Below are positions 1-64,000 of a stretch of 64,000 nucleotides of DNA, piece by piece. The position numbers were made by a program, and so were the translations under genes. The stretch is from Dromiciops gliroides (lineage: Eukaryota; Chordata; Mammalia; Microbiotheria; Microbiotheriidae). The stretch is taken from the NCBI RefSeq assembly GCF_019393635.1, contig NC_057861.1, positions 190,976,026 to 191,040,025 of the forward strand. The letters are read 5' to 3'. The notes under the pieces are model-generated. The model was not told the origin of the DNA. It did not search any database and was given only the letters and a program-made list of their open reading frames with translations. How positions within the stretch are numbered: the stretch's first letter is position 1; every line of letters starts with the position of its first letter.

Positions 1-32
1 TTCAGTTTACTATGAAAAATGAGGGAGACACA

Positions 33-180
33 GGGGGCAGCTAGGTGGCACAGTGGATAAAGCACTGGCCCTGGATTCAGGAGGACCTGAGTTCAAATCT
101 GACCTCAGACACTTGACACTTACCAGCTGTGTGACCCTGGGCAAGTCATTTAACCCTCATTACCCAGCCAGTAATAATAA
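33..180 (+). mobile_element. CORE-SINE (WSINE1/Mar1-like), full length
   Basis: tRNA-derived head (GGGGCAGCTAGGTGGCACAG), CORE segment and a tail ending near TACCCAGCC. It is flanked by the perfect 10-bp duplication GGGAGACACA at 23-32 and 181-190, so it is a complete retroposed insertion. Short tail, family-B type (CTTGACACTTAC). Confidence 0.9.
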
Positions 181-190
181 GGGAGACACA

Positions 191-790
191 GATGACACTT
201 AAGTTGCTTCTATCTCTAAATATGATTCGTTGAGCATTTTATGTATAATCATACATACTTTGGGACATAATACTTATTCATACAAAGAGAAATTAACACT
301 AAACTTTAAATGCTACCCATTGATTTTTACAAAATACATAGATGCTTGTCTCTACCCAGAGGATTCCCATATATAGAGATTGAAGACATAACATTCCTAA
401 ATTCTACTTGATCCCTCATGAACAAGTGCCTGCTTGTCAGATCTAGTCAACAACTCAAACTCAACATGTTAATAACACACGCACACCCCAAACCTCTACC
501 CTCCTTCACATTTTAAGTCTGTTGAAATAAGAGTTATATACCATCATCCTCTCACTTTTGCAAAGTCTTAATATACTCCTGCATGCCTTATATCTGTACC
601 CTTCTCTCAGCCAGGTTATCACCAGTCTCCTAGTCTTCCCATGTTTTGAAGATCAAAAGAGAGAACCTACGCAAAGCCAAAACGTTATATAGATGTTAGC
701 TGTCATATCCAAACGCTTCTCTTCCACATAGCTGCCAGAGTAATTTTCCCAAGATCTGACCTCCTCTTGCTTCCTATAGAGTGTATTGAT
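191..790. other. no recognisable feature
   Basis: AT-rich sequence without a convincing exon or recent repeat. It probably lies in an upstream BLOC1S4 intron. The part around 720-770 has a faint old-repeat flavour that I could not assign. Confidence 0.4.
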
Positions 791-894
791 CATAGAATTT
801 AGAACTGGTAGGGAGATGAATTGCTAGACTCAAAGGATACAAAGGCAAACTATAACAATGTCCATAGAGGGGAAAGGGAAGAGAGGGAATAAGA

Positions 895-1040
895 GTGTGG
901 AAGAGATCTTGGAGATCATCTAGTCAACCCTATCCTTTTGTAGATAAGAAAATGGGGGCCCAGCTTGCCCAGAATTACACAAGCAGTAAACAGCTAGGAT
1001 TTGAACTTCAAATCCAGTCCTTTTTCTACTCAGTTCTTAG
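895..1040 (-). repeat. old MIR-type SINE fragment
   Basis: Reads like the reverse complement of a MIR/CORE element: a GAGATCATCTAGTCAACCCT-type stretch, then AAGAAAATGGGGGCCCAG, an eroded TTGCCCAGAATTACAC and AGGATTTGAACTTCAAATCC. It is strongly diverged. The block 790-895 may be part of the same repeat. Confidence 0.6.
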
Positions 1041-1655
1041 TGAATCCAGTCTTTCTCAGATCACAGCTTTTCTTAGACGCTCACAAACCAACTCTAATAA
1101 TAAGCCTCTTGATGAGGCTTGAGTTCAATTTTTTTTTGTTCTGGATCCATAATTTCATCAGTGGAGTAAATTCCTATCACACTGCATATCAACAATTCAT
1201 CTGTAACTTAAGGTCTTAGAATTCCTAGGAGTACAAGGGCAAAATTACCAGTCTGTGATTTTGAGAATCTATTAACCATTTATCTTCTTCTCATGATTTC
1301 TCAAAAGTTACCAACAGTGGTTTTGAGGTGATACAGTGATTCTTTCACTGCTCCAGGATGTAATTTCTCTGGGCCTGGGTAATTAGCAAAGTTTGACCCG
1401 CCTTCTTTGGTAATAAGGTTAATTTTCCATTCCTACCATTTGCACTAGTTTTGTGGGGTTTTTTTCCGTACTAGGAGCCCTGCAATTGCTTCTCATTGTT
1501 ACCCTTCTGTATCAGGTTCAGATCCTGAATTAGGGTTTCAAACTTGTGAGCTCACCTACCTATAAGAATAGGGTCTAATATAGGTCCCCTTTCCTCCATT
1601 ACTCATCATATACCCTGCCTTCCCTCCCTTTCTGCCATGTCTTACCTTCAGTCCT
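1041..1655. other. no recognisable feature
   Basis: AT-rich sequence. No exon with splice sites resembling the N-terminal part of BLOC1S4 was found, and no recent repeat. Confidence 0.4.
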
Positions 1656-1890
1656 TCTTTGGCCATATTTGTGACCCCATTTGGGGTTTTCTTGGCAAAG
1701 ATACTGGAGTGATTTGCCATTTCTTTCTCCAGCCCATTTTACAGATGAGGAACTAAGGCAAACAGGGTTAAGTGACTTGCCCAGGGTTGAACAACTAGTA
1801 AATGTCCCAAATTTGAGCTCAGATAGATGAGTCTTCCTGATTCTAAGTGCAGTGTTCTGTCCACTATGCTACCTAGTTATACCTCCCTAT
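1656..1890 (-). mobile_element. long Mar1-type SINE
   Basis: Reverse-oriented element with the long form of the tail (GGGGTTTTCTTGGCAAAGAT, then GATTTGCCATTTCTTTCTCC), the core (GTTAAGTGACTTGCCCAGGG) and an eroded tRNA head (CACTATGCTACCTAGTTA). This is older and longer than the abundant short SINE. Confidence 0.75.
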
Positions 1891-2389
1891 TTTACATGCA
1901 TGCAATTTTCCCATGCCTAGAAAAAGACTTTTATTCTCTAAAGTTGATCCTCTTTAAAGGTGACATCTGTAAGTTTTCTCACTAAAGTAGTTTGCCTAAT
2001 AGCCAAGATATATTTATATCTAGTTATAACTATATAGTGAACATCATCACACACCATGTGAACACACCATGACCTAAGTATCCTTTCAGTACCATACAAA
2101 CTATACTTGTGCTTTACTCTATAGCCTCTTTGTAGTATTGATGATGTCTTCAACATCAGTGGGCCAGTATGCTTGTAAGTCTAGAAGAAAAGAGAGAGAA
2201 TGTGGTTTTGGTCCTTAATATTTTTGGAATCCTGAAAATCTACTCATTTGCCATATCAGAAAGCTAAATACAACTAATAAACTGAGAAATATACTAATTA
2301 AGTTTTTTAAATTAATGATTATTTTTTGCTACTTACTATGTGAAATATAGACTTAATTTCATCAGTACAGTACCCATGATATACCTTAA
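1891..2389. other. no recognisable feature
   Basis: AT-rich, presumed intronic sequence with no repeat or exon that I can support. Confidence 0.4.
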
Positions 2390-2400
2390 GATTAGCTACC

Positions 2401-2545
2401 TGGGCAGCTAGGTAGCGCAGTGGATAGAGCACCGGCCCAGGATTTAGGAGGACCTAAATTCAAATCTAGCCTCAGACACTTAACACTTACTGGCTGTGTG
2501 ACCCTAGGCAAGTCACTTAACCCCAATTGCCTCACCAAAAAAAAG
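2401..2545 (+). mobile_element. CORE-SINE, full length
   Basis: Head TGGGCAGCTAGGTAGCGCAG through CCCCAATTGCCTCACC and an A tail. Flanked by the 11-bp duplication GATTAGCTACC (2390-2400 and 2546-2556). Family-A tail. Confidence 0.92.
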
Positions 2546-2687
2546 GATTAGCTACCACATGATGAATTTTCTTTTTTAATCACTTAAGGCACAGAGGAGT
2601 TGTGATCTCTCAATGGAGGGCACTCCACATTAATGAAAAATACAAATCACTTGAATGGAATAACAGTATTAAAAATTAGTATAAATA

Positions 2688-2834
2688 GGGGCAGCTAGGT
2701 GGCACAGTGGATAGAGCACTGGCCCTGGATTTAGGAGGACCTGAGTTCAAATCCAGCCTCCGACACTTGACACTTACTAGCTGTGTGACCCTGGGCAAGT
2801 CACTTAACCCCAATTGCCTCACTAAAAAAAAAAA
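2688..2834 (+). mobile_element. CORE-SINE, full length
   Basis: Complete element ending CCCCAATTGCCTCACT plus A tail. Flanked by near-identical AAAAATTAGTATAAATA (left) and AAAAATTTAGTATAAATA (right). It lies 166 bases before the first visible BLOC1S4 exon. Confidence 0.92.
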
Positions 2835-3000
2835 ATTTAGTATAAATAAACTGTGGGAAAATAAGTAATTTTCACTGAGTTTTCCTTTCAGATAATCATT
2901 TGATCAGAAAGTTGCCCCCAAAATTTATTGATCCTTCAGTAAACTCATGTATGTCAATTAGAAATACACTGTAGTAAAACTTTCTATTTTTGTGTTACAG

Positions 3001-3072
3001 ATAGAAGCATTAGACAGGAGTCTTGAAGATCTACTAACTAGAGTTGATGAATTTGTTGGAATGCTAGATATG
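3001..3072 (+). CDS. BLOC1S4: BLOC1S4 internal exon a (24 codons)
   Basis: Acceptor TTTTTGTGTTACAG precedes 3001 and donor GTATGT starts at 3073. It encodes IEALDRSLEDLL followed by TRVDEFVGMLDM. Phase 0 at both ends. Confidence 0.93.
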
Positions 3073-6000
3073 GTATGTTTTGGCTGAACTCATTTTGCTG
3101 TTCTTTAAATGTTTATGAATATGCACCTGGAACCATAGTGCTCTAAATCAAGAGCATCCCATTCTTGAAGGCATTGTTTAATGTTTTAAGTGCTCTATTC
3201 TACTAGTTCGCCTGTGTTTACTTAGGTAATAGCTCTCCAATACAATATAAACTACTTTTGAGAGCAAAAATTGTCTCTTTTGTCTTTGTATCACCAGGAC
3301 TCAGTACAGTGCCTTATAAAGAGTGAGAAATTCAGCAATACAATGGTCCAAGATAGGTCCAAAGGCCTCATGATGGAAAATGCTCTCCAAATCCAGAAAA
3401 AAAAGAACTATGGGGCAGCTAGGTGACGCAATGGATAGAGCACTGGCCCTGGAGTCAGGAGTACCTGAGTTCAAATCCGGCCTCAGACACTTAACACATA
3501 CTAGCTGTGTGACCCTGGGCAAGTCACTTAACCCCAATTGCCTCACTTAAAAAAAAAAAAAGAACTATGGAATCTAGATGCAGATTGAATCATACCATTT
3601 CTCTTGTTTTGTTTTTCTTTTTTGAGGTTTTTCCTTTGGCTCTGATTCTTCTTTCACAGCATGACTAATGCAGAAATGTTTAATGTGATTGTACATATAT
3701 AACCTATATTGGGTTGCTTGCTGTCTTAGGGAGGGGAGAGGAGAAAAATGTGAAACTAGAAATCTTATAAAAACAAATCTTGAAAACTATCTCTACATGT
3801 AACTGGAAAATAATAAAATACTTTTATGAAAAAAAGTGAGAAATTAAGATTTTTAAATGGCATCAAAGAAATATATTAACGGAAAGGAATATATAGGCCA
3901 ACCATGTAATAAGAGATTACAGCCCGTGTATTGGACTAGTACCTGTGGAGACCTAGAGAAAAGTGTCAGCTCTCCACTTTCACTAGCACATTGGAGGTGT
4001 ACTCCCTGAAGAAGTAGTGCTGGAATGCCACAGTATGAGGTGTGGATAGGTTGTAATATATATTATTGGTGAGGAATGAAAACACAGATTAACTAAAGTA
4101 ATGGAAACTCAACATATATATGCGGTTTAATAATGGTGTTCATATTTTCTCTAATGTTATTTATGGTGAAGTAAAACTTTAACATCATATTTTATTTTAG
4201 ATTCGAAGTGACTCTTCACAAGTAGTCAATGAAAGTGTACCTCATATTCACACAAAAGCCACTGAAATGAGTGAGATATATAGAAAGATTGACAAATTGG
4301 AGGTAAGTAGTAACTTTTGAAAGTACATATAGGGGATAGCTAGGTGGCACAGTGAATAAAGCACCGGCCCTGGATTCAGGAGGACCTGAGTTCAAATCTG
4401 ATCTCAGACACTTGACACTAGCTGTGTGACCCTGGGCAAGTCACTTAACCCCCACTGCCCCACACACACAAAAAAACCCCCCAAAACCACCCCCTAAAAA
4501 AAGTACATATAATTTTTTTTAAGTACATATAATAGAAATTAATTTCTGAAGGCAGTATCAACTTTCCACTGTTTAATTTATTGATAGGTTTGCATTTTAT
4601 TGAAAATTTAGTTGTCTTAAACTACTTTTCATTTGTTTATCTTTATATTAGTACAAACTTGGTCTCAGCTAAGACAACTAATATATATAGCATTAGTATA
4701 CAACCAGTAATAATCAATAAACATATTCAAACTTTGACATATGGATAAAATGAGTTATAATAAACTTCAAAGGTACATTTCATTGTTTAGAAATTTCATT
4801 ATCCTAGGACTTATCAAGGATACATGTTGTTCATACCCTAACAGCAGTTTCCTTAAGACAGTACCTAAAACCAGCAGTATAGGTAGCATAGTTATAACTT
4901 TTTTAAAATGTGTATTGACTGAAAAAACTAAAAAAGGAGGTCTAAATTTAACTATTGGAATTAAGAATAAAGGACAACATCCTAGAGATGTTAATGGTGG
5001 GAATAGTCAAATTTGGTGAGTGCCTGAAAACAAATAGGAAATAAGATGGCTTTTTACTCCCAAAAGAAATCAATAAGAAAAAATGGTTTAACTTAAACTT
5101 TCTTTTTTTTGAGGGGAGAGGGGGGGCAATGAGGGTTAAGGGACTTGCCCAAGGTCACTGATGCCAGATTTGAACTCAGGACATCCTGAATCCAGGGCTG
5201 GTGCTTTATTCACTGTGCCACCTAGCTGCCCAAGAGCTTAACTTTTACTAGATTCTTCATGATATGGTCACTAAATGTTTAGAAATCCTGGAAAATACTG
5301 AGATGGGGACAGAAAACAGTTTGCAGGTTAAAAAACTGAAGATTCGTTTTCTTAATTGGATATGAAATAAAATTTCTCAGGCTATACATAGTGAGTCAAA
5401 CTACAGACTCTAAAACCATTAATACTACTTTAATTTAACTTGTTTTATGGGTGACTTAATGTTCTTGTTGGGACTTCATTAAAGCTAGTTTTCAGTATTA
5501 ATCAGGTTTTTTGTGTATATTTCTAAGAGCCAGAGAAAAGTATAGGTGAAATTAGGCTAGGCAGGATCTTATTTTGTCATAAAAAATCAGGGTTTAGCTT
5601 TCAAAAATGTTTAACAAGATATTAATTAGATAATATAATAAATTAGCACCACTTATTAAACTGTCCTATCTTTGGTCATTCAACACAAATTAACATGAAA
5701 ATTATATACAAACATTTATGTAAATATGATTGGCAGATAGGAGAATTTTGTATTCTTTCATGTAAACTTGTTAGTTTCTAACATTTTTAACTTTGACAGT
5801 CACCTGTTGAATTGGACCACACACATAAGATAATACTGAAAAATCTTCTGTTTGTTTTCACATTTTTCTTTCTTTCCTACCTAGGCCTTTGTTAAAATGA
5901 TTGGAAATTGTGTGACTAGAATGGAGGAGCAGGTGACAAAAGCAGAAGCAGAACTTGGGACATTCCCCAACACATTAAAGAAACTTTTGCACACAATTAA

Positions 6001-6502
6001 TGTGCCATCCTTCCTTAATGTAAGTTATTAATCTGAGTAGTTTATCTTTGTTGTATATAGTTTCTTAGAAGCTCACAGTAGATTAAATTATAGACATAAA
6101 TTTGTACTCAAGGAAATTCTGTACCACTAGCTGGTTCCTTATACTAATGAAATCATTGGTGTGGGTGGGAAGAAACTTTAAAAGTATAGAATTAAGTAAC
6201 TGCTTAGCTTCTCTGGCTGAAAAGAGAACATGTAAGAGATATTTTAAACTGTGACAGATAATTTTTTTAAAAGCAAGACCAAAGATAAATCTGAAATTTG
6301 AAGGATAATGAACAATTGGGACAAAAGCTTTTCTTAAAAAGAGACCATGTTACTTTGTTCTATGATATGTATAATTTTTCTTTTTTACAATTATTTCCAG
6401 AAATCATATTCCACAAAGCAACAACAAACTGTCTATGAACCTCCTATCCTTTTTAGGACAGAAGACTATTTTCCTTGTTGCAAAGAAGGACCTCAGGCAT
6501 GA
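3001..6502 (+). CDS. BLOC1S4: BLOC1S4 (cappuccino), BLOC-1 subunit 4; C-terminal four exons
   Basis: Four exons (3001-3072, 4201-4302, 5885-6019, 6401-6502) join in frame to 136 residues ending at TGA 6500-6502. From memory of the human protein (217 residues), they correspond to its C-terminal 136, beginning at the segment around VEALDASLEDLLTRVDEF. The visible part has helical, coiled-coil-like stretches (LEDLLTRVDEFVGMLDM; AFVKMI...RMEEQVTKAEAELGTFP), the conserved LLHTINVPS and the near-C-terminal FRTEDYFPCC. BLOC-1 is a cytosolic complex in endosome-to-lysosome-related-organelle traffic (melanosomes, platelet granules). Every intron is phase 0 with GT..AG ends, and no stop or frameshift is seen, so the gene looks functional. 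The 5' exon(s), probably GC-rich, lie left of the window. Unlike the intronless human gene, this copy is split. It converges on ADNP2 about 20 kb away. Confidence 0.93.
3240..3335 (+). repeat. L2-type LINE fragment
   Basis: Resembles the 3' part of L2: AAACTACTTTTGAGAGCAAA, then TCTTTTGTCTTTGTATCACC and CAGTACAGTGCCTTATAAAG. Eroded and intronic. Confidence 0.55.
3336..3832 (+). mobile_element. L1/HAL1 3' end, 5'-truncated
   Basis: Marsupial-type L1 3' UTR: CAAATCCAGAAAAA..AGAACTATGGA, a G-rich block (GGGAGGGGAGAGG) and the terminal CTACATGTAACTGGAAAATA with AATAAAATAC. Interrupted by a SINE at 3412-3560. Lies in the intron between exons a and b. Confidence 0.8.
3412..3560 (+). mobile_element. 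CORE-SINE inside L1 3' end
   Basis: Full-length family-A copy (GAGTCAGGAGTACC, CTTAACACATAC, CCCCAATTGCCTCACTT). The target AAGAACTATGG of the L1 is duplicated on both sides, so the SINE is younger than that L1. Confidence 0.92.
4201..4302 (+). CDS. BLOC1S4: BLOC1S4 internal exon b (34 codons)
   Basis: Acceptor TATTTTATTTTAG ends at 4200 and donor GTAAGT starts at 4303. Encodes IRSDSSQVVNESVPHIH, then TKATEMSEIYRKIDKLE. Phase 0 at both ends. Confidence 0.93.
4332..4500 (+). mobile_element. CORE-SINE with C/A-rich tail
   Basis: Head GGGGATAGCTAGGTGGCACA; tail is a mixed CACACACAAAAAAACCCCCC stretch. The duplication AAGTACATATA is at 4321-4331 and 4501-4511, and a third AAGTACATATAAT follows at 4521, suggesting a later local duplication. 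Confidence 0.88.
5110..5232 (-). mobile_element. CORE-SINE, internally deleted
   Basis: Reverse copy beginning with a G-rich tail (GGGGAGAGGGGGGGCAATGA) and ending CACTGTGCCACCTAGCTGCC. The segment for AGCTAGTAAGTGTCAAGTGT is missing. Confidence 0.85.
5233..5884. other. BLOC1S4 intron, no repeat recognised
   Basis: AT-rich sequence ending with the polypyrimidine tract TTTTTCTTTCTTTCCTACCTAG that serves exon c. Confidence 0.6.
5885..6019 (+). CDS. BLOC1S4: BLOC1S4 internal exon c (45 codons)
   Basis: Acceptor CTTTCCTACCTAG ends at 5884 and donor GTAAGT starts at 6020. Contains RMEEQVTKAEAELGTFP and KKLLHTINVPSFLN. This is the best-conserved stretch relative to the human protein. Phase 0 at both ends. 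Confidence 0.94.
6401..6502 (+). CDS. BLOC1S4: BLOC1S4 terminal coding exon d (33 codons + stop)
   Basis: Acceptor TTTTTTACAATTATTTCCAG ends at 6400; stop TGA at 6500-6502. Encodes KSYSTKQQQTVYEPP, then ILFRTEDYFPCCKEGPQA. The FRTEDYFPCC signature matches the human C terminus. A different frame is also open here (6435-6707) but is a shadow. Confidence 0.94.
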   Translation, partial: KSYSTKQQQTVYEPPILFRTEDYFPCCKEGPQA

Positions 6503-7240
6503 TATTGCACAATACAACTACTTAGGAAAAGGCTTATATCAAAGGACAAGTGCTTATGTTGAAGATATTATTGTTATACATATCTACTATTTAGTATATT
6601 TAAAGTTTTGTGTATATTCAACAGGCAATATTTTAAAACAGTATTTTTCATTTTGTGCAGAATGCATAGCTTCCACGTCCTCCAAATCTAAACTAAAATC
6701 CATTTAAATGGGGAGTAAAATGAGTAAACATTTCCTTATAATGATCAAAATTTCTACATTTACATTTATACCATCCTTGCATGTCAACAGTATTACCTTT
6801 AAGACTTACCTTCAAAAGGTATTAAAGGAAAAACTACTGAAGCATTAAAAAGCATTATTTATTAATGTTTGACAGTCTTCCTATAGTTTATTTTTTTGAA
6901 TGAACTGTAAATTAACATAAGTTAGGCTTTATACATTTTGAACTGTAAACTATGCAAGACGACTTGTAATTAATTTTGAAAATTATATTTAAACAGCTAT
7001 AGCTATAATCTTTAGTTTGTAAGAGACTGTTTACACAGTTTGACTTAAAATTTAAATTTAATTAAAATTGAATTATATGAATAGATTTTGTCTTGAAGTG
7101 CTATTGAGCAAGAACACAGAAAAGTGTTTTTATAGAAGTTTTGTTTTATCTTGGATACAGATTTCCATCTCAGTGACTTCCATAAAAGGTTTATGTGAAA
7201 AAAATTATACAGTTTAACTCAGCTAATGTTTTAGTAAAAT
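6503..7240 (+). other. BLOC1S4: probable BLOC1S4 3' UTR
   Basis: Repeat-free AT-rich sequence directly after the stop codon. No canonical AATAAA is seen. ATTAAA variants occur at 6831, 6844 and 7061, so the true end of the transcript is uncertain. Confidence 0.4.
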
Positions 7241-7440
7241 CTTATGATTCTTCCTAGTCAAAGGATCATAGAAACATTAGAAAATTCAAAAGGACCATGG
7301 TGGTCTGGTCCCCATCCCTTCAACAAAGAAACAACTTCACTGACCTTCAAAGTAACTAAAGTCACAAAACCAGTTAGTGGAAGTATGAGTAACAGAAAAA
7401 ATCTGTACCTTCTACTTCATAAAGAGTAAGTTCTACACTC

Positions 7441-7600
7441 TTAAAATGAGACTGAAGAGTTGGAAGACACTAACTTCCTCAAAGATGAGGAAATGGAGGC
7501 ACAGCAGTGTTGTGACTCACCAAAGGCCTTACAAGTAGTAAGTAGCAGAATATTCTGATTCCAGATCCAGTCTTGTGCTACATCATACCTTTTTTTAAAA
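7441..7600 (-). repeat. MIR-type SINE
   Basis: Contains GATGAGGAAATGGAGGCACAG followed by an eroded TGTGACTCACCAAAGGC and AAGTAGTAAGTAGCAGAATA: a reverse-oriented MIR core. Confidence 0.7.
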
Positions 7601-8889
7601 AAATCATAGCTTTTCAATGGACTTTCCCGTGTTTACAAGAGGGACCTCCTTTTCAACACCTAAGAGATGCATTCCTTTCTATATGATAGATTTCAGCTTC
7701 CATTTCAACACTTGTTCTGCTCTTCAGTGAAGAGGAAAAATAGGTACCGGGGTCCATTCTAGATTCCTTTTTTTTCCCCCAGGTTTCATTTATTTTTTTA
7801 TTTTTATTTTTATTTTTTTTCAACAAACATTTATTTTACTTTCCATTTACATGTAAGGGTAGTTTTCAACATTCATTTTCATAAGATTTAGAGTTCCAAA
7901 TTGTTCTCCCTCCCTTTCCTCCCCCTTCCACAAGCAATCAGGTTATATATGTACAATCCACAAGTGTTCTTTTTATCAGTTCTTTCTATAGCAGTGCATA
8001 GTATGCTTCCTCATTAGTTCCTTGGGATTGTCCTGGATCATTGCACTGCTGAGAGTAGCTAAGTCATTCACAATTACTCATTGAACAATACTGCTGTCAC
8101 TATGCACAATGTCCTCTCAGCTCTGCTCACTTCACTATACATCAATGTTCATTAGTCTTTCCAGGTTTTTTGTGGATCATTCTATTTGTCATTTCCTGTA
8201 GCTCAAGTCCATTCCACTCCAGTCATATAACACAGCTTTTTCCATCATTCCTCAATTGATGGACATTCCCTTGATTCTCAATTCTTAGCCTCCACCAAGA
8301 GTTGCTATAAATATTTTTTTGTACAATTTTTCCCCCTTTTCTCTTTTTCATGATTACTATTGTTAGCTGTTTCCCTTCCATCCTATTCCCTTCCCCATGA
8401 TATTTATTCTATGATCCATCTTCTTTCATCCTATCACTCTTCAAAAGGGATTTGCTTCTGTCTGTCCTCTCCCCGACTCTGCCCTTCTTTCTTTTGCCCC
8501 TCTCTCTTTATCCCCTTCCCCTCCTATTTTCCTGCAGGGTTACTCCACCCAATTGAGTGTGTACATAAGTCCCTCCTTGAGCCAATTCTAGTGAGATTGA
8601 GGTCTTTGAGCCAATTTTAATGAGTGTTAGGCTCATTTACTGCCCAGATTAAATAGATTACTCCACCCAGTTGGGTGTGTGTATTAGTCCCTCCTAGAGG
8701 CAGCTCTAAGGAGTTTAAGATCTTTGAGCCTTTTCTGAGGAGTGTAAAATTCATTTACTGCCCTGCTCCTCTCCCATCTCTTCCCCCACTCCATAAGCCT
8801 TTTCCTATTACTTTCATGTAGGATTTTGCTTCTGCCCTTCCCCCTCTCCCAATGAATTCCCTTCACCCCTCAATTTAACCCTAAAGATG

Positions 8890-9030
8890 TCATCATCTAG
8901 CTAAGTGACACAGTGGACAAATCATCACCCCTGGACCGAGGGGGATTCCAGCCAAAACCTGGCCTCAGACACAAGACAGTCGCCCACTGTACAACCCCAG
9001 GTATGTCCCCCAGCTCCATTTATTTTTTTT
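8890..9030 (+). repeat. degenerate SINE-like segment inside HAL1
   Basis: CTAGCTAAGTGACACAGTGG, then ACAAATCATCACCCCTGGAC and CCTGGCCTCAGACACAAG resemble a decayed tRNA-SINE head and core on the + strand. I see no target-site duplication, so it could be an old insertion or part of this HAL1 subfamily. Confidence 0.45.
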
Positions 9031-9091
9031 TATGGTTCTCTAGGGTCTTGTATTTGAAAGTCAGATTTGCCATTCAGTTCAGGTCTTTTCA

Positions 9092-9970
9092 TCACAAATA
9101 TCTGAAAGTCTTCTTTTTCCGCTGAAAGATAATGCTGAGTTTTGCTGGGTAGGTGATTCTTGGTTGTAATCCCATTTCCTTTGCCCTCTGGAATATCATA
9201 TTCCATGCCCTCTGGTCCTTTAATGTAGAAGCTGCGAGATCTTGTGCTATCTTGACTGGGGTTCCACAGTACTTTTTGGCAGCTTGCAATATTGTCTCCT
9301 TGACCTGAGAGCTCTGGAATTTGGCTATAATATTCCTAGGAGTTTTCTTTTTGGGATCTCTTTCTGGAGGTGATCAGTGGATTCTTTCAATTTCTATTTT
9401 AGCTGCTTCTTCTAGAATTTCAGGGCAGTTTTCCCTGAGAATATCTTGGAAGATGGTATCTAAGCTCTTTCCTTGATCATGGTTTTCAGGTAGACCAATA
9501 ATTTTCAAATGATCTCTCCTGGACCTATTTTCCAGGTCAGCAGTTTTTCCCAGAAGATATTTCACATTGCCCTCTATTTTTTTATTCATTTGGATTTGCT
9601 TTATTGTATCTTGGTTTCTCATAAAGTCACTGGCTTCCATTTGTTCAATCCTAATTCTTAGATAGCTATTTTCATCAGAGAGCTTTTGTACCTCCTTTTC
9701 CATTTGATTTTTCAAGCTGTTGACTTTTTTCTCATGTCTTTCCTGCATCACCCTCATTTCTCTTTCCATTTTTTCCTCTACCTCTCTAATTTTATCTTCA
9801 AAGTCCTTTTTGAGCACCTCTATGGCCTGAGACCAATTTGTATTTTTCTTGGAAGCTTTAGATATAGGGGCCCTGATGTTGACATCTTCCTCTCAGGGTG
9901 CCCCTTGGTCTTCCTTGTTATTGAAGAAACTTTCTATGGTCTTCACCTTTCTCTGTTGGCTCATCTTGCC
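9092..9970 (-). pseudogene. L1/HAL1 ORF1 relict
   Basis: A reverse-strand open stretch of 147 codons (9817-9374) shows the coiled coil (KKDFEDKIREVEEKMEREMR) and the RNA-binding domain motifs NRSRRDHLKIIGLPENHD and ENCPEIL. The C-terminal part is shifted to another frame at 9289-9092 (DLAASTLKDQRAWNMIFQRA). Broken by at least one frame change, so not a working ORF1. Confidence 0.88.
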
Positions 9971-9978
9971 TTTCTTTC

Positions 9979-10129
9979 TTTTTTTTTTTTTTTAGTGAGG
10001 CAATTGGGGTTAAGTGACTTGCCCAGGGTCACACAGCTAGTAAGTGTTAAGTGTCTGAGGCCGGATTTGAACTCAGGTACTCCTGATTCCAGGGCCGGTG
10101 CTCTATCCACTGTGCCACCTAGCTGCCCC
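9979..10129 (-). mobile_element. CORE-SINE inside HAL1
   Basis: Long T run, AGTGAGGCAATTGGGGTTAA through CTGTGCCACCTAGCTGCCCC; family A. TTGCCTTTCTT is duplicated on both sides (about 9967-9977 and 10130-10140). Confidence 0.92.
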
Positions 10130-10785
10130 TTGCCTTTCTTTTACTAGACTTTTAGCTCCTTAAAGTGGGGCACTGTTTCCAGGCTGCAGTATCCCAAGCT
10201 TAAGAAGTCCCAGGTGGTATGATTTGAGGAGAATCAGGTTCTTTACTCACCTGGCCTGTTCCCTGGTCCTAGATGACCCCAGACCAACTTGCCAATCAAC
10301 CAGCTTTGTGTGTTGTGGCTGTTAGCTCCGACGAGCCTGTGCCCCTCCCCCATCTGGGCCACTTTTACTAGAGCCTACCCCCTGATTCTCAGCAGGGGTG
10401 TAAAATCCAAGTTCTGCCTTAGCACCAGCATAGACCCCTGTAGTTTCTCCCCTGTCCAGGGCTCAGCCCACTCACCAGGCTGTGAGCTTAGTTCCAGATG
10501 ACACTGGTGCTTCAGCTGATTCAGAGGCTCTGGGGGTCTCCTTCTCTGGTGAGGGCTTCCTGAGACTGGATCATTGTCAGGGTAACTGTGGGGTTGGGCC
10601 CGACTCCTGTATCAGCACAGCAGCTCCCTCCTTCTGACCTTCCAAGCCGTTCTTGGTTAGAAGATGATTTCAGCACATTCTTCTGTGAGTTTTGCTGCTC
10701 CGGGCATTTTCCTATAACCTTATTTGGATGCTTTTTTGAGCGATCATGTCATGAGTTTGGGAGCTCACTCCATTCTAGATTCCTT

Positions 10786-10960
10786 AATTGTATGTAATAC
10801 TAGTGCAAATAAAACTAGGATGTCACTAGGATTTATACTTTTCTGAGTATTTGTTACTGTTTGATACCTTAACCCACTATTCACTGTGTCATTTATTCTC
10901 AGTAAATCTTTTTAGCAGTTCTTTATTAAAAGGCCTATAATAAGTTAATCTAGGGTCTTG
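10786..10960. other. short unassigned stretch
   Basis: Pre-insertion flank of the HAL1. No feature seen. Confidence 0.4.
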
Positions 10961-10964
10961 AGAG

Positions 10965-11155
10965 CTTTCTATATAAACATAGTATGTTAAAAGTTCACAA
11001 AACATTTTGTATATGTTGTCCCATTTGATTCTTACAAATGAGCAGACTAAGGCTAAGTAACTTGTCCAAGGTAACACACTTTAAATAGGCATTAGATTCA
11101 AACCTATGTCTCTTTGATTCCAAGTCAAGCACTTTTCTCACTATGCTATATTTTT
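10965..11155 (-). repeat. MIR-type SINE
   Basis: ACTAAGGCTAAGTAACTTGTCCAAGGTAACACAC and a degenerate GATTCCAAGTCAAGCACTTT mark a reverse MIR. Followed by an AT/AC-rich simple stretch (ATATACATACACACATGC). Confidence 0.65.
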
Positions 11156-11650
11156 AGTATACATATATACATACACACATGCATATATGTAGGTTAGACC
11201 AATTCTGATTAATGCAAAATCCTAACCTAGGCTTTAAAACATCAAAGGTACAAATATGAGTGGAGAAAAGATGGGACTTACACAATACACTGCATGAAAG
11301 AGACCTTGAGGATTTTAGTATATTAGTGAATTAGCATTGACCTAGAACCAGAACCAGAAAAACAAATATAGTAAGTTCCTCCGCTAAAGTCTGATTTTAG
11401 TTTCTCATTATAATTTACTTGTGGCCCTTTAACAAGTTCAGGTAGTTCTTGTTGAGCTATAAAGACTTCATGTACACTCCAAAAATGAATTGTGTTTCTC
11501 TCATCTTTAGATCAGCTAAGTTTGGAGAAGCTTGCCACCAAGTTGGCTAATCAATAACAAAGGACTCATCAAAGCATCTCAAGAATTGTAATTTATACAA
11601 AAACATGGAAAGATGTCTTCTGCCCTAAGCTTTTCAAGAACTATAGCTTG

Positions 11651-11785
11651 GCACTTTTTTTGGATCTCCAGTGTTAAGAACAGTTCCTGCCACATAGTAA
11701 CCACTTAATAAATATATTCATTCAATTATAAAAAAATAAATAAATAAATAAATAAATAAAAAAATAAAAAAAATAAAAAAAAAAA
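11651..11785 (+). mobile_element. poly(A) retroinsertion with L2/MIR-like body
   Basis: Body reads AACAGTTCCTGCCACATAGT, then AACCACTTAATAAATATATT, an L2/MIR-style 3' end, followed by an AAAT/AAAAAT-rich tail (11731-11785). Bounded by a perfect 15-bp duplication AAGAACTATAGCTTG at 11636-11650 and 11786-11800, typical of L1-mediated insertion. Confidence 0.75.
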
Positions 11786-11924
11786 AAGAACTATAGCTTG
11801 TACAAAGACATGGAAGATGCCAACTGCATCAACGTCCAGCAGGAAAAACTATCCTCCAGACCTAGACACCATGCTGTTCCCACCACTCACCAAACCCCTC
11901 CTCAAACTAATCTCAGCTTTGGCT

Positions 11925-12165
11925 TGTTAAGTCATTTCAGTCATGTCCGACTCTAACCCCAAGTGGGGTTTTCTTGGCAAAAGATACTGAAGTGGTTTGC
12001 CAATTCCTTCTCCCACTCATGTTACATGTGAGGAACTGAGCCAAAACAGGGCGAAGCAACTTGCCTAGGGTCACACAGCTAAATAAGTGTCTGAGGTGAG
12101 ATTTGATCTCAGGAAGATGAGTCTTCCTGACTTCAAGGACAGTACTCTATACACCGCAACTGAGC
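11925..12165 (-). mobile_element. long Mar1-type SINE with RTE-like tail
   Basis: Begins with TCATTTCAGTCATGTCCGAC (an RTE/Bov-B-like 3' end in reverse), then GGGGTTTTCTTGGCAAAAGA, the core CTAGGGTCACACAGCTAAAT and AGGAAGATGAGTCTTCCTGA. The head is decayed. Confidence 0.8.
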
Positions 12166-12530
12166 TTTGACATGCTACCCTGAGGCTGAGCTATCACTGA
12201 TGAGTGAAACCTCACCTATCCCTCAATGTCTTGTAAAGCACTAAACCGTATTTCACATGCCATTCAGCTCCAAGAAACTAGGACACATCCTAGCACTAGA
12301 ATCTTACTGTTTGCCCTGTTGCTATGCCCTTACTTAATTCTACCATTCCCTTTCCATCTCTTGCTCTGGAAACAGTAATCAAATCAATGCTACCATTATT
12401 ACTATTAGGGTATGAAAATCCACTGTCTTTTAAATATTAATGATCCCCATGACTCCCTGGAGCAAAACATCCCTGGCTCCTACTACTCTGTTGTATCCCT
12501 CTATTAATGTAAATTTTTACTTCTTTTCAA
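12166..12530. other. no recognisable feature
   Basis: No exon or clear repeat. Flanks the SINE/ERV composite that follows. Confidence 0.35.
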
Positions 12531-12600
12531 GAAAGCTGCTTATGGGGGCAGCTAGGTGGTGCAGTAGATTGATTAAGCACCAGCCCTGGATTCAGGAGGA

Positions 12601-13159
12601 TGTGTAATTTAAAATTCTAAATGTAGGTTCTAATCTGTCCTCCCAGTTTTGGGGAGAAAGAAACTGACTAAAATCACTGATAAACAAGTTTAGGGTTTTT
12701 AAGGGTTTAGTGAAAGAGTAAAAGAAAGATTGATGACAGATTTCCTATAACCTGGCAATCCTAACCTTCCTAAGCTCCCACTTCTGAAGTCCTCTGCCAC
12801 CATGCCGATCTCTCACACCAAAAAGCACAGAACTGTGTCCCCAGCGTCTGTTTCCTACTTCATGTTCCCCTCCCAGAAATGGAAGGTTCTTCAAGCTGAT
12901 TGGCTAGTGTCATTCAAATTCATTGGTTCACTGGACCTGAAGGTAGTCCCAATGTAAAGTTCAAAGTTTTTAGCTTCTGAGAACAATTACTTTCTTAAGT
13001 ACTAGCCAGAAGCTTTTACAATCTAGTAGACTGGAATTAAGCCAGTAATCCAGTCAGCAGTCAATCACCTTATCCAATTCAATCAATTTAAACCAGTCTG
13101 CAGGTGGGGCCCTGAGGATCTGCTAAAACTCATCTATCACATTCCATTATCTTGACACA
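12601..13159 (-). mobile_element. 3' LTR of a partial endogenous retrovirus
   Basis: On the - strand it begins TGTGTCAAGATAATGG and ends ATTTTAAATTACACA, so the termini are TGTGT/ACACA. A purine tract (AAAGGGGGGAA on the - strand) lies directly upstream at 13170-13160. Related to the LTRs at 24434-25022 and 55006-55412, which share the start and CAAATTCATTGGTTCACTGG-like internal blocks. Confidence 0.82.
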
Positions 13160-14944
13160 TTCCCCCCTTTGTTTCTTCTATGAACAGGGTGTTCCTTGAT
13201 GAAATACACCCTATGCTTAACAAACAATATGTTAATAACAATATAGGAAAAAAAGAGGAAATTTTGTCCAGAGGGGCAGTCCCTCATGAACTGGCGCTTT
13301 GACAATGCCTGCAGAGGGAGGGCCTCTGCAGAGAATATATATTAAAAATGGTGTATATAATAACAGAAGGGAAAAACAAAAAACCAACAAAATGAAACTG
13401 GTCATTCAAAGTCTTTGAGATCTTGTCAGAGTGGTGGGATGTCCTCAGGAAAACTGGATTCTGGTTGTCTTTGGACTCACTTCTTTAGCTGTTGAACTGC
13501 TGGATTTTCACTAATTCTTAGCTTAGTATTGTCAATGATCAAATTAAACTGAGAGTTCTTCACAATATAACCATACTCAAACTTTATATATATATATATA
13601 TATATATAAATCATATTACATTCCCCCCCCCTTTGGAGGATTTATACCCATATAAAACAGAGTTGAGGCAGTTATACAATCTATAACACTTCTTACCACC
13701 ATGTGTCTGGATCAAAGCCAAATTTTGTAATATGTCTATGATAACACCTGAAAATATTATGGAAAGGTTACCATACCACATCTTGTGGTTCCAAGACATC
13801 CAACAATTGTGCTGGCCACAGGTGGATGGATTCTGACCATGCCATCATTAGGAGGGAGAGAGGAAGAAACTGGATTATGTCCAGCAATTTGGGTCTACAT
13901 AGTCTCCATCATAAGCAAACCATGGACTTACATACCCGTCTCTCCTCCTGTTGTACATGTTTTCTCTCCAGGGCCTGCATCAAGCTCATTGTGAGAGCAA
14001 TTAGTCTCTGAAATGATAAGTTTCCATAATTCATAAATCTTATATTAATTTCACCAAAGACAACATGATGGTAAAAATGCATGTTATGCTGCATAACTGA
14101 GGATATACTTGTAATATATACTATGATTCCGAACTATACCCAGAGTATACATAGTCACAATGACATAAATGATAAATGAATGTAAATGACTGATATTAGA
14201 CATTACATAACCTTTTAGCAAGTAAACCACATCATCTTGTACATGAATTCTCTACCTAGTATAATAATAACAGATCCTTAAAGTGATAATCAATTTATCA
14301 AAAAGAAATGAAACTTCAATCAGCAAGACTCAATATTCAGTATGTTCATTGATAAATCAAGCAATAGGTTTCAATAACCCTTCTGGGTTTTTTTTTAAAC
14401 ATAATACCATAAACAAACTCATTAAACCTATGGTTCTCTTCAGCTTCTGAGGCCCAATGGCTTCACAGCATATACTTAAAATGTCTTTGAAATTCACTCA
14501 GTTTACAAGAATGAGTTAAAAAGAAACAAAAGTCAAAAGGAAAATCAAAACAAAAACAAAAAAGCAAAAGGTTTGCTAAGTATCCTTTTGTGCTCATGAG
14601 TAAACTTAAGTATGTGAGGAATTCCAGGCCTTCCAATGCCTTTCAAAAATAAAACAAAAAAAGGAACAAAGGTTAAATAGGGGGAGGGGAAAAGGGTAAG
14701 ATAGAGGGGGAGATTGAGGTAGGCCAGAAAACAAGACCAAGTGCTTCAGTGGTTCACCTGCAGGAGGAAAAGCTTGTTAAAGTTAAATTATTTGGGGGGT
14801 ATACCACATCGTTTTAACTGGTTCCCCAATTCTCTGCACGCCAAAGTGGCAGGGGTTTCTGAATTGTCATTGATTTTTCCAATTCTGTCATAATGTTCTC
14901 TATGGTAGAAAATGTGGAGTTCTTTAGCATCAGCTTTGTCTATC
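13160..14944 (-). pseudogene. ERV internal remnant, 5' LTR missing
   Basis: About 1.8 kb between the polypurine tract and the SINE half. Only short broken reading frames are present and I recognise no gag, pol or env domain, so it is a defective remnant. It carries a TA microsatellite (13590-13609), a perfect 9-bp inverted repeat (13309-13331) and no second LTR. Confidence 0.6.
13309..13331. repeat. perfect short inverted repeat (hairpin)
   Basis: CTGCAGAGG and CCTCTGCAG are separated by five bases (GAGGG). It lies about 150 bases inside the ERV from the polypurine tract. Confidence 0.7.
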
Positions 14945-15839
14945 AAGCACAAGCACTGAATTCAGGAAGACCTGAGTTCAAATTTGGCCTCAGATACTTG
15001 ACACTTACTAGCTGTGTGACCTTGGGCAAGTCACTTAACCCTCACTGCCCCATCCAAAAAAAAAAAAGCTGCTTAAACTGGAGACAACCTGCTCAGCTCC
15101 CCACTATTAACTCCAGCAAAAGGCTGAAGTTTGCACCAGACCAAATAATGATCAAGAAATGCTATAAGAAACTAGTGAGTACACTAAAAAAGTCAGCCAG
15201 AAACTCATGGTCAGGAGACCAAAACCCATAATTTGCTGATTGATTCCATGAGGATAAGAAATTTTCGAAGAAAATCAAATGGCTAAAAATGAGAAAAATT
15301 ATATCAAAAACAAGTGATCTGGTAAATAGGTCAAGGAGAGAGAGTTTTAAAACCACTGGATTCCCTGAAAACCATGATAAAAAAAAAATTTGAAGAAATC
15401 TTAAACTGTGCAGAACTGTTATAACCAGAGGCCAAAGTGAAGATGGACGGACATTCACTCTTTCTGAAAGGAACCTCCCAAAGGAAAAGTTCCCAAGAGT
15501 ATCAGCCAAAATTCAGACCTCCTCTGTTAAATGGAAAAACAAAATGTACAAGTATCCAGAAATAAGCATCAATATTTTAAAAGGCAATAGAGAGAGGCTT
15601 ACAGCTAAGACTAATTTTCCCTGCAAATCCTACAGGGGGAAATGGGCTTTAACTGAAAGGAAAACTTTCAAGCATTCCTGATAAACCAGTTAAGTAAGAA
15701 CTTTGAAATACAAAAACAAGCATCCAGAAAAAACTTAGGTAAATATTTTGAGCAGTTGAAGAAGTAATAAAGTGATGTGCTAACAGCAGGAAAAGAAATG
15801 TTTTCCAAATATTGAGATTACATAAGAAAAACACAGGTC

Positions 15840-15989
15840 GGGGGCAGCTAGGTGGCGCAGTGGATAAAGCACAGGCCCTGGATTCAGGAGGACCTGAGTT
15901 CAAATGCAGTCTCAGATACTTGACACTAGCTGTGTGACCCTGGGCAAGTCACTTAACACTCATTGCCCCACCAAAAAAAAAAGAAAAAG
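15840..15989 (+). mobile_element. CORE-SINE, full length
   Basis: Family-B copy ending AACACTCATTGCCCCACC. Flanked by AAAAACACAGGTC at about 15827-15839 and 15990-16002. Inserted in the old HAL1 remnant. Confidence 0.92.
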
Positions 15990-16244
15990 AAAAACACAGG
16001 TCCTGGAAGTCCATGGGTTCTGTTTTGAGGGCTTGAAGGGGAGGGACGTCACAAGCAAAACAAACTTGCTGATCCTGAGAGGATGAAAGAGGTAAAGAAG
16101 GAAGGGCTTACATTGTTTCTTTAACTGGGGAATGGCTAATCAAATTGTGGTATATAAATGTAATGGAATATTATTACCCCATAAGAAATGACCAGAGATT
16201 ATTTTAGAGAATCCTAAGTGTATGAGTTGTAAAGTAAGAAGTAT

Positions 16245-16485
16245 CAGGCAATAGATAAGAGTGCTAGGCCTTAAGTTGGGAAGATTCATCTTCCTGAGTT
16301 CAAATCTGGCCTCAGACACTGACTAACTGTGTGACCCTGGCAAAGTCACTTAAACCTGTTTCCCTTAGTTCCTCATCTGTAAAATGAGCTGGAGAAGGAA
16401 TATGGCAAACCACTATATTGTCCTTGCCAAGAAAACCTGAAATGGTGTTAGGAAGAGTCAGACATAACTGAACAACAAAAAGAAC
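16245..16485 (+). mobile_element. long Mar1-type SINE with RTE-like tail
   Basis: Forward copy: GTTCAAATCTGGCCTCAGAC, TTCCTCATCTGTAAAATGAG, TGGAGAAGGAATATGGCAAA, CCTTGCCAAGAAAACC and the terminal AGTCAGACATAACTGAACAA. Confidence 0.85.
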
Positions 16486-17008
16486 CAGGTGAACAATTTA
16501 CATAACGAGAAATGTAGAAAAAAAAAAACACTTTAAAAGACTAAAGAACACTGGTCAAAGCAATGACCCACCATGCCTCCACATCTATGGTGAAGCATTT
16601 TTATTAACCTACCTAACAGAGGGCTACAATGTGAAAGGACATATTTGGACATGGACATTGTGTAGATTCATTTTACTATCCTTGTTACAAGAGGCCCCTC
16701 CCCCTTTTGCTTGGTGGGCAAAAGGAAGAGGATTAATAATAGAAATGCAAAAAAAAAAAAGTTTTTAAAATGCATAAAAGGAGCCAAAGGAAGCTTGGAA
16801 GGCATTCGGGATGGTACTAACACTTGCTTTTTTTAAGGAAGGAGATGAGAAATGGATATTCAGTTTCATATATAATCTTTATGCATATGGAAATGTTTAT
16901 GGTGTTCAAAATTTTAAAAGAAAAAACACAAGCTCTTTAAAGGGAGGGACTACCTAACCTTTTTATTTGCTTCCTTGGGGCCTGGGTATTGTTTAAAAGC
17001 TGTTGATT

Positions 17009-17095
17009 CCCTCAATGAGAATACTCAATATCAATCAATCAATACTCCCTCAATGAGAATACTCAATATCAATCAATACTCAATATCAATCAATA
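17009..17095 (+). repeat. imperfect tandem repeat
   Basis: The unit CCCTCAATGAGAATACTC plus AATATCAATCAATCAATACT occurs at 17009-17046 and again at 17047-17080, followed by a third partial CAATATCAATCAATA. Confidence 0.85.
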
Positions 17096-17575
17096 AAAGC
17101 CACAGATACCCACAGTAAGACTACCAGTTACACTAACAGAAAGATGGTCCAGAACGAGATTATTTCCCCATTGTACTCTTCTGACCAAAGTCTGACAAAA
17201 TCTGGAGTATTTTGTTGAGTTTGGGGTATTACATTTTAGGTAAGTCACTAACAGTCCAAGGCATGTTTGGGATGGTAAGAGAACTAAAAATACCAGATAA
17301 CAGAACATTTTATGGTATACAGCATTCTTTCTACACACCAACAAATCCCTCCTGATTACATTTAATATTCCTTCTGCTATACCATACTGCCATGAGGATT
17401 GGTTGAAGGAAATAGATTCAGGTGACACAAGAGAAAACTTGTGAAGAACATGACAACCTTCTTTAAGTATTGAAGTGAAGTTTTATGGGATAGGGGAGTT
17501 AAATGTTTTGCCAGAGCCCCAAAGTGCCAAATTGTTTAAGAGGCCTATTTTAGCTCAAGGGTACCAGTGGACTGT
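17096..17575. other. no recognisable feature
   Basis: Unassigned sequence. A 112-codon open stretch on the - strand shows no recognisable domain or splice context. Confidence 0.4.
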
Positions 17576-17579
17576 GGAG

Positions 17580-19085
17580 AAGGATTCGACTGTCCCACCC
17601 CAGCGGGCAACCAGGAAGAAATCCTGAGTGGCTGAAGGCCCAGGTGGGGTAGGGGAGCAGGGGAGCAGTCTCATGGGAAGCTGAGAACCACACCACAGAA
17701 AGCTTTGCTGGTTGGTTTCTTAGTAAATAAGCCTGAGGTTATCTCCAGACCTGAGAACAGGACAGGTGAGATTAAAACCTGCCACCACCACCCCCAACCC
17801 CAAACACCTGAGACCCTCTGAAACTGAGAACAGGAGCAGAGCTGAGAAGCAGCCCCACCCCCCACCCCCACCCCCCAGGGGAGAGTTTAAAATCAAATGA
17901 AAGTGAGGCCAGGCAGGCTGAGAAGAAGCCCAACCATCGCCTGGGCCACGCTGTAGCTTGAACAGTGTGTCCTAGAAGCAGTGCCACACTTTAAGAAGTA
18001 GTTAAAAGTCAAGAAATAGTAAGCCAGGATGAGCAGGCAGAGAAAGCAGAAGACCATCAAAAACTTCTTTGGGGGTAAGGTAGACCACAATAAAACCTCA
18101 GAAGAAGAAGATAATAACAGGGTCAAAGCTCCAATGTCCAAAGCTTCCAAGAAAAATATGAACTGGTCACAGGCCATGGAATCTCTCAAAAGGGACTCTG
18201 AAGAAAAAGTAGGAGACATAGAAAGAAGATGTAGAGAAAAGGAGGAAAGAATGGAACGAGAAATGAGAGAGATGCAGGAGAGTCATGAGAAAAAAGTCAA
18301 CAGTTTGAAAAGCCAAATGGAAAAGGAGATTAAAAAACTGTCTGATAAAAATAACTGCCTAAGAATTAGGATTGAACAAATGGAAGCTAGTGACCTTATG
18401 AGAAACCAAAACACAGTAAAGCAAATCCAATTGAATAAAAAAATAAAGGGCAATGTGAAATATCTCCTTGGAAAAACAACTGACCTGGAAAATAAATCTA
18501 GGAGAGATAATTTGAAAATCATTGGACTACCTGAAAACCATGAACAAAACAAAAGCTTAGACACCATCCTCCAAGAGACTGTGAGGGAAAATTGCCCTGA
18601 TATTCTAGAAGCAGAAGCTAAAATAGAAATTGAAAGAATCCACCGATTACCTCCTGAAAGAGATCCCAAAAGGAAAACCTCCAGGAATATTATAGCCAAA
18701 TTCCAGAACTCCCAGGTCAAGGAGAAAATACTGCAAGCAGCTAGAAAAAAGGAATTCAAATACTGTGGAGTTCCAATAAGGATAAAGCAAAATCTAGCAG
18801 CTTCTATATTAGACTAAAGGGCATGGAATATGATATTTCAGAGGGCAAGGGAACTGGGACTTCAGCCAAAAATCACGTACCCAGCAAAACAGTATAAACT
18901 TTCAGAAGAAAAAATGGGATTTCAATGAGAAAGAAGTCTTTCAAGCATTTGTGATGAAAAGACCTGAACTGAATAGAAAATTTGACTTTCAAATAGAAGA
19001 CCCTGGAGAAGCATAAAAAGGTAAACAGGAAAAAGACTTCATGAGGGATATTAAAAAGAAGAAGAAACAATTTCTCATGGTCTCA
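17580..19085 (+). mobile_element. HAL1/L1 5' region with near-intact ORF1
   Basis: A GC-rich 5' UTR (C-rich tract 17783-17880) leads into ORF1 at 18029. Sequence after ORF1 (GGCATGGAATATGATATTTC, then AGAAGTCTTTCAAGCATTTG) matches the ORF1-to-spacer region of the other HAL1 copies. It stops near 19085 without ORF2 or a clear 3' end. Confidence 0.78.
18029..18817 (+). CDS. L1/HAL1 ORF1 protein, C-terminally truncated
   Basis: 262 codons from an MSRQRK start. Order: a basic N terminus, a long coiled coil (about residues 55-115, with REKEERMEREMREMQESHEK), the RNA-recognition-like middle domain (SRRDNLKIIGLPENHEQNKS) and the C-terminal domain (RNIIAKFQNSQVKEKIL). ORF1p is an RNA-binding trimer that packages LINE RNA. 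The reading frame stops at ASILD, where related copies continue TLKDQRAWNMIFQRAKE in a shifted frame, so about 30-40 C-terminal residues are lost. It is still the best-preserved retroelement gene in the window. Probably not active. Confidence 0.82.
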   Translation: MSRQRKQKTIKNFFGGKVDHNKTSEEEDNNRVKAPMSKASKKNMNWSQAMESLKRDSEEKVGDIERRCREKEERMEREMREMQESHEKKVNSLKSQMEKEIKKLSDKNNCLRIRIEQMEASDLMRNQNTVKQIQLNKKIKGNVKYLLGKTTDLENKSRRDNLKIIGLPENHEQNKSLDTILQETVRENCPDILEAEAKIEIERIHRLPPERDPKRKTSRNIIAKFQNSQVKEKILQAARKKEFKYCGVPIRIKQNLAASILD

Positions 19086-19670
19086 GTAATTGGCATATTT
19101 TAGACTAGAATTAGTTCATCCAAGTCTAGTGTGTTTTCATTTGATCAAATAGTGGGTACAAGTGTTAAATATCCCTTTCCTTCAAGTTTCTACAACTTTT
19201 TATGTTGTTTGCATCCCAAAAGAGAGAACAGAAAGTGGTTAGGTTATTTTGAATTGAAGAGGATTAATAATGAGTTTTATAACCAAAATATCTTGTCCAC
19301 CTTGGTATAGTGGATATTGCAAGAGTGTTTTATTGTCCAAAAATTGATCATAATTAGATCAGGACACATTTTTTTGGCCCATTCAAATGAAATAATGCAT
19401 GTAAAGTGCTTTGCAAACCTTCAAGTGCTATCCTTACTATTCATTAATTTTTATCTTCCCAAGAAAATGTCCATCACTAAACTTGAAACAATGTTAGAAA
19501 AATGTGTAAAGATGACCTACCAAATGCCTGAATTGGTAGAAACTGGGGAAAATATGATCAAATATATTTGGGGAAAATATGATCAAACCATCAATTAGTA
19601 ATTTATGATCATTCAGAAACCAGTAACTTACTGGTTTTGTAACTTATACCAGTTACAAAAAGGGATTAAG
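19086..19670. other. no recognisable feature
   Basis: AT-rich, unassigned. Contains a short direct repeat of ATATGATCAAA at about 19552 and 19577. Confidence 0.4.
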
Positions 19671-20093
19671 CAAATTACAATTCTCCAGCCCAAGAAAACT
19701 TAGGTCAGCAGAACAGTCTGTGTCACTGGGGTGAGAATGGAGCACAGGCTGCACCACCACAGGCTGCATCCCAGCCAGCAGCAGGTGTAGGTATCAGTAG
19801 TGCCTTCCAAAGCTCCTTGCCCAGAGAGCAAGGGAGTCAGAAAACTGGACAGGAGATTAATGGAGATCTTTTGCTAGCACTGGGTGCAAGACCATTACCT
19901 ATACACAGTTCCCAGTTGCAGTCCCCAGTCACTATCTCAGGGGAAGAATTAATATTAGCATGCTAGACTGTAGCTGTAAGGAAATTAGGACCCTCGTCAG
20001 TTCTAGGGCAGAAAAGAATGCTTGTGGTCCACAGGCCAGGTAAATAGTAAACACCTCTCATTACACCATAATACTTTAAAAGAACTGAAAGCT

Positions 20094-20244
20094 GGGGGCA
20101 GCTACGTGGCACAGTGGATAGAGCAGTGGCCCTAGATTTAGGCAGACCTGAGTTCAATTCCGGCCTCGACACTTCACTTAACTAGCTGTGTGACCTTGGG
20201 CAAGTCACTTAACCCCAATTGCCTCACCAAAAAAAAAAAAAAAA
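20094..20244 (+). mobile_element. CORE-SINE
   Basis: Family-A tail (CCCCAATTGCCTCACC plus A run). AAAGAACTGAAAGCT occurs on both sides (about 20079 and 20245). Confidence 0.92.
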
Positions 20245-20670
20245 AAAGAACTGAAAGCTTACAGATGCCCAGTACTAGCTCTGCAAATAACAAAAAAACT
20301 AAAGCTTGGGGCCCCTCCACCTGGGGAGCACAGTCCAACTTTAACACCAAGTTAAGTCAAGAAATAGGCTGGTGAAATGAACAAACAACAAGAACAACCT
20401 GACCACAGAAAATTACTATAGTGACAGGGAAGGTCAAAACAAACTCAGAATACAAAGTCAAAACAGCTATATCCAAAGCCTCAAAGAAAAATGTGACTTG
20501 GTCTCAGGCTGAAAAAGAATTCCTGGAAGAACTCAAAATCAATTTTAAATCAGAGGTGGAGAAAAAATTGGGAAAAGGAGAGTGATGCAAGAAAATCATG
20601 AAAAAATTAAACAGCTTGGTAAAAGAGGCACAAAAAATACTGAAGAAAAAAAGATCTTAAAAAACAGAAT

Positions 20671-20835
20671 AGGGGCAGCTAGGTGGCGCAGTGGATAGAG
20701 CACCGGCCCTGGAGTCAGGAGTACCTGGGTTCAAATCCGGCCTCAGACACTTAACACTTACTAGCTGTGTGACCCTGGGCAAGTCACTTAACCCCAATTG
20801 CCTCACTAAAAAAAAAAACAACAACAAACAAACAA
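20671..20835 (+). mobile_element. CORE-SINE, near-consensus family A
   Basis: GGGGCAGCTAGGTGGCGCAG, GGAGTCAGGAGTACCTGGGT, CTTAACACTTACTAGC and CCCCAATTGCCTCACT. Ends in an A/C-rich tail before CCCAGAATAAGC. Confidence 0.9.
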
Positions 20836-20967
20836 AAAAACCCAGAATAAGCTAAAGAGGCATAATAATCCACTGAAGAGAATTCCTTAAAAAGGCAAAA
20901 TTGGCCATATGGAAAAATATATACAGAAATTCACTGAGGAAAAGAATTCCTTAAAAAGTAAAATTGG

Positions 20968-21114
20968 CAGGGCAGCTAGGTGGTGCAGTGGATAGAGCAT
21001 CGGCTCTGCATTCATTCAGGAAGACCTGAGTTCAAATCTGGACTCAGACACTTGACACTTACTAGCTGTGAGACCCTAAGCAAGTCACTTAACCCCAATT
21101 GCCTCACAAAAACA

Positions 21115-21118
<4 letters not shown>
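20968..21118 (+). mobile_element. CORE-SINE with small internal duplication
   Basis: Carries an extra ATTC (GCATTCATTCAGGAAGACC). Its A tail runs directly into the TA microsatellite. Confidence 0.88.

Positions 21119-21166
<48 letters not shown>
21119..21166. repeat. (TA)n microsatellite, about 24 units
   Basis: A perfect alternating TA run of about 48 bases between a SINE tail and an L1 3' end; likely to be polymorphic. Confidence 0.95.
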
Positions 21167-21171
<5 letters not shown>

Positions 21172-21330
21172 TATATCAGATTGACTCCTGTCTGGGGGAG
21201 GGGGAGAGGGAGGGGAGGGAGGGAGAAAAATTGGAAATTGGAAATCTTATGTAAACAAATGCTGAAAGCTATCTCTACATGTAACTGGAAAATAATAAAA
21301 TACTTTCATTTAAAAAACAAACAAACAAAC
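21167..21330 (+). mobile_element. L1 3' end fragment
   Basis: AACCTATATCAGATTG, a G-rich block (GGGGGAGGGGGAGAGGGAGG), then CTACATGTAACTGGAAAATA and AATAAAATACTTTC. Confidence 0.8.
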
Positions 21331-22162
21331 AAAAACTAAAATTGGCCAAATGGAAAAGGAGGCATAAAAGTTCATTGAAGAAAATTATTGTGTAAAAATT
21401 GGAACTGGTCAAGTGAAAGCTAGTGATTCTATATCAAGAAACACAATTTTTTTAAATACCAGGAAATGTGAAATATTTCATTGGAGAAATTGGCCTGGAA
21501 AATAGATCAAGGAAGTATTGGACTTCTTATAAGCCAAAGCTTACATACTACCTTTCAAGAAATTGAGGAAAACTGCCCTGATATTCTAGAAAAGAGGGTA
21601 AATTAGAAAGAACCCCAATCACCTCTTGAAAGAGACCCCAAAATGAAAACTCCCAGAAATATTATAGCCAAACTCCAAAGCTCTCAGGTCAATGAGAGCA
21701 GTCAAAAACATTTCAAACATTCTGGAGCCACAGTGATTTAGCAGCTTCTACATTAAAGGATCAGATGTCTTAGAATGATATTCCAGAAGGCAAAGAAGTT
21801 AGGATCATAACTAAGAATCCTCAACACAGAAAAACAGGAAAATTCTTCAGTGGAAAGAAAAGGATATTTAATAAAATAGAGGATTTTCAAGCACTACTGA
21901 TGAAAAGACTAGAGCTGAATAGAAAATCTAACTTTTAAATATGACTCAAGAGAAGCATACAAAGGTAAACAGGAAAGAGAAATCAAAGGGATTCAACAAG
22001 ATTAAACTGTTTACATTCCTAAATGGGTAGATACTTGTAACTTCTAAGAACTTTAGCATTATTAGGGCAAAATGGTAAACAGGAAAACAGAACAGAGGGA
22101 AGTAGTAATCACAACTGAAAAAAAAATTAACAGTAGATTTCTCTTATAAAGGCCTCATTTCT

Positions 22163-22320
22163 GGGGGCAGCTAGGTGGCGTAGTGGATAAAGCACCGGCT
22201 CTGGATTCAGGAGTACCTGAGTTCAAATCCGACCTCAGACACTTAACACTTACTAGCTGTGTGACCCAGGGCAAGTCACTTAACCCCACTGCCCTGCAAA
22301 AACAAAACAAAAAAAAAGAG
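22163..22320 (+). mobile_element. CORE-SINE
   Basis: Mixed-type tail (CTTAACACTTAC with CCCCACTGCCCTGC). ATAAAGGCCTCATTTCT (22146-22162) is duplicated with one mismatch at 22321-22337; the target is HAL1 sequence. Confidence 0.92.
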
Positions 22321-22474
22321 ATAAAGGCCTCAATTCTTAAATATGTAAAGAAATGAGTCAAATTTATAAAAATACAAGCCATTCCCAAATTGATAAATGG
22401 TCAAAAGCTATGAACAGAAAGTTTTTAGATGAATTAAAACTATAGTCATATACATAAGTGCTCTAAATCACTTT

Positions 22475-22611
22475 TTTTGCAGGGCAATGAGGGTTAAAGG
22501 AGTTGTCCAGGGTCACACAGCTAGCAAGTGTCAAATGTCTGAGGTCAATTTGAACTCAGGTCCTCCTGAATCCTGGGCTGGTGCTCCATCCACTGCGCCA
22601 CCTAGCTGCCC
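22475..22611 (-). mobile_element. CORE-SINE
   Basis: Reverse copy, GCAGGGCAATGAGGGTTAAA to CTGCGCCACCTAGCTGCCCC. CTCTAAATCACTTTT is duplicated (22460-22474 and about 22612-22626). Confidence 0.92.
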
Positions 22612-22659
22612 CTCTAAATCACTTTTGATTAGAGAAATGCAAATTAAAACAATTCTGAG

Positions 22660-22835
22660 AGGGGCAGCTAGGTGGCACAGTTTATAAAGCACTGGCCCTG
22701 GATTCAGGAGGACCTGAGTTCAAATCCATTCTCAGACACTTGACACTTACTAGCTGTGACCCCGCGCAAGTCACTTAACCCTCACTGCCCTGCAAAAAAG
22801 AAAAGGTGAAATGAAAATAAACAAAAAATAATTTC
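22660..22835 (+). mobile_element. CORE-SINE
   Basis: Family-B tail (CCCTCACTGCCCTGC). A perfect 18-bp duplication AATTAAAACAATTCTGAG flanks it at 22642-22659 and 22836-22853. Confidence 0.94.
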
Positions 22836-23250
22836 AATTAAAACAATTCTGAGGTACTACCTCACAACTATCATATTGGCTAATATGACAAAAAAGGAAA
22901 ATGCTAAATGTTCCAGGGGATGTGGGAATAAAGGGACACTAATGTACTTTTGGTGGAATTGTGAGTCAATCCAATCATTCTTGGATAATTCGGAACTATG
23001 CCCCAAGGGCTATAAAAGTGCGTATCCTTTGATCCAATAATACTAGGTGGTCTGTATCTCAAGATTTTTTTTTTTAAAGGGAAAAGAACCTCTGTACAAG
23101 AGTAGTTATAGCAGCTCCTTTTGAGTTGACCGAGAATTGGAAATTAAGGGGATACACACCAATTGGGGAATTACTGAACAGGATGTGGTCTATGATTGCA
23201 ATGGAACTATACTGTGCTATTAAGAAATATGAAAAAAAGAAGAAATTATA

Positions 23251-23408
23251 TGGGGCAACTAGGTGGCGCAGTTGATAGAGCACTGGCCCTGGATTCAGGA
23301 GGACCTGAGTTCAAATCCAACCTCAGATACTTGACACTTACTAGCTGTGTGACCCTGGGCAAGTCACTTAACCCTCATTGCCCTGCAAAAAACCAAAAAC
23401 AAATCCCA
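23251..23408 (+). mobile_element. CORE-SINE
   Basis: Family-B copy (CTTGACACTTAC, CCCTCATTGCCCTGC) in HAL1 3' sequence; short AAGAAAT on both sides. Confidence 0.88.
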
Positions 23409-23640
23409 AGAAATGATGAACAGGATGCTTTCAGAAACTAGAGACAAATGAACTGATGCAAAGTGACATGAGCAGAATGGGGAAACACTATATACAGTTA
23501 TCACTGTATACAGTTACTTAGCTATTCTATTCTCAGCAATAGAATGATCCGAGACAATCCCTATAGATTTATGATGAAAAATACTACTCACTCCTCCCTT
23601 ACATGTTTTCCCTTAAATAAGCTAGCTCTTGGGGGGAAAA

Positions 23641-24433
23641 AAGCCTTTTAAAAATTGTTTTAGGGTCATTTATATGCCCAGTACTTAGTAGTCTTTTTAA
23701 AAAATTAACACTAAGCTTTATACTATCTTTATTCTTTTATTCTAACTTGACAATATCTTTATGAATCCTGTTCTGTAAGGTATTAGCTAACCCTTAATAT
23801 TTAGCTTTGTATAACCCGCAAATGTGGTAAAGCAGACCATCTATAGCTTTCTTCAAGTATGCCTTTTAGAATAAAAAATCTAGAGTCATAATACTAGAGC
23901 TGTATCTAGTCCAACTTCATTTTACAGGAAAAATGCTTGAGTCCAAAGAAGTTGTAACATTCATTTAGGGATAATTGTTTAGAAGAGCCTATACTTACCA
24001 ATACTGAGTCCTTTTCACTGAATAAATTTTTAAAAAGTATACTTCTTTCAAAGTACTTGAGTGTCCACCCACAGCCCAAATTTTAGAGAATCCTTTCTGA
24101 ATATGGTTTTAATGTAATCACACAAAAAAGAGGTTTTAGCTAATTATGCTTGTTAATGTGACATCTCAAAACTGCTTTCCTTGGCACTAGATATATTAGT
24201 CAGTGATGAACCATCAATGTAATTCAGATTCACTAGGCAAACCAACTTTTAAATAACATTTGGATTTTTCTTTTGGGCTAATCATTACAAAACCTAATGA
24301 AAAATATAATCATCCTGACAAAGTAAAAGCCACTTTATAAACATAACTCCTTGCAGATCAAATTCACCAACACTGTACTACATATATACATTATAAAGTT
24401 AATTTTAAATCCTGTAAAGCCTAAAATTCTAGC
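23641..24433. other. no recognisable feature
   Basis: AT-rich intergenic sequence without a repeat or gene that I can support. Confidence 0.4.
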
Positions 24434-25022
24434 TGTGATATTTAAAATTTAATATGGGGCAGGTAGGTGGTGCAGTGGATAGAGCACTGTCCCTGGAGTC
24501 AGGAGTACCTGAGTTCAAATCCGGCCTCAGACACTTAACACTTACTAGCTGTGTGACCCTGGGCAAGTCACTCAACCCCAATTGCCTCACTAAAAAAAAA
24601 AAAAAATCTAATGTGTGGTTGCCTCACCTGACCCCAGTGTGGGGGAGAAATTAGCTAAGATTTACTGATCAATTCAGCAAGAGTTTAGGCTTTTAAGTAT
24701 TTATTAAAGTGTATTAGATGTTAGTGAAGAGAGTGAGAGGAAAAGCCACTTTTACCTAGCTATCTAAGAAAGTGAAAAATGCCCCCCACCAACAGCCAGT
24801 TCTCAAACCAAAAGACCAAGGTCCTTAGCCGCTTCTCCCAGAAGCCCCCTGTGAAACAGGAAGCAGGGCCATCCTCACATACAACTCCAAGCTAATGGAC
24901 TGGTAGCATGACCCACAGGCATTAGACACAACTTCCAGGTGCCAATCTGACCTTTGAAACCCTAGAAAGGTCACTTCCAGACACAGAAGTCACATGTTTT
25001 CTTTTCAGGCCTGATTCTCACA
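24434..25022 (-). mobile_element. LTR, SINE-interrupted
   Basis: Begins TGTGATATTTAAAATTTAAT and ends CTGATTCTCACA (termini TGTGA/TCACA). A reverse AATAAA lies at AAGTATTTATTAAAGTG. Just outside the right end, CCCCTCTC could be a decayed polypurine tract. A SINE (24455-24604) sits about 20 bases from the left edge. Confidence 0.7.
24455..24604 (+). mobile_element. CORE-SINE inside LTR
   Basis: Family A (GGAGTCAGGAGTACC, CTTAACACTTAC, CCCCAATTGCCTCACT). The LTR reads on correctly on both sides when it is removed, compared with the related LTRs at 12601 and 55006. Confidence 0.92.
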
Positions 25023-25199
25023 ATGCCCCTCTCAGCTGGGGGTGTGGTTCCAATTCTCAATTGGTATGAAGTTAATTTTTTATTCTTGAAATTTAACATT
25101 TTTTGGATTAACTTATACCATTTTTCCCTCCAGCATTTGGGCACTTTAAAAATTCTATTTAATTTCTATTTCTTCTACAATAATATAAAGCTATAATTT

Positions 25200-25347
25200 T
25201 TTTTTTTTTTTGGTGAGGCAATAGGGGTTAAGTGACTTGCCCAGGGTCGTACAGCTAGCAAGTGTCAAGTGTCTGAGGCCGGATTTGAACTCAGGTACTC
25301 CTGAATCCAGGGCCAGTGCTTTATCCACTACGCCATCTAGCTGCCCC
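25200..25347 (-). mobile_element. CORE-SINE
   Basis: T run, GGTGAGGCAATAGGGGTTAA to ACGCCATCTAGCTGCCCC; GCTATAATTTTT/GCTATAACATTTTT flanks. Confidence 0.9.
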
Positions 25348-26125
25348 GCTATAACATTTTTATAATTACTTTTGAAACTTAATACAATGCAAATACTGAT
25401 ACATCAATTTTTAGGAAATCTTTTACAAGAGGTCCCAGATTTGTTTCATCATGTAACTTTTTTTTAACCAAATGATTAGTTCAAAAACTAGTCCAAATGT
25501 GATCTCCACTAACCAGCAACCAAAATTTCATGACTTAGCATCCTAAGTTATAAAAGATAACATTATGTATGCTTTGCCACGACAAATTAAGAGTTTGGGA
25601 CTGGAATGCTGTCAAGGACCCCATATTCTCTAAAGCAAAGCTTCTTAAAACTGAATTGTGACTCCATATGTGGTAATGTGGGGGTTGTGAAAAATTTGGC
25701 AACAGGAAAAGGTTTTATACACACACACACACGCATATATATATACACTATGCCTACATACCAGGGTAGCATAAAAATTTCTGGAGCAAAATGGGGTTGG
25801 GGTAGAAAATGAAGACCTAATGGGCTGAATATAAATTGTCCCACACTGGCTCAATAAGGGACCACTCTTGTTCCCAACCACAAGAATGACAAAGGCCTAT
25901 CTTGCTACTTTGATAAATGTTTTCTATATGATCATACCTACAATCTTTAGGCCATAGGATGCTGTCATTAAACTATCCCCTACAGTTTATTCTACGGAAT
26001 AGAATTAGCTCATATGATGGATTATACAACTGCCTTTAAATTTTGCTTACTTCTTTTCACAATGACTATTTAATACTGTATAAAAAATTTGTATCAAGTC
26101 ACATCAAGGTCATGTTGTTATTTTA
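25348..26125. other. intergenic, no feature recognised
   Basis: AT-rich. Contains a short AC/AT microsatellite (about 25718-25745). Lies downstream of the putative distal ADNP2 poly(A) signal. Confidence 0.4.
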
Positions 26126-26150
26126 CTATTTAAAGAATGAAAACCATTTC

Positions 26151-26156
26151 TTTATT
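26151..26156 (-). terminator. candidate distal poly(A) signal of ADNP2
   Basis: TTTATT on the + strand reads AATAAA on the - strand; cleavage would be expected 10-30 bases further left. Confidence 0.5.
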
Positions 26157-27542
26157 TTCAATAGGAAAATATGGAGCTTTAATTCAAAATAGACATTTTG
26201 AAAACAATTTATAAAAAAATTTTAAATGGGAAAAGTTCAGCAAGCCTTTTCTTTGAAGTTTACAATAGGAGAGTACATTAACAACCACAATCCAATTACA
26301 CAATTGCTTCAAAAGACGCAGTGTAACACTTGCATGCAACATTATCCCAAAAATACTATGTAGAAAGTTCCATTTAATAATAGGACTCAAACTTTCCACA
26401 GAGCCTTCCAACTTTTGATCATATGGGTTTTAAGCTCTATACCACCTTCAATAAAGAGCAACAAGAAATAAGATGTCTGCTTTCTCCCCTCCCACCCCCT
26501 TACCCCCCGCCCAGAATTTGAACAATACAACAGACAATGACTAGACTGGCTACTATTAATGTGTCCAGCTCATTTCAGTTATTTTGGATTTTGTAAAAGA
26601 TTCTAATGGATATCCAAAGATCTCCATTTATAGGCAAAGTGTAACAGAATAAAGACCATATAATTAAACATCCGTACATTGACATACTAAAGCAAATAGT
26701 TGTATCCTTCCATTTTTCAATGTTAAGGAAATCCCATCACTCTTAAATTTTAATATACCAACTGCTGAGAGATGACCATTAGGCTTAATTTAATTCTTAC
26801 TAGATTCACTGAAAATCTTATTGTAGCCAGCTTGTCACCACTACACTGACCTGGATATCAATTGGTAACCACCAAGTGGCAAAACTTCTAGATTCCTATT
26901 TCCTTATCTTAAAAAAAATTTCCCCTGTTCCCTTCTGGGCAGTTTCTGAGGAAATTAAGGGGGCAGGGAAAAATTTTCAGGTATTCCAAATTTTTGTTGA
27001 TTAAAAGGCACTAAGAAGGTACTGCCTTATTTCTCTGCATGGAAAGTAATACATGTCAAAAAAGGAAAACATACTGAAATGCATTTCTGGTATCTAGAAA
27101 AAGTACTTCATTTTTGGTAATAATGATGCTTTTAATCTATGAACTATATATACCACATACAAAATTTTGGATTTGGGCATATATTCTATAAATGAAACTT
27201 TTTGATTTCTATAAAATATAAAAGTAGCACATTTGAAAAATCATAAATTGGTCACAGTATTTTATAAAGGAGAAATTAGCAAGTTAATGCAGCACACCAC
27301 CAGTGTGCCACATGCATCACTGGATTTTTACTTATCACTTGTACTCCTCTCTCTAAGAAAAAGTTTGCTGTACCATTCGCCACTAAAAGAAAAACTAGCT
27401 ACTGGGATGAATGCAAAAATGCAAAAAACAAAAAACCAACAAACAAAAAACCAACAGAACAAAAACAATGTCGTTTCAGTATTGTCTTCTTAATCTCTTA
27501 ACACTACTGGGTAAACAAGTATGTAAAACATAAGAGAGTTAA

Positions 27543-27548
27543 TTTATT
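27543..27548 (-). terminator. candidate proximal poly(A) signal of ADNP2
   Basis: AATAAA on the - strand about 235 bases after the stop codon (TGTAATAAATTAAC context). It would give a short 3' UTR isoform. Confidence 0.4.
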
Positions 27549-27782
27549 ACATGTAAATGGAAAAACTAACAGAATGACTTCCACAAAAACAAAGCAAGGA
27601 CTATTCATACTGTGTGCCCAGAAATATCTAGAGAAGCAGGGTAAGACCACCATAATCCATTGGGTCATTACACTGTAACTGAAAACCGAAGTGCCCCCCT
27701 CCCAAAAACAAAACAAAATGCCACACCTCACCAAATTAAAAACTAGCCTTTTGATTGCTTGTGATTTCTTAAATAGCTTTTT

Positions 27783-30700
27783 TTACAAAGTTTGTGTTTC
27801 ATATTCAAAGTGTAATCTGTGCTTAACATTTTTCAGTTCTGACATATCAAAACCCAAAAGCACAGAAGGTTTGTAATTTTTTATTGCTCTTAGGCATGTA
27901 TATCTTCTTTTCCCAAAAAAGGATGCAACATCAATTTTCCACACCCACAGAAGGGATGACAGTAGTTCTATCTCTCTTTTGCTAGGATATGGTCTCTTGT
28001 GGAAGTAATCTCTAAGAAACTGCTTTTTCTCTTCATATGAACGGTCTTCATACTTCTGGGGATTTAGTGCCAGAATATGAAGAGCATCATCATTTATTAG
28101 TGGACCTTCAGTCCTGCTTTCATTCTTTTGTTTTTTAGAAGGCACATTCACTGCTTTTTCACAAACAGAAGTGATGTCATTATTTATGACAAGAGGTTCT
28201 TCTCTATCCCTTTGGTCCTCTGCCCCAGAATAAAGATCAGGAAGTTTTCTCTTGACAGGAAAAACAGAATCATGTATCTCACCATTCACTGGTGGTAGTT
28301 CTTTTTCACTAAGAACAGACTGGATCTGAAGATCTGAACTACTAACTTTGGGAGCACTCCTGCATCGTAACAAGTGTACAGTAATTGCTGTCATTGTCAT
28401 TTTCCCAGTATATACCCCACAGCAATGGATGCACTTGAAAGCAGGAGACTTCAAAAATGTATGTACAGTTGGCATGACATGATGTTTTTCCTTTAAATGT
28501 ATTTCATATGTTTCTGTGGTCACAAAAGTACCAAGGCAAAATGGACAGGTACTGCTGCCTTGTTTTCTAGGATTGCTGTGGTCCTCAAGAGTCTGTGGCC
28601 TCACTTTAATATAAATTGGTACAAGTATCTTAGAGTACATCATAGCTAGTACTGCCAAATAGACTTCCCTTTCTCCAGGTTCTTCCTTTGGCAACATGGT
28701 AATGAAATCAATATGAGGAAATATTAAGTCACCATTAGCATCATGATCTAACTGGAAACCTCTGTTGCTGTAATCCACAGATAATCTATTCTTTCCAAGA
28801 TGCGCAGTCCTATTATGATCCGAAAGACTTTTAATATTGTGAAAAGTGCAAGGACAGAATAAGCACCCCAAACCATGCATTAATAAATGATGCATAAGTT
28901 CCTCCTCAGATATGAAGCATTTACAAGAAAGACAGTGAAGAGTTCTGTCTTTCATCCATCTTAAAAACGGTGCACATGCCGCAAGTTTTTCAGGCTCAAG
29001 TTTTTCATCTGATCTTGATCCACCATGTTTATGAGCAACTTCCATGTGCACCTGGTAGACATTAGATGGAAAGAGTTCATTGCAAACTGGGCAGGTTTTC
29101 CACTGTTTAGCTTGTTTGAGACTGGAAGCATGGCTTGTTTCTGGAGTAGATGAAGATGCCTGGACAATCATATTTTGAGAAGTGCTTACCACTACTGGAG
29201 GAGAGGGTGCACCAGCTGGGGAATTAGATATCTGTGTAGCAACACTAGACTGCATGAGCTGAATTGGCATCTGTGGTGGTGTAACATTTGCTACACCACC
29301 AGGTGGTACAGGCAACGTAACTGAAACTGGTGCTAGTGTATATGTAGGTACCCCATTAACTTGTTTCCCTGTTGGTATTAACTGTCTAAGAATAGAGCCT
29401 GCAGTTAGGAAAGTGGCATTTTGGGAGATACTAGGTCTGACTGGCTGATTTACAGGTAGAACACCTGGCTGATTAAGGTGGAGTACTCCAGGTCTCACTG
29501 CCTGGCCAACAGGAAGAACTCCTGACATAACAGACTGATTGAGCTGAAGAACCCCTGATGGTACTGTCTGGCCCATGGGCAGAACACCTGATGGTACTGC
29601 TTGGCTCACAGGGAATACTCCTGATGGAACTGTCTGACCCACAGAGATTATCCCTGGTGGAACTGCTTGGATGACACCTGATGCAACAGGTTGATTAACA
29701 GGAAGCACATTAGGTGCAATGGGTCTATTTATGGGAAGAACTCCAGGCCCAACAGGTCTATTTAAGGGTCCAACAGGCTGATTAAGAGGCAAAAGTCCTG
29801 GGTGAAGGGTTTGGTTCACAGGGAGAACCCCTGCTCCAGACTTACTGACAGATCCAACTGGTTGGTTTAAGGGAAGAACTGTAGGACTCACAGGTTGATT
29901 AAGTGGGAGGCCATGAGAAACAAAAACAGGTTGAGGAACAGATGTCTGAAGAGTAATATTATTCTGGCCCACTGGCAAAGGGCTAGACACAAGAGTTACG
30001 TGTGATTGGGCAGCAGCAGGGGCATTATGAGTAAGAGTCCCAGAGGCACTTGAGGCCACAGTTACTGCCTGTGACTGTACCAGAGTTTGGTTTTGATTAT
30101 TCTGTGGCAAGGCAAGTTGAATACAAGTGGAAGCAGCAGTTGCTAGTGCTTGTGCACTGCTGTTAGTTAAAGGAGACATGGCCATATTTGCAGAAAGTTT
30201 AGGAGCAATGTGCATTTGCTTCAGAAGTCCCGTTTTCTTAATATGTTCTGAAATCACACATCTGAGCCTATTTTCCAGATCTCTGTGTGTGTCTGATGTC
30301 AAAATATGATACATTAAAGCATCCAGGCTGATGGCACCTATATTACATTTTTTACAATAGTACTTGTCAGAAGTTGGAACTGTATTGGCTGTTGAAGTGT
30401 TATCGTTTTTCACTTCATTGGGAATTTCATCAGTTCTCATGCCAAAGTAGGAAGCAATCAAGTAATTAAAATGTGCTATTAGTACATGCTTCTTCATGCT
30501 GTAGTACAAAGTGTCTGTAAAGTGACATTTTAAGCACGTGAAGTTTATCACATCACTCCTGGATGGTTTAGATTCACCCAAAATGTTCATGGTGTAATTC
30601 TGGATTTTCCTATGAGAATGAAACATCCGAAAGTGTTTTTCTACAACTTTGGGCTGAGAAGCAAAAACACATTTTGAGCAAGGAACCACTAGTTCTTGGT

Positions 30701-30803
30701 CAATTTCATCTTCATGATAACGATGCAAATGATTTTTCAATGAAGAAAGTAGTTTTGTTGAATACTTGCACAGACTACAACAGTACGGCTTTGTTCGATA
30801 TCT
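27783..30803 (-). CDS. ADNP2: ADNP2 terminal exon: zinc fingers, repeat region and homeodomain
   Basis: Encodes 1006 residues plus TAA (27785-27783). The exon starts at 30803 after acceptor TTTTTCCTACAG; the upstream ATG at 30858 is intronic. Order, in exon residues: C2H2-like fingers at 9-30, 42-62, 90-111 and 150-173; a tandem repeat (306-456, units like SGVLPVGQAVR); QWKTCPVCNELFPSNVYQVH with fingers at 571-591, 624-643, 647-668, 753-774 and 791-814; then the homeodomain (about 918-985, with LLWVWKIDVASFFGKRR). It ends HRLHFEYETQTL; the human protein (1131 residues), recalled from memory, ends similarly. The vertebrate ADNP family are nuclear proteins; ADNP works with chromatin remodellers, and ADNP2 is less well known. 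The paralogue ADNP is excluded by the repeat region and finger spacing. Confidence 0.96.
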   Translation of the reverse strand, partial: RYRTKPYCCSLCKYSTKLLSSLKNHLHRYHEDEIDQELVVPCSKCVFASQPKVVEKHFRMFHSHRKIQNYTMNILGESKPSRSDVINFTCLKCHFTDTLYYSMKKHVLIAHFNYLIASYFGMRTDEIPNEVKNDNTSTANTVPTSDKYYCKKCNIGAISLDALMYHILTSDTHRDLENRLRCVISEHIKKTGLLKQMHIAPKLSANMAMSPLTNSSAQALATAASTCIQLALPQNNQNQTLVQSQAVTVASSASGTLTHNAPAAAQSHVTLVSSPLPVGQNNITLQTSVPQPVFVSHGLPLNQPVSPTVLPLNQPVGSVSKSGAGVLPVNQTLHPGLLPLNQPVGPLNRPVGPGVLPINRPIAPNVLPVNQPVASGVIQAVPPGIISVGQTVPSGVFPVSQAVPSGVLPMGQTVPSGVLQLNQSVMSGVLPVGQAVRPGVLHLNQPGVLPVNQPVRPSISQNATFLTAGSILRQLIPTGKQVNGVPTYTLAPVSVTLPVPPGGVANVTPPQMPIQLMQSSVATQISNSPAGAPSPPVVVSTSQNMIVQASSSTPETSHASSLKQAKQWKTCPVCNELFPSNVYQVHMEVAHKHGGSRSDEKLEPEKLAACAPFLRWMKDRTLHCLSCKCFISEEELMHHLLMHGLGCLFCPCTFHNIKSLSDHNRTAHLGKNRLSVDYSNRGFQLDHDANGDLIFPHIDFITMLPKEEPGEREVYLAVLAMMYSKILVPIYIKVRPQTLEDHSNPRKQGSSTCPFCLGTFVTTETYEIHLKEKHHVMPTVHTFLKSPAFKCIHCCGVYTGKMTMTAITVHLLRCRSAPKVSSSDLQIQSVLSEKELPPVNGEIHDSVFPVKRKLPDLYSGAEDQRDREEPLVINNDITSVCEKAVNVPSKKQKNESRTEGPLINDDALHILALNPQKYEDRSYEEKKQFLRDYFHKRPYPSKREIELLSSLLWVWKIDVASFFGKRRYTCLRAIKNYKPSVLLGFDMSELKNVKHRLHFEYETQTL
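29436..29888 (-). repeat. ADNP2: 33-bp coding tandem repeat in ADNP2
   Basis: About thirteen degenerate units of roughly eleven codons (VLPLNQPVG, VLPINRPIA, VFPVSQAVP, VLPMGQTVP and similar). The units are diverged, so the array is old. Low-complexity and probably disordered protein. Confidence 0.85.
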
Positions 30804-31205
30804 CTGTAGGAAAAAAAAAATCAAAATACTTTCAATATTAACATTAAGAATGCGAAACATTAACTCATATCCATAATGTAAAGTCTCTCAAAGAAGCTAC
30901 TTCTCCAGTCAGATCTCCAGAAGTAGTTTTGAAAGCGGGTACACCTCACTCTAATTTCCTAATACAAGGTGTTTTTTTTCTTTCCAAATAAGTTGTGTTT
31001 ATCCTGCACTTAATAAATACCTAAATCATATTAACTATCAAAGAAAATAATTACAAGTTTTACATCCAAAGCTTTTAATTACAATGTTACTCCGCAAAGA
31101 TTCATTCCAATGTCTCACAAAGGTAGAGGTGACTCTTGGTTCTTCAAAGTCCATGTCAGAAGAACATAATCTCAGACAAGCCATACTATGCTCAAAAGTC
31201 AGGTA

Positions 31206-31349
31206 CGGGGGCAGCTAGATGGTGCAGTGGATAGAGCACCGGCCCTGGAGTCAGGAGGACCTGAGCTCAAATCCGGCCTCAGCCACTTAACACTTACTAG
31301 CTGTGTGACCCTGGGCAAGTCCCTTAACCCCAATTGCCTCACTAAAAAA
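31206..31349 (+). mobile_element. CORE-SINE
   Basis: Family-A tail; AAAAGTCAGGTA (31194-31205) and AAAAGTCAAGTA (31350-31361) flank it. Confidence 0.92.
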
Positions 31350-31777
31350 AAAAGTCAAGTATGGCCTTTTTACCTAGGACCACACTAGCCAGGCACAGAG
31401 AAACTTAATAGTAGCTTGGGCACTTAATGAATTATTTGGCCGAGGCAATCCATGAAAAAAAAAATACAAATGACCATTTAGCCCATGTGACAAGTTTGGT
31501 TTTTTTTCCTCCTAGAAGAGTAGAGGAAAAGAGGAGCAGAGGAAATGAAGACAATGTCTAGACCATACATAAATATTAAGTTTTTTTGGCACTGTAAATG
31601 TGAGATCCTTGTGCAATGATCAATGATCAGAGATCAGAGATAGATCTAATTGTATCAATCATATCCTAACTATCAATGAAGCCAAAAGAAAAGATGTCAG
31701 AGATATAATCAGAAAAAAAAGACCATTCATGTATCAAGAGTAAACAGGAAACGGATGTGTTCCACTAATATACACTC

Positions 31778-31909
31778 TTTTTTTTTGGGGGGGGGGGGCA
31801 GGGAGAAGGGGTTATGGGTCACACAGCTAGTAAGTGTCTGAGGTCAGATTTGAACTCAGGTCCTCCTGAATCCAGGGCCTGTGCTTTATCTACACCACCT
31901 AGCTGCCCC
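31778..31909 (-). mobile_element. CORE-SINE with poly(C)-poly(A) tail
   Basis: Reverse copy starting with a T run and a run of about 11 G, then GTCACACAGCTAGTAAGTGT; part of the core (AAGTGACTTGCCC) is deleted. Ends CACCTAGCTGCCCC. Confidence 0.88.
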
Positions 31910-32264
31910 TCTATTAATTATGCAGCTCAGAGACAGAACACAAGGAATTTCATTTTACTTCAAATTTTAACTGATTCCATTATATTCATAGTCCTTGATA
32001 CAAAAACAAAAACCCCTGCAATTTGAAGCTACATTAAGAAAAGCATCATGACCAAAATTTAGATTATAATCCAGTTTCTCTCTCTTTGGAAAAAATATAT
32101 TTTAGGACAAGCATATTGGAATCCTTCTAGAGAAGGATGACCAGGATGGTAAAGGGACTGGGGGAAAAAAAGTAGTGAAACTAGTCTTCTACATGGAAGA
32201 GCTGAACACCAAGTAATAAAACCGAGGAAGTAAGATCTTTTAAGAAAGAGAACTTTCAATTTTG

Positions 32265-32340
32265 TCCCAGAATCTGCAGTAAGGGTCCTGGAACATAACA
32301 AGCATGTAATAAACATTTATTGAATTGAATCAAGGAAAAG
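32265..32340 (+). repeat. L2/MIR 3' tail fragment
   Basis: GGTCCTGGAACATAACAAGC, then ATGTAATAAACATTTATTGA; typical old L2/MIR end. Confidence 0.6.
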
Positions 32341-32345
32341 TTCTG

Positions 32346-32464
32346 CTAAAAAGCTTAAATGACTTCATGGTGACACAGCTAGGTAAGTATCTGAAGTCAT
32401 ATCTGAATGCAGATCTTCTTGACTTTAGGCCCAGGGCTCTATCAAGAGCACCACCTAGCTGCCT
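32346..32464 (-). mobile_element. decayed SINE
   Basis: GACACAGCTAGGTAAGTATCTG to GAGCACCACCTAGCTGCCTT; strongly diverged reverse copy. Confidence 0.7.
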
Positions 32465-32837
32465 TAAAGAATAAAACAATTCCTACTCTCATGGAGCTTA
32501 CAATGTAATGGGGAAACAAGTACATATGAGTATATATAAAATATAAAGAGAATAAGAAACCAATACAAAGCAATTAGGGTGAGAAGACTGCAGCAACTGG
32601 GGGATTAGGAAAGGTTTTTGAAGAAGGGGTACTTGGTGTGTATCTTGAAGGCAGAAAGGGATTCTGAGAAGTAGATGTGAGGAAAGAATACATTTCAGGC
32701 ATGGCAAATAGCTTGTGCAAAGCCAAAGAAATGGGAGATGGATGTTGTCTGTGAGAAACTGGTAAGCCAATTTGGTTGGATTACTGCAGATAAACAATGA
32801 GGCAGGAAAGATAGGTTGTTACCATGCTGAAACTTTA
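32465..32837 (-). repeat. old L2/CR1-type LINE fragment
   Basis: CATGGAGCTTACAATGTAATG, then GGTTTTTGAAGAAGGGGTAC and TAGCTTGTGCAAAGCCAAAG have the style of ancient mammalian CR1-group repeats. Strand and family are uncertain. Confidence 0.4.
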
Positions 32838-33560
32838 TTCTGCTAAGTAGTGCAATGGAGAGTGCTGGACTTGAAATTCAGGAAGCCCTAAATTCAAATC
32901 CTGCCTCAGACTAGCCAAACTGTGGGGGCCAAATTTAATATATGAAGAGTTAATTGGGTGGCTCGCCGAAATACTGGGGTCCCGGAAATGAGGGGCCTCT
33001 AGGTTCAAAGCTCTCTCCCCTCTGAACTGCCTTTTTAGATATTTCTCCCAGAAAGGAGCCTAACAGCCTCTGCTTCACAAATGAATCAGGTTTTATTAAG
33101 GAGAATAAAGTAAACAGCAAAGGTGAAATTAATAAAATCAAATACAAGGGAATAGGGGAAAACAAATATGGATAATCCTCCTAGCTCTAACCTAAGTCTA
33201 TACAAAAGAGCAGAGTTTGTATTTAACTAACCACCTGGGGCTTGTAGCTTCAATGGAAGGAACAGCTTACAGCCAGGCCTGAAGCAGTCTCCCACTGCTG
33301 CTGCTCACGCCAGGGGGAAGAGAGAGATAACTACAGAAGAGCAGTCAGCTTCCCTCTTTGAGGGAATCTTCCTCCCCCAAAAAGGGAGGTCCTTCAAAAA
33401 CTGCCTATGGAGAATGGTTTCTCCTTCTGACCTCAGCAGCATACATCACTTCAGGGCAGGCCAGTTGTAGCTTCTCCCAATGAGTCAGCCAAATTCTAAT
33501 AATCCTACCACAGACACCTTTACTAAGTCTTACTTAACTTCCTCTGTTCCTCAAATGACA
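32838..33560 (+). mobile_element. old SINE split by an LTR
   Basis: Left part: TAAGTAGTGCAATGGAGAGT to AAATCCTGCCTCAGAC (to 32911). Right part: GACACCTTTACTAAGTCTTA and CTTAACTTCCTCTGTTCCTC (from 33513). The two read as one MIR/CORE-type SINE. Confidence 0.65.
32921..33512 (-). mobile_element. solo LTR
   Basis: Termini TGTGG..CCACA. A reverse AATAAA (GGTTTTATTAAGGAGAATAA) lies about 150 bases from the left end. No internal retroviral sequence. I could not find a clean target-site duplication (CAAAC left, GACAC right). A different family from the 12601 LTR. Confidence 0.7.
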
Positions 33561-33599
33561 TGACATGCAACAAGCTTTGCAAAAAATAAGGCATTATAA

Positions 33600-34100
33600 A
33601 AAATGCAAACTTATTTCTCTTATAGAGACAATCTGGAAGAGAGATGGAAGAAGGGAATTAAGTTGTTTTGGACATTTTTGAGATGTCTCTGGAACATAAT
33701 TTAAAATGTCCAGTGAAGGACAGAAGTAGAAAGGAGAATAGAACTAGATTACATATGTATATATATATACTGCAGATATGGGAGTCATCTGCATAGAGAT
33801 GATAATTAAACCTATGAGAGCTGAGATCACTATGAGAATGTAAAGAGAAAAGAGGCCCATGATAGAATAATAGGAACATACACAGAGGATGTAATATGGA
33901 TAATGAGACAAGACTGAAGAGCAGTCAGAAAAGTAGAAAAGAACCAAGAGAGATTGGTATCATGAAATGTGGGAGGACAGTGTGGTCAACACTGTCAAAC
34001 GCAAGAGTAAAGTCAAATAGGATGAAGACTGAGAAAAAACCATTAGATTTGGCAAACAAGAGGCTCTTGGTAGATCTGGAGAGCAGTTTCAGTTGAATGA
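33600..34100 (+). repeat. old L2/CR1-type LINE block
   Basis: GGAGTCATCTGCATAGAGAT, then GATAATTAAACCTATGAGAG and GAGATCACTATGAGAATGTA recall a widespread ancient mammalian repeat. Contains a short AT microsatellite (about 33752-33770). Confidence 0.5.
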
Positions 34101-35080
34101 GATTTCAAAGCCAAATTCCACACGTTATAGAATGAAAGAAAGGAAGTGCGGGCAATGAGTATAATTCTTCTAGTATAAATGAGAAAGGGAGCAGAGTATA
34201 GGATGAGAACTTGAGGGGAATGGTCCCCTCAACGGGTTGATGACAAGGAAGACAAGCCTACATGAAGAAAGTAGTGTGACCACAGCCAAGGTTAACTGAT
34301 TGTGAGAGCAAGCTTTTGTAGAATGGAGAAAAGGGATGGGATTGGCCTCAACTCATTATTTGAGGTAAAGGGAAGGAAGGAAAGAGTAGGAGATGGTGTA
34401 AAGAGTTTCTGAGATGAAGGGAAGAGGCAAAGAGGGAGCTCACAAGTAAGAGGCTAGGTATTCAGAAAAAGGTTAAGTAAGGGAGGGAAGAGGTTTGAAA
34501 TATATTCTAAGAGAAGAAAAATATAAATCAATCAAGAAAGGCATAAAAGGACTACCTTGCTGCAGTAATGGCCCAGCTGAAGTTGTTAAACATAAATTTA
34601 TAGTGTACTTCTGTGTGACTTCCCACAACTCCATTCAACAGCCTGGGAGTAGGAGCAAAAAATAATAGTGGGAATGATTCAGAGCTGGGGTTTAGCATGG
34701 GTTAGCGGTGATAGGACAAACGAGAAAGGGAGTCAATGGTTAAACTTTAGGACTGAAACTGGGAAGGAAAGAAAGGAAAGGAAATGGCTTGACAAAGTAC
34801 TGAACAGAAGTACTGATGGTCACAATGAAAAGCTACAGATTTAAATAGGATAAACTGATGAGAGGGATGGAATGTGCTTATGGTAAGAGGGAAATGTCAG
34901 AATTTTTTATTAAGGAAGTAAAACATATATGGGTAATAGTGAGATCTAGGGTATAATTATTAGATATGTGAAGTAGATAACATGATTTAAGGAGAGTATG
35001 GAACTCAGAGATTAGAAGAAAATGAACTTTAGGGATGGATTAAGTTCCCTAGTGCAGGGAGAAGACCATAACCAGCCAGT
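34101..35080. other. purine-rich, probably ancient repeat, unassigned
   Basis: A/G-rich text (GGAAGGAAAGAAAGGAAAGG and similar), likely a continuation of the preceding old LINE. No gene signal. Confidence 0.35.
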
Positions 35081-35084
35081 TTTG

Positions 35085-35455
35085 AATTGCTTAAATAATA
35101 TTTTATCTTGTTTTCCAATTAGATGTAAAGATAGTTTGATTTTTCTAAGACTGAATTCCAAATTTTTCTCCCTCCATCCCAAAACCAGCAAGCAATCTGA
35201 TAGATTATATATTACTATCATATTAAACTTATTTCCACATTAGTCATATTGTGACAGAAAAAAAGGAAAAAAACCCAAGAAACAAAAAAAACCCAACAAC
35301 AAAAGTGAAAACAGTATTGCTAGAATTGAATTCAAACTCCACACTTCTTTTTTTGTTGTGGAGAGCATTTTCCATCTGAGTCCTTCAGCATTGTCTTGGA
35401 TCATGATCTTGCTGAAAAGAGCATCACATAATGTTGTGGTTTATGTGTACAATGT
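35085..35455 (-). mobile_element. L1/HAL1 3' end
   Basis: Reverse 3' end: ATTTTATCTTGTTTTCCAATT, AATTTTTCTCCCTCCATCCC, AGCAAGCAATCTGATAGATT. Parallel in structure to 7800-7990 and 42310-42480. Confidence 0.65.
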
Positions 35456-35459
35456 TACT

Positions 35460-36060
35460 GAACTGCTTAAGATAGGAGGGAGAATGACTAGGGTAATATA
35501 TTAGCAATCAACTAATATGCAGACTTTGATAAGAGTGATTTTCAAAGGAGAACAGGTTGTTGAACAAAGGAAGTAAAAAGAAAGTCTGTAAATAGCCAGG
35601 AGATAGGTTGCATTCTAAACTCAAGCTCTAGGAACAGTGTATGTGTGAGGTGGGATGGGGAATAGAAGGACAGATAAAGGTATATTCAGTTCTTGTGAAT
35701 GCAATGTAGTCTGGGAGAAATCAGGTCTCAGTGAGTTCAAGCAAATGGAATATGATCAATATCCAGAATGAAGGAATGTTTATTCACCATGAAAACAAAA
35801 TCTACAGGGGTCAGTGGTAGGGGTGGGCAGAGTTAGAGCAAAACAAAAGAACGATAGAGTTGAGGAGAATAGGGGTGGAAAAGTATTTAGGATGGACAGG
35901 TATTGACTAATACAGGGACTAGGAAACAAAGCTGGTGAGTTTGTTAACCATAGGGGCAGTAGCAAGGGCAGACTGACATGGCCAAAGTGATCTGATTAGT
36001 GAAAAATACAGTGGAACTTACTACCCCTTACTTATTCTAAAAATGACAATGCAAACAGAC
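35460..36060. repeat. old LINE-like block, weakly supported
   Basis: Purine-rich text with the style of the 33.6-kb repeat. No reading frame or splice signals. Confidence 0.3.
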
Positions 36061-36091
36061 TGCATTAGCTTTGTTTTGCCTAAGCATTTTT

Positions 36092-36237
36092 TGTGTGTGT
36101 GTGTGTGAAGCAACTGGGGTTAAGTGACTTGCCCAGGGTCACACAGTACGTGTTAAAAGTGGCTGAGGCTGCATTTGAACTCAGGTACTCCTGACTCCAG
36201 GGCCAGTGCTCTATCCACTGTGCCACCTAGTTGCTCC
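36092..36237 (-). mobile_element. CORE-SINE
   Basis: (GT)n-rich start, AAGCAACTGGGGTTAAGTGA to CTGTGCCACCTAGTTGCTCC; family A. Confidence 0.88.
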
Positions 36238-36339
36238 GTAAGGCATCTTTTCTAGCCAATTTTAAAGGACATTCATGAAGTAACTGAAATATTCCTACAT
36301 GTCTTATTGGTTTGGGGTTTGTTTTGGTTTTGGGGTTGT

Positions 36340-36473
36340 TTTTTTTTGGGGGGGGGGGCAGGGTAATGAGGGTTAAGTGACTTGCCCAGGGTCACACAGC
36401 TAGTAAGTGTCAAATGTCTGAAGCCACATTTGAACACAGGTTCTCCTGAATCCAGTGCCACCTAGCTGCCCCC
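36340..36473 (-). mobile_element. CORE-SINE with poly(C)-poly(A) tail
   Basis: T8 then G10, CAGGGTAATGAGGGTTAAGT, to AGTGCCACCTAGCTGCCCCC; the segment around the head is shortened. Confidence 0.9.
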
Positions 36474-36615
36474 AGGGTGATACTTTTCAACATTATATTT
36501 AACCCATTTAGAGCACATTTCTTTTAGCAGTGCAGTAGGGGCTTCCTCCCTTCCCTCCTCTCCTCACTCAAATAAAGTTCCTCAGCCACTCTCTGTTGCT
36601 ACTCCCTTTGAAGTT

Positions 36616-36663
36616 CCTGAATCCAGGGCCAGTGCTTTATCTACTGCACCACCTACCTGCCCC
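36616..36663 (-). mobile_element. CORE-SINE head fragment
   Basis: CTGAATCCAGGGCCAGTGCT to CACCACCTACCTGCCCCA only; the 3' half of the SINE is missing. Confidence 0.8.
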
Positions 36664-37535
36664 ATTTAATATTTATTGTACACCCTCTATATACATAGAG
36701 ATTTTTCTCCGAAGATTGATCTTCCAGAATGGGGAATCTTTATTTGTCTTTGTATTTGCCCAGGACTGAAGACTATGCCTACCACAGGGCAGATTCTTAA
36801 TATTAACTAAAATACTGTATATGGCCTCTAAGGTACTCAAATGTTTTTATAAGGATATGATATAAAGCCAATATATACTATAACAGAAGATCAAGGATAA
36901 TCAACAAAGGCTAACAATCTTACAAAATTTTTCATGGCTGCAGAGAGACTGGAAAAGAAATTAAACTAGTTGTCAAAGGATGGATTGGTAAGTAGTAATT
37001 TGTACAGGAAAAAATAGAGAGAGACCATTTCAGATGAGGGAAAAACAAAGTGTAAAGGCAGTGACATGGGATAGCCATAGGTTAATGAGACTAGTCTAAC
37101 TAGAGTGGCAAAGGAAAAATATAATTTGAAAACATATGTTCTTCTAGATTATGGAAAACCTTGAAACTCAAGCCCACAACTAAAGTTGAATTTTCTAAAA
37201 ATTATGTTTTGTTTCTATTCAGCAAAAAAATCCACCTTTTTCTCTCTCCTTTACCCTTAACACATAACCAAAGAAAGACAAAACCCTGTCACAATATATA
37301 TTCAAGCAAAACAAATTTTTACCTTGACCATTTCCCAAAAAATGTTCCTACTCTCTAAGTCTTCACCTCTCTACTGGCAGGTGGGAACCACTGTTTCATC
37401 ATCAGTCCTCTGGTTCATCTGTCCAGGAATTATAATTGGTTATCATAACAAGTTTAAACTTGATGTGCTAGAAATTAATAAGTACTTAAAGTTCCAGAGG
37501 AACAAAGTGACATGTAAAAGACTATATAGAAAATT
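36664..37535. other. intron, little recognisable
   Basis: An L2-like piece at about 36721-36800 (TTTGTCTTTGTATTTGCCCA). The rest is unassigned. Confidence 0.4.
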
Positions 37536-37542
37536 ATTATGA

Positions 37543-37695
37543 GGGCAGCTAAGTGGCGCAGTAGACAAAGAACAGGCCCTGGATTCAAGAGGATCTGAGT
37601 TCAAATCCTGCCTAAGACACCTGACACTTACTAGCTGTGTGACCCTGGGCAAGTCACTTAACCCTCATTGCCCCCCCCCCAAAAAAAAGAAAAGA
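37543..37695 (+). mobile_element. CORE-SINE with poly(C)-poly(A) tail
   Basis: Ends CCCTCATTG, then a run of 11-12 C, then A8 and an AAAG-rich tail. Flanks GAAAATTATTATGA/GAAAATTAGTAGTA. Confidence 0.92.
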
Positions 37696-37739
37696 AAGAA
37701 AATTAGTAGTAGCATTAAAGAAATATTGAAAGGCAAAAC

Positions 37740-38610
37740 AAGTAAAGGAAGACAGCTATGAGGTAGTTGCAGCATGCGCGATGTCATGGAAGGTCTAAAT
37801 GAAGATCTCACTGGGAATAGATAAAGGATACAGACATTTCAAAACAAGGGAAAAAAATGGAAGACAGTTGCTGAATAATAGAATAGAGGATAAAAGAGAA
37901 ACAATTTTAAAATCTCAGGGTATCATCAAGTAGCTGACAGAAAATGGTAGTTCCAAGGCAATAAGGAAGCTAAGGAAAGGATATGATCAGAAGAGGAAAA
38001 ACAGTTTTAGAAAAAAAATTAGAGTCAATGGCAGGCTATCTCAGTGGAAATGTCCAGTAAGGATTTGGAGGTATGACTTAAGCTGAAGTTAGATAAAGGA
38101 CAGAGTTAGACGGATAGATAAGGAATCAAATGAGGGTCACATTCATCAGCTGAACACATGAATTCATTGTTGGTGAAGCTATGAAATTATTCAATCGTTC
38201 TGAAAACTATCTGGAAATATCTCAAGAAAAATTAACATAGTCATGCCCTTTGATAGAGAAATTTCACCTGTAGATGTATACTCTACATAAGTCAATTACA
38301 AAAAATGAAAGCCGCAGATACACAAAAATATCAACTGATAACAGCACTTTTGAGAGTCAAAAAGGGGGGGGGGATGCTCCATTAATTTGAGAATGTATGT
38401 GCAAAATGTAGTTCATGAATGCAATTGGAACATACTGTGCTGTGAGAAATTATGAATGACAAATAAAAAAATGCATGATGTTATAAAGTGAAGTAAACAG
38501 AACCATATCAAGGAATCTTTGCTGCATAGATGGAATTTTACTATATGCATGTGGATGTTTACTGAATATGAAACTTTAGGGTACTTTTCTGTCCTACTTA
38601 AATTCAAATG
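37740..38610 (+). repeat. old LINE remnants (L2-like, then L1-like)
   Basis: 37740-38140 resembles ancient CR1/L2 text. 38150-38610 retains L1 3' features (CATGCCCTTTGATAGAG, GGAACATACTGTGCTGTGAG, AAGTGAAGTAAACAGAACCA). Very decayed. Confidence 0.5.
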
Positions 38611-38626
38611 CTTTCTTATAATCTTT

Positions 38627-38808
38627 TTTCAAAAAAGATCATTTATTTAGTTATTTATTTATTTTTGCAGGGCAATGGGGGTTGGGGGTTAAGTGACTTG
38701 CCCAGGGTCACACAGCTAGTAAGTGTCATGTGTCTGAGGCCGGATTTGAACTCAGGTACTCCTGAATCCAGTGCCGGTGCTTTAACCACTGCACCACCTA
38801 GCTGCCCC
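38627..38808 (-). mobile_element. CORE-SINE with long T/A-rich tail
   Basis: GCAGGGCAATGGGGGTTGGG to CTGCACCACCTAGCTGCCCC. TTTCTTATAATCTTTT/TTTCTTATAATCTAAA flank it. Confidence 0.9.
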
Positions 38809-39770
38809 CAGTTTTCTTATAATCTAAAATAAGATACGACCCACTGTCAAATATTGCTTGCAGAAGCAATAACCCTATCAAAGATGCCTTCAGTTGATAT
38901 AAGGAGCACTTGTATAAATATCTTGAATGGGTGGAAATAATCGAAGTTTTCCTGGTTACCTTTATTTGTTCCTTTGGTGTTAGCAAGGTCCAAGACGCTT
39001 CTCACACCTTTGGTATCTCTTCCTTCAGATTCTGTACATGTTAATCTCAACACACTCACAAAAAAGATGATCTCTACATGTGTTTCATCTAATCTGGATG
39101 CTTTTGTTACCTTTATTTTTTCATCACTTCTATCTCCCCTATAAGCATATCTGTGACTCTGTTATTAGGGTCTAAATAGATAGTTTTGTTTTTCAGTCTC
39201 TTTAATTCACACAATGGCAAAAGATGGAGATTCTGATGCCCATTCCCATTTTCCCCTGCCAATTACTTATTTAAACAATTTAGGATTGAATTCTTTCAAC
39301 TGTACAACATTATCTTTTTCTCAGTATTTTTTTCTTTTTGAATCATTTTTAATCTCTTCTAAAAGCACATCCAAGACTATGATGTTAGGGTCCATGTGTG
39401 GTGGTTCCAACCATGCATGATAAAAATCTCTTTTTGGGTAAATTTTTTATTTTCCTCTTTGAATGCCCTTCAAATGACTTTGCTTTCCAGGTTCTTTTGC
39501 CAAGTTTATGACTAAAGTGTTTTTAAATGGGTTCTTTTGATCTTCTAAGGCAAATACTAGTTAAACTGTTATAATGAGTGTCAAAAAGAATTTCTATATT
39601 GTTGTGTTCACATTGAATTATTTTTTAAACAGTTCAGGGTTGTTTCAACTGCATGCCCCATCTTTTTTACACTGTCATTCTTCTCTTGTTTTTAAAATAA
39701 TCCTGATATTGGCCCTACCAAATCAATGGTCTGACTGTGCAGAGAGCAGACTCCTATACTTTACAAGAAT
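38809..39770. other. intron, unassigned
   Basis: No repeat or exon that I can support. The text AGCACATCCAAGACTATGATG recurs in similar form near 39145-39170, suggesting an old local duplication. Confidence 0.35.
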
Positions 39771-39774
39771 TTTC

Positions 39775-39920
39775 GGGGCAGCTAGGTGGCACAGTGGTTA
39801 AAGCACCGGCGCTGGATTCAGGAGTACCTCAGTTCAAATCCGGCCTCAGACACTTGACACTTACTAGCTGTGTGACCCTGGGCACTGTGTAACCCCCACT
39901 GTCTGCCAAAAAAAGAAAAA
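39775..39920 (+). mobile_element. CORE-SINE
   Basis: GGGGCAGCTAGGTGGCACAG; a small deletion at GGGCACTGTGTAACCCCCAC. Confidence 0.9.
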
Positions 39921-39951
39921 AAATTTTTGTATGTTAAAAATGTAATCTCCA

Positions 39952-40090
39952 TGGGGCAGTTAGGTGGTACACCAGCCCTGGATTCAGGAGGACCTGAGTT
40001 CAAATCTGTCCTCAGACACTTAATTCTAGCTGTGTGACCCTAGGCAAGTCAATTAACTCCAATTGCCTCATCCAAAAAAAAAAAAAAAAG
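39952..40090 (+). mobile_element. CORE-SINE, internally deleted head
   Basis: GGGGCAGTTAGGTGGTACAC joins directly to CAGCCCTGG. TAATCTCCA is duplicated at 39943-39951 and 40091-40099. Confidence 0.9.
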
Positions 40091-40102
40091 TAATCTCCAG
40101 CT

Positions 40103-40163
40103 GGATTTGGGCTCAGGTTCTCCTGGGCTGGTACTTTATACACTGCACCACCTAACTGCCCCA
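40103..40163 (-). mobile_element. CORE-SINE head fragment
   Basis: GGATTTGGGCTCAGGTTCTC to ACCACCTAACTGCCCC in reverse, directly beside a forward SINE. Confidence 0.8.
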
Positions 40164-40353
40164 AGTTGAAATCTTTAAAAAAAATAAAATTAAGGGGTGA
40201 GAGGAATGCACTGGGAGAAAGGGGAAGGGAGAGGTAGAATGAGGTAAAGTATATCACATAAAAGAAGGAGGAAAAAGCTTATGGACTGGAGGGGGAGATG
40301 AGGGAGGTGCCAGGGAGTGAGTGAGCCTTACTCTCATTAGAACTGACTCAAAG

Positions 40354-40470
40354 AGGGGCAGCTAGGTGGTGCAGTGGATAAAGTACCAGCCCTGGATTCA
40401 GGAGTTCAAATCTGGCCTCAAACACTTGACACTTACTAGCTATGTGACTTTGGGCAAATCACTTAAAAAA
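40354..40470 (+). mobile_element. CORE-SINE, truncated tail
   Basis: Head intact; the body is shortened at GATTCAGGAGTTCAAATCTG and ends CACTTAAAAAAAG. Confidence 0.88.
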
Positions 40471-41138
40471 AGAATTGGCCCAAAGACAGAACAGCATACA
40501 CACTCAATTGAGTATAATATAGCTTGCCCTGTGGGAAAGTGGGAGGGGAAAGGGGTGAAAGGAAGGGAGAGCAGATTGGGGGAGGGGGCAGTCAGAAGCA
40601 AAACACTTTTGAGGAGGGATAGGTTGAAAGAGAACAGAGTAAATATCAAGGGGAAGGAGTAGGATTGGACAGTTAGCAATAGTAACTGTGAAAAAAATTT
40701 GAAGCAAGTTTGTCTGACAGGCCTCAATTCTCAAACACATGAGTCAAACTGAGACAAATTAGTTAAAATGAGAGCCATTCCCCAATTGATAATATGAACA
40801 AAAGATGAAGTTTTCAGATAAAATAAGCAAAGACACCTATAGCCATGTGAAAAAAAAATGCTCTAACTCACTACTGATTGGAGAGATTCAGGTCAAAGCA
40901 ATTCTGGGTACTAAGTCATACCTATTGAATTGGATAATAGGCAGCAGAGGAAAATGACAAATATTGTAAGGGGTATGGGGAAAATGAGGCATTAATACAC
41001 TCTTGGTAGAGTTGTAAACTCATTCTGTAGAGCAATTTGGAACTATTGCCAAAGGGCTAAAAAACCATGCATACTCTTTGAGCTAGCATTACCACTACTA
41101 GGTTGGTATCCTAAAGGAGATTTTAAAAGAAAAGCTGG

Positions 41139-41288
41139 GGGCAGCTAGGTGGTGCAATGGATAAAGCACCAGCCCTGGATTCAGGAGGACCCGAGTTTAA
41201 ATCTGGCCTCAGACACTTGACACTTTCTAGCTGTGGGATCCTGGGCAAGTCACTTAACTCTCATACACACCCACCCCACCCCCACCCA
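41139..41288 (+). mobile_element. CORE-SINE with CA/CCCAC-rich tail
   Basis: Complete body; the tail is ACACACCCACCCCACCCCCACCC instead of A, a C-rich expansion. Confidence 0.9.
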
Positions 41289-41725
41289 AGTTAAATTCGA
41301 AATTAGGATGATGCCAATCAACTGGGGAATGGCTGAACAAACTGTGGGATGAGATTAGGATGGAACACTATTGTGCTATAAGAAATGATGAGCAGGATGC
41401 TATCAGAAGGACTTATGAAAAATGCAATCCATCTACAGAGAAAGAACTGATGGTATATGAATACATATTTAAGTATAATTTTTTTGTTAGTTCCTTTCTA
41501 AAGTTTTTTTTGTCTTTTCTTTCACAACCTGACTAATGTGAAAATCTTTTGCATGACTCCACATACATAACTTATACTGAATTTCTTGAGCTCTTAAGGG
41601 GTGGTGGGGAGGGAGGAACTTGGAATGCAAAGTTTTAAAAATCGATGTGAAAATTTGTTGATACATGTAACTTGAGGGAAATTGTAAATTAATTAATTGA
41701 TTGATCAATTAAAATGTAATCTCCT

Positions 41726-41876
41726 GGGGGCAATTAGGTGGCACCATGGATAGAGTACCGGCCCTGGATTCAGAAGGACCTGAGTTCAAATCCAGCCTCG
41801 GACACTTAACACTTACAAGCTGTGTGACCCTGGGCAAGTCACTTAACCCCAATTACCTCACACAAACACAAAAAAA
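41726..41876 (+). mobile_element. CORE-SINE
   Basis: GGGGGCAATTAGGTGGCACC to CCCCAATTACCTCAC plus A-rich tail; TAATCTCCT flanks on both sides. Confidence 0.9.
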
Positions 41877-42119
41877 AGTAATCTCCTTCATTTTTTCTAT
41901 CCACCTCTATACCATTCTTCCTGTTTGCCAATCTCCACCTAATTCCAGAACTCAAGGTCTCATCCATATACCCCTAGGTTCTGACTAGTGGGCATTTCAC
42001 CTTGTTATTTTTTACTAACCCCAATTTCCATCTTTAGTTCTGTGAATAGTAATCAAATCATATTTAATCAGTTATCTTATTCCTCTAATCACCACTCTTT
42101 ATGACATCCCTGTCCAAAA

Positions 42120-42282
42120 CCTTCTGTTATAGTCACTGCTCCCTTCTGTGTTGTCTTTCCCATTAAAATGTAAGCAAGACAGGAGGGTAGGAACTGTCTT
42201 GCTGAGTGTACTACTACTATTCCCAGCACTTAGTACAGTTTCTGGCACATGCATGCATGCATGCATGCATTCATGCATTCTT
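42120..42282 (+). repeat. L2 3' end followed by (CATG)n
   Basis: CCATTAAAATGTAAGCAAGA, then GGAACTGTCTTGCTGAGTG and CAGCACTTAGTACAGTTTCT; the tail is a GCATGCATGCATGCATTCAT repeat (about 42247-42280). Confidence 0.65.
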
Positions 42283-42895
42283 TTTTTTTTTTTTGGAGGA
42301 AGAACTGTTTGCCTTTGTTTTTGCAACAAACATTTTATGTTTTCCACTTACATGTAAGGGTTTTCAACATTGCGTTTTTATAAGATTTAGAGTTCCAAAT
42401 TTTTCTCCCACCCTCCCTTTCGTCCCCCCTCCACAAGACAGCAACCAATCTGGTAGAGGTTATATATGTTCAATCCACAAGTACTCTTTTTATCAGTTCT
42501 TTCGATGGGAGTGAATAGTATGCTTCATTATTCGTCCCTTGGAATTGTCTTGGATCACTGTATTGCTGAGAGTAGTTAAGTTATTCACAACTACTCATCA
42601 AATAATACTGCTGTCACTATGCACAATGTCCTCCCAGTTCTGCTCGTTTCACTATACATCAGTTCATGAGTCTTTCCAGGTTTTTCTGGGATCATCCTGT
42701 TTGTCATTTTCTATAGCACAATTCCATTTCCACTACAATCTTATACCACAGCTTCTTCGGTCATTCTTCAATTGATTCTCGGTTCTTAGCTACCACAAAG
42801 ATTTGCTATAAATATTTTTTGTACAATTTTCCCCCCCTTTTCTCTTTTTCATGATTACTATTGTTAACTGTTTCCCTCCATCCTATTCCCTTCCT
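42283..42895 (-). mobile_element. HAL1/L1 3' end
   Basis: Close relative of 7805-8390: TTTTCCACTTACATGTAAGG, TATCAGTTCTTTCGATGGGA, TGCACAATGTCCTCCCAGTT, TTTTTCATGATTACTATTGT. It stops inside the purine-rich spacer, so it is 5'-truncated. Confidence 0.8.
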
Positions 42896-42944
42896 CCATT
42901 CATTCATTCTTTATGTTATTTGGTGCTTGCCACATCTGCTGTTC

Positions 42945-43300
42945 ATTCATTCTTCGTTCTTGAAGAGGTTAAATGACATCGAATGGGTCATGTCTTGACT
43001 TGAGTGTGAACTGGATTTGAGCAAGGCAGAGCTGAGTAAAGTCATCAGTCTCACTCTCTCCTCCAGAGTCAAAGTTCAGTGGCAAGATAAAAATCAAGAC
43101 CACTGACGATGGCCTGGGATTTTGTCGGTGACCCTTGCTATGTCTAATTCTTTTCTCAAAAAAGTATATATGAGAGAAGAATAAACTTTCTATATAATCT
43201 ATAAGCAGCCTTTCTCCACAAGATCCAAGATTTAGCATTTTCCAGGTCTTCCTATCTTCAAGTCTAGTGGCTTTATCCACTATATCAGACTGCCTTTCTT
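42945..43300 (-). repeat. marsupial interspersed repeat (family not named)
   Basis: TTCATTCTTCGTTCTTGAAGA, then CTCTCTCCTCCAGAGTCAAA, TTCAGTGGCAAGATAAAAAT and TATCCACTATATCAGACTGCC. I recognise the text as a dispersed marsupial repeat but cannot name it reliably. Confidence 0.5.
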
Positions 43301-43493
43301 CCTTCTTTTTAAGCCATGCTTTCCCTAATTCTCCCCATACTCAACATTTCCTATCTTCACACTCAGGTCACTACTATCAGAGGCTAAGTTAATTTGACTT
43401 GAAAGGTCTTATCAAGGTATTTGTAGAATGAGCAATTGCAAATTGAGGAATAACTAATCAGAGTATAGCATGCTGATAAAAGTGAATATACAA

Positions 43494-43645
43494 GGGGCAG
43501 CTAGGTGGCACAGTGGATAAAGCACCAGCCCTGGATTCAGGATGACCTGAGTTTAAATCTGGCCACAGACACTTGACACTTACTAGCTGTATGACCCTGG
43601 GCAAGTCACTTAACCCTCATTGCCCAGCCCCAAAAAAACAAAACA
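43494..43645 (+). mobile_element. CORE-SINE
   Basis: Family B (CTTGACACTTAC, CCCTCATTGCCC); GTGAATATACAA/ATGAATATACAA flanks. Confidence 0.9.
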
Positions 43646-43899
43646 AAATCAGATGAATATACAATAAAAATCTACAAAGTATATAAATAAAGCCTTATAT
43701 AAAACAGTACAAAGTAAAGAAAGAACCAAAAACATACATACTAAAACCACAAAGTTAAATTCAATATTATTATCAAAATATTAATGCTACACACAGACTA
43801 AAGGTCAAAAGGATCAGGGCATTATCATGCTATAGTCAATACACTTTCTTTGAAAGGTGTGTGGGACAACTAAGACTAAATCATATCCCTCATTTCTTT

Positions 43900-44096
43900 T
43901 TCTTTTTTTCTTATCAAGCACAAAGCTTCTTAACCAAACTTTGCCATTTATTCTTTTTTTTCCTGGGCAATGGGGATTAAGTGACTTGCCCAGGGTCACA
44001 CAGCTAGTAAGTGTCAAGTATCTGAGGCCGAATTTGAACTCAGGTACTCCTGAATCCAGGGCCGGTGCTTTATCCAATGCGCCACCTAGGTGTCCC
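43900..44096 (-). mobile_element. CORE-SINE with long T-rich tail
   Basis: CTGGGCAATGGGGATTAAGT to CAATGCGCCACCTAGGTGTC. CCCTCATTTCTT is duplicated at 43888-43899 and 44097-44108. Confidence 0.9.
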
Positions 44097-44461
44097 CCCT
44101 CATTTCTTAAAATTTCAGAATGCATTTGTATTTTCCTAATGTACTTCATTCATATGAAAAAATGTTCTCAATCACTATTGATTAGATAAATGAAAATTAA
44201 AACTGAGGTACCACCTCACACCTTTAAACTGGCTAATATTACAAGAAAAAAAAGATATATGCTGGAGAAGATGTGGGAAAATTGTAACACTAATGCACAG
44301 TTGGTGGAGTTATGAACTTATCTAATCATTCTGGAGAACAATTTGGAACTATCCCCAAAAGGCATAAAGTTGTACATACCCTTTGACCCAAGAATACCAC
44401 CACTACATCTTGTTTCCCAAAGACATCATAAAAACGAGAAAAGGACTCACATTAACAAATT

Positions 44462-44609
44462 TTTTTGGGGGGGGGGCCGAGGAATGGGGGTTAAGTGACT
44501 TGCCCAGGGTCATACAGCTAGTAAGTGTCAAGTGTCTGAGGCCAGATTTGAACTCAGGTATTCCTGAATCCAGGGCTGGTGCTGTATCCACTGCGCCACC
44601 TAGCTGCCC
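44462..44609 (-). mobile_element. CORE-SINE with poly(C)-poly(A) tail
   Basis: T7 then about ten G, CCGAGGAATGGGGGTTAAGT to CTGCGCCACCTAGCTGCCCC. Confidence 0.9.
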
Positions 44610-45108
44610 CTCAACAAAAATATTTTTAGCAGCTCTTTTTGTGGTGGGACAAAGAACTAGAAATTGAGGGGATGCCTATCAATTAAGGAATGGCTGAACA
44701 AGCTGTGGCATATGAACGTACTGGAATGTCACTGTGTTATAAGAAACGATGAGCATGAGGATTTCAGAAAAACCCGAAAAGGCTTACATTGTGTGATGAT
44801 CAGCTGTGATAGACTTATCTCTTCTCAGAAACACAATGATCCAAGACAAGTCCAAAAGACTCATGATGGAAAATGTTCTCCAAATCCAGAAAAAGAACTA
44901 TGGAGTCTGAATCCAGATTGAAGCATACTATTTTCACTGTTTTTGTTTTTTCTTTCTTTCCCCTTTGTTCTGATTCTTCTTACATAACATGAATATGGAA
45001 ATATTTTACATATGAAACCTATCAGATTGCTTGCTGTTTTGAGGAGGGGGGAGGGAAAGGAAGGAGATAAAGATTTGGAACTCAAAATCTTATAAAAATA
45101 AATGTTGG

Positions 45109-45262
45109 GGCAGCTAGGTGGCGCAGTGGATAGAACACAGGCCCTGGAGTCAGGAGGACCTGAGTTCAAATTTGGCCTCAGACACTTGACACTTACTAGT
45201 TGTGTGACACTGAGCTAGTCACTTGACCCCAACTGCCTCACTAAAAAAATAAACAAATAAAT
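45109..45262 (+). mobile_element. CORE-SINE
   Basis: GGGGCAGCTAGGTGGCGCAG to ACCCCAACTGCCTCACT. AAATAAATGTTG/AAATAGATGTTG flank it; the target is the L1 tail. Confidence 0.92.
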
Positions 45263-45277
45263 AAATAGATGTTGACA

Positions 45278-45410
45278 GGCAGCACAGTGGATAAAGCACT
45301 GGCCCTGGACTCAGGAGGACCTGAGTTCAAATCTGACCTCAGACATTTGATACTCACTAGCTGCGTGACCCTGGGCAAGTCACTTACCCCTCATTGCATG
45401 CCCACCCCCA
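45278..45410 (+). mobile_element. CORE-SINE lacking the first bases
   Basis: Starts at GGCAGCACAGTGGATAAAGC and ends CCCTCATTGCATGCCCACCCCC. It lies directly after the preceding SINE, in the same L1 tail. Confidence 0.88.
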
Positions 45411-45802
45411 TGAATGTTTATCTTTCCATGTAAAAAAAATGGAAAAAAATTAAATGCTATTAACAACAACAACAAAACAAACTTAAATCTCCAACACTTG
45501 AGCTGCATTCGCAAAGAACAAAACATCAACTTTTTTAACTAAGGAAAGAAATTAAGAGAGGGTCCAACCACATGATGCATTAAAATAACAGGAAATTTAG
45601 TCATGTTAAAAAATTATAGTCCTCATTTAGTCATTTAATTCCCTTTTCCATTGTATTACTGTCCCAACGTCTCTAAGAGATTACTTGCTTTCAATGAGAT
45701 GAAAAATTTTATCTTGTACTAAAATAAATAATAAATGTTTACTATCTCCAGAATTGCTATCCTTATCCATTTGCCTACCAGTTATTTAAAACAAATCATA
45801 TA

Positions 45803-45976
45803 GGGGCAGCTAGGTGGTGCAGTGGATAGAGCACCAGCCCTGGATTCAGGAGGACCTGAGTTCAAATGCAGCCTCAGACACTTAACACTTACTAGCTGTG
45901 TGACCCTGGGCAAGTCACTTAACCCCAATTGCTTCACTAAAAAAACAAAAATCAAAAAACAAAAACAAAACAAAAA
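45803..45976 (+). mobile_element. CORE-SINE
   Basis: GGGGCAGCTAGGTGGTGCAG to CCCCAATTGCTTCACT with a long A-rich tail. AAATCATATA at 45793-45802 and 45977-45986. Confidence 0.94.
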
Positions 45977-46360
45977 AAATCATATAAGATATATATACAC
46001 CACATTTTGCCACTATCACATGATGTAGTCTAGCCTGAAATTTCAGGTTACAGACTGACTTATCTCACTTGATCAGTAATTTAAAAATCTAGATAGAATT
46101 CTAAGCTCTTAATGCTTTTTTGTTTTTATAAGCTTTTAAAGCTTAGAACTGCACCAAGACTTTTGGGACACTCTTGTGGGCTACACTACACTACCAAATG
46201 CTAAAAATGTATGGTTTTTCTTTGCACTTTGGGAAAAACTTCTTCTTTATTCTCCAATATCAATTCTGGATACATCAGGTTTTCTACATAACTATGGATA
46301 AAAGTTTATCTAAATTTATGTTTTAAAAGAAAATTTCAAACCCAACTGTCTAATACATAC

Positions 46361-46450
46361 CTTTCTTTTTCCTGAAGACTCCCAAGGGGAAACATCTCCC
46401 CAAGACGTATTGTAAAAATATTTCTCTCCAGGATCATAACTTTTAAGGTC
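46361..46450 (-). CDS. ADNP2: ADNP2 internal coding exon (30 codons)
   Basis: Acceptor CTTTTTACAG ends at 46451 and donor GTATGTATTA begins at 46360; 90 nt, phase 0 at both ends. It encodes DLKSYDPGEKYFYN, then TSWGDVSPWESSGKRK, which joins in frame to RYRTKPYCC of the terminal exon. The human protein, recalled from memory, has the near-identical DLKGFDPGEKYFHNTSWGDV, and the paralogue ADNP has NTTWEDVGLWDP at the same place. The exon encoding the first 36 or so residues (the MFQIP.. start) was searched for on the - strand up to 64000 and not found, so it is presumed to lie outside the window. Confidence 0.94.
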
Positions 46451-46985
46451 CTGTAAAAAGAAAAAAAAAGTTAACTAAATTAAAAAACTGAAGAAATAAA
46501 ATCATATAACTGTCACTGTTGTGATTATCCAAAACGTAGGCTTTAAACCTCAATCCGTAATATGAAGCACATGTATTTTATTCATAGAGAGGCCTTCTAT
46601 TCAACCTAATTCACACTTACACACAATTTTAAAAAAACTTGAATATCTAGTTCAACAAACCACATCAAATTAGAAAGTTCAGAGGGGGAAGAAGGTATGA
46701 GTGTGTAGTAAATTCTAGAAACCGGTACAATGACAACAAATAATTGACTCCCTGTCAGTAGGGGAAGAGGTAGGAAAAACTATAAGAATCAAGGTGCAGG
46801 AAAAAAAAAAAAGCATCAAGGTGAATAACTGAAAAAGCAGAGCTGTCTTGGGTCATTTAGTGGAGATGAGTTCAATTTAATTCAAGAGCCCTTAAGAATG
46901 GGACACAAATTGATATTGAAAATGATGGACCTGAGTCACCAAGAAAAAGGATAAATAATATTCAGCATATTTCTTAAAAACCAAT
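46451..46985. other. ADNP2 intron, no feature recognised
   Basis: Includes a pyrimidine-rich tract serving the exon acceptor. Otherwise AT-rich unassigned sequence. Confidence 0.5.
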
Positions 46986-46990
46986 AAAAC

Positions 46991-47151
46991 GGGGCAGCTA
47001 GATAGCACAGTGGGTAGAGCACCGGCCCTGGATTCAGGAGTACCTGAGTTCAAATATGGCCTCAAACACTTGACACTTACTAGCTGTGTGACCCTGGGCA
47101 AGTCACTTAACCCCCATTGCCCCGCAAAAAAACAAAAACAACAAAAACAAC
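46991..47151 (+). mobile_element. CORE-SINE
   Basis: GGGGCAGCTAGATAGCACAG to CCCCCATTGCCCCGC with an (AAC)n-like tail. AACCAATAAAAC/AAACAATAAAAC flanks. Confidence 0.92.
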
Positions 47152-47189
47152 AAAACAATAAAACACTATGAAACTTTCCAGCAAAAATG

Positions 47190-47500
47190 ACTGAAATGAG
47201 TAGGATAGCCATCAATTGAGGAATGGCTGAACAAAACCATGGTATATAAATGTAATGGAATACTATAGTACTTTAAAAAATGGTGAAAGAGACTAAGTTC
47301 TAGAAAAATTTGGAAAGTCCTATATAAACTCACACAGAGTGATATAAATAGGAGCAAAGCAGGAAAAACAATTTATATCATAAAATCAGCATTGTAAAAA
47401 TGAACAATTTTTAAAGACTTAAAAACTTATCAGCACATGAACCATAATTCCAGATGAACAACATAGGAATTTGCTTTGCCTTGACTTTAATTTCTTATTA
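47190..47500 (+). mobile_element. L1/HAL1 3' region, decayed
   Basis: CATCAATTGAGGAATGGCTG, then GTATATAAATGTAATGGAAT and CACAGAGTGATATAAATAGG. Confidence 0.65.
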
Positions 47501-47574
47501 CAGTTATATGGGGTGATCACATTTCTGGATAATAAAATATAAATTCAGGGTTATATGTTGTACTGAAAATTTGA

Positions 47575-47720
47575 TGCAGAGGATAGAATGCTGATCTGGA
47601 GTTAGAGGGCATGGGTTCGATTCAGGCTCTACCAAGAACATTAAGAATTATGACCCTGGGAACATCACTTCACCTTATCTGGGCTTCAGTTGTAAAGTCA
47701 GATAATACTTTCCCATTCCA
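47575..47720 (+). repeat. MIR-type SINE
   Basis: GGATAGAATGCTGATCTGGAG, GGTTCGATTCAGGCTCTACC, TGACCCTGGGAACATCACTT: head plus core of a diverged MIR/CORE element. Confidence 0.65.
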
Positions 47721-47769
47721 GATCTACATATACGTTTTGTAATCTATAATAAAGGAGTACAAATGTTTT

Positions 47770-47990
47770 TCCTAGGTCAGAAGTTCTTAACCTTTTTTGT
47801 ATAAAGGACCTCTTGGCAGTCTGCTGAAGTTAATAGATCCTTTTGTAAATGTTTTTCAATATGTAAGATAAAATGCATGATTATAAAGACAGCCAATTAT
47901 ATTGACATAGTTATCAATATTTTCCCTTTTTATTTATTCATTTATCAAGGTTGTGCAGTAAAATCATGTTAGACCCCAAATTAAGAATCA
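47770..47990. repeat. old dispersed repeat, family not named
   Basis: AGAAGTTCTTAACCTTTTTT, AAGGACCTCTTGGCAGTCTG and TTAATAGATCCTTTTGTAAA match a phrase common in mammalian genomes that I cannot assign to a named family. Confidence 0.45.
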
Positions 47991-48785
47991 TTGTTCTATA
48001 CTTTAAGTTTGGTCCAAGGGGAGCCCTCCACATTTTCTATAAAATCTCTTATTTCAGTTATGTCTATGTCTCAAAAATAACTGACTTTATGAAAAGTATA
48101 TCTTTGTGTATAGTTGTTATACGTTGAATATAGATATTTTAGCATGTAATTTCAAGTTATAGTGAAAGAAATTGTTATTAGGCTGTGGGGGACAACTTAT
48201 GTAAAGGCATACAGATAGAAGACAGACTGTCAACTATTTCTAGACATAAATACAGTCTGAGAACTGAAAACAGGGAACTTATGCATCAGTGAACACAATT
48301 GACCACAACCCACCAAATAATTGATTATCTCTTAGATATTTGTTTTGTTGTGCCAGTACAATATAATCCATGAGGATAGCACCTAAATAAGGACACTCTG
48401 CTTCAGTATGTTAACCATCTTCCCTATCTACCCCACCTTGTGTATTTGACTATGCTTGGCAGTCATCCCAGGAAGGTGTCATTCACCAGTAAAGAAGTCT
48501 GTGATGACACATTCAATAATACACATCCAGCCAAGGCAATAAGTGATATGGGGATTGTTCTAAGATTCTAATCCCATTATTCCGGGGTATGGTTTTTTAA
48601 GCTACACACTTTACAACAGACACGAAAAGAGATGTAATTAAGTACTTTTGTTATAAGCACTGTACTAGCCAGGAAAAAACAGATGAAAACCAAACAGTCC
48701 CTAACATATATCTGAACAAGAGAAGTTAACATTTATATAGTGCTTTGATATTTGCAAAAATACTTTACATATTATATTTTCTAAC
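47991..48785. other. no recognisable feature
   Basis: Unassigned intronic or upstream sequence. Confidence 0.4.
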
Positions 48786-48789
48786 CTAA

Positions 48790-49483
48790 AAGCCTTCCCA
48801 ATACAATCAGAGGGTGAAGCAAGGATGCCCATTATTGCCTCTATTATTTAATACTGTACTAGAAATGTTAGCTATTAGCAATGAGAAAAAAAAATTAAAG
48901 GAATTAGAATAGGTAATGAGGAAACAAAATCATCATTCTTTGGAGATATGATATTATACTTAGAAAATCCGAGAAAAACAACTAAAATGCTACTTGAAAT
49001 TATTAATAACTCTAGAAAAGTTGCAGGATACAAAATAAACCCACATAATTCATCAGCATTTCTATATATTACCAATAAAGTCCAGCAACAACAGAAAGAG
49101 AAATTCCATTTAAAATAACTGTGGCCAATATAAAATATCTGGGAGTATACCTGCCAAGACAAACACAGCAACTATATGACCAGAACTATAAAATGGTTTT
49201 CACACAAATAAAGTCAGATCTAAACAACTGGAGAAATATTAATAGCTCATGGGTAGGAAGAGTCAATATAATAAAAAAGACAACTCTACCTAAGTTAATT
49301 TATTTAGTGCTATATCAAACTATCAAAAAATATCTTATAGAGCTAGAAAAAATAAGAATAAAATTCAACTGGAAAAAAAAAGTTCATGGTTATCATGGAA
49401 ATTAATGAAAAAATATGAAAGGTAATCTAGCAATTCCAGATCCCAAACTGTATTATCAAGCAGTAATTATCAAAACAATCTGG
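48790..49483 (+). pseudogene. L1 ORF2 fragment, reverse transcriptase region
   Basis: Sequence coding for RT and thumb motifs: a GCAAGGATGCCCATTATTGC block (RQGCPL.. motif), a degenerate FGDMILYLE segment in place of YADD, and a 94-codon open stretch (NIKYLGVYLPR, NNWRNINSSWVGRVNIIKKT). It is split from its 3' continuation at 50848 by a HAL1 insertion. Truncated and not coding. Confidence 0.85.
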
Positions 49484-49551
49484 AGTGAGCTCTCAAACTC
49501 ATGACACAATTACTCCAAAAAACATCAAAATAATGCCATAGGACAATGCCT

Positions 49552-49923
49552 TGTTAAGGGTTAAAATTCTAGCTAGTCTGTCTAAAATATCCAATGACTG
49601 GTCACCAATAAATTATAAGCTTTAGCAAGAGTTAGACTTTTAAGCGTTTATTAAGGAGAATAAGAATTTGGTAAAGAGAGAGAGAAAGGCCTAGATTCCT
49701 ATCTATTAAAGGGAGAACACATTTCTAGCTCCGCTCTCCACCAGAGTCCAGAGGAAAGAGCCTGAGACCAAGCGCCAGTCTCTTCCTTCCTCCTCCCACT
49801 AGCCAGTGTCGCTTCCTGATGCCAAAGAAAAGACTCCTGGTCTTGCCCTCAAAGACCTTCGCTTCATGGGCGGAACTCTTCTACAGTAAGTCTCCAGCAG
49901 GTGGCGTCATTCCAATCGTTACA
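49552..49923 (-). mobile_element. solo LTR, 372 bp, with 4-bp duplication
   Basis: Termini TGTTA..GTTACA. The 4-bp target duplication GCCT is at 49548-49551 and 49924-49927. A reverse AATAAA is in GCGTTTATTAAGGAG. Removing it restores the HAL1 5' UTR, judged by comparison with 10700 on the other strand. Confidence 0.85.
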
Positions 49924-50500
49924 GCCTGGAGCAGCAAAACTCACAGAAGAATGTGCTGAAATTATCTTCTAACCAAGAACGGCTTGGAAAGTCAGGAGAG
50001 AGCTGCTGTGCTGAGACAGAAGTGGAGCCCAACCCCACAATCACCCTGACACAGATCCAGTCCCAGGAAGGCCTCACCAGAGAAGGAGACCCCCAGAGCC
50101 TCTGAATCAGCTGAAGCACCAGTGTCGTCTGGAACTATGCTCAGTCTGGTGAGAGGGCTGAGCTCTTAGCAGAGGGAAGACTACAGGGGTCTATGCTGGT
50201 GATGAGGCAGAACTTGGGTTTTTCACCCCTCCTGGGAACCAGGAGATAGACTTGAGTAGCAGTGGCCCAGGTGGGAGGAGGGGCACAGGCTCCTCAGAGC
50301 TGACAACCACAACACACAAAGCTGGTTGATTAGCTAGTTGGTCTGGGGTCATCTACTGACCAGAGAATAGGCCAGGCAAGTGAAGAACCTGCTCCTCCCC
50401 CTTAAATCACATCACCTGGGATTTCTTAAGCTTGGGATACTGCAGCCTGGAAACAGTGCCCCACTTTAAGGACCTAAAAGTCAAGTAAAAGAAAAGCAAG

Positions 50501-50800
50501 ATGAGCAGACAGAGAAAGGTGAGGACCATAGAAAGTTTCTTTAATGACAAGGAAGATGGAGGTGCACCCTCAGAGGAAGAGGTCAATGTCAGGGCCCCTA
50601 TATCTAAAGCTTCCAAGAAAAATATGAATTGGTCTCAGGTCACAGAGATGCTCAAAAAGGACTTTGAAGATAAAGTTAGAAAGGTAGAGGAAAAAATGGA
50701 AAGAGAAATGAGGGTGATGCAGGAAACACATGAGAAAAAAGTCAACAGATTGAAAAGTGAAATTGGCCAAATGGAAAAGGAGGTATACAAAAGCTCTTTA
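50501..50800 (+). pseudogene. HAL1 ORF1, N-terminal part
   Basis: Opens MSRQRKVRTIESFFNDKEDG, then SKASKKNMNWSQVTEMLKKD and the coiled coil KVRKVEEKMEREMRVM. Coding similarity stops at the A-rich tail after about 100 codons, so only the N terminus was inserted. Confidence 0.85.
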
Positions 50801-50847
50801 AAACAAACAAAAAAACAAAAAACATTAAAAAACCAACAACAATCTGG

Positions 50848-51820
50848 TACTGGCTAAGAAACAGAGAGGTAGATCAGTGACATAGAACATAGAAATTACA
50901 CTATAATAAAGGACTATAGTAATTTAGTATATGATAAACCCAAAGATCCAAGCTTTTGGAATAAAAAAATCATTTGACAAAAACTGCTAGGAAAACTGGA
51001 AAACAGTATAGCAGAAACTAGGTATAGAACATCTTATACCATATACTAAAATAAGGTCAAAATGGGTCCATGATTTACATAGAAAGGATGATACCAGAGG
51101 CAACTAAGTGGTGCAGTGGATAAAGCACCAGCCCTGGATTCAGGAGAACCTGAGTTCAAATCCAGTCTCAGACACTTGACACTAACTAGCTGTGTGACCC
51201 TGGGTAAGTCACTTAACGCTCACCTGCCCCACAAAAAATTAAATAAAAAAATAAAGGATGATACCATAAACAAGAGGGTATGGAATCTTTTATCTCTCAG
51301 ATTTATGGGCAGAAGAATTTAGAGTGAAAGTATAGAGAGTAACACAAAATGTAAAATACATCATTTTGATTATATAAAATTTTAGAAGTTTTTGTACAAA
51401 CAAAACTAATGTAACCAAGATTACAAGGGAAGCAGAAAACTGGGAAACAATTTTTGAAACAAAAATCTGATAGAGGCTTCATTTCTAAAATATAAACAGA
51501 ACTGGGTCAAATTTATAAAAATACAAATCACTCCCAAATTGGTCAAGGGATATGAACAGTCAGTTTTCAGAAAAAGAAATCAAAGGTATCTATAAGAAAA
51601 AATGCTCTAGTTCAGGATTGATCAAAGAAATGCAAATTAAAACAATTCTGAGGTATCACCACCTCATACCTATCAGAGTGGCAAATATAACAAAAACAGA
51701 AAATATTGGATGTTGGAGGGGATGTGTGAGAGCTGGGAAGCTAATCCACTGGTGGTAGAATTGTGAAAAGATCCAACTATTCTGGAGAGCAACTTGGAAC
51801 TATGCCCAAAGGGCATACAG
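50848..51820 (+). pseudogene. L1 ORF2 continuation, C-terminal part
   Basis: Starts TACTGGCTAAGAAACAGAGA exactly where the RT fragment at 49483 stopped. Later blocks: AATAAAAAAATCATTTGACA, AGCAGAAACTAGGTATAGAA, GAGGCTTCATTTCTAAAATA, AACTTGGAACTATGCCCAAA. Frameshifted; carries a SINE at 51096. Confidence 0.8.
51096..51252 (+). mobile_element. CORE-SINE
   Basis: AGGCAACTAAGTGGTGCAGT to CACCTGCCCCAC. AAAGGATGATACCA is duplicated on both sides. Confidence 0.92.
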
Positions 51821-51827
51821 AGTTTTA

Positions 51828-51990
51828 TAGCTCTTTGTTCCTAATTCCAAATCGCTCTCTGGAAGGTTTAAACCAGTTCACACAACTCTACTTACAGTTC
51901 ATTTGTGTTTTCCACATCCCTTCCAGCATTTGTAATTTTCCTTTCCTTTTATGTTCACCAATCTGAGGATCAGAACCTGGTGCAGAATCC
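51828..51990 (-). mobile_element. inverted L1 3' fragment
   Basis: AACCAGTTCACACAACTCTA, CATTTGTGTTTTCCACATCC and GTTCACCAATCTGAGGATCA are the reverse complement of text at about 52445-52590, apart from short gaps. Confidence 0.7.
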
Positions 51991-52380
51991 AAATATCTCA
52001 TTCTAAATAAAAATTCAGGTAGTTTACATGCTTACTGGGTTTGTCCAATGTGACCTCCCAATGAAATGGCTAAGAACTAAGACTGAAATCAAAAGGCCCT
52101 CCATAAATCAAAGAGAAATAAACAAAAGGTTTATTAACAGAAGGTTATTTATAGAAAGGGGGGGGAAAGGGAAGCGGCGCACCACGTTGTGATGTCAATG
52201 TAGAACTAAGTTACTGCCACTACTGCCATAATCACAGAAGGATTATTCTTAAGGAGCCCTGGATTTAAGAAATGAATGCAGTTATACAACAAAATGATAG
52301 AGGCTATACTATACATATTGCTGGCTATTTAAATTTAGCACCTTCCCAGTACCTATCAAAGCACTGTCAGTTTTCAGAAG
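51991..52380 (-). repeat. possible decayed LTR
   Basis: Has an LTR-like look (ACAAAAGGTTTATTAACAGA containing a reverse AATAAA, a GC-richer block GGAAGCGGCGCACCACG). No terminal repeats or duplication could be fixed. Confidence 0.3.
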
Positions 52381-52809
52381 AAATCAAAGCTATCAATAGT
52401 TATTTGAAACAAAGCGCTCAAAATCATTAAAAGTTAGAGAAATACAAATGTAAATTGAGACACTGGGTCCTGATCCTCAGATTGGTGAACATATGGTGAA
52501 GGGATGTGGAAAACACAAATGAACTGTGAGTAGAGTCATGAACTGGTTTAAACCTTCCAGAAAATGATTTGAAATTATGACCAAAGGCCCGTAAAACTAT
52601 GTATACCCTTTGACCCAGCAAACTATTAGCTCTGTATCCTCCCCCCCAAAAAAAAAAATCAAAGGAAAAAAAAAGATCCATATGAACAAAAATATTTATC
52701 ACAGCACTTCTTTTTGTGACTGCAAAGAATTACAAATGAGGTGATATCCATCAACTGTGGAATAGTTGAACAAGCAGTGGTATGTGACTAGTGAAATACT
52801 ATTTTGCTA

Positions 52810-52974
52810 GGGGAAGCTAGGTGGCGCAGTGGATAGAGAGCACTGGCCCTGGAGTCAGGAGGACCTTAGTTCAAATCCAGCCTCAGACACTTAATACTTA
52901 CTAGCTGTGTGACCTTGGGCAAGTCACTTAACCCCAATTGCCTCACTTAAAAAAAAAAAGAAAAAAAAATCTAT
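52810..52974 (+). mobile_element. CORE-SINE
   Basis: GGGGAAGCTAGGTGGCGCAG; extra GA pair in GATAGAGAGCACTGG. GAAATACTATTTTGCT/GAAATACTATTGTGCT flanks. Confidence 0.92.
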
Positions 52975-53148
52975 AAGAAATACTATTGTGCTGTAAGAAA
53001 TGAAGGGGATAGTTTTAAAAAAAAATTTGGGGAAAAAAAAAAGAAAAAAAAATTTGGGGAGACTTATATGAACTGATCCAAAGTAAAGTAAGCAGAACTA
53101 GGAAAATACTTTATAAAGTAACAATATTGTAAAGATAATCAACTGTGT

Positions 53149-53302
53149 AGGGCAGCTAGGTTGGCGTGGTGGACAGAGCACCAGCCCTGGAGTCAGGAGG
53201 ACCTGAGTTCAAATCTGAGCTCAGACACTAAACACTTACTAGCTGCATGACCCTAGGCAAGTCACTTAACCCCAAATTGCCTCACCAAAAAAAAAAAAAA
53301 AA
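53149..53302 (+). mobile_element. CORE-SINE
   Basis: GGGCAGCTAGGTTGGCGTGG to CCCCAAATTGCCTCACC plus a long A run. GATAATCAACTGTG/GATAAATCAACTGTG flanks. Confidence 0.92.
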
Positions 53303-53868
53303 AAGATAAATCAACTGTGAAAGACTTAGCTACTCTAATCAATAAAATAATCTACTATAATTCCAAAGGACTTGTGATGAAAAAATGTTATTAACCACCT
53401 CCAGAGAGAATTGGACTGGGTGCAAATTGAAGCATTTTGTTTTTCTAGTGTTTTTCCCCCTCATATCATAACTAACGTGGCAATGTTTTGTATGACTTCT
53501 TATGTATAATGGGTGTCATTTCTTACCTTCTCAATGGATGGAAGAAGAGAGAATTTAAAACTGCAAATAAAAATAAAAACATTTTAAAATAAAACACAAA
53601 AGACCTGTAAGAGCAGTAGAAAGGAGAACATTTCATAACTTCTCAGGTAACCAGCCATTTTGCCAGATAGCAAACAGCCAATTCTCTGTAGTATAAACAG
53701 AATCTGATTAACCTGAAAATATACTCGTGGCCAGAAAAAGGTAACCTGACTAAGACTTGAATATATAAATTTCACATTTACATGCTGATCTATCTAGAAG
53801 CAGAGATGTATTCATTATGGGGCACCAGAGAGCCATAAGTGGGCTCAGCTTTAAAAATGGACTAGATG

Positions 53869-54012
53869 GGGGACAGCTAGGTGGCGCAGTGGATAAAGCG
53901 CCAGCCCTGGATTCAGGAGTACTGAGTTCAAATCTGGTCTCAGACACTTGACACTTACCAGCTGTGTGTTAAGTCACTTAAGCCCCATTGCCAACAACAA
54001 CAACAACAAAAA
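53869..54012 (+). mobile_element. CORE-SINE
   Basis: GGGGGACAGCTAGGTGGCGC; short deletion in TGTGTGTTAAGTCACTTAAG; (CAA)n tail. GGACTAGATG is duplicated. Confidence 0.92.
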
Positions 54013-54237
54013 AGGACTAGATGACCTTAAATGGTGTGGATAAAGTCCTATGTCAAAAATATCAATGTTATTCTGTGATTATACTATGATTTGTCACCAA
54101 GCAGTGTGAACTGGCAGCATACTAAAAAATATGGGCATCTTATACACTGCCACCATTCCTCCTCTGCATGAGCCTGGTCCATATTCCTAAATGTAAACTC
54201 AGAAGCTGGATAAGTAGGTTAAAAATAACCTCAAATA

Positions 54238-54389
54238 AGAAGGTAGCTAGGTGGCACAGTGGATAAAGCACCAGCCCTGAATTCAGGAGGACCTGAACTC
54301 AAATTTGGCCTCAGACAACTTGACACTAGCTGTGTGACCCTGGGCAAGTCACTTAACCCTCATTGCCCCACAAAAACAAAACAAAAAAG
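54238..54389 (+). mobile_element. CORE-SINE
   Basis: AGGTAGCTAGGTGGCACAGT to CCCTCATTGCCCCAC. AAAATAACCTCAAAT flanks on both sides. Confidence 0.93.
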
Positions 54390-54404
54390 AAAATAACCTC
54401 AAAT

Positions 54405-55000
54405 GGTATTATCAATTGCAACTGCAAGGTGGTCTTGAACAGAATGGCCTCTAAGCAAAAGTTTAATATGTAACCTATCTATTAAGATGTGAACATAAAT
54501 GGAAATGGTGGTCTGAGGTGATTCAAGAAACAGAGTTATGGAGCTTAATTTAATTCTAGAAATAAAAGATCTATAACCTCTGCTCACAAAGCAACTACTT
54601 GAGTTTGTGATACCAGAAATATCCAAGGAGCAAGGAGAGGCAGGGTGGAATTTCACCTAGTAAGTATCTGTGTTGTTACTAGATCACAGGGGCCAGAAAA
54701 GAAACAAGTTGTACTGGCTTATTTTGGGAATTTCAGTGATAGAAGTCAAGGCCAAAAACGTAAGAACAACAGAATAGAGACACAGAACAAATCTAACTAA
54801 GGGAACATGACCTGAAAAACTACTAATGGCCAAATGGAAATATCTAGCAATAATTAAAACGAGTACTCTAGTAGATACAAAGTCCAAATAATTTAACAAA
54901 ATGTAAAAGGTTAAGCAGACATTTTGGGTAAGAAAAGAGATACTGGATAAGGAGTTAGGAAATCTGAAAACAAACTAGCAAGAAGTCAAAAACACAAACT
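54405..55000. other. no recognisable feature
   Basis: Unassigned. Two open stretches of 71 and 85 codons on the - strand have no recognisable domain. Confidence 0.4.
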
Positions 55001-55005
55001 GATAG

Positions 55006-55412
55006 TGTGTTATTTAAAATCTAAATGTGTAGTCGCCTTAAATTAGAAGGTATTCACATGGAGTTCAGAAAGTTAAGAAAAGGCCTATCTAGCCTAGGGT
55101 TCCAGCCTGGTCTGGTTCTTCCTCAAGTCTTCCACCTGCTTCAACCATGAACTCTCAAACTGAGTGTGGGAAGCTTTTTATAGGTCTGGAGCAGAGGCGG
55201 TCCTTACACACTGCTTCAAGCTGATTGGTAGGCATCATCCAAATCCATTGGTTCACTGGACTAGAAGTCCTTAGCTTCTGAGAACAATACCTTCTAAATA
55301 ACTTGAAGTAGGCTAATCAGCAGTCAATCACTCTCACTCCACTCAATCAATTTAGATTAATTAGATTAAGGTGAGCCTTTGAGTATCTGCCAAATCCAAT
55401 TATTTTCTCACA
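55006..55412 (-). mobile_element. solo LTR, 407 bp, with 4-bp duplication
   Basis: Termini TGTGT..CTCACA. Target duplication ATAG at 55002-55005 and 55413-55416. Shares blocks with the LTR at 12601 (CTTCAAGCTGATTGG, CATTGGTTCACTGGAC, TTTTAGCTTCTGAGAACAAT-like). Confidence 0.82.
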
Positions 55413-55559
55413 ATAGGCTAAAACCTAAACAAGGTGGTCACAACCAGGAGGATCCACAGACTAAAAAATTAGGCAAGGACAAAAATGTCAAAGAGTCAGG
55501 TCAAACAGAAGGTCATTAAAGGGTGAATGAAATAAAACAAATAAATTTTTTTTTTTTTT

Positions 55560-56060
55560 TTTTACAAATGTGATGATTTATTTAGAAAGTCTTAGAGTCA
55601 ACTAAAAATAATTGAAACAATAAATTCAAAGAAGTTTCAGGATAGAAAATAAATCTACATAAATCATTAGTATTCCTGCATATCACCAACAAAAACCAAC
55701 AGGAGGAGAGAGGAAGAGAAATTCAATTTAAAATAACTACAGAATGCATCAAATACTTCGAAACCTATCTGCCAAGACACCACCAGGAATTATATTGATC
55801 CAACTACAAAACATTCTTTAAAGAAATATAAGCCTAACTAATTAGAGAAATATTAATTGCTCACAGATAGGCTAAACCAATATGATAAAAATGATAATAT
55901 TACCTAAATTAATTTACTTCTGTGCCATACCAAATAAAAGCTACCAAAAGATTATTTTATAGAGGTAGGAGAAATAATTATAAAAATACATATGGAGAGA
56001 TAAAAGGTTAATAATTTCAAATGTAATCATGGGGTGGGGGCAGAATGGTAACAAAACAAG
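55560..56060 (+). pseudogene. L1 ORF2 fragment (RT downstream part)
   Basis: ATTCAATTTAAAATAACTAC, CTGCCAAGACACCACCAGGA, GAAATATTAATTGCTCACAG: parallel to 49050-49330 but more decayed. Confidence 0.7.
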
Positions 56061-56157
56061 TAAATTTTTTTAATCAAAAAGTTCCATTAAGTATACAGTC
56101 AAGCAAATGGACAAGAACCTAGACAACCTACTAACTTAAGGTTGAAAAGTATGGGTT

Positions 56158-56290
56158 GGGTGCAGGTAGGTGGCGCAGTGGATAAAGCACCAGGAGGACC
56201 TGAGTTCAAATGTGACCTCAGACACTTGACACTTAACTAGCTGTGTGACCCTGGGCAAATCACTTGACCCTCACTGCCCGCCCCCCCCCC
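56158..56290 (+). mobile_element. CORE-SINE with poly(C) tail
   Basis: Lacks the CCCTGGATT segment (GATAAAGCACCAGGAGGACC); ends in a run of about 11 C, then AAAAG. AAAAGTATGGGT/AAAAGTAAGGGT flanks. Confidence 0.92.
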
Positions 56291-56459
56291 AAAAGTAAGG
56301 GTGCAAGACCTTCCTTAGTTTAAAATGGCAATGTTTAAAATAATGAGAACACAATCTAAAAGTAATGAGCATATATGAAAAAATAGGACTGTCAAAGCTT
56401 TGTCAGTAGGACAAGCATTGTGTTAAAGATCTGATATCATCTAGTGATGAGGTTAAAAT

Positions 56460-56635
56460 CACAACATCTTGGGCCTTAGTTTCCTCATCTATGAAATTAG
56501 GAGGTTGGATTATATTTGGAAAGAAAGAGAATAAGTACTTATTAAATTAATACTATGTGCCAGGTACTAAGCAAATATCTAATTTCATCTTCAAGGTCCT
56601 TTCCAACTCTACATCTATGATCTAATGGACCACAG
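56460..56635 (+). repeat. MIR-type SINE with inserted segment
   Basis: CTTAGTTTCCTCATCTATGA, GGAGGTTGGATTATATTTGG, then after about 70 bases AAGGTCCTTTCCAACTCTAC and ATCTATGATCTAATGG. Confidence 0.6.
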
Positions 56636-56639
56636 ATAA

Positions 56640-58350
56640 GAATAAAGTATCACATGCTTAATATTTTAAAGAAACAAGTTGATAAAATACAACACATTCT
56701 AAAAACACTTGAAAGCAGAGGCATAATAAAATGTTTTCCTTAAAATGATAAGCATCTCCCTAAAGCCATCAGCAAGCATTATTTGTAACGGGGATAAACA
56801 AGATGCCTTCCCAATAAGATCAGGGATGAAAGGAGAATGCCCACTGTCACCAATATTATATTGAAAATGTTAGCAATAGCAATTAAGACAAAAAAATTGA
56901 AGAAATCAGAATGGGCAATAAGGGGATAAAAGTTTTTGCAGACAACATGATATATATGGAAAATCCTTAAGATTCAAGTAGGAAGTTAGTAGAAACAGTA
57001 ACTTTAGCAAAAGTAGGAGAATATAAAATAAACCCACTTAAAACAGCATTTCTACACTTCACCAAGAAAACCCTGCAAGAAGAAATAATAAGAGGAATTC
57101 CATTTAATATAACTGTGTACTTGGATAGTATTGACAGTATAAAATATCTAAGAGTATACCTACCAAAACAAGCTCAGGAACTACAGGACTACAGATAAAA
57201 ATAAAGTAGTAAGATAAGAATAAAATAATTATAAAACATTTTTATAATACAAATAAAGTTTGATTTAAATAACTAGAGAAATGCTAATTATTCGTGGGTA
57301 GGCAGAGTCAATAGAATAAAAACTACAATTTTACCTACTTATTATTTTACTGAGTTAGAAAAAATCCATTGGTTCACTGGACATTTTGAAGAACAAAAGG
57401 TTAAGAACAGAAAAGGAATTAATGAAAAAATGTAAATGAAGGAGGTTTGGCAGTACCAGACCTCAAACTACCTAAGACTACCTGGTACTGACTAAGAAAT
57501 AGAAAGGTAGATCACTAGAACAGAGTAAATGTACAATACACAATAGCAAATTATTACAGTAACCTTGTATTTGACAAATGTAGAGATTTAAACTTTTGGA
57601 CTAAGAATTCATTATTTGGTAAAAATCATTAGGAAAGATAGAAAGCCATTTGGGAGATATTGGGCATAGATTAATTTCATGCCTTTTACCAAGATATGGT
57701 CAAAATGGATACATGACCTAGATATAAAGAGACATCTTAAGAAAATTAGAAGAACATGGAACATATTACCTGTCAGAATTATGGTCAGGAGAGGAATTTA
57801 TGAATAAACACGATATACAGAGCTTTGTGAGATATAAAATTAATTCTGATTACGTTAAATTAAAAAGGGTTGTAGCCAATATTAGAAGGAAACAGCAAGC
57901 TAGGAGAAAACTTTATCAAATTTATAAGATTATGAATCATTCCCCAATTGATAAATGGTCAAAGGATATAAATAGGCCATTTTTTGATGAAGAAACCAAA
58001 ACTATAATCATGAAAAAAATGTTCTAAATCATTACTGATTAAAAGGCAAATTAAAACAACTTTAAGCTATCACCTTATATTAGATTGGCTAAAATAATAG
58101 AATGGGTATGACAAATATTGGAGGGGATGTGGAAAAATTGGGATACAGATTCACTGCTGGTGGAACTGTGAAATGATCCAACCATTTTGGAAAGCAATCT
58201 GGAATTATGCCCAGAGATAGAAAACTGTATGTTCCCTCTGACCCAACAATGGAACAATGGAAATTGAGGGGATGCCAATCAATTTAGGGATGGCTAAACT
58301 AATTCTGACATAATTATGATGGAATACTACTATTCTCTACGAAATGAGTT
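56640..58350 (+). pseudogene. L1 ORF2 fragment to 3' region
   Basis: Reverse transcriptase block (GAGAATGCCCACTGTCACCA, TTTTTGCAGACAACATGATA in place of YADD), the downstream segment, and a 75-codon open stretch (DIQSFVRYKINSDYVKLKR) before TCCCCAATTGATAAATGG. Many stops; not coding. Confidence 0.8.
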
Positions 58351-58354
58351 GGTT

Positions 58355-58480
58355 GGGGATAGCTAGGTGGCCCAGTGGATAAAGCACCAGCCCTGGATTC
58401 AGGAGGACCTGAGTTCAAATCTGGCCTCAGACACTTGACAAGTCACTTAACCCTTATTGCCCTGTCTCCCCCCCCCCCCC
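58355..58480 (+). mobile_element. CORE-SINE, internal deletion, poly(C) tail
   Basis: CTTGACAAGTCACTTAACCC lacks the ACTTACTAGCTGTGTGACCC segment. Ends in a run of about 12 C with no A tail. Confidence 0.88.
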
Positions 58481-59120
58481 ATCTAATTAGTGGACAAGAC
58501 TTGAAGGTAGACTACATTAAAATTCAGTCCAAAAATCACTCAATTCTAGGTGGGGAAAGGAATGCTAAAATCCCCCCCCCAAAGGCAAAAGTTTTCCTTC
58601 TAGGTGTGGTTTAATCCCATCAATCCTCCAGCAATGTAGACAAAGGATGTCGCCATTCCTTTAGTTCCCCAGGGTTTATCCCAGAAGAGATTTGAGGATA
58701 AACCCTCAAGGACACTAGACTTTCTGAAACTGTCCGGGAGGGGAGGGGAGGGGAGGGGAGGAGGAGAAGGAATGATCCCTAGGTTCTCCAAAGAAATCAA
58801 TTATTAATAATTACTGTCTCACACCATCTATCTATACATATACATATTTGTGTCCAATGGAAACCTTCTCTAGGGTGGGGTGGGGAAAAAAAGGCATAGC
58901 AGAAAATAAAAGAAAACTTAGAAAGAAGCACAGAAAAGCAGGAACAGCTTTGAAAATAATGTGTAGTATTAATCACATAGTTTTTCAAAAAAAGGGTTGA
59001 GCAACATTAAATGGTCTCTGACGTCCCTTCTGGCTTTCAGTCTTACAGACAGAAAATACAATGACAGATTTAAAGATTGAGAATTTCATGTGGGCTAGAA
59101 TTTGGGGTCAAATTGATCAT
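58481..59120. other. unassigned, with short G/A minisatellite
   Basis: Contains a perfect GAGGG array at about 58738-58762. Nothing else recognised. Confidence 0.45.
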
Positions 59121-59124
59121 GAGT

Positions 59125-59474
59125 TGTCCCAAAAGAATTACAAGACGCAGTGAATCAGTTTCCCAAGTTTTATTGCAATGCGATGGGTGACCACAGGGAG
59201 AGTACCAGAAAAGTGGAAAGGTATCTCTCGAATAGTGAAAGGAAAGACAGTTATATTTATAGTATGGATAAATTGATTATCAGTCTCGTTATAATAATCT
59301 CTACCTTGGGAAAGTACCTTCTCATTATAATATTCTCCGCCTAGGGGTGTTGCAAGGGCAGGCTTATCCTAATTTGGAGTTCCTGGGGGTCCTAAGCCAA
59401 ACCCCGAGGTGGGTACCTTTTTCAGTGGAGGTGTATTTTGGGGGTTTACACATCATAAGGTGAATCTGGGGACA
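59125..59474 (-). mobile_element. probable solo LTR
   Basis: Termini TGTCCC/GGGGACA; a reverse AATAAA in CAAGTTTTATTGCAATGCG about 35 bases in. No clean target duplication. Similar-looking sequence extends to about 59540, so the right edge is uncertain. Confidence 0.5.
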
Positions 59475-59562
59475 AATTTGGCCTTTTCTGTACATGTCTC
59501 TTTCTGATTCCCACGGCTAGTTTCAAAATATAATCATTTTTCATTAGAATTCCTATAGGTTC

Positions 59563-59671
59563 CTGAGTTCAAATTCGGCCTCCGACACTTGATACTTACT
59601 AGCTGTGTGACCCTGGGCAAGTCACTTAACCCCAATTGCCTCACTAAAAAAATTTTTTAAAATAAAAAAAA
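59563..59671 (+). mobile_element. 5'-truncated CORE-SINE
   Basis: Begins inside the SINE at CCTGAGTTCAAATTCGGCCT. AGAATTCCTATAGGTT (59547-59562) and AGAATTTCTATAGGTT (from 59672) flank it, so it was inserted already truncated. Confidence 0.93.
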
Positions 59672-59689
59672 GAATTTCTATAGGTTGTC

Positions 59690-60380
59690 TTTTTCCTTTA
59701 TTGTTATTTTGATCTGACCAGTTCTAGTTCATTATGGATGTTGATCACTACTATGGGTATGAGAACCTAACATAAGTTATCCATTAACTGGGATCTAACT
59801 CCCTTTTAGAGCTAATATCTGTATTAGAGCTTGGGTCTTAGGTTTTTTCTATTAACCCTTTTTTGCCTCCTACATCAAACTCATTATTTTCCTCCACTCC
59901 CTCTTCTTCACTTCCCTATTTCTGTCAAGGAATTTAATGAGGAAAATAATGAGTTCTGGTTCAAACATCTTGAGTTTGAGATGTCTATGCAATAGCCAGT
60001 TTGAAATGTCTAACAGGCAAAAACTAGGACTGTGTAAGTATGTCCAACAGTTTATCTGCATAAAGACTAAACCCTCTGGGATTTCACAAGTTCACCAAAT
60101 CTGAATTCACCACAGAGGATGTTCTATAAGAGCTACTCTTGCAATTTTTCTTAACATCAAGGATTAAATGTGGCAAATGTCCATTTTCAATAACAAATTT
60201 CTTTGATTACTTCCTTTACTTCAGTTATTCAGGGTTGTTGTTTTTTTTAATGTTTTGTGTGTCACTGTCTACTTATAGCCTCCAAAAAAGCCTTCTTCCC
60301 TTTCCCCCAATGACTCGGAAATGACTGTTCCCATAAGCAGTCAATAAGACAACTACTAATCAAAAGAAGAGGATATAGAA
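59690..60380. other. no recognisable feature
   Basis: Unassigned AT-rich sequence. Confidence 0.35.
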
Positions 60381-60626
60381 ATTCTACATAACAATATCTC
60401 AGAAAAAGAAACAAGGCAAGCCACATATCAATACCAAAGCTCTTGAACTCAAGATATTCACTGGTAAAGTCTATCAAACATTTTAAAAATAAAATCATTA
60501 CACCTAATTAATCACAAAATAATGCAAGCACCCTTTCAATTTTATTGATAAGGCAGATATGATCCTGAAACCAAAACTAAAGTAGGATAAAAAGAATGAA
60601 CTGTAGATGAAGATTATTGTTTAACT

Positions 60627-60772
60627 TTTTTTTTTTGGTGGGGCAATGAGGGGTAAGTGACTTGCCCAGGGTCACACAGCTAGTAAGTGTCAAGTGTCTG
60701 AGGCTGGATATGAACTCAGGTCCTCCTGACTCCAGGGCTGGTGCTCCATCCACTACACCACCTAGCTGTCCC
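60627..60772 (-). mobile_element. CORE-SINE
   Basis: T run, GGTGGGGCAATGAGGGGTAA to CTACACCACCTAGCTGTCCC; GAAGATTATTGTTT/CAAGATTATTATTT flanks. Confidence 0.92.
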
Positions 60773-60845
60773 CAAGATTATTATTTCTACAAAAAGATTA
60801 GACAAATCAGCAAATAAAGTAGCAATATATAAAAATTATTCAACA

Positions 60846-60988
60846 GGGGGCAGCTACACGGCGCAGTGGATAGAGCACCAGCCCTGGAGTCAGGAGGACC
60901 TGAGTTCAAATCCAGCCTCAGATGCTTAACACTTACTAGCTGTGTGACCCTGGGCAAGTCACTTAACCCCCATTGTCCCACCAAAAAA
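60846..60988 (+). mobile_element. CORE-SINE
   Basis: GGGGGCAGCTACACGGCGCA to CCCCCATTGTCCCACC. AAAATTATTCAACA/AAAATATTCAACA flanks. Confidence 0.93.
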
Positions 60989-62089
60989 AATATTCAACAA
61001 ATTGGATTTATACTACAGATATAAGAATGTTTCAACATTAGAAAAACAATCAACATGATTAAATGACAAATAAAATACAGCATTCACTTACATGAAAATA
61101 CTGAAGAGCATAATAATGAATAAATAACTTTCCCTGAATATTATTAAAAATAAAACCAAGAGCTGACATCTTCAATGGAGAAATGTTTGATACTTTCCCA
61201 TTAATTTCAGATTTTACATCAGATGCCTCCACTATTATCAAAATTCTAGCTACAATAAAACAAGAAAAAGGAAATCAAGGGAATAAAGATTGCCAAAAGG
61301 AACTTATTTTGCTAGTAGCAAACAGTATGATGGTTACTTGGAACACTGCATTAGGAAAATAACAAGACAAGAATTAAAAATTAATAGATTCAGTCATGTA
61401 ACAGGATACATAATAACTTCACAAAAAAATCACTATCATTTCTGTATCTTTCTAACAAAAATAAAAACATCATTTCCAATAAATCACAAAAATAAAAACA
61501 TGAAAGGTCCAAGAGTTTATACACATAGGTGGTATTTACCACTAACAAAACAACACCAAACACTACAGAACAAAGACCTAAAAAATTGGTGACTTCTTCA
61601 TGATGGAACTACACCAATAAAAATTATGATACTACTCTAACTCCTGTACAGACTTAATTCTTTCAAATCATTAAGGAAATATTTGAAAAGAATTAGGAAA
61701 AAAAATTACAGAAAGTAGTATCTATCTAAACTAACAGAACCTACATGGGGAGGTTCTTCAATTGAACAAAAACCCTTGAGAAATCAGGGTAATTTGATGG
61801 AAAAAGTTTTAAGCCAGGCCATTTATCTAAATTTTAAAATATTCACAGAGTAAAAAATTATAAATGAAGGCCAAATCTTTCACATTTTGGATAGGAAAGA
61901 AATTAGTATTATAAATTAGATTACAATTTGAATTATGATATTTTAAATCTTCTGCATGAACAAAATCAATGAATTCAGAACTACAACATCTGAACTGGGA
62001 AGGAATCTTTGTAAGCAAACTTCTAAAACAAGTGTAAACCAAAATTAATGAGGAATTAAAACAAATTTACATCAAAAATGTAAGAAAAT

Positions 62090-62545
62090 GGGTAGTTGCC
62101 TCCTCTCAAAGAAGATATAACAGTCAATCAAACTACTCCTAACCTGTTTTTAGGACAAAGGTCTCAGATCCCCTCCTCCCCCTCTGGCTAACAAAATCAC
62201 ATGGTTCAATGAGCCCTGGAGTTGTGTCCATTTAAGGAAGAATAAGGTTCACTACTGAATTATGCCCATATAAGGAAGACATGATTAGAGATGGGAGTGC
62301 TTTTTTTAGATTAGCTAGTTTTTTGCAAGTAGATTGTAACCCTTGAGTAATGGGACCAATGATGAAAAGGGGGAGGGTCCATTCCCGTTAGGGACTAGGG
62401 TTTATAACCGAGCCTGGGAGCCCCCTTTCTTGGCACCCACTAGCTGCACACTAGGGTGCCTCCTTCTCACAAGGAAATTAAAGAGCCTTTGTCACATTGC
62501 TGCTGAGAATTATTTAGAAGAGGACTGTTTTCCCTCACAAAGAAC
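62090..62545 (+). mobile_element. probable solo LTR in L1
   Basis: TATA-like TTTATAACCGAGCCTGGGAG at about 62400 and a poly(A)-type AATTAAAGAGCCTTTGTC at about 62475 give the U3-R-U5 look of a gammaretrovirus-like LTR. L1 text appears to resume at about 62545. Exact edges and duplication not determined. Confidence 0.55.
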
Positions 62546-62791
62546 CATTCTCCAATAAATTAGTGGTTAACATATATCAACAATTTTCAAAGTAAATGCC
62601 AACATATGAAAAATTATTCAAAATTACCAAAGACAGTGGCATCTCATTTACAATAAGATATGTTGTAAAGGTAAAAAGGGGGGGGGGGGAGAATGGTAAT
62701 TAGACCCTTTCAAACAGTGATCCTCACAACTGGGTTTTACCCCAAGAAGGTTAAGGGAGGAAAAAAAGCTCACAAAATATTCATAGTAGTT

Positions 62792-62941
62792 TTTTTGGGG
62801 GGGAGGGGGGGAGAATGAGGGTTAAGTGACTTATCCAGAGTCACACAGCTATTAAGTGTCAAGTGTCTGAGGCCAGATTTGAACTCAGGTCCTCCTGAAT
62901 CCAGGGCTGATGCTTTATCCACTGTGTCACCTAGCTGCCCC
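62792..62941 (-). mobile_element. CORE-SINE with interrupted poly(C) tail
   Basis: T7, G8, AGGGGGGGAGAATGAGGGTT to CTGTGTCACCTAGCTGCCCC; target CATAGTAGT. Confidence 0.92.
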
Positions 62942-62957
62942 CCATAGTAGTACTATT

Positions 62958-63101
62958 GTTGTTTTTGCAGGACAATGAGGGTTAAGTGACTTGCCCAGGG
63001 TCACACAGCTAGTAAGTGTCAAGTGTCTGAGGCTGGATTTGAACTCAGATCCTCCTGAATCCAAGGCCGGTGCTTTATCCACTGCGCCACCTAGCTGCCC
63101 C
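62958..63101 (-). mobile_element. CORE-SINE
   Basis: GCAGGACAATGAGGGTTAAG to CTGCGCCACCTAGCTGCCCC. CATAGTAGTACTATT/TATAATAGTACTATT flank it. It sits 16 bases from the previous SINE in the same orientation. Confidence 0.93.
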
Positions 63102-63759
63102 CTATAATAGTACTATTAATAATTTTTAATAGCTTCAAAAACTAACTAGAAAATGGCTAAAAATTAGTGGTCATATGAATGTAATGAGAGTCACAAATAA
63201 GAATCAGAGAACTATGGTAGCATTTTATCAACTGATCTAGAGCCAAAGAACAATATGCACAATATGCACAATAACAGCAATGTAAATGAAGATTATCACT
63301 AAAAGGCAAGTGAATTCAGGTCAAATATATTAGCCAAGCTTCACTCCAGATGAACTAGATTAAATGCTAAATTTAAATCAAATGTTACATGTACTGGAAA
63401 TCATAATCGTAAGTTAAAGGTTTATGCTTACCTGCTTTTTATGAGAAGGCACTATGGAGAGAGGAGTTGTTCATTGGGAACTGATGTACCAAAACAAAAT
63501 GTATTCCTGAAAGATGTGCAAACAAAATACATTCCCAATAATTGGAGAATAACTGAACTGTGGTTTATGAACATAGTGGAATATTGCTGTGCATTAGAAC
63601 AAATAAACATGAATAATTCAAAGTAACACAGAAAGACTTGAGTAAAATGATGCAGACAAGAAAGGAAGAGACCACAAAACAACATACCCATCGCTTGGTA
63701 AATCAAGTCAAGACCAAGCAACAACCAAACTGTGGTAAAATGTTCATGGGAGCAGTTCA

Positions 63760-64000
63760 ACAAAGAGACTGAAGGATGGAAATAAGGGAATGAGAAAGGG
63801 CTTCAAAGGAGAGATGGCACTAAAATTCAATCTTGAAGGAGTGGAACAATTTCAACAAGCAGAAGTTTGTAACGTCCATTCCAGAAGTGGGTAATGATGT
63901 CCTACTTGGATAGGCGGTAGAAGGAAATAGTAGACTGGGGGTGGTAGAGGGGAGAGATGATGGTTGTTTTCAAGTATTTGAAAAGCTGTCACACACAAAG
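63760..64000 (+). repeat. old L2/CR1-type fragment
   Basis: GAGAAAGGGCTTCAAAGGAG, ATTCAATCTTGAAGGAGTGG and GAAGTTTGTAACGTCCATTC have the style of ancient mammalian LINE text; runs off the window. Confidence 0.4.

Follow-up and report, generated by a model that had tools for sequence, protein, structure and literature searches.

Replacement of a parental gene by its own retrocopy is an established phenomenon, and what we propose here for BLOC1S4 would be a further example of it. For human, 25 such orphan retrogenes are credited to Ciomborowska et al. 2013 (as cited in PMC5408686 and PMC8793726), and the former of these, a review, mentions another set of 10 that overlaps in part with the first (PMC5408686). 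As a class, orphan retrogenes are reported to be under stronger purifying selection and to have links to disease (PMC8793726, PMC5408686). The review gives CHMP1B as its example, a gene whose parent is still active in rodents (PMC5408686). BLOC1S4 itself may already be among the published orphan-retrogene lists.

BLOC1S4 is a subunit of BLOC-1 with a role in making lysosome-related organelles, and its mutation in mice causes a pigment defect. We take the coding sequence of human and mouse BLOC1S4 to be intronless. Mouse Bloc1s4 occupies 1306 bp of the minus strand, at chr5:36747374-36748679, and its mutation leads to fewer platelet dense granules and prolonged bleeding; the gene is placed elsewhere than the ADNP2 locus, on chromosome 5 in mouse and on 4p in human (PMC3798288). 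The 1306-bp span is consistent with an intronless gene, no more than consistent. An earlier note on this DNA had placed the placental gene away from ADNP2, and this finds partial support in the mouse gene, which is short and on chromosome 5. In human, a table from a chromosome 18 case report lists TXNL4A, RBFA, ADNP2 (plus strand) and PARD6G (minus strand) consecutively, without BLOC1S4, with ADNP2 at chr18:77866914-77898228 (+) followed, some 17 kb further on, by PARD6G at 77915116-78005397 (-) (PMC4957311). At the level of annotated genes, for human only and in this one table, the BLOC1S4 parent is missing from the syntenic locus. The proposal of the earlier note that the parent was lost in placentals is supported to that extent, no annotated BLOC1S4 being listed between human ADNP2 and PARD6G.

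The window, by which we mean the whole 64-kb stretch of Dromiciops gliroides DNA analysed here, holds the 3' two thirds of an intron-containing, probably functional BLOC1S4 next to ADNP2. Its plus strand carries four BLOC1S4 coding exons between positions 3001 and 6502 which, when joined, give 136 codons followed by a TGA ending at 6502. The exons measure 72, 102, 135, and 102 nt and, since these lengths are all multiples of three, the introns are phase 0. For comparison with human BLOC1S4 we used a query of 217 residues, and all identity figures against human depend on the letters of that query. The earliest exon detected in the window (3001..3072, IEALDRSLEDLLTRVDEFVGMLDM) has an open frame, an AG acceptor and a GT donor, and it matched residues 81-106 of this query with 85% identity (tblastn, E 7e-9). 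It is separated by an intron of 1128 bp (3073..4200) from the exon at 4201..4302, which ends in KLE and was 62% identical to the human query (E 3e-9). After an intron of 1582 bp (4303..5884) comes the exon at 5885..6019, reading AFVKMIGN..PSFLN and 72% identical to the same query (E 2e-18), and a short intron of 381 bp (6020..6400) leads to the last coding exon (6401..6502, TGA at 6500-6502), with 61% identity to this query (E 1e-10). All three introns have GT..AG borders, the acceptors reading, in order, ttacag, ttttag, acctag, and ttccag and the internal donors ATG/gtatgt, GAG/gtaagt, and AAT/gtaagt, where the slash marks the exon end. The other two frames of the joined exons contain many stops each. 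A motif scan of 6503-9500 found the first AATAAA/ATTAAA after the stop at 6821..6826 (plus strand), a candidate 3' end of the gene. The positions, the clean GT/AG borders and the uninterrupted 136 residues that the earlier note had reported were therefore all confirmed.

The human query matched the four exons colinearly, and we rejected chance exons on the grounds that the four tblastn matches had E values of 7e-9 to 2e-18, against 3.5 for the next best match in the 64 kb. Aligned with residues 82-216 of the human query, the joined peptide was identical at 97/135 positions, ungapped (E 9e-77), and in this alignment the first window exon starts past residue 81, with residues 105, 139, and 184 each the last before an exon joint. 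The assignment of the exons to the C terminus of BLOC1S4, another claim of the earlier note, is in agreement with this colinearity, and judged from sequence the locus appears orthologous to BLOC1S4 across the conserved C-terminal two thirds. A tblastn search with the window peptide detected no second BLOC1S4 copy in the 64 kb (next match E 0.53). Pfam did not confirm the assignment independently: the peptide gave 18 weak families, none over the cut-off, headed by COG6_N (E 0.0045) and then BLOC1_2 (E 0.0054, 17.5 bits against 33.4); a PDB search yielded no clear relative but three weak matches to unrelated helical proteins (E 0.017-0.086).

The part of human BLOC1S4 upstream of the window exons presumably amounts to about 80 residues. 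Screening bases 1-3072 by stop-to-stop frames of at least 25 codons, together with the human N terminus, we recognised no upstream BLOC1S4 exons, and bases 1-3000 are CpG depleted, with an observed/expected ratio of 0.08-0.13 per kb. The start of the gene thus probably lies outside the window, whose edge cuts the gene. If the exon ending in KLE corresponded to frog exon 4, two further exons would lie upstream of 3001, and the exon at 3001..3072 would perhaps be the third in frog numbering.

The neighbouring gene is ADNP2, on the minus strand. Its last exon (27783..30803) comprises 1006 codons plus the stop, has a cctacag acceptor, contains the Pfam ADNP_N domain (E 1e-69), and over 63 residues was 84% identical to the N-terminal part of the human ADNP2 query. 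The preceding coding exon, of 90 nt (46361..46450), has a tacag acceptor and a gtatgt donor and was 77% identical over 30 residues to the same query (tblastn, E 2.5e-12). BLOC1S4 and ADNP2 are convergent, tail to tail, with their stops 21,281 bp apart. Here too the earlier note, which had set BLOC1S4 beside ADNP2, holds, the latter gene being confirmed on the minus strand by the Pfam domain and two exons. Using human queries, we did not find in the window the first 35 residues of ADNP2, TXNL4A, or NUTF2 (best E for the latter 0.96).

The remainder of the window was surveyed for other content. Among the open frames of at least 75 codons, of which 45 are listed, nine were compared with Pfam (E 0.01); a single one of the nine matched. 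No Rfam family reached its gathering score and ARAGORN found no tRNA in the window. The repeat cagctaggtggcrcagtggata, which we take to be a marsupial CORE-SINE, has seven exact matches on the plus and three on the minus strand. A SINE-like copy, judged by eye, lies at about 3412-3560 inside the BLOC1S4 intron 3073..4200, and an L1 ORF1 remnant is present at 18023-18814 (Pfam Transposase_22, E 2.4e-14). In viral contigs, 11 stretches fitted a pattern, and none of the 11 encodes a relative.

Evidence on the ancestral state of the gene comes from salmon and frog. A selective-sweep table for Atlantic salmon lists, for chromosome 14 at 64.70-65.28 Mb, pard6g, bloc1s4, nutf2, and adnp2 successively, continuing with txnl4a, pqlc1, kcng2, ctdp1, and five more genes, 13 in total (PMC4982270). 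Positions are given for three of these 13 genes (adnp2, cpsf1, and parp10) and follow the sequence of the list; the same holds for three of the five genes in the chromosome 13 row (trpc2, rrm1, and rb1) (PMC4982270). Because the positioned genes of both rows agree with the listing, we infer that the list follows map order; pard6g and bloc1s4 are entered in it without printed positions of their own. In Xenopus tropicalis, bloc1s4 was found to be alternatively spliced in morphants with the help of an exon 4-exon 6 junction primer, and going by the printed RT-qPCR primers the frog gene has at least six exons (PMC5861998).

The frog primers also bear on the positions of the introns. Two frames of the junction primer are free of stops, and one of them gives LE/KQTP, which fits the KLE end at 4302 and the lysine that opens the exon at 6401; the reverse primer has three such frames, one of which gives DFFPSS, fitting EDYFPCC in the last window exon. 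At the nucleotide level the junction agrees poorly with the window exon ends (4/8 and 5/13), and better ungapped matches occur elsewhere, namely 6/8 at 4268 (within bases 4201-4303) and 9/13 at 6281, 6419, and 6482 (within bases 6201-6600). The exon 1-2 reverse primer reads SGNAEI or TAEMQR, and TAEMQR would fall in 4201-4302, clashing with the exon numbering. Since several primer frames are stop-free, the match in intron position depends on few residues in a chosen frame; by sequence, frog and window BLOC1S4 likely have matching intron positions. If so, the window exon 5885..6019 would be the counterpart of the one that Xenopus morphants leave out, which in the frog gene lies between exons 4 and 6. 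The multi-exon state of frog bloc1s4 is independent of this match.

Taken together, the window exons, the adjoining ADNP2, the salmon order, and the frog splicing place a multi-exon BLOC1S4 at the ancestral, syntenic locus. Because the position is shared between salmon and the window and the introns between frog and the window, a spliced gene between PARD6G and ADNP2 is probably the older arrangement, and a spliced BLOC1S4 beside ADNP2 was probably the ancestral state of bony vertebrates. The suggestion of the earlier note that the split locus is ancestral therefore gains support from the salmon gene order and the frog splicing.

We then considered whether the gene in the window is intact. Its third codon positions are 29% GC, matching the AT-rich surroundings. 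We simulated neutral decay from the present BLOC1S4 sequence, with 2000 runs for each distance, substitutions only, and no indels. Both the open frame and all seven splice dinucleotides were kept in 23% of runs at 0.05 substitutions per site, 5% at 0.1, 1.7% at 0.15, 0.7% at 0.2, and 0.1% at 0.3, and this fall in survival makes a long neutral decay of the gene unlikely. The open frame and this indel-free simulation, which takes the present sequence as its starting point, led us to set aside an old, decayed pseudogene. From the simulation and the 72% protein identity to human, selection has probably maintained the locus, and a very recent loss is conceivable. Such a loss would make the window gene a young pseudogene whose role another copy fills in this animal. 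Both the promoter and the 5' exons are beyond the window edge and, as noted, nearly a quarter of the simulated copies were still open with their splice dinucleotides at the shortest distance, which leaves room for this explanation; against it stand the open frame of 136 codons, the intact state of all seven splice dinucleotides, and the identity to the human protein, and we regard it as very improbable.

The remaining alternatives concern the history of the two gene structures. Both copies could coexist, the retrocopy being older than the marsupial-placental split and an intronless BLOC1S4 being present elsewhere in this genome too. This is unlikely, although less so than the other alternatives, as the 64-kb window is without a second copy; the part of the parent in the window is intact, so that a replacement is not visible in this line. 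The orphan state of placentals would then reflect late loss of the parent, an outcome we consider just as unlikely. That the placental gene changed its place at the DNA level, by transposition or rearrangement, and shed its introns in separate events, without retroposition of a processed mRNA, is hard to credit, given that one retroposition event yields the relocation and the loss of all introns jointly and that human ADNP2 and PARD6G still adjoin each other in the case-report table. Least probable of all, to the point of being nearly negligible, is an ancestral intronless BLOC1S4 from which the window locus would be a derived copy with gained introns. Nothing beyond the existence of two gene structures speaks for it, whereas at least three phase-0 introns would have to have been gained, which is very unlikely, the frog gene is already spliced, and the salmon list places bloc1s4 alongside pard6g and adnp2. 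These findings in frog and salmon led us to set intron gain in a derived copy aside.

A retroposed copy whose parent was lost explains the observations most simply, and we hold it to be very probable that human and mouse BLOC1S4 is an orphan retrogene and that the window carries a descendant of the parental locus. On the lineage leading to placentals, L1-type machinery would have copied a spliced BLOC1S4 mRNA back into DNA and integrated it at the position equivalent to 4p16, where the retrocopy would have been expressed and taken over the BLOC1S4 role; the parental gene at 18q23 would then have decayed. It is from this presumed takeover and decay that the orphan status of the human and mouse gene follows. 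The retrocopy could predate the marsupial-placental split. A more specific version, in which the retrocopy took the place of BLOC1S4 on the stem lineage of placentals, this has gone unrecognised, and marsupials still have the parent working beside ADNP2, is put forward tentatively, as possible but somewhat doubtful. On the same footing, and with similar reserve, the human/mouse cappuccino disease gene might, by position, not be the ortholog of the gene that marsupials, frog, and fish carry, and might have a different promoter.

A literature search, with subscription journals mostly outside it and hence weak evidence of novelty, gave no match tying BLOC1S4 or CNO to the terms retrogene, single exon, or intronless, and the excerpts of PMC13320880, PMC4641402, PMC10668855, and PMC6468360 contain nothing on BLOC1S4 structure or origin. 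If the retroposition account is true, placental BLOC1S4 shares its descent but not its position with the gene of other vertebrates, and a disease-linked gene had its promoter, its introns, and its splice regulation all exchanged. This would matter wherever frogs, fish, or marsupials serve as models of BLOC1S4 regulation and would add one more disease-linked case to a short list of parent-replacing retrogenes.

Compared with known systems, the window gene resembles BLOC1S4 (cappuccino) as it occurs in frog and salmon, being spliced as in the former and located by adnp2 as in the latter. Unlike in the salmon list, where nutf2 stands between bloc1s4 and adnp2, NUTF2 was not found in the window. 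The proposed history is similar to the cases of amphioxus SYCP1 and tetrapod Iroquois-Sowah, in which a single-exon copy is described as taking over and the multi-exon parent as lost (PMC5803294, PMC8793726), although it differs from them in the gene and in the lineage. It also resembles the human orphan retrogenes: the human BLOC1S4 locus is without an annotated parent, outgroups keep a multi-exon parent, and human and mouse have a short copy elsewhere.

When 35 human residues of the first coding part of ADNP2 were used as a query, no match was found in the window, including positions 46451-64000. Either this part of the gene has therefore diverged, or it is situated past the window edge, with over 17 kb separating it from the exon that follows. 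An open frame of 99 residues on the plus strand (57728-58024), which contains MNKHDIQSFVRYKINSDYVKLKRVVANIRRKQQARRKLYQIYKIMN, is protein-like in appearance; a Pfam search at E 0.01 returned no match for it.

Retrocopies are made by the machinery of L1-type elements. On the plus strand, we identified an L1 ORF1 remnant at 18023-18814, matching Pfam Transposase_22 (L1 RBD-like) with an E value of 2.4e-14. A putative second ORF1 remnant lies on the minus strand at 9033-9892, its resemblance to the first being judged by eye.

SINE copies are plentiful across the window, with the common sequences cagctaggtggc(a/g)cagtggata and gtgtgaccctgggcaagtca; examples located by eye lie at about 38-165, 2402-2540, 2690-2830, and 3412-3560. 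Counting exact matches gave 7 heads on the plus strand and 3 on the minus strand, and 15 and 7 tails, respectively. We take these copies to belong to a marsupial CORE-SINE.
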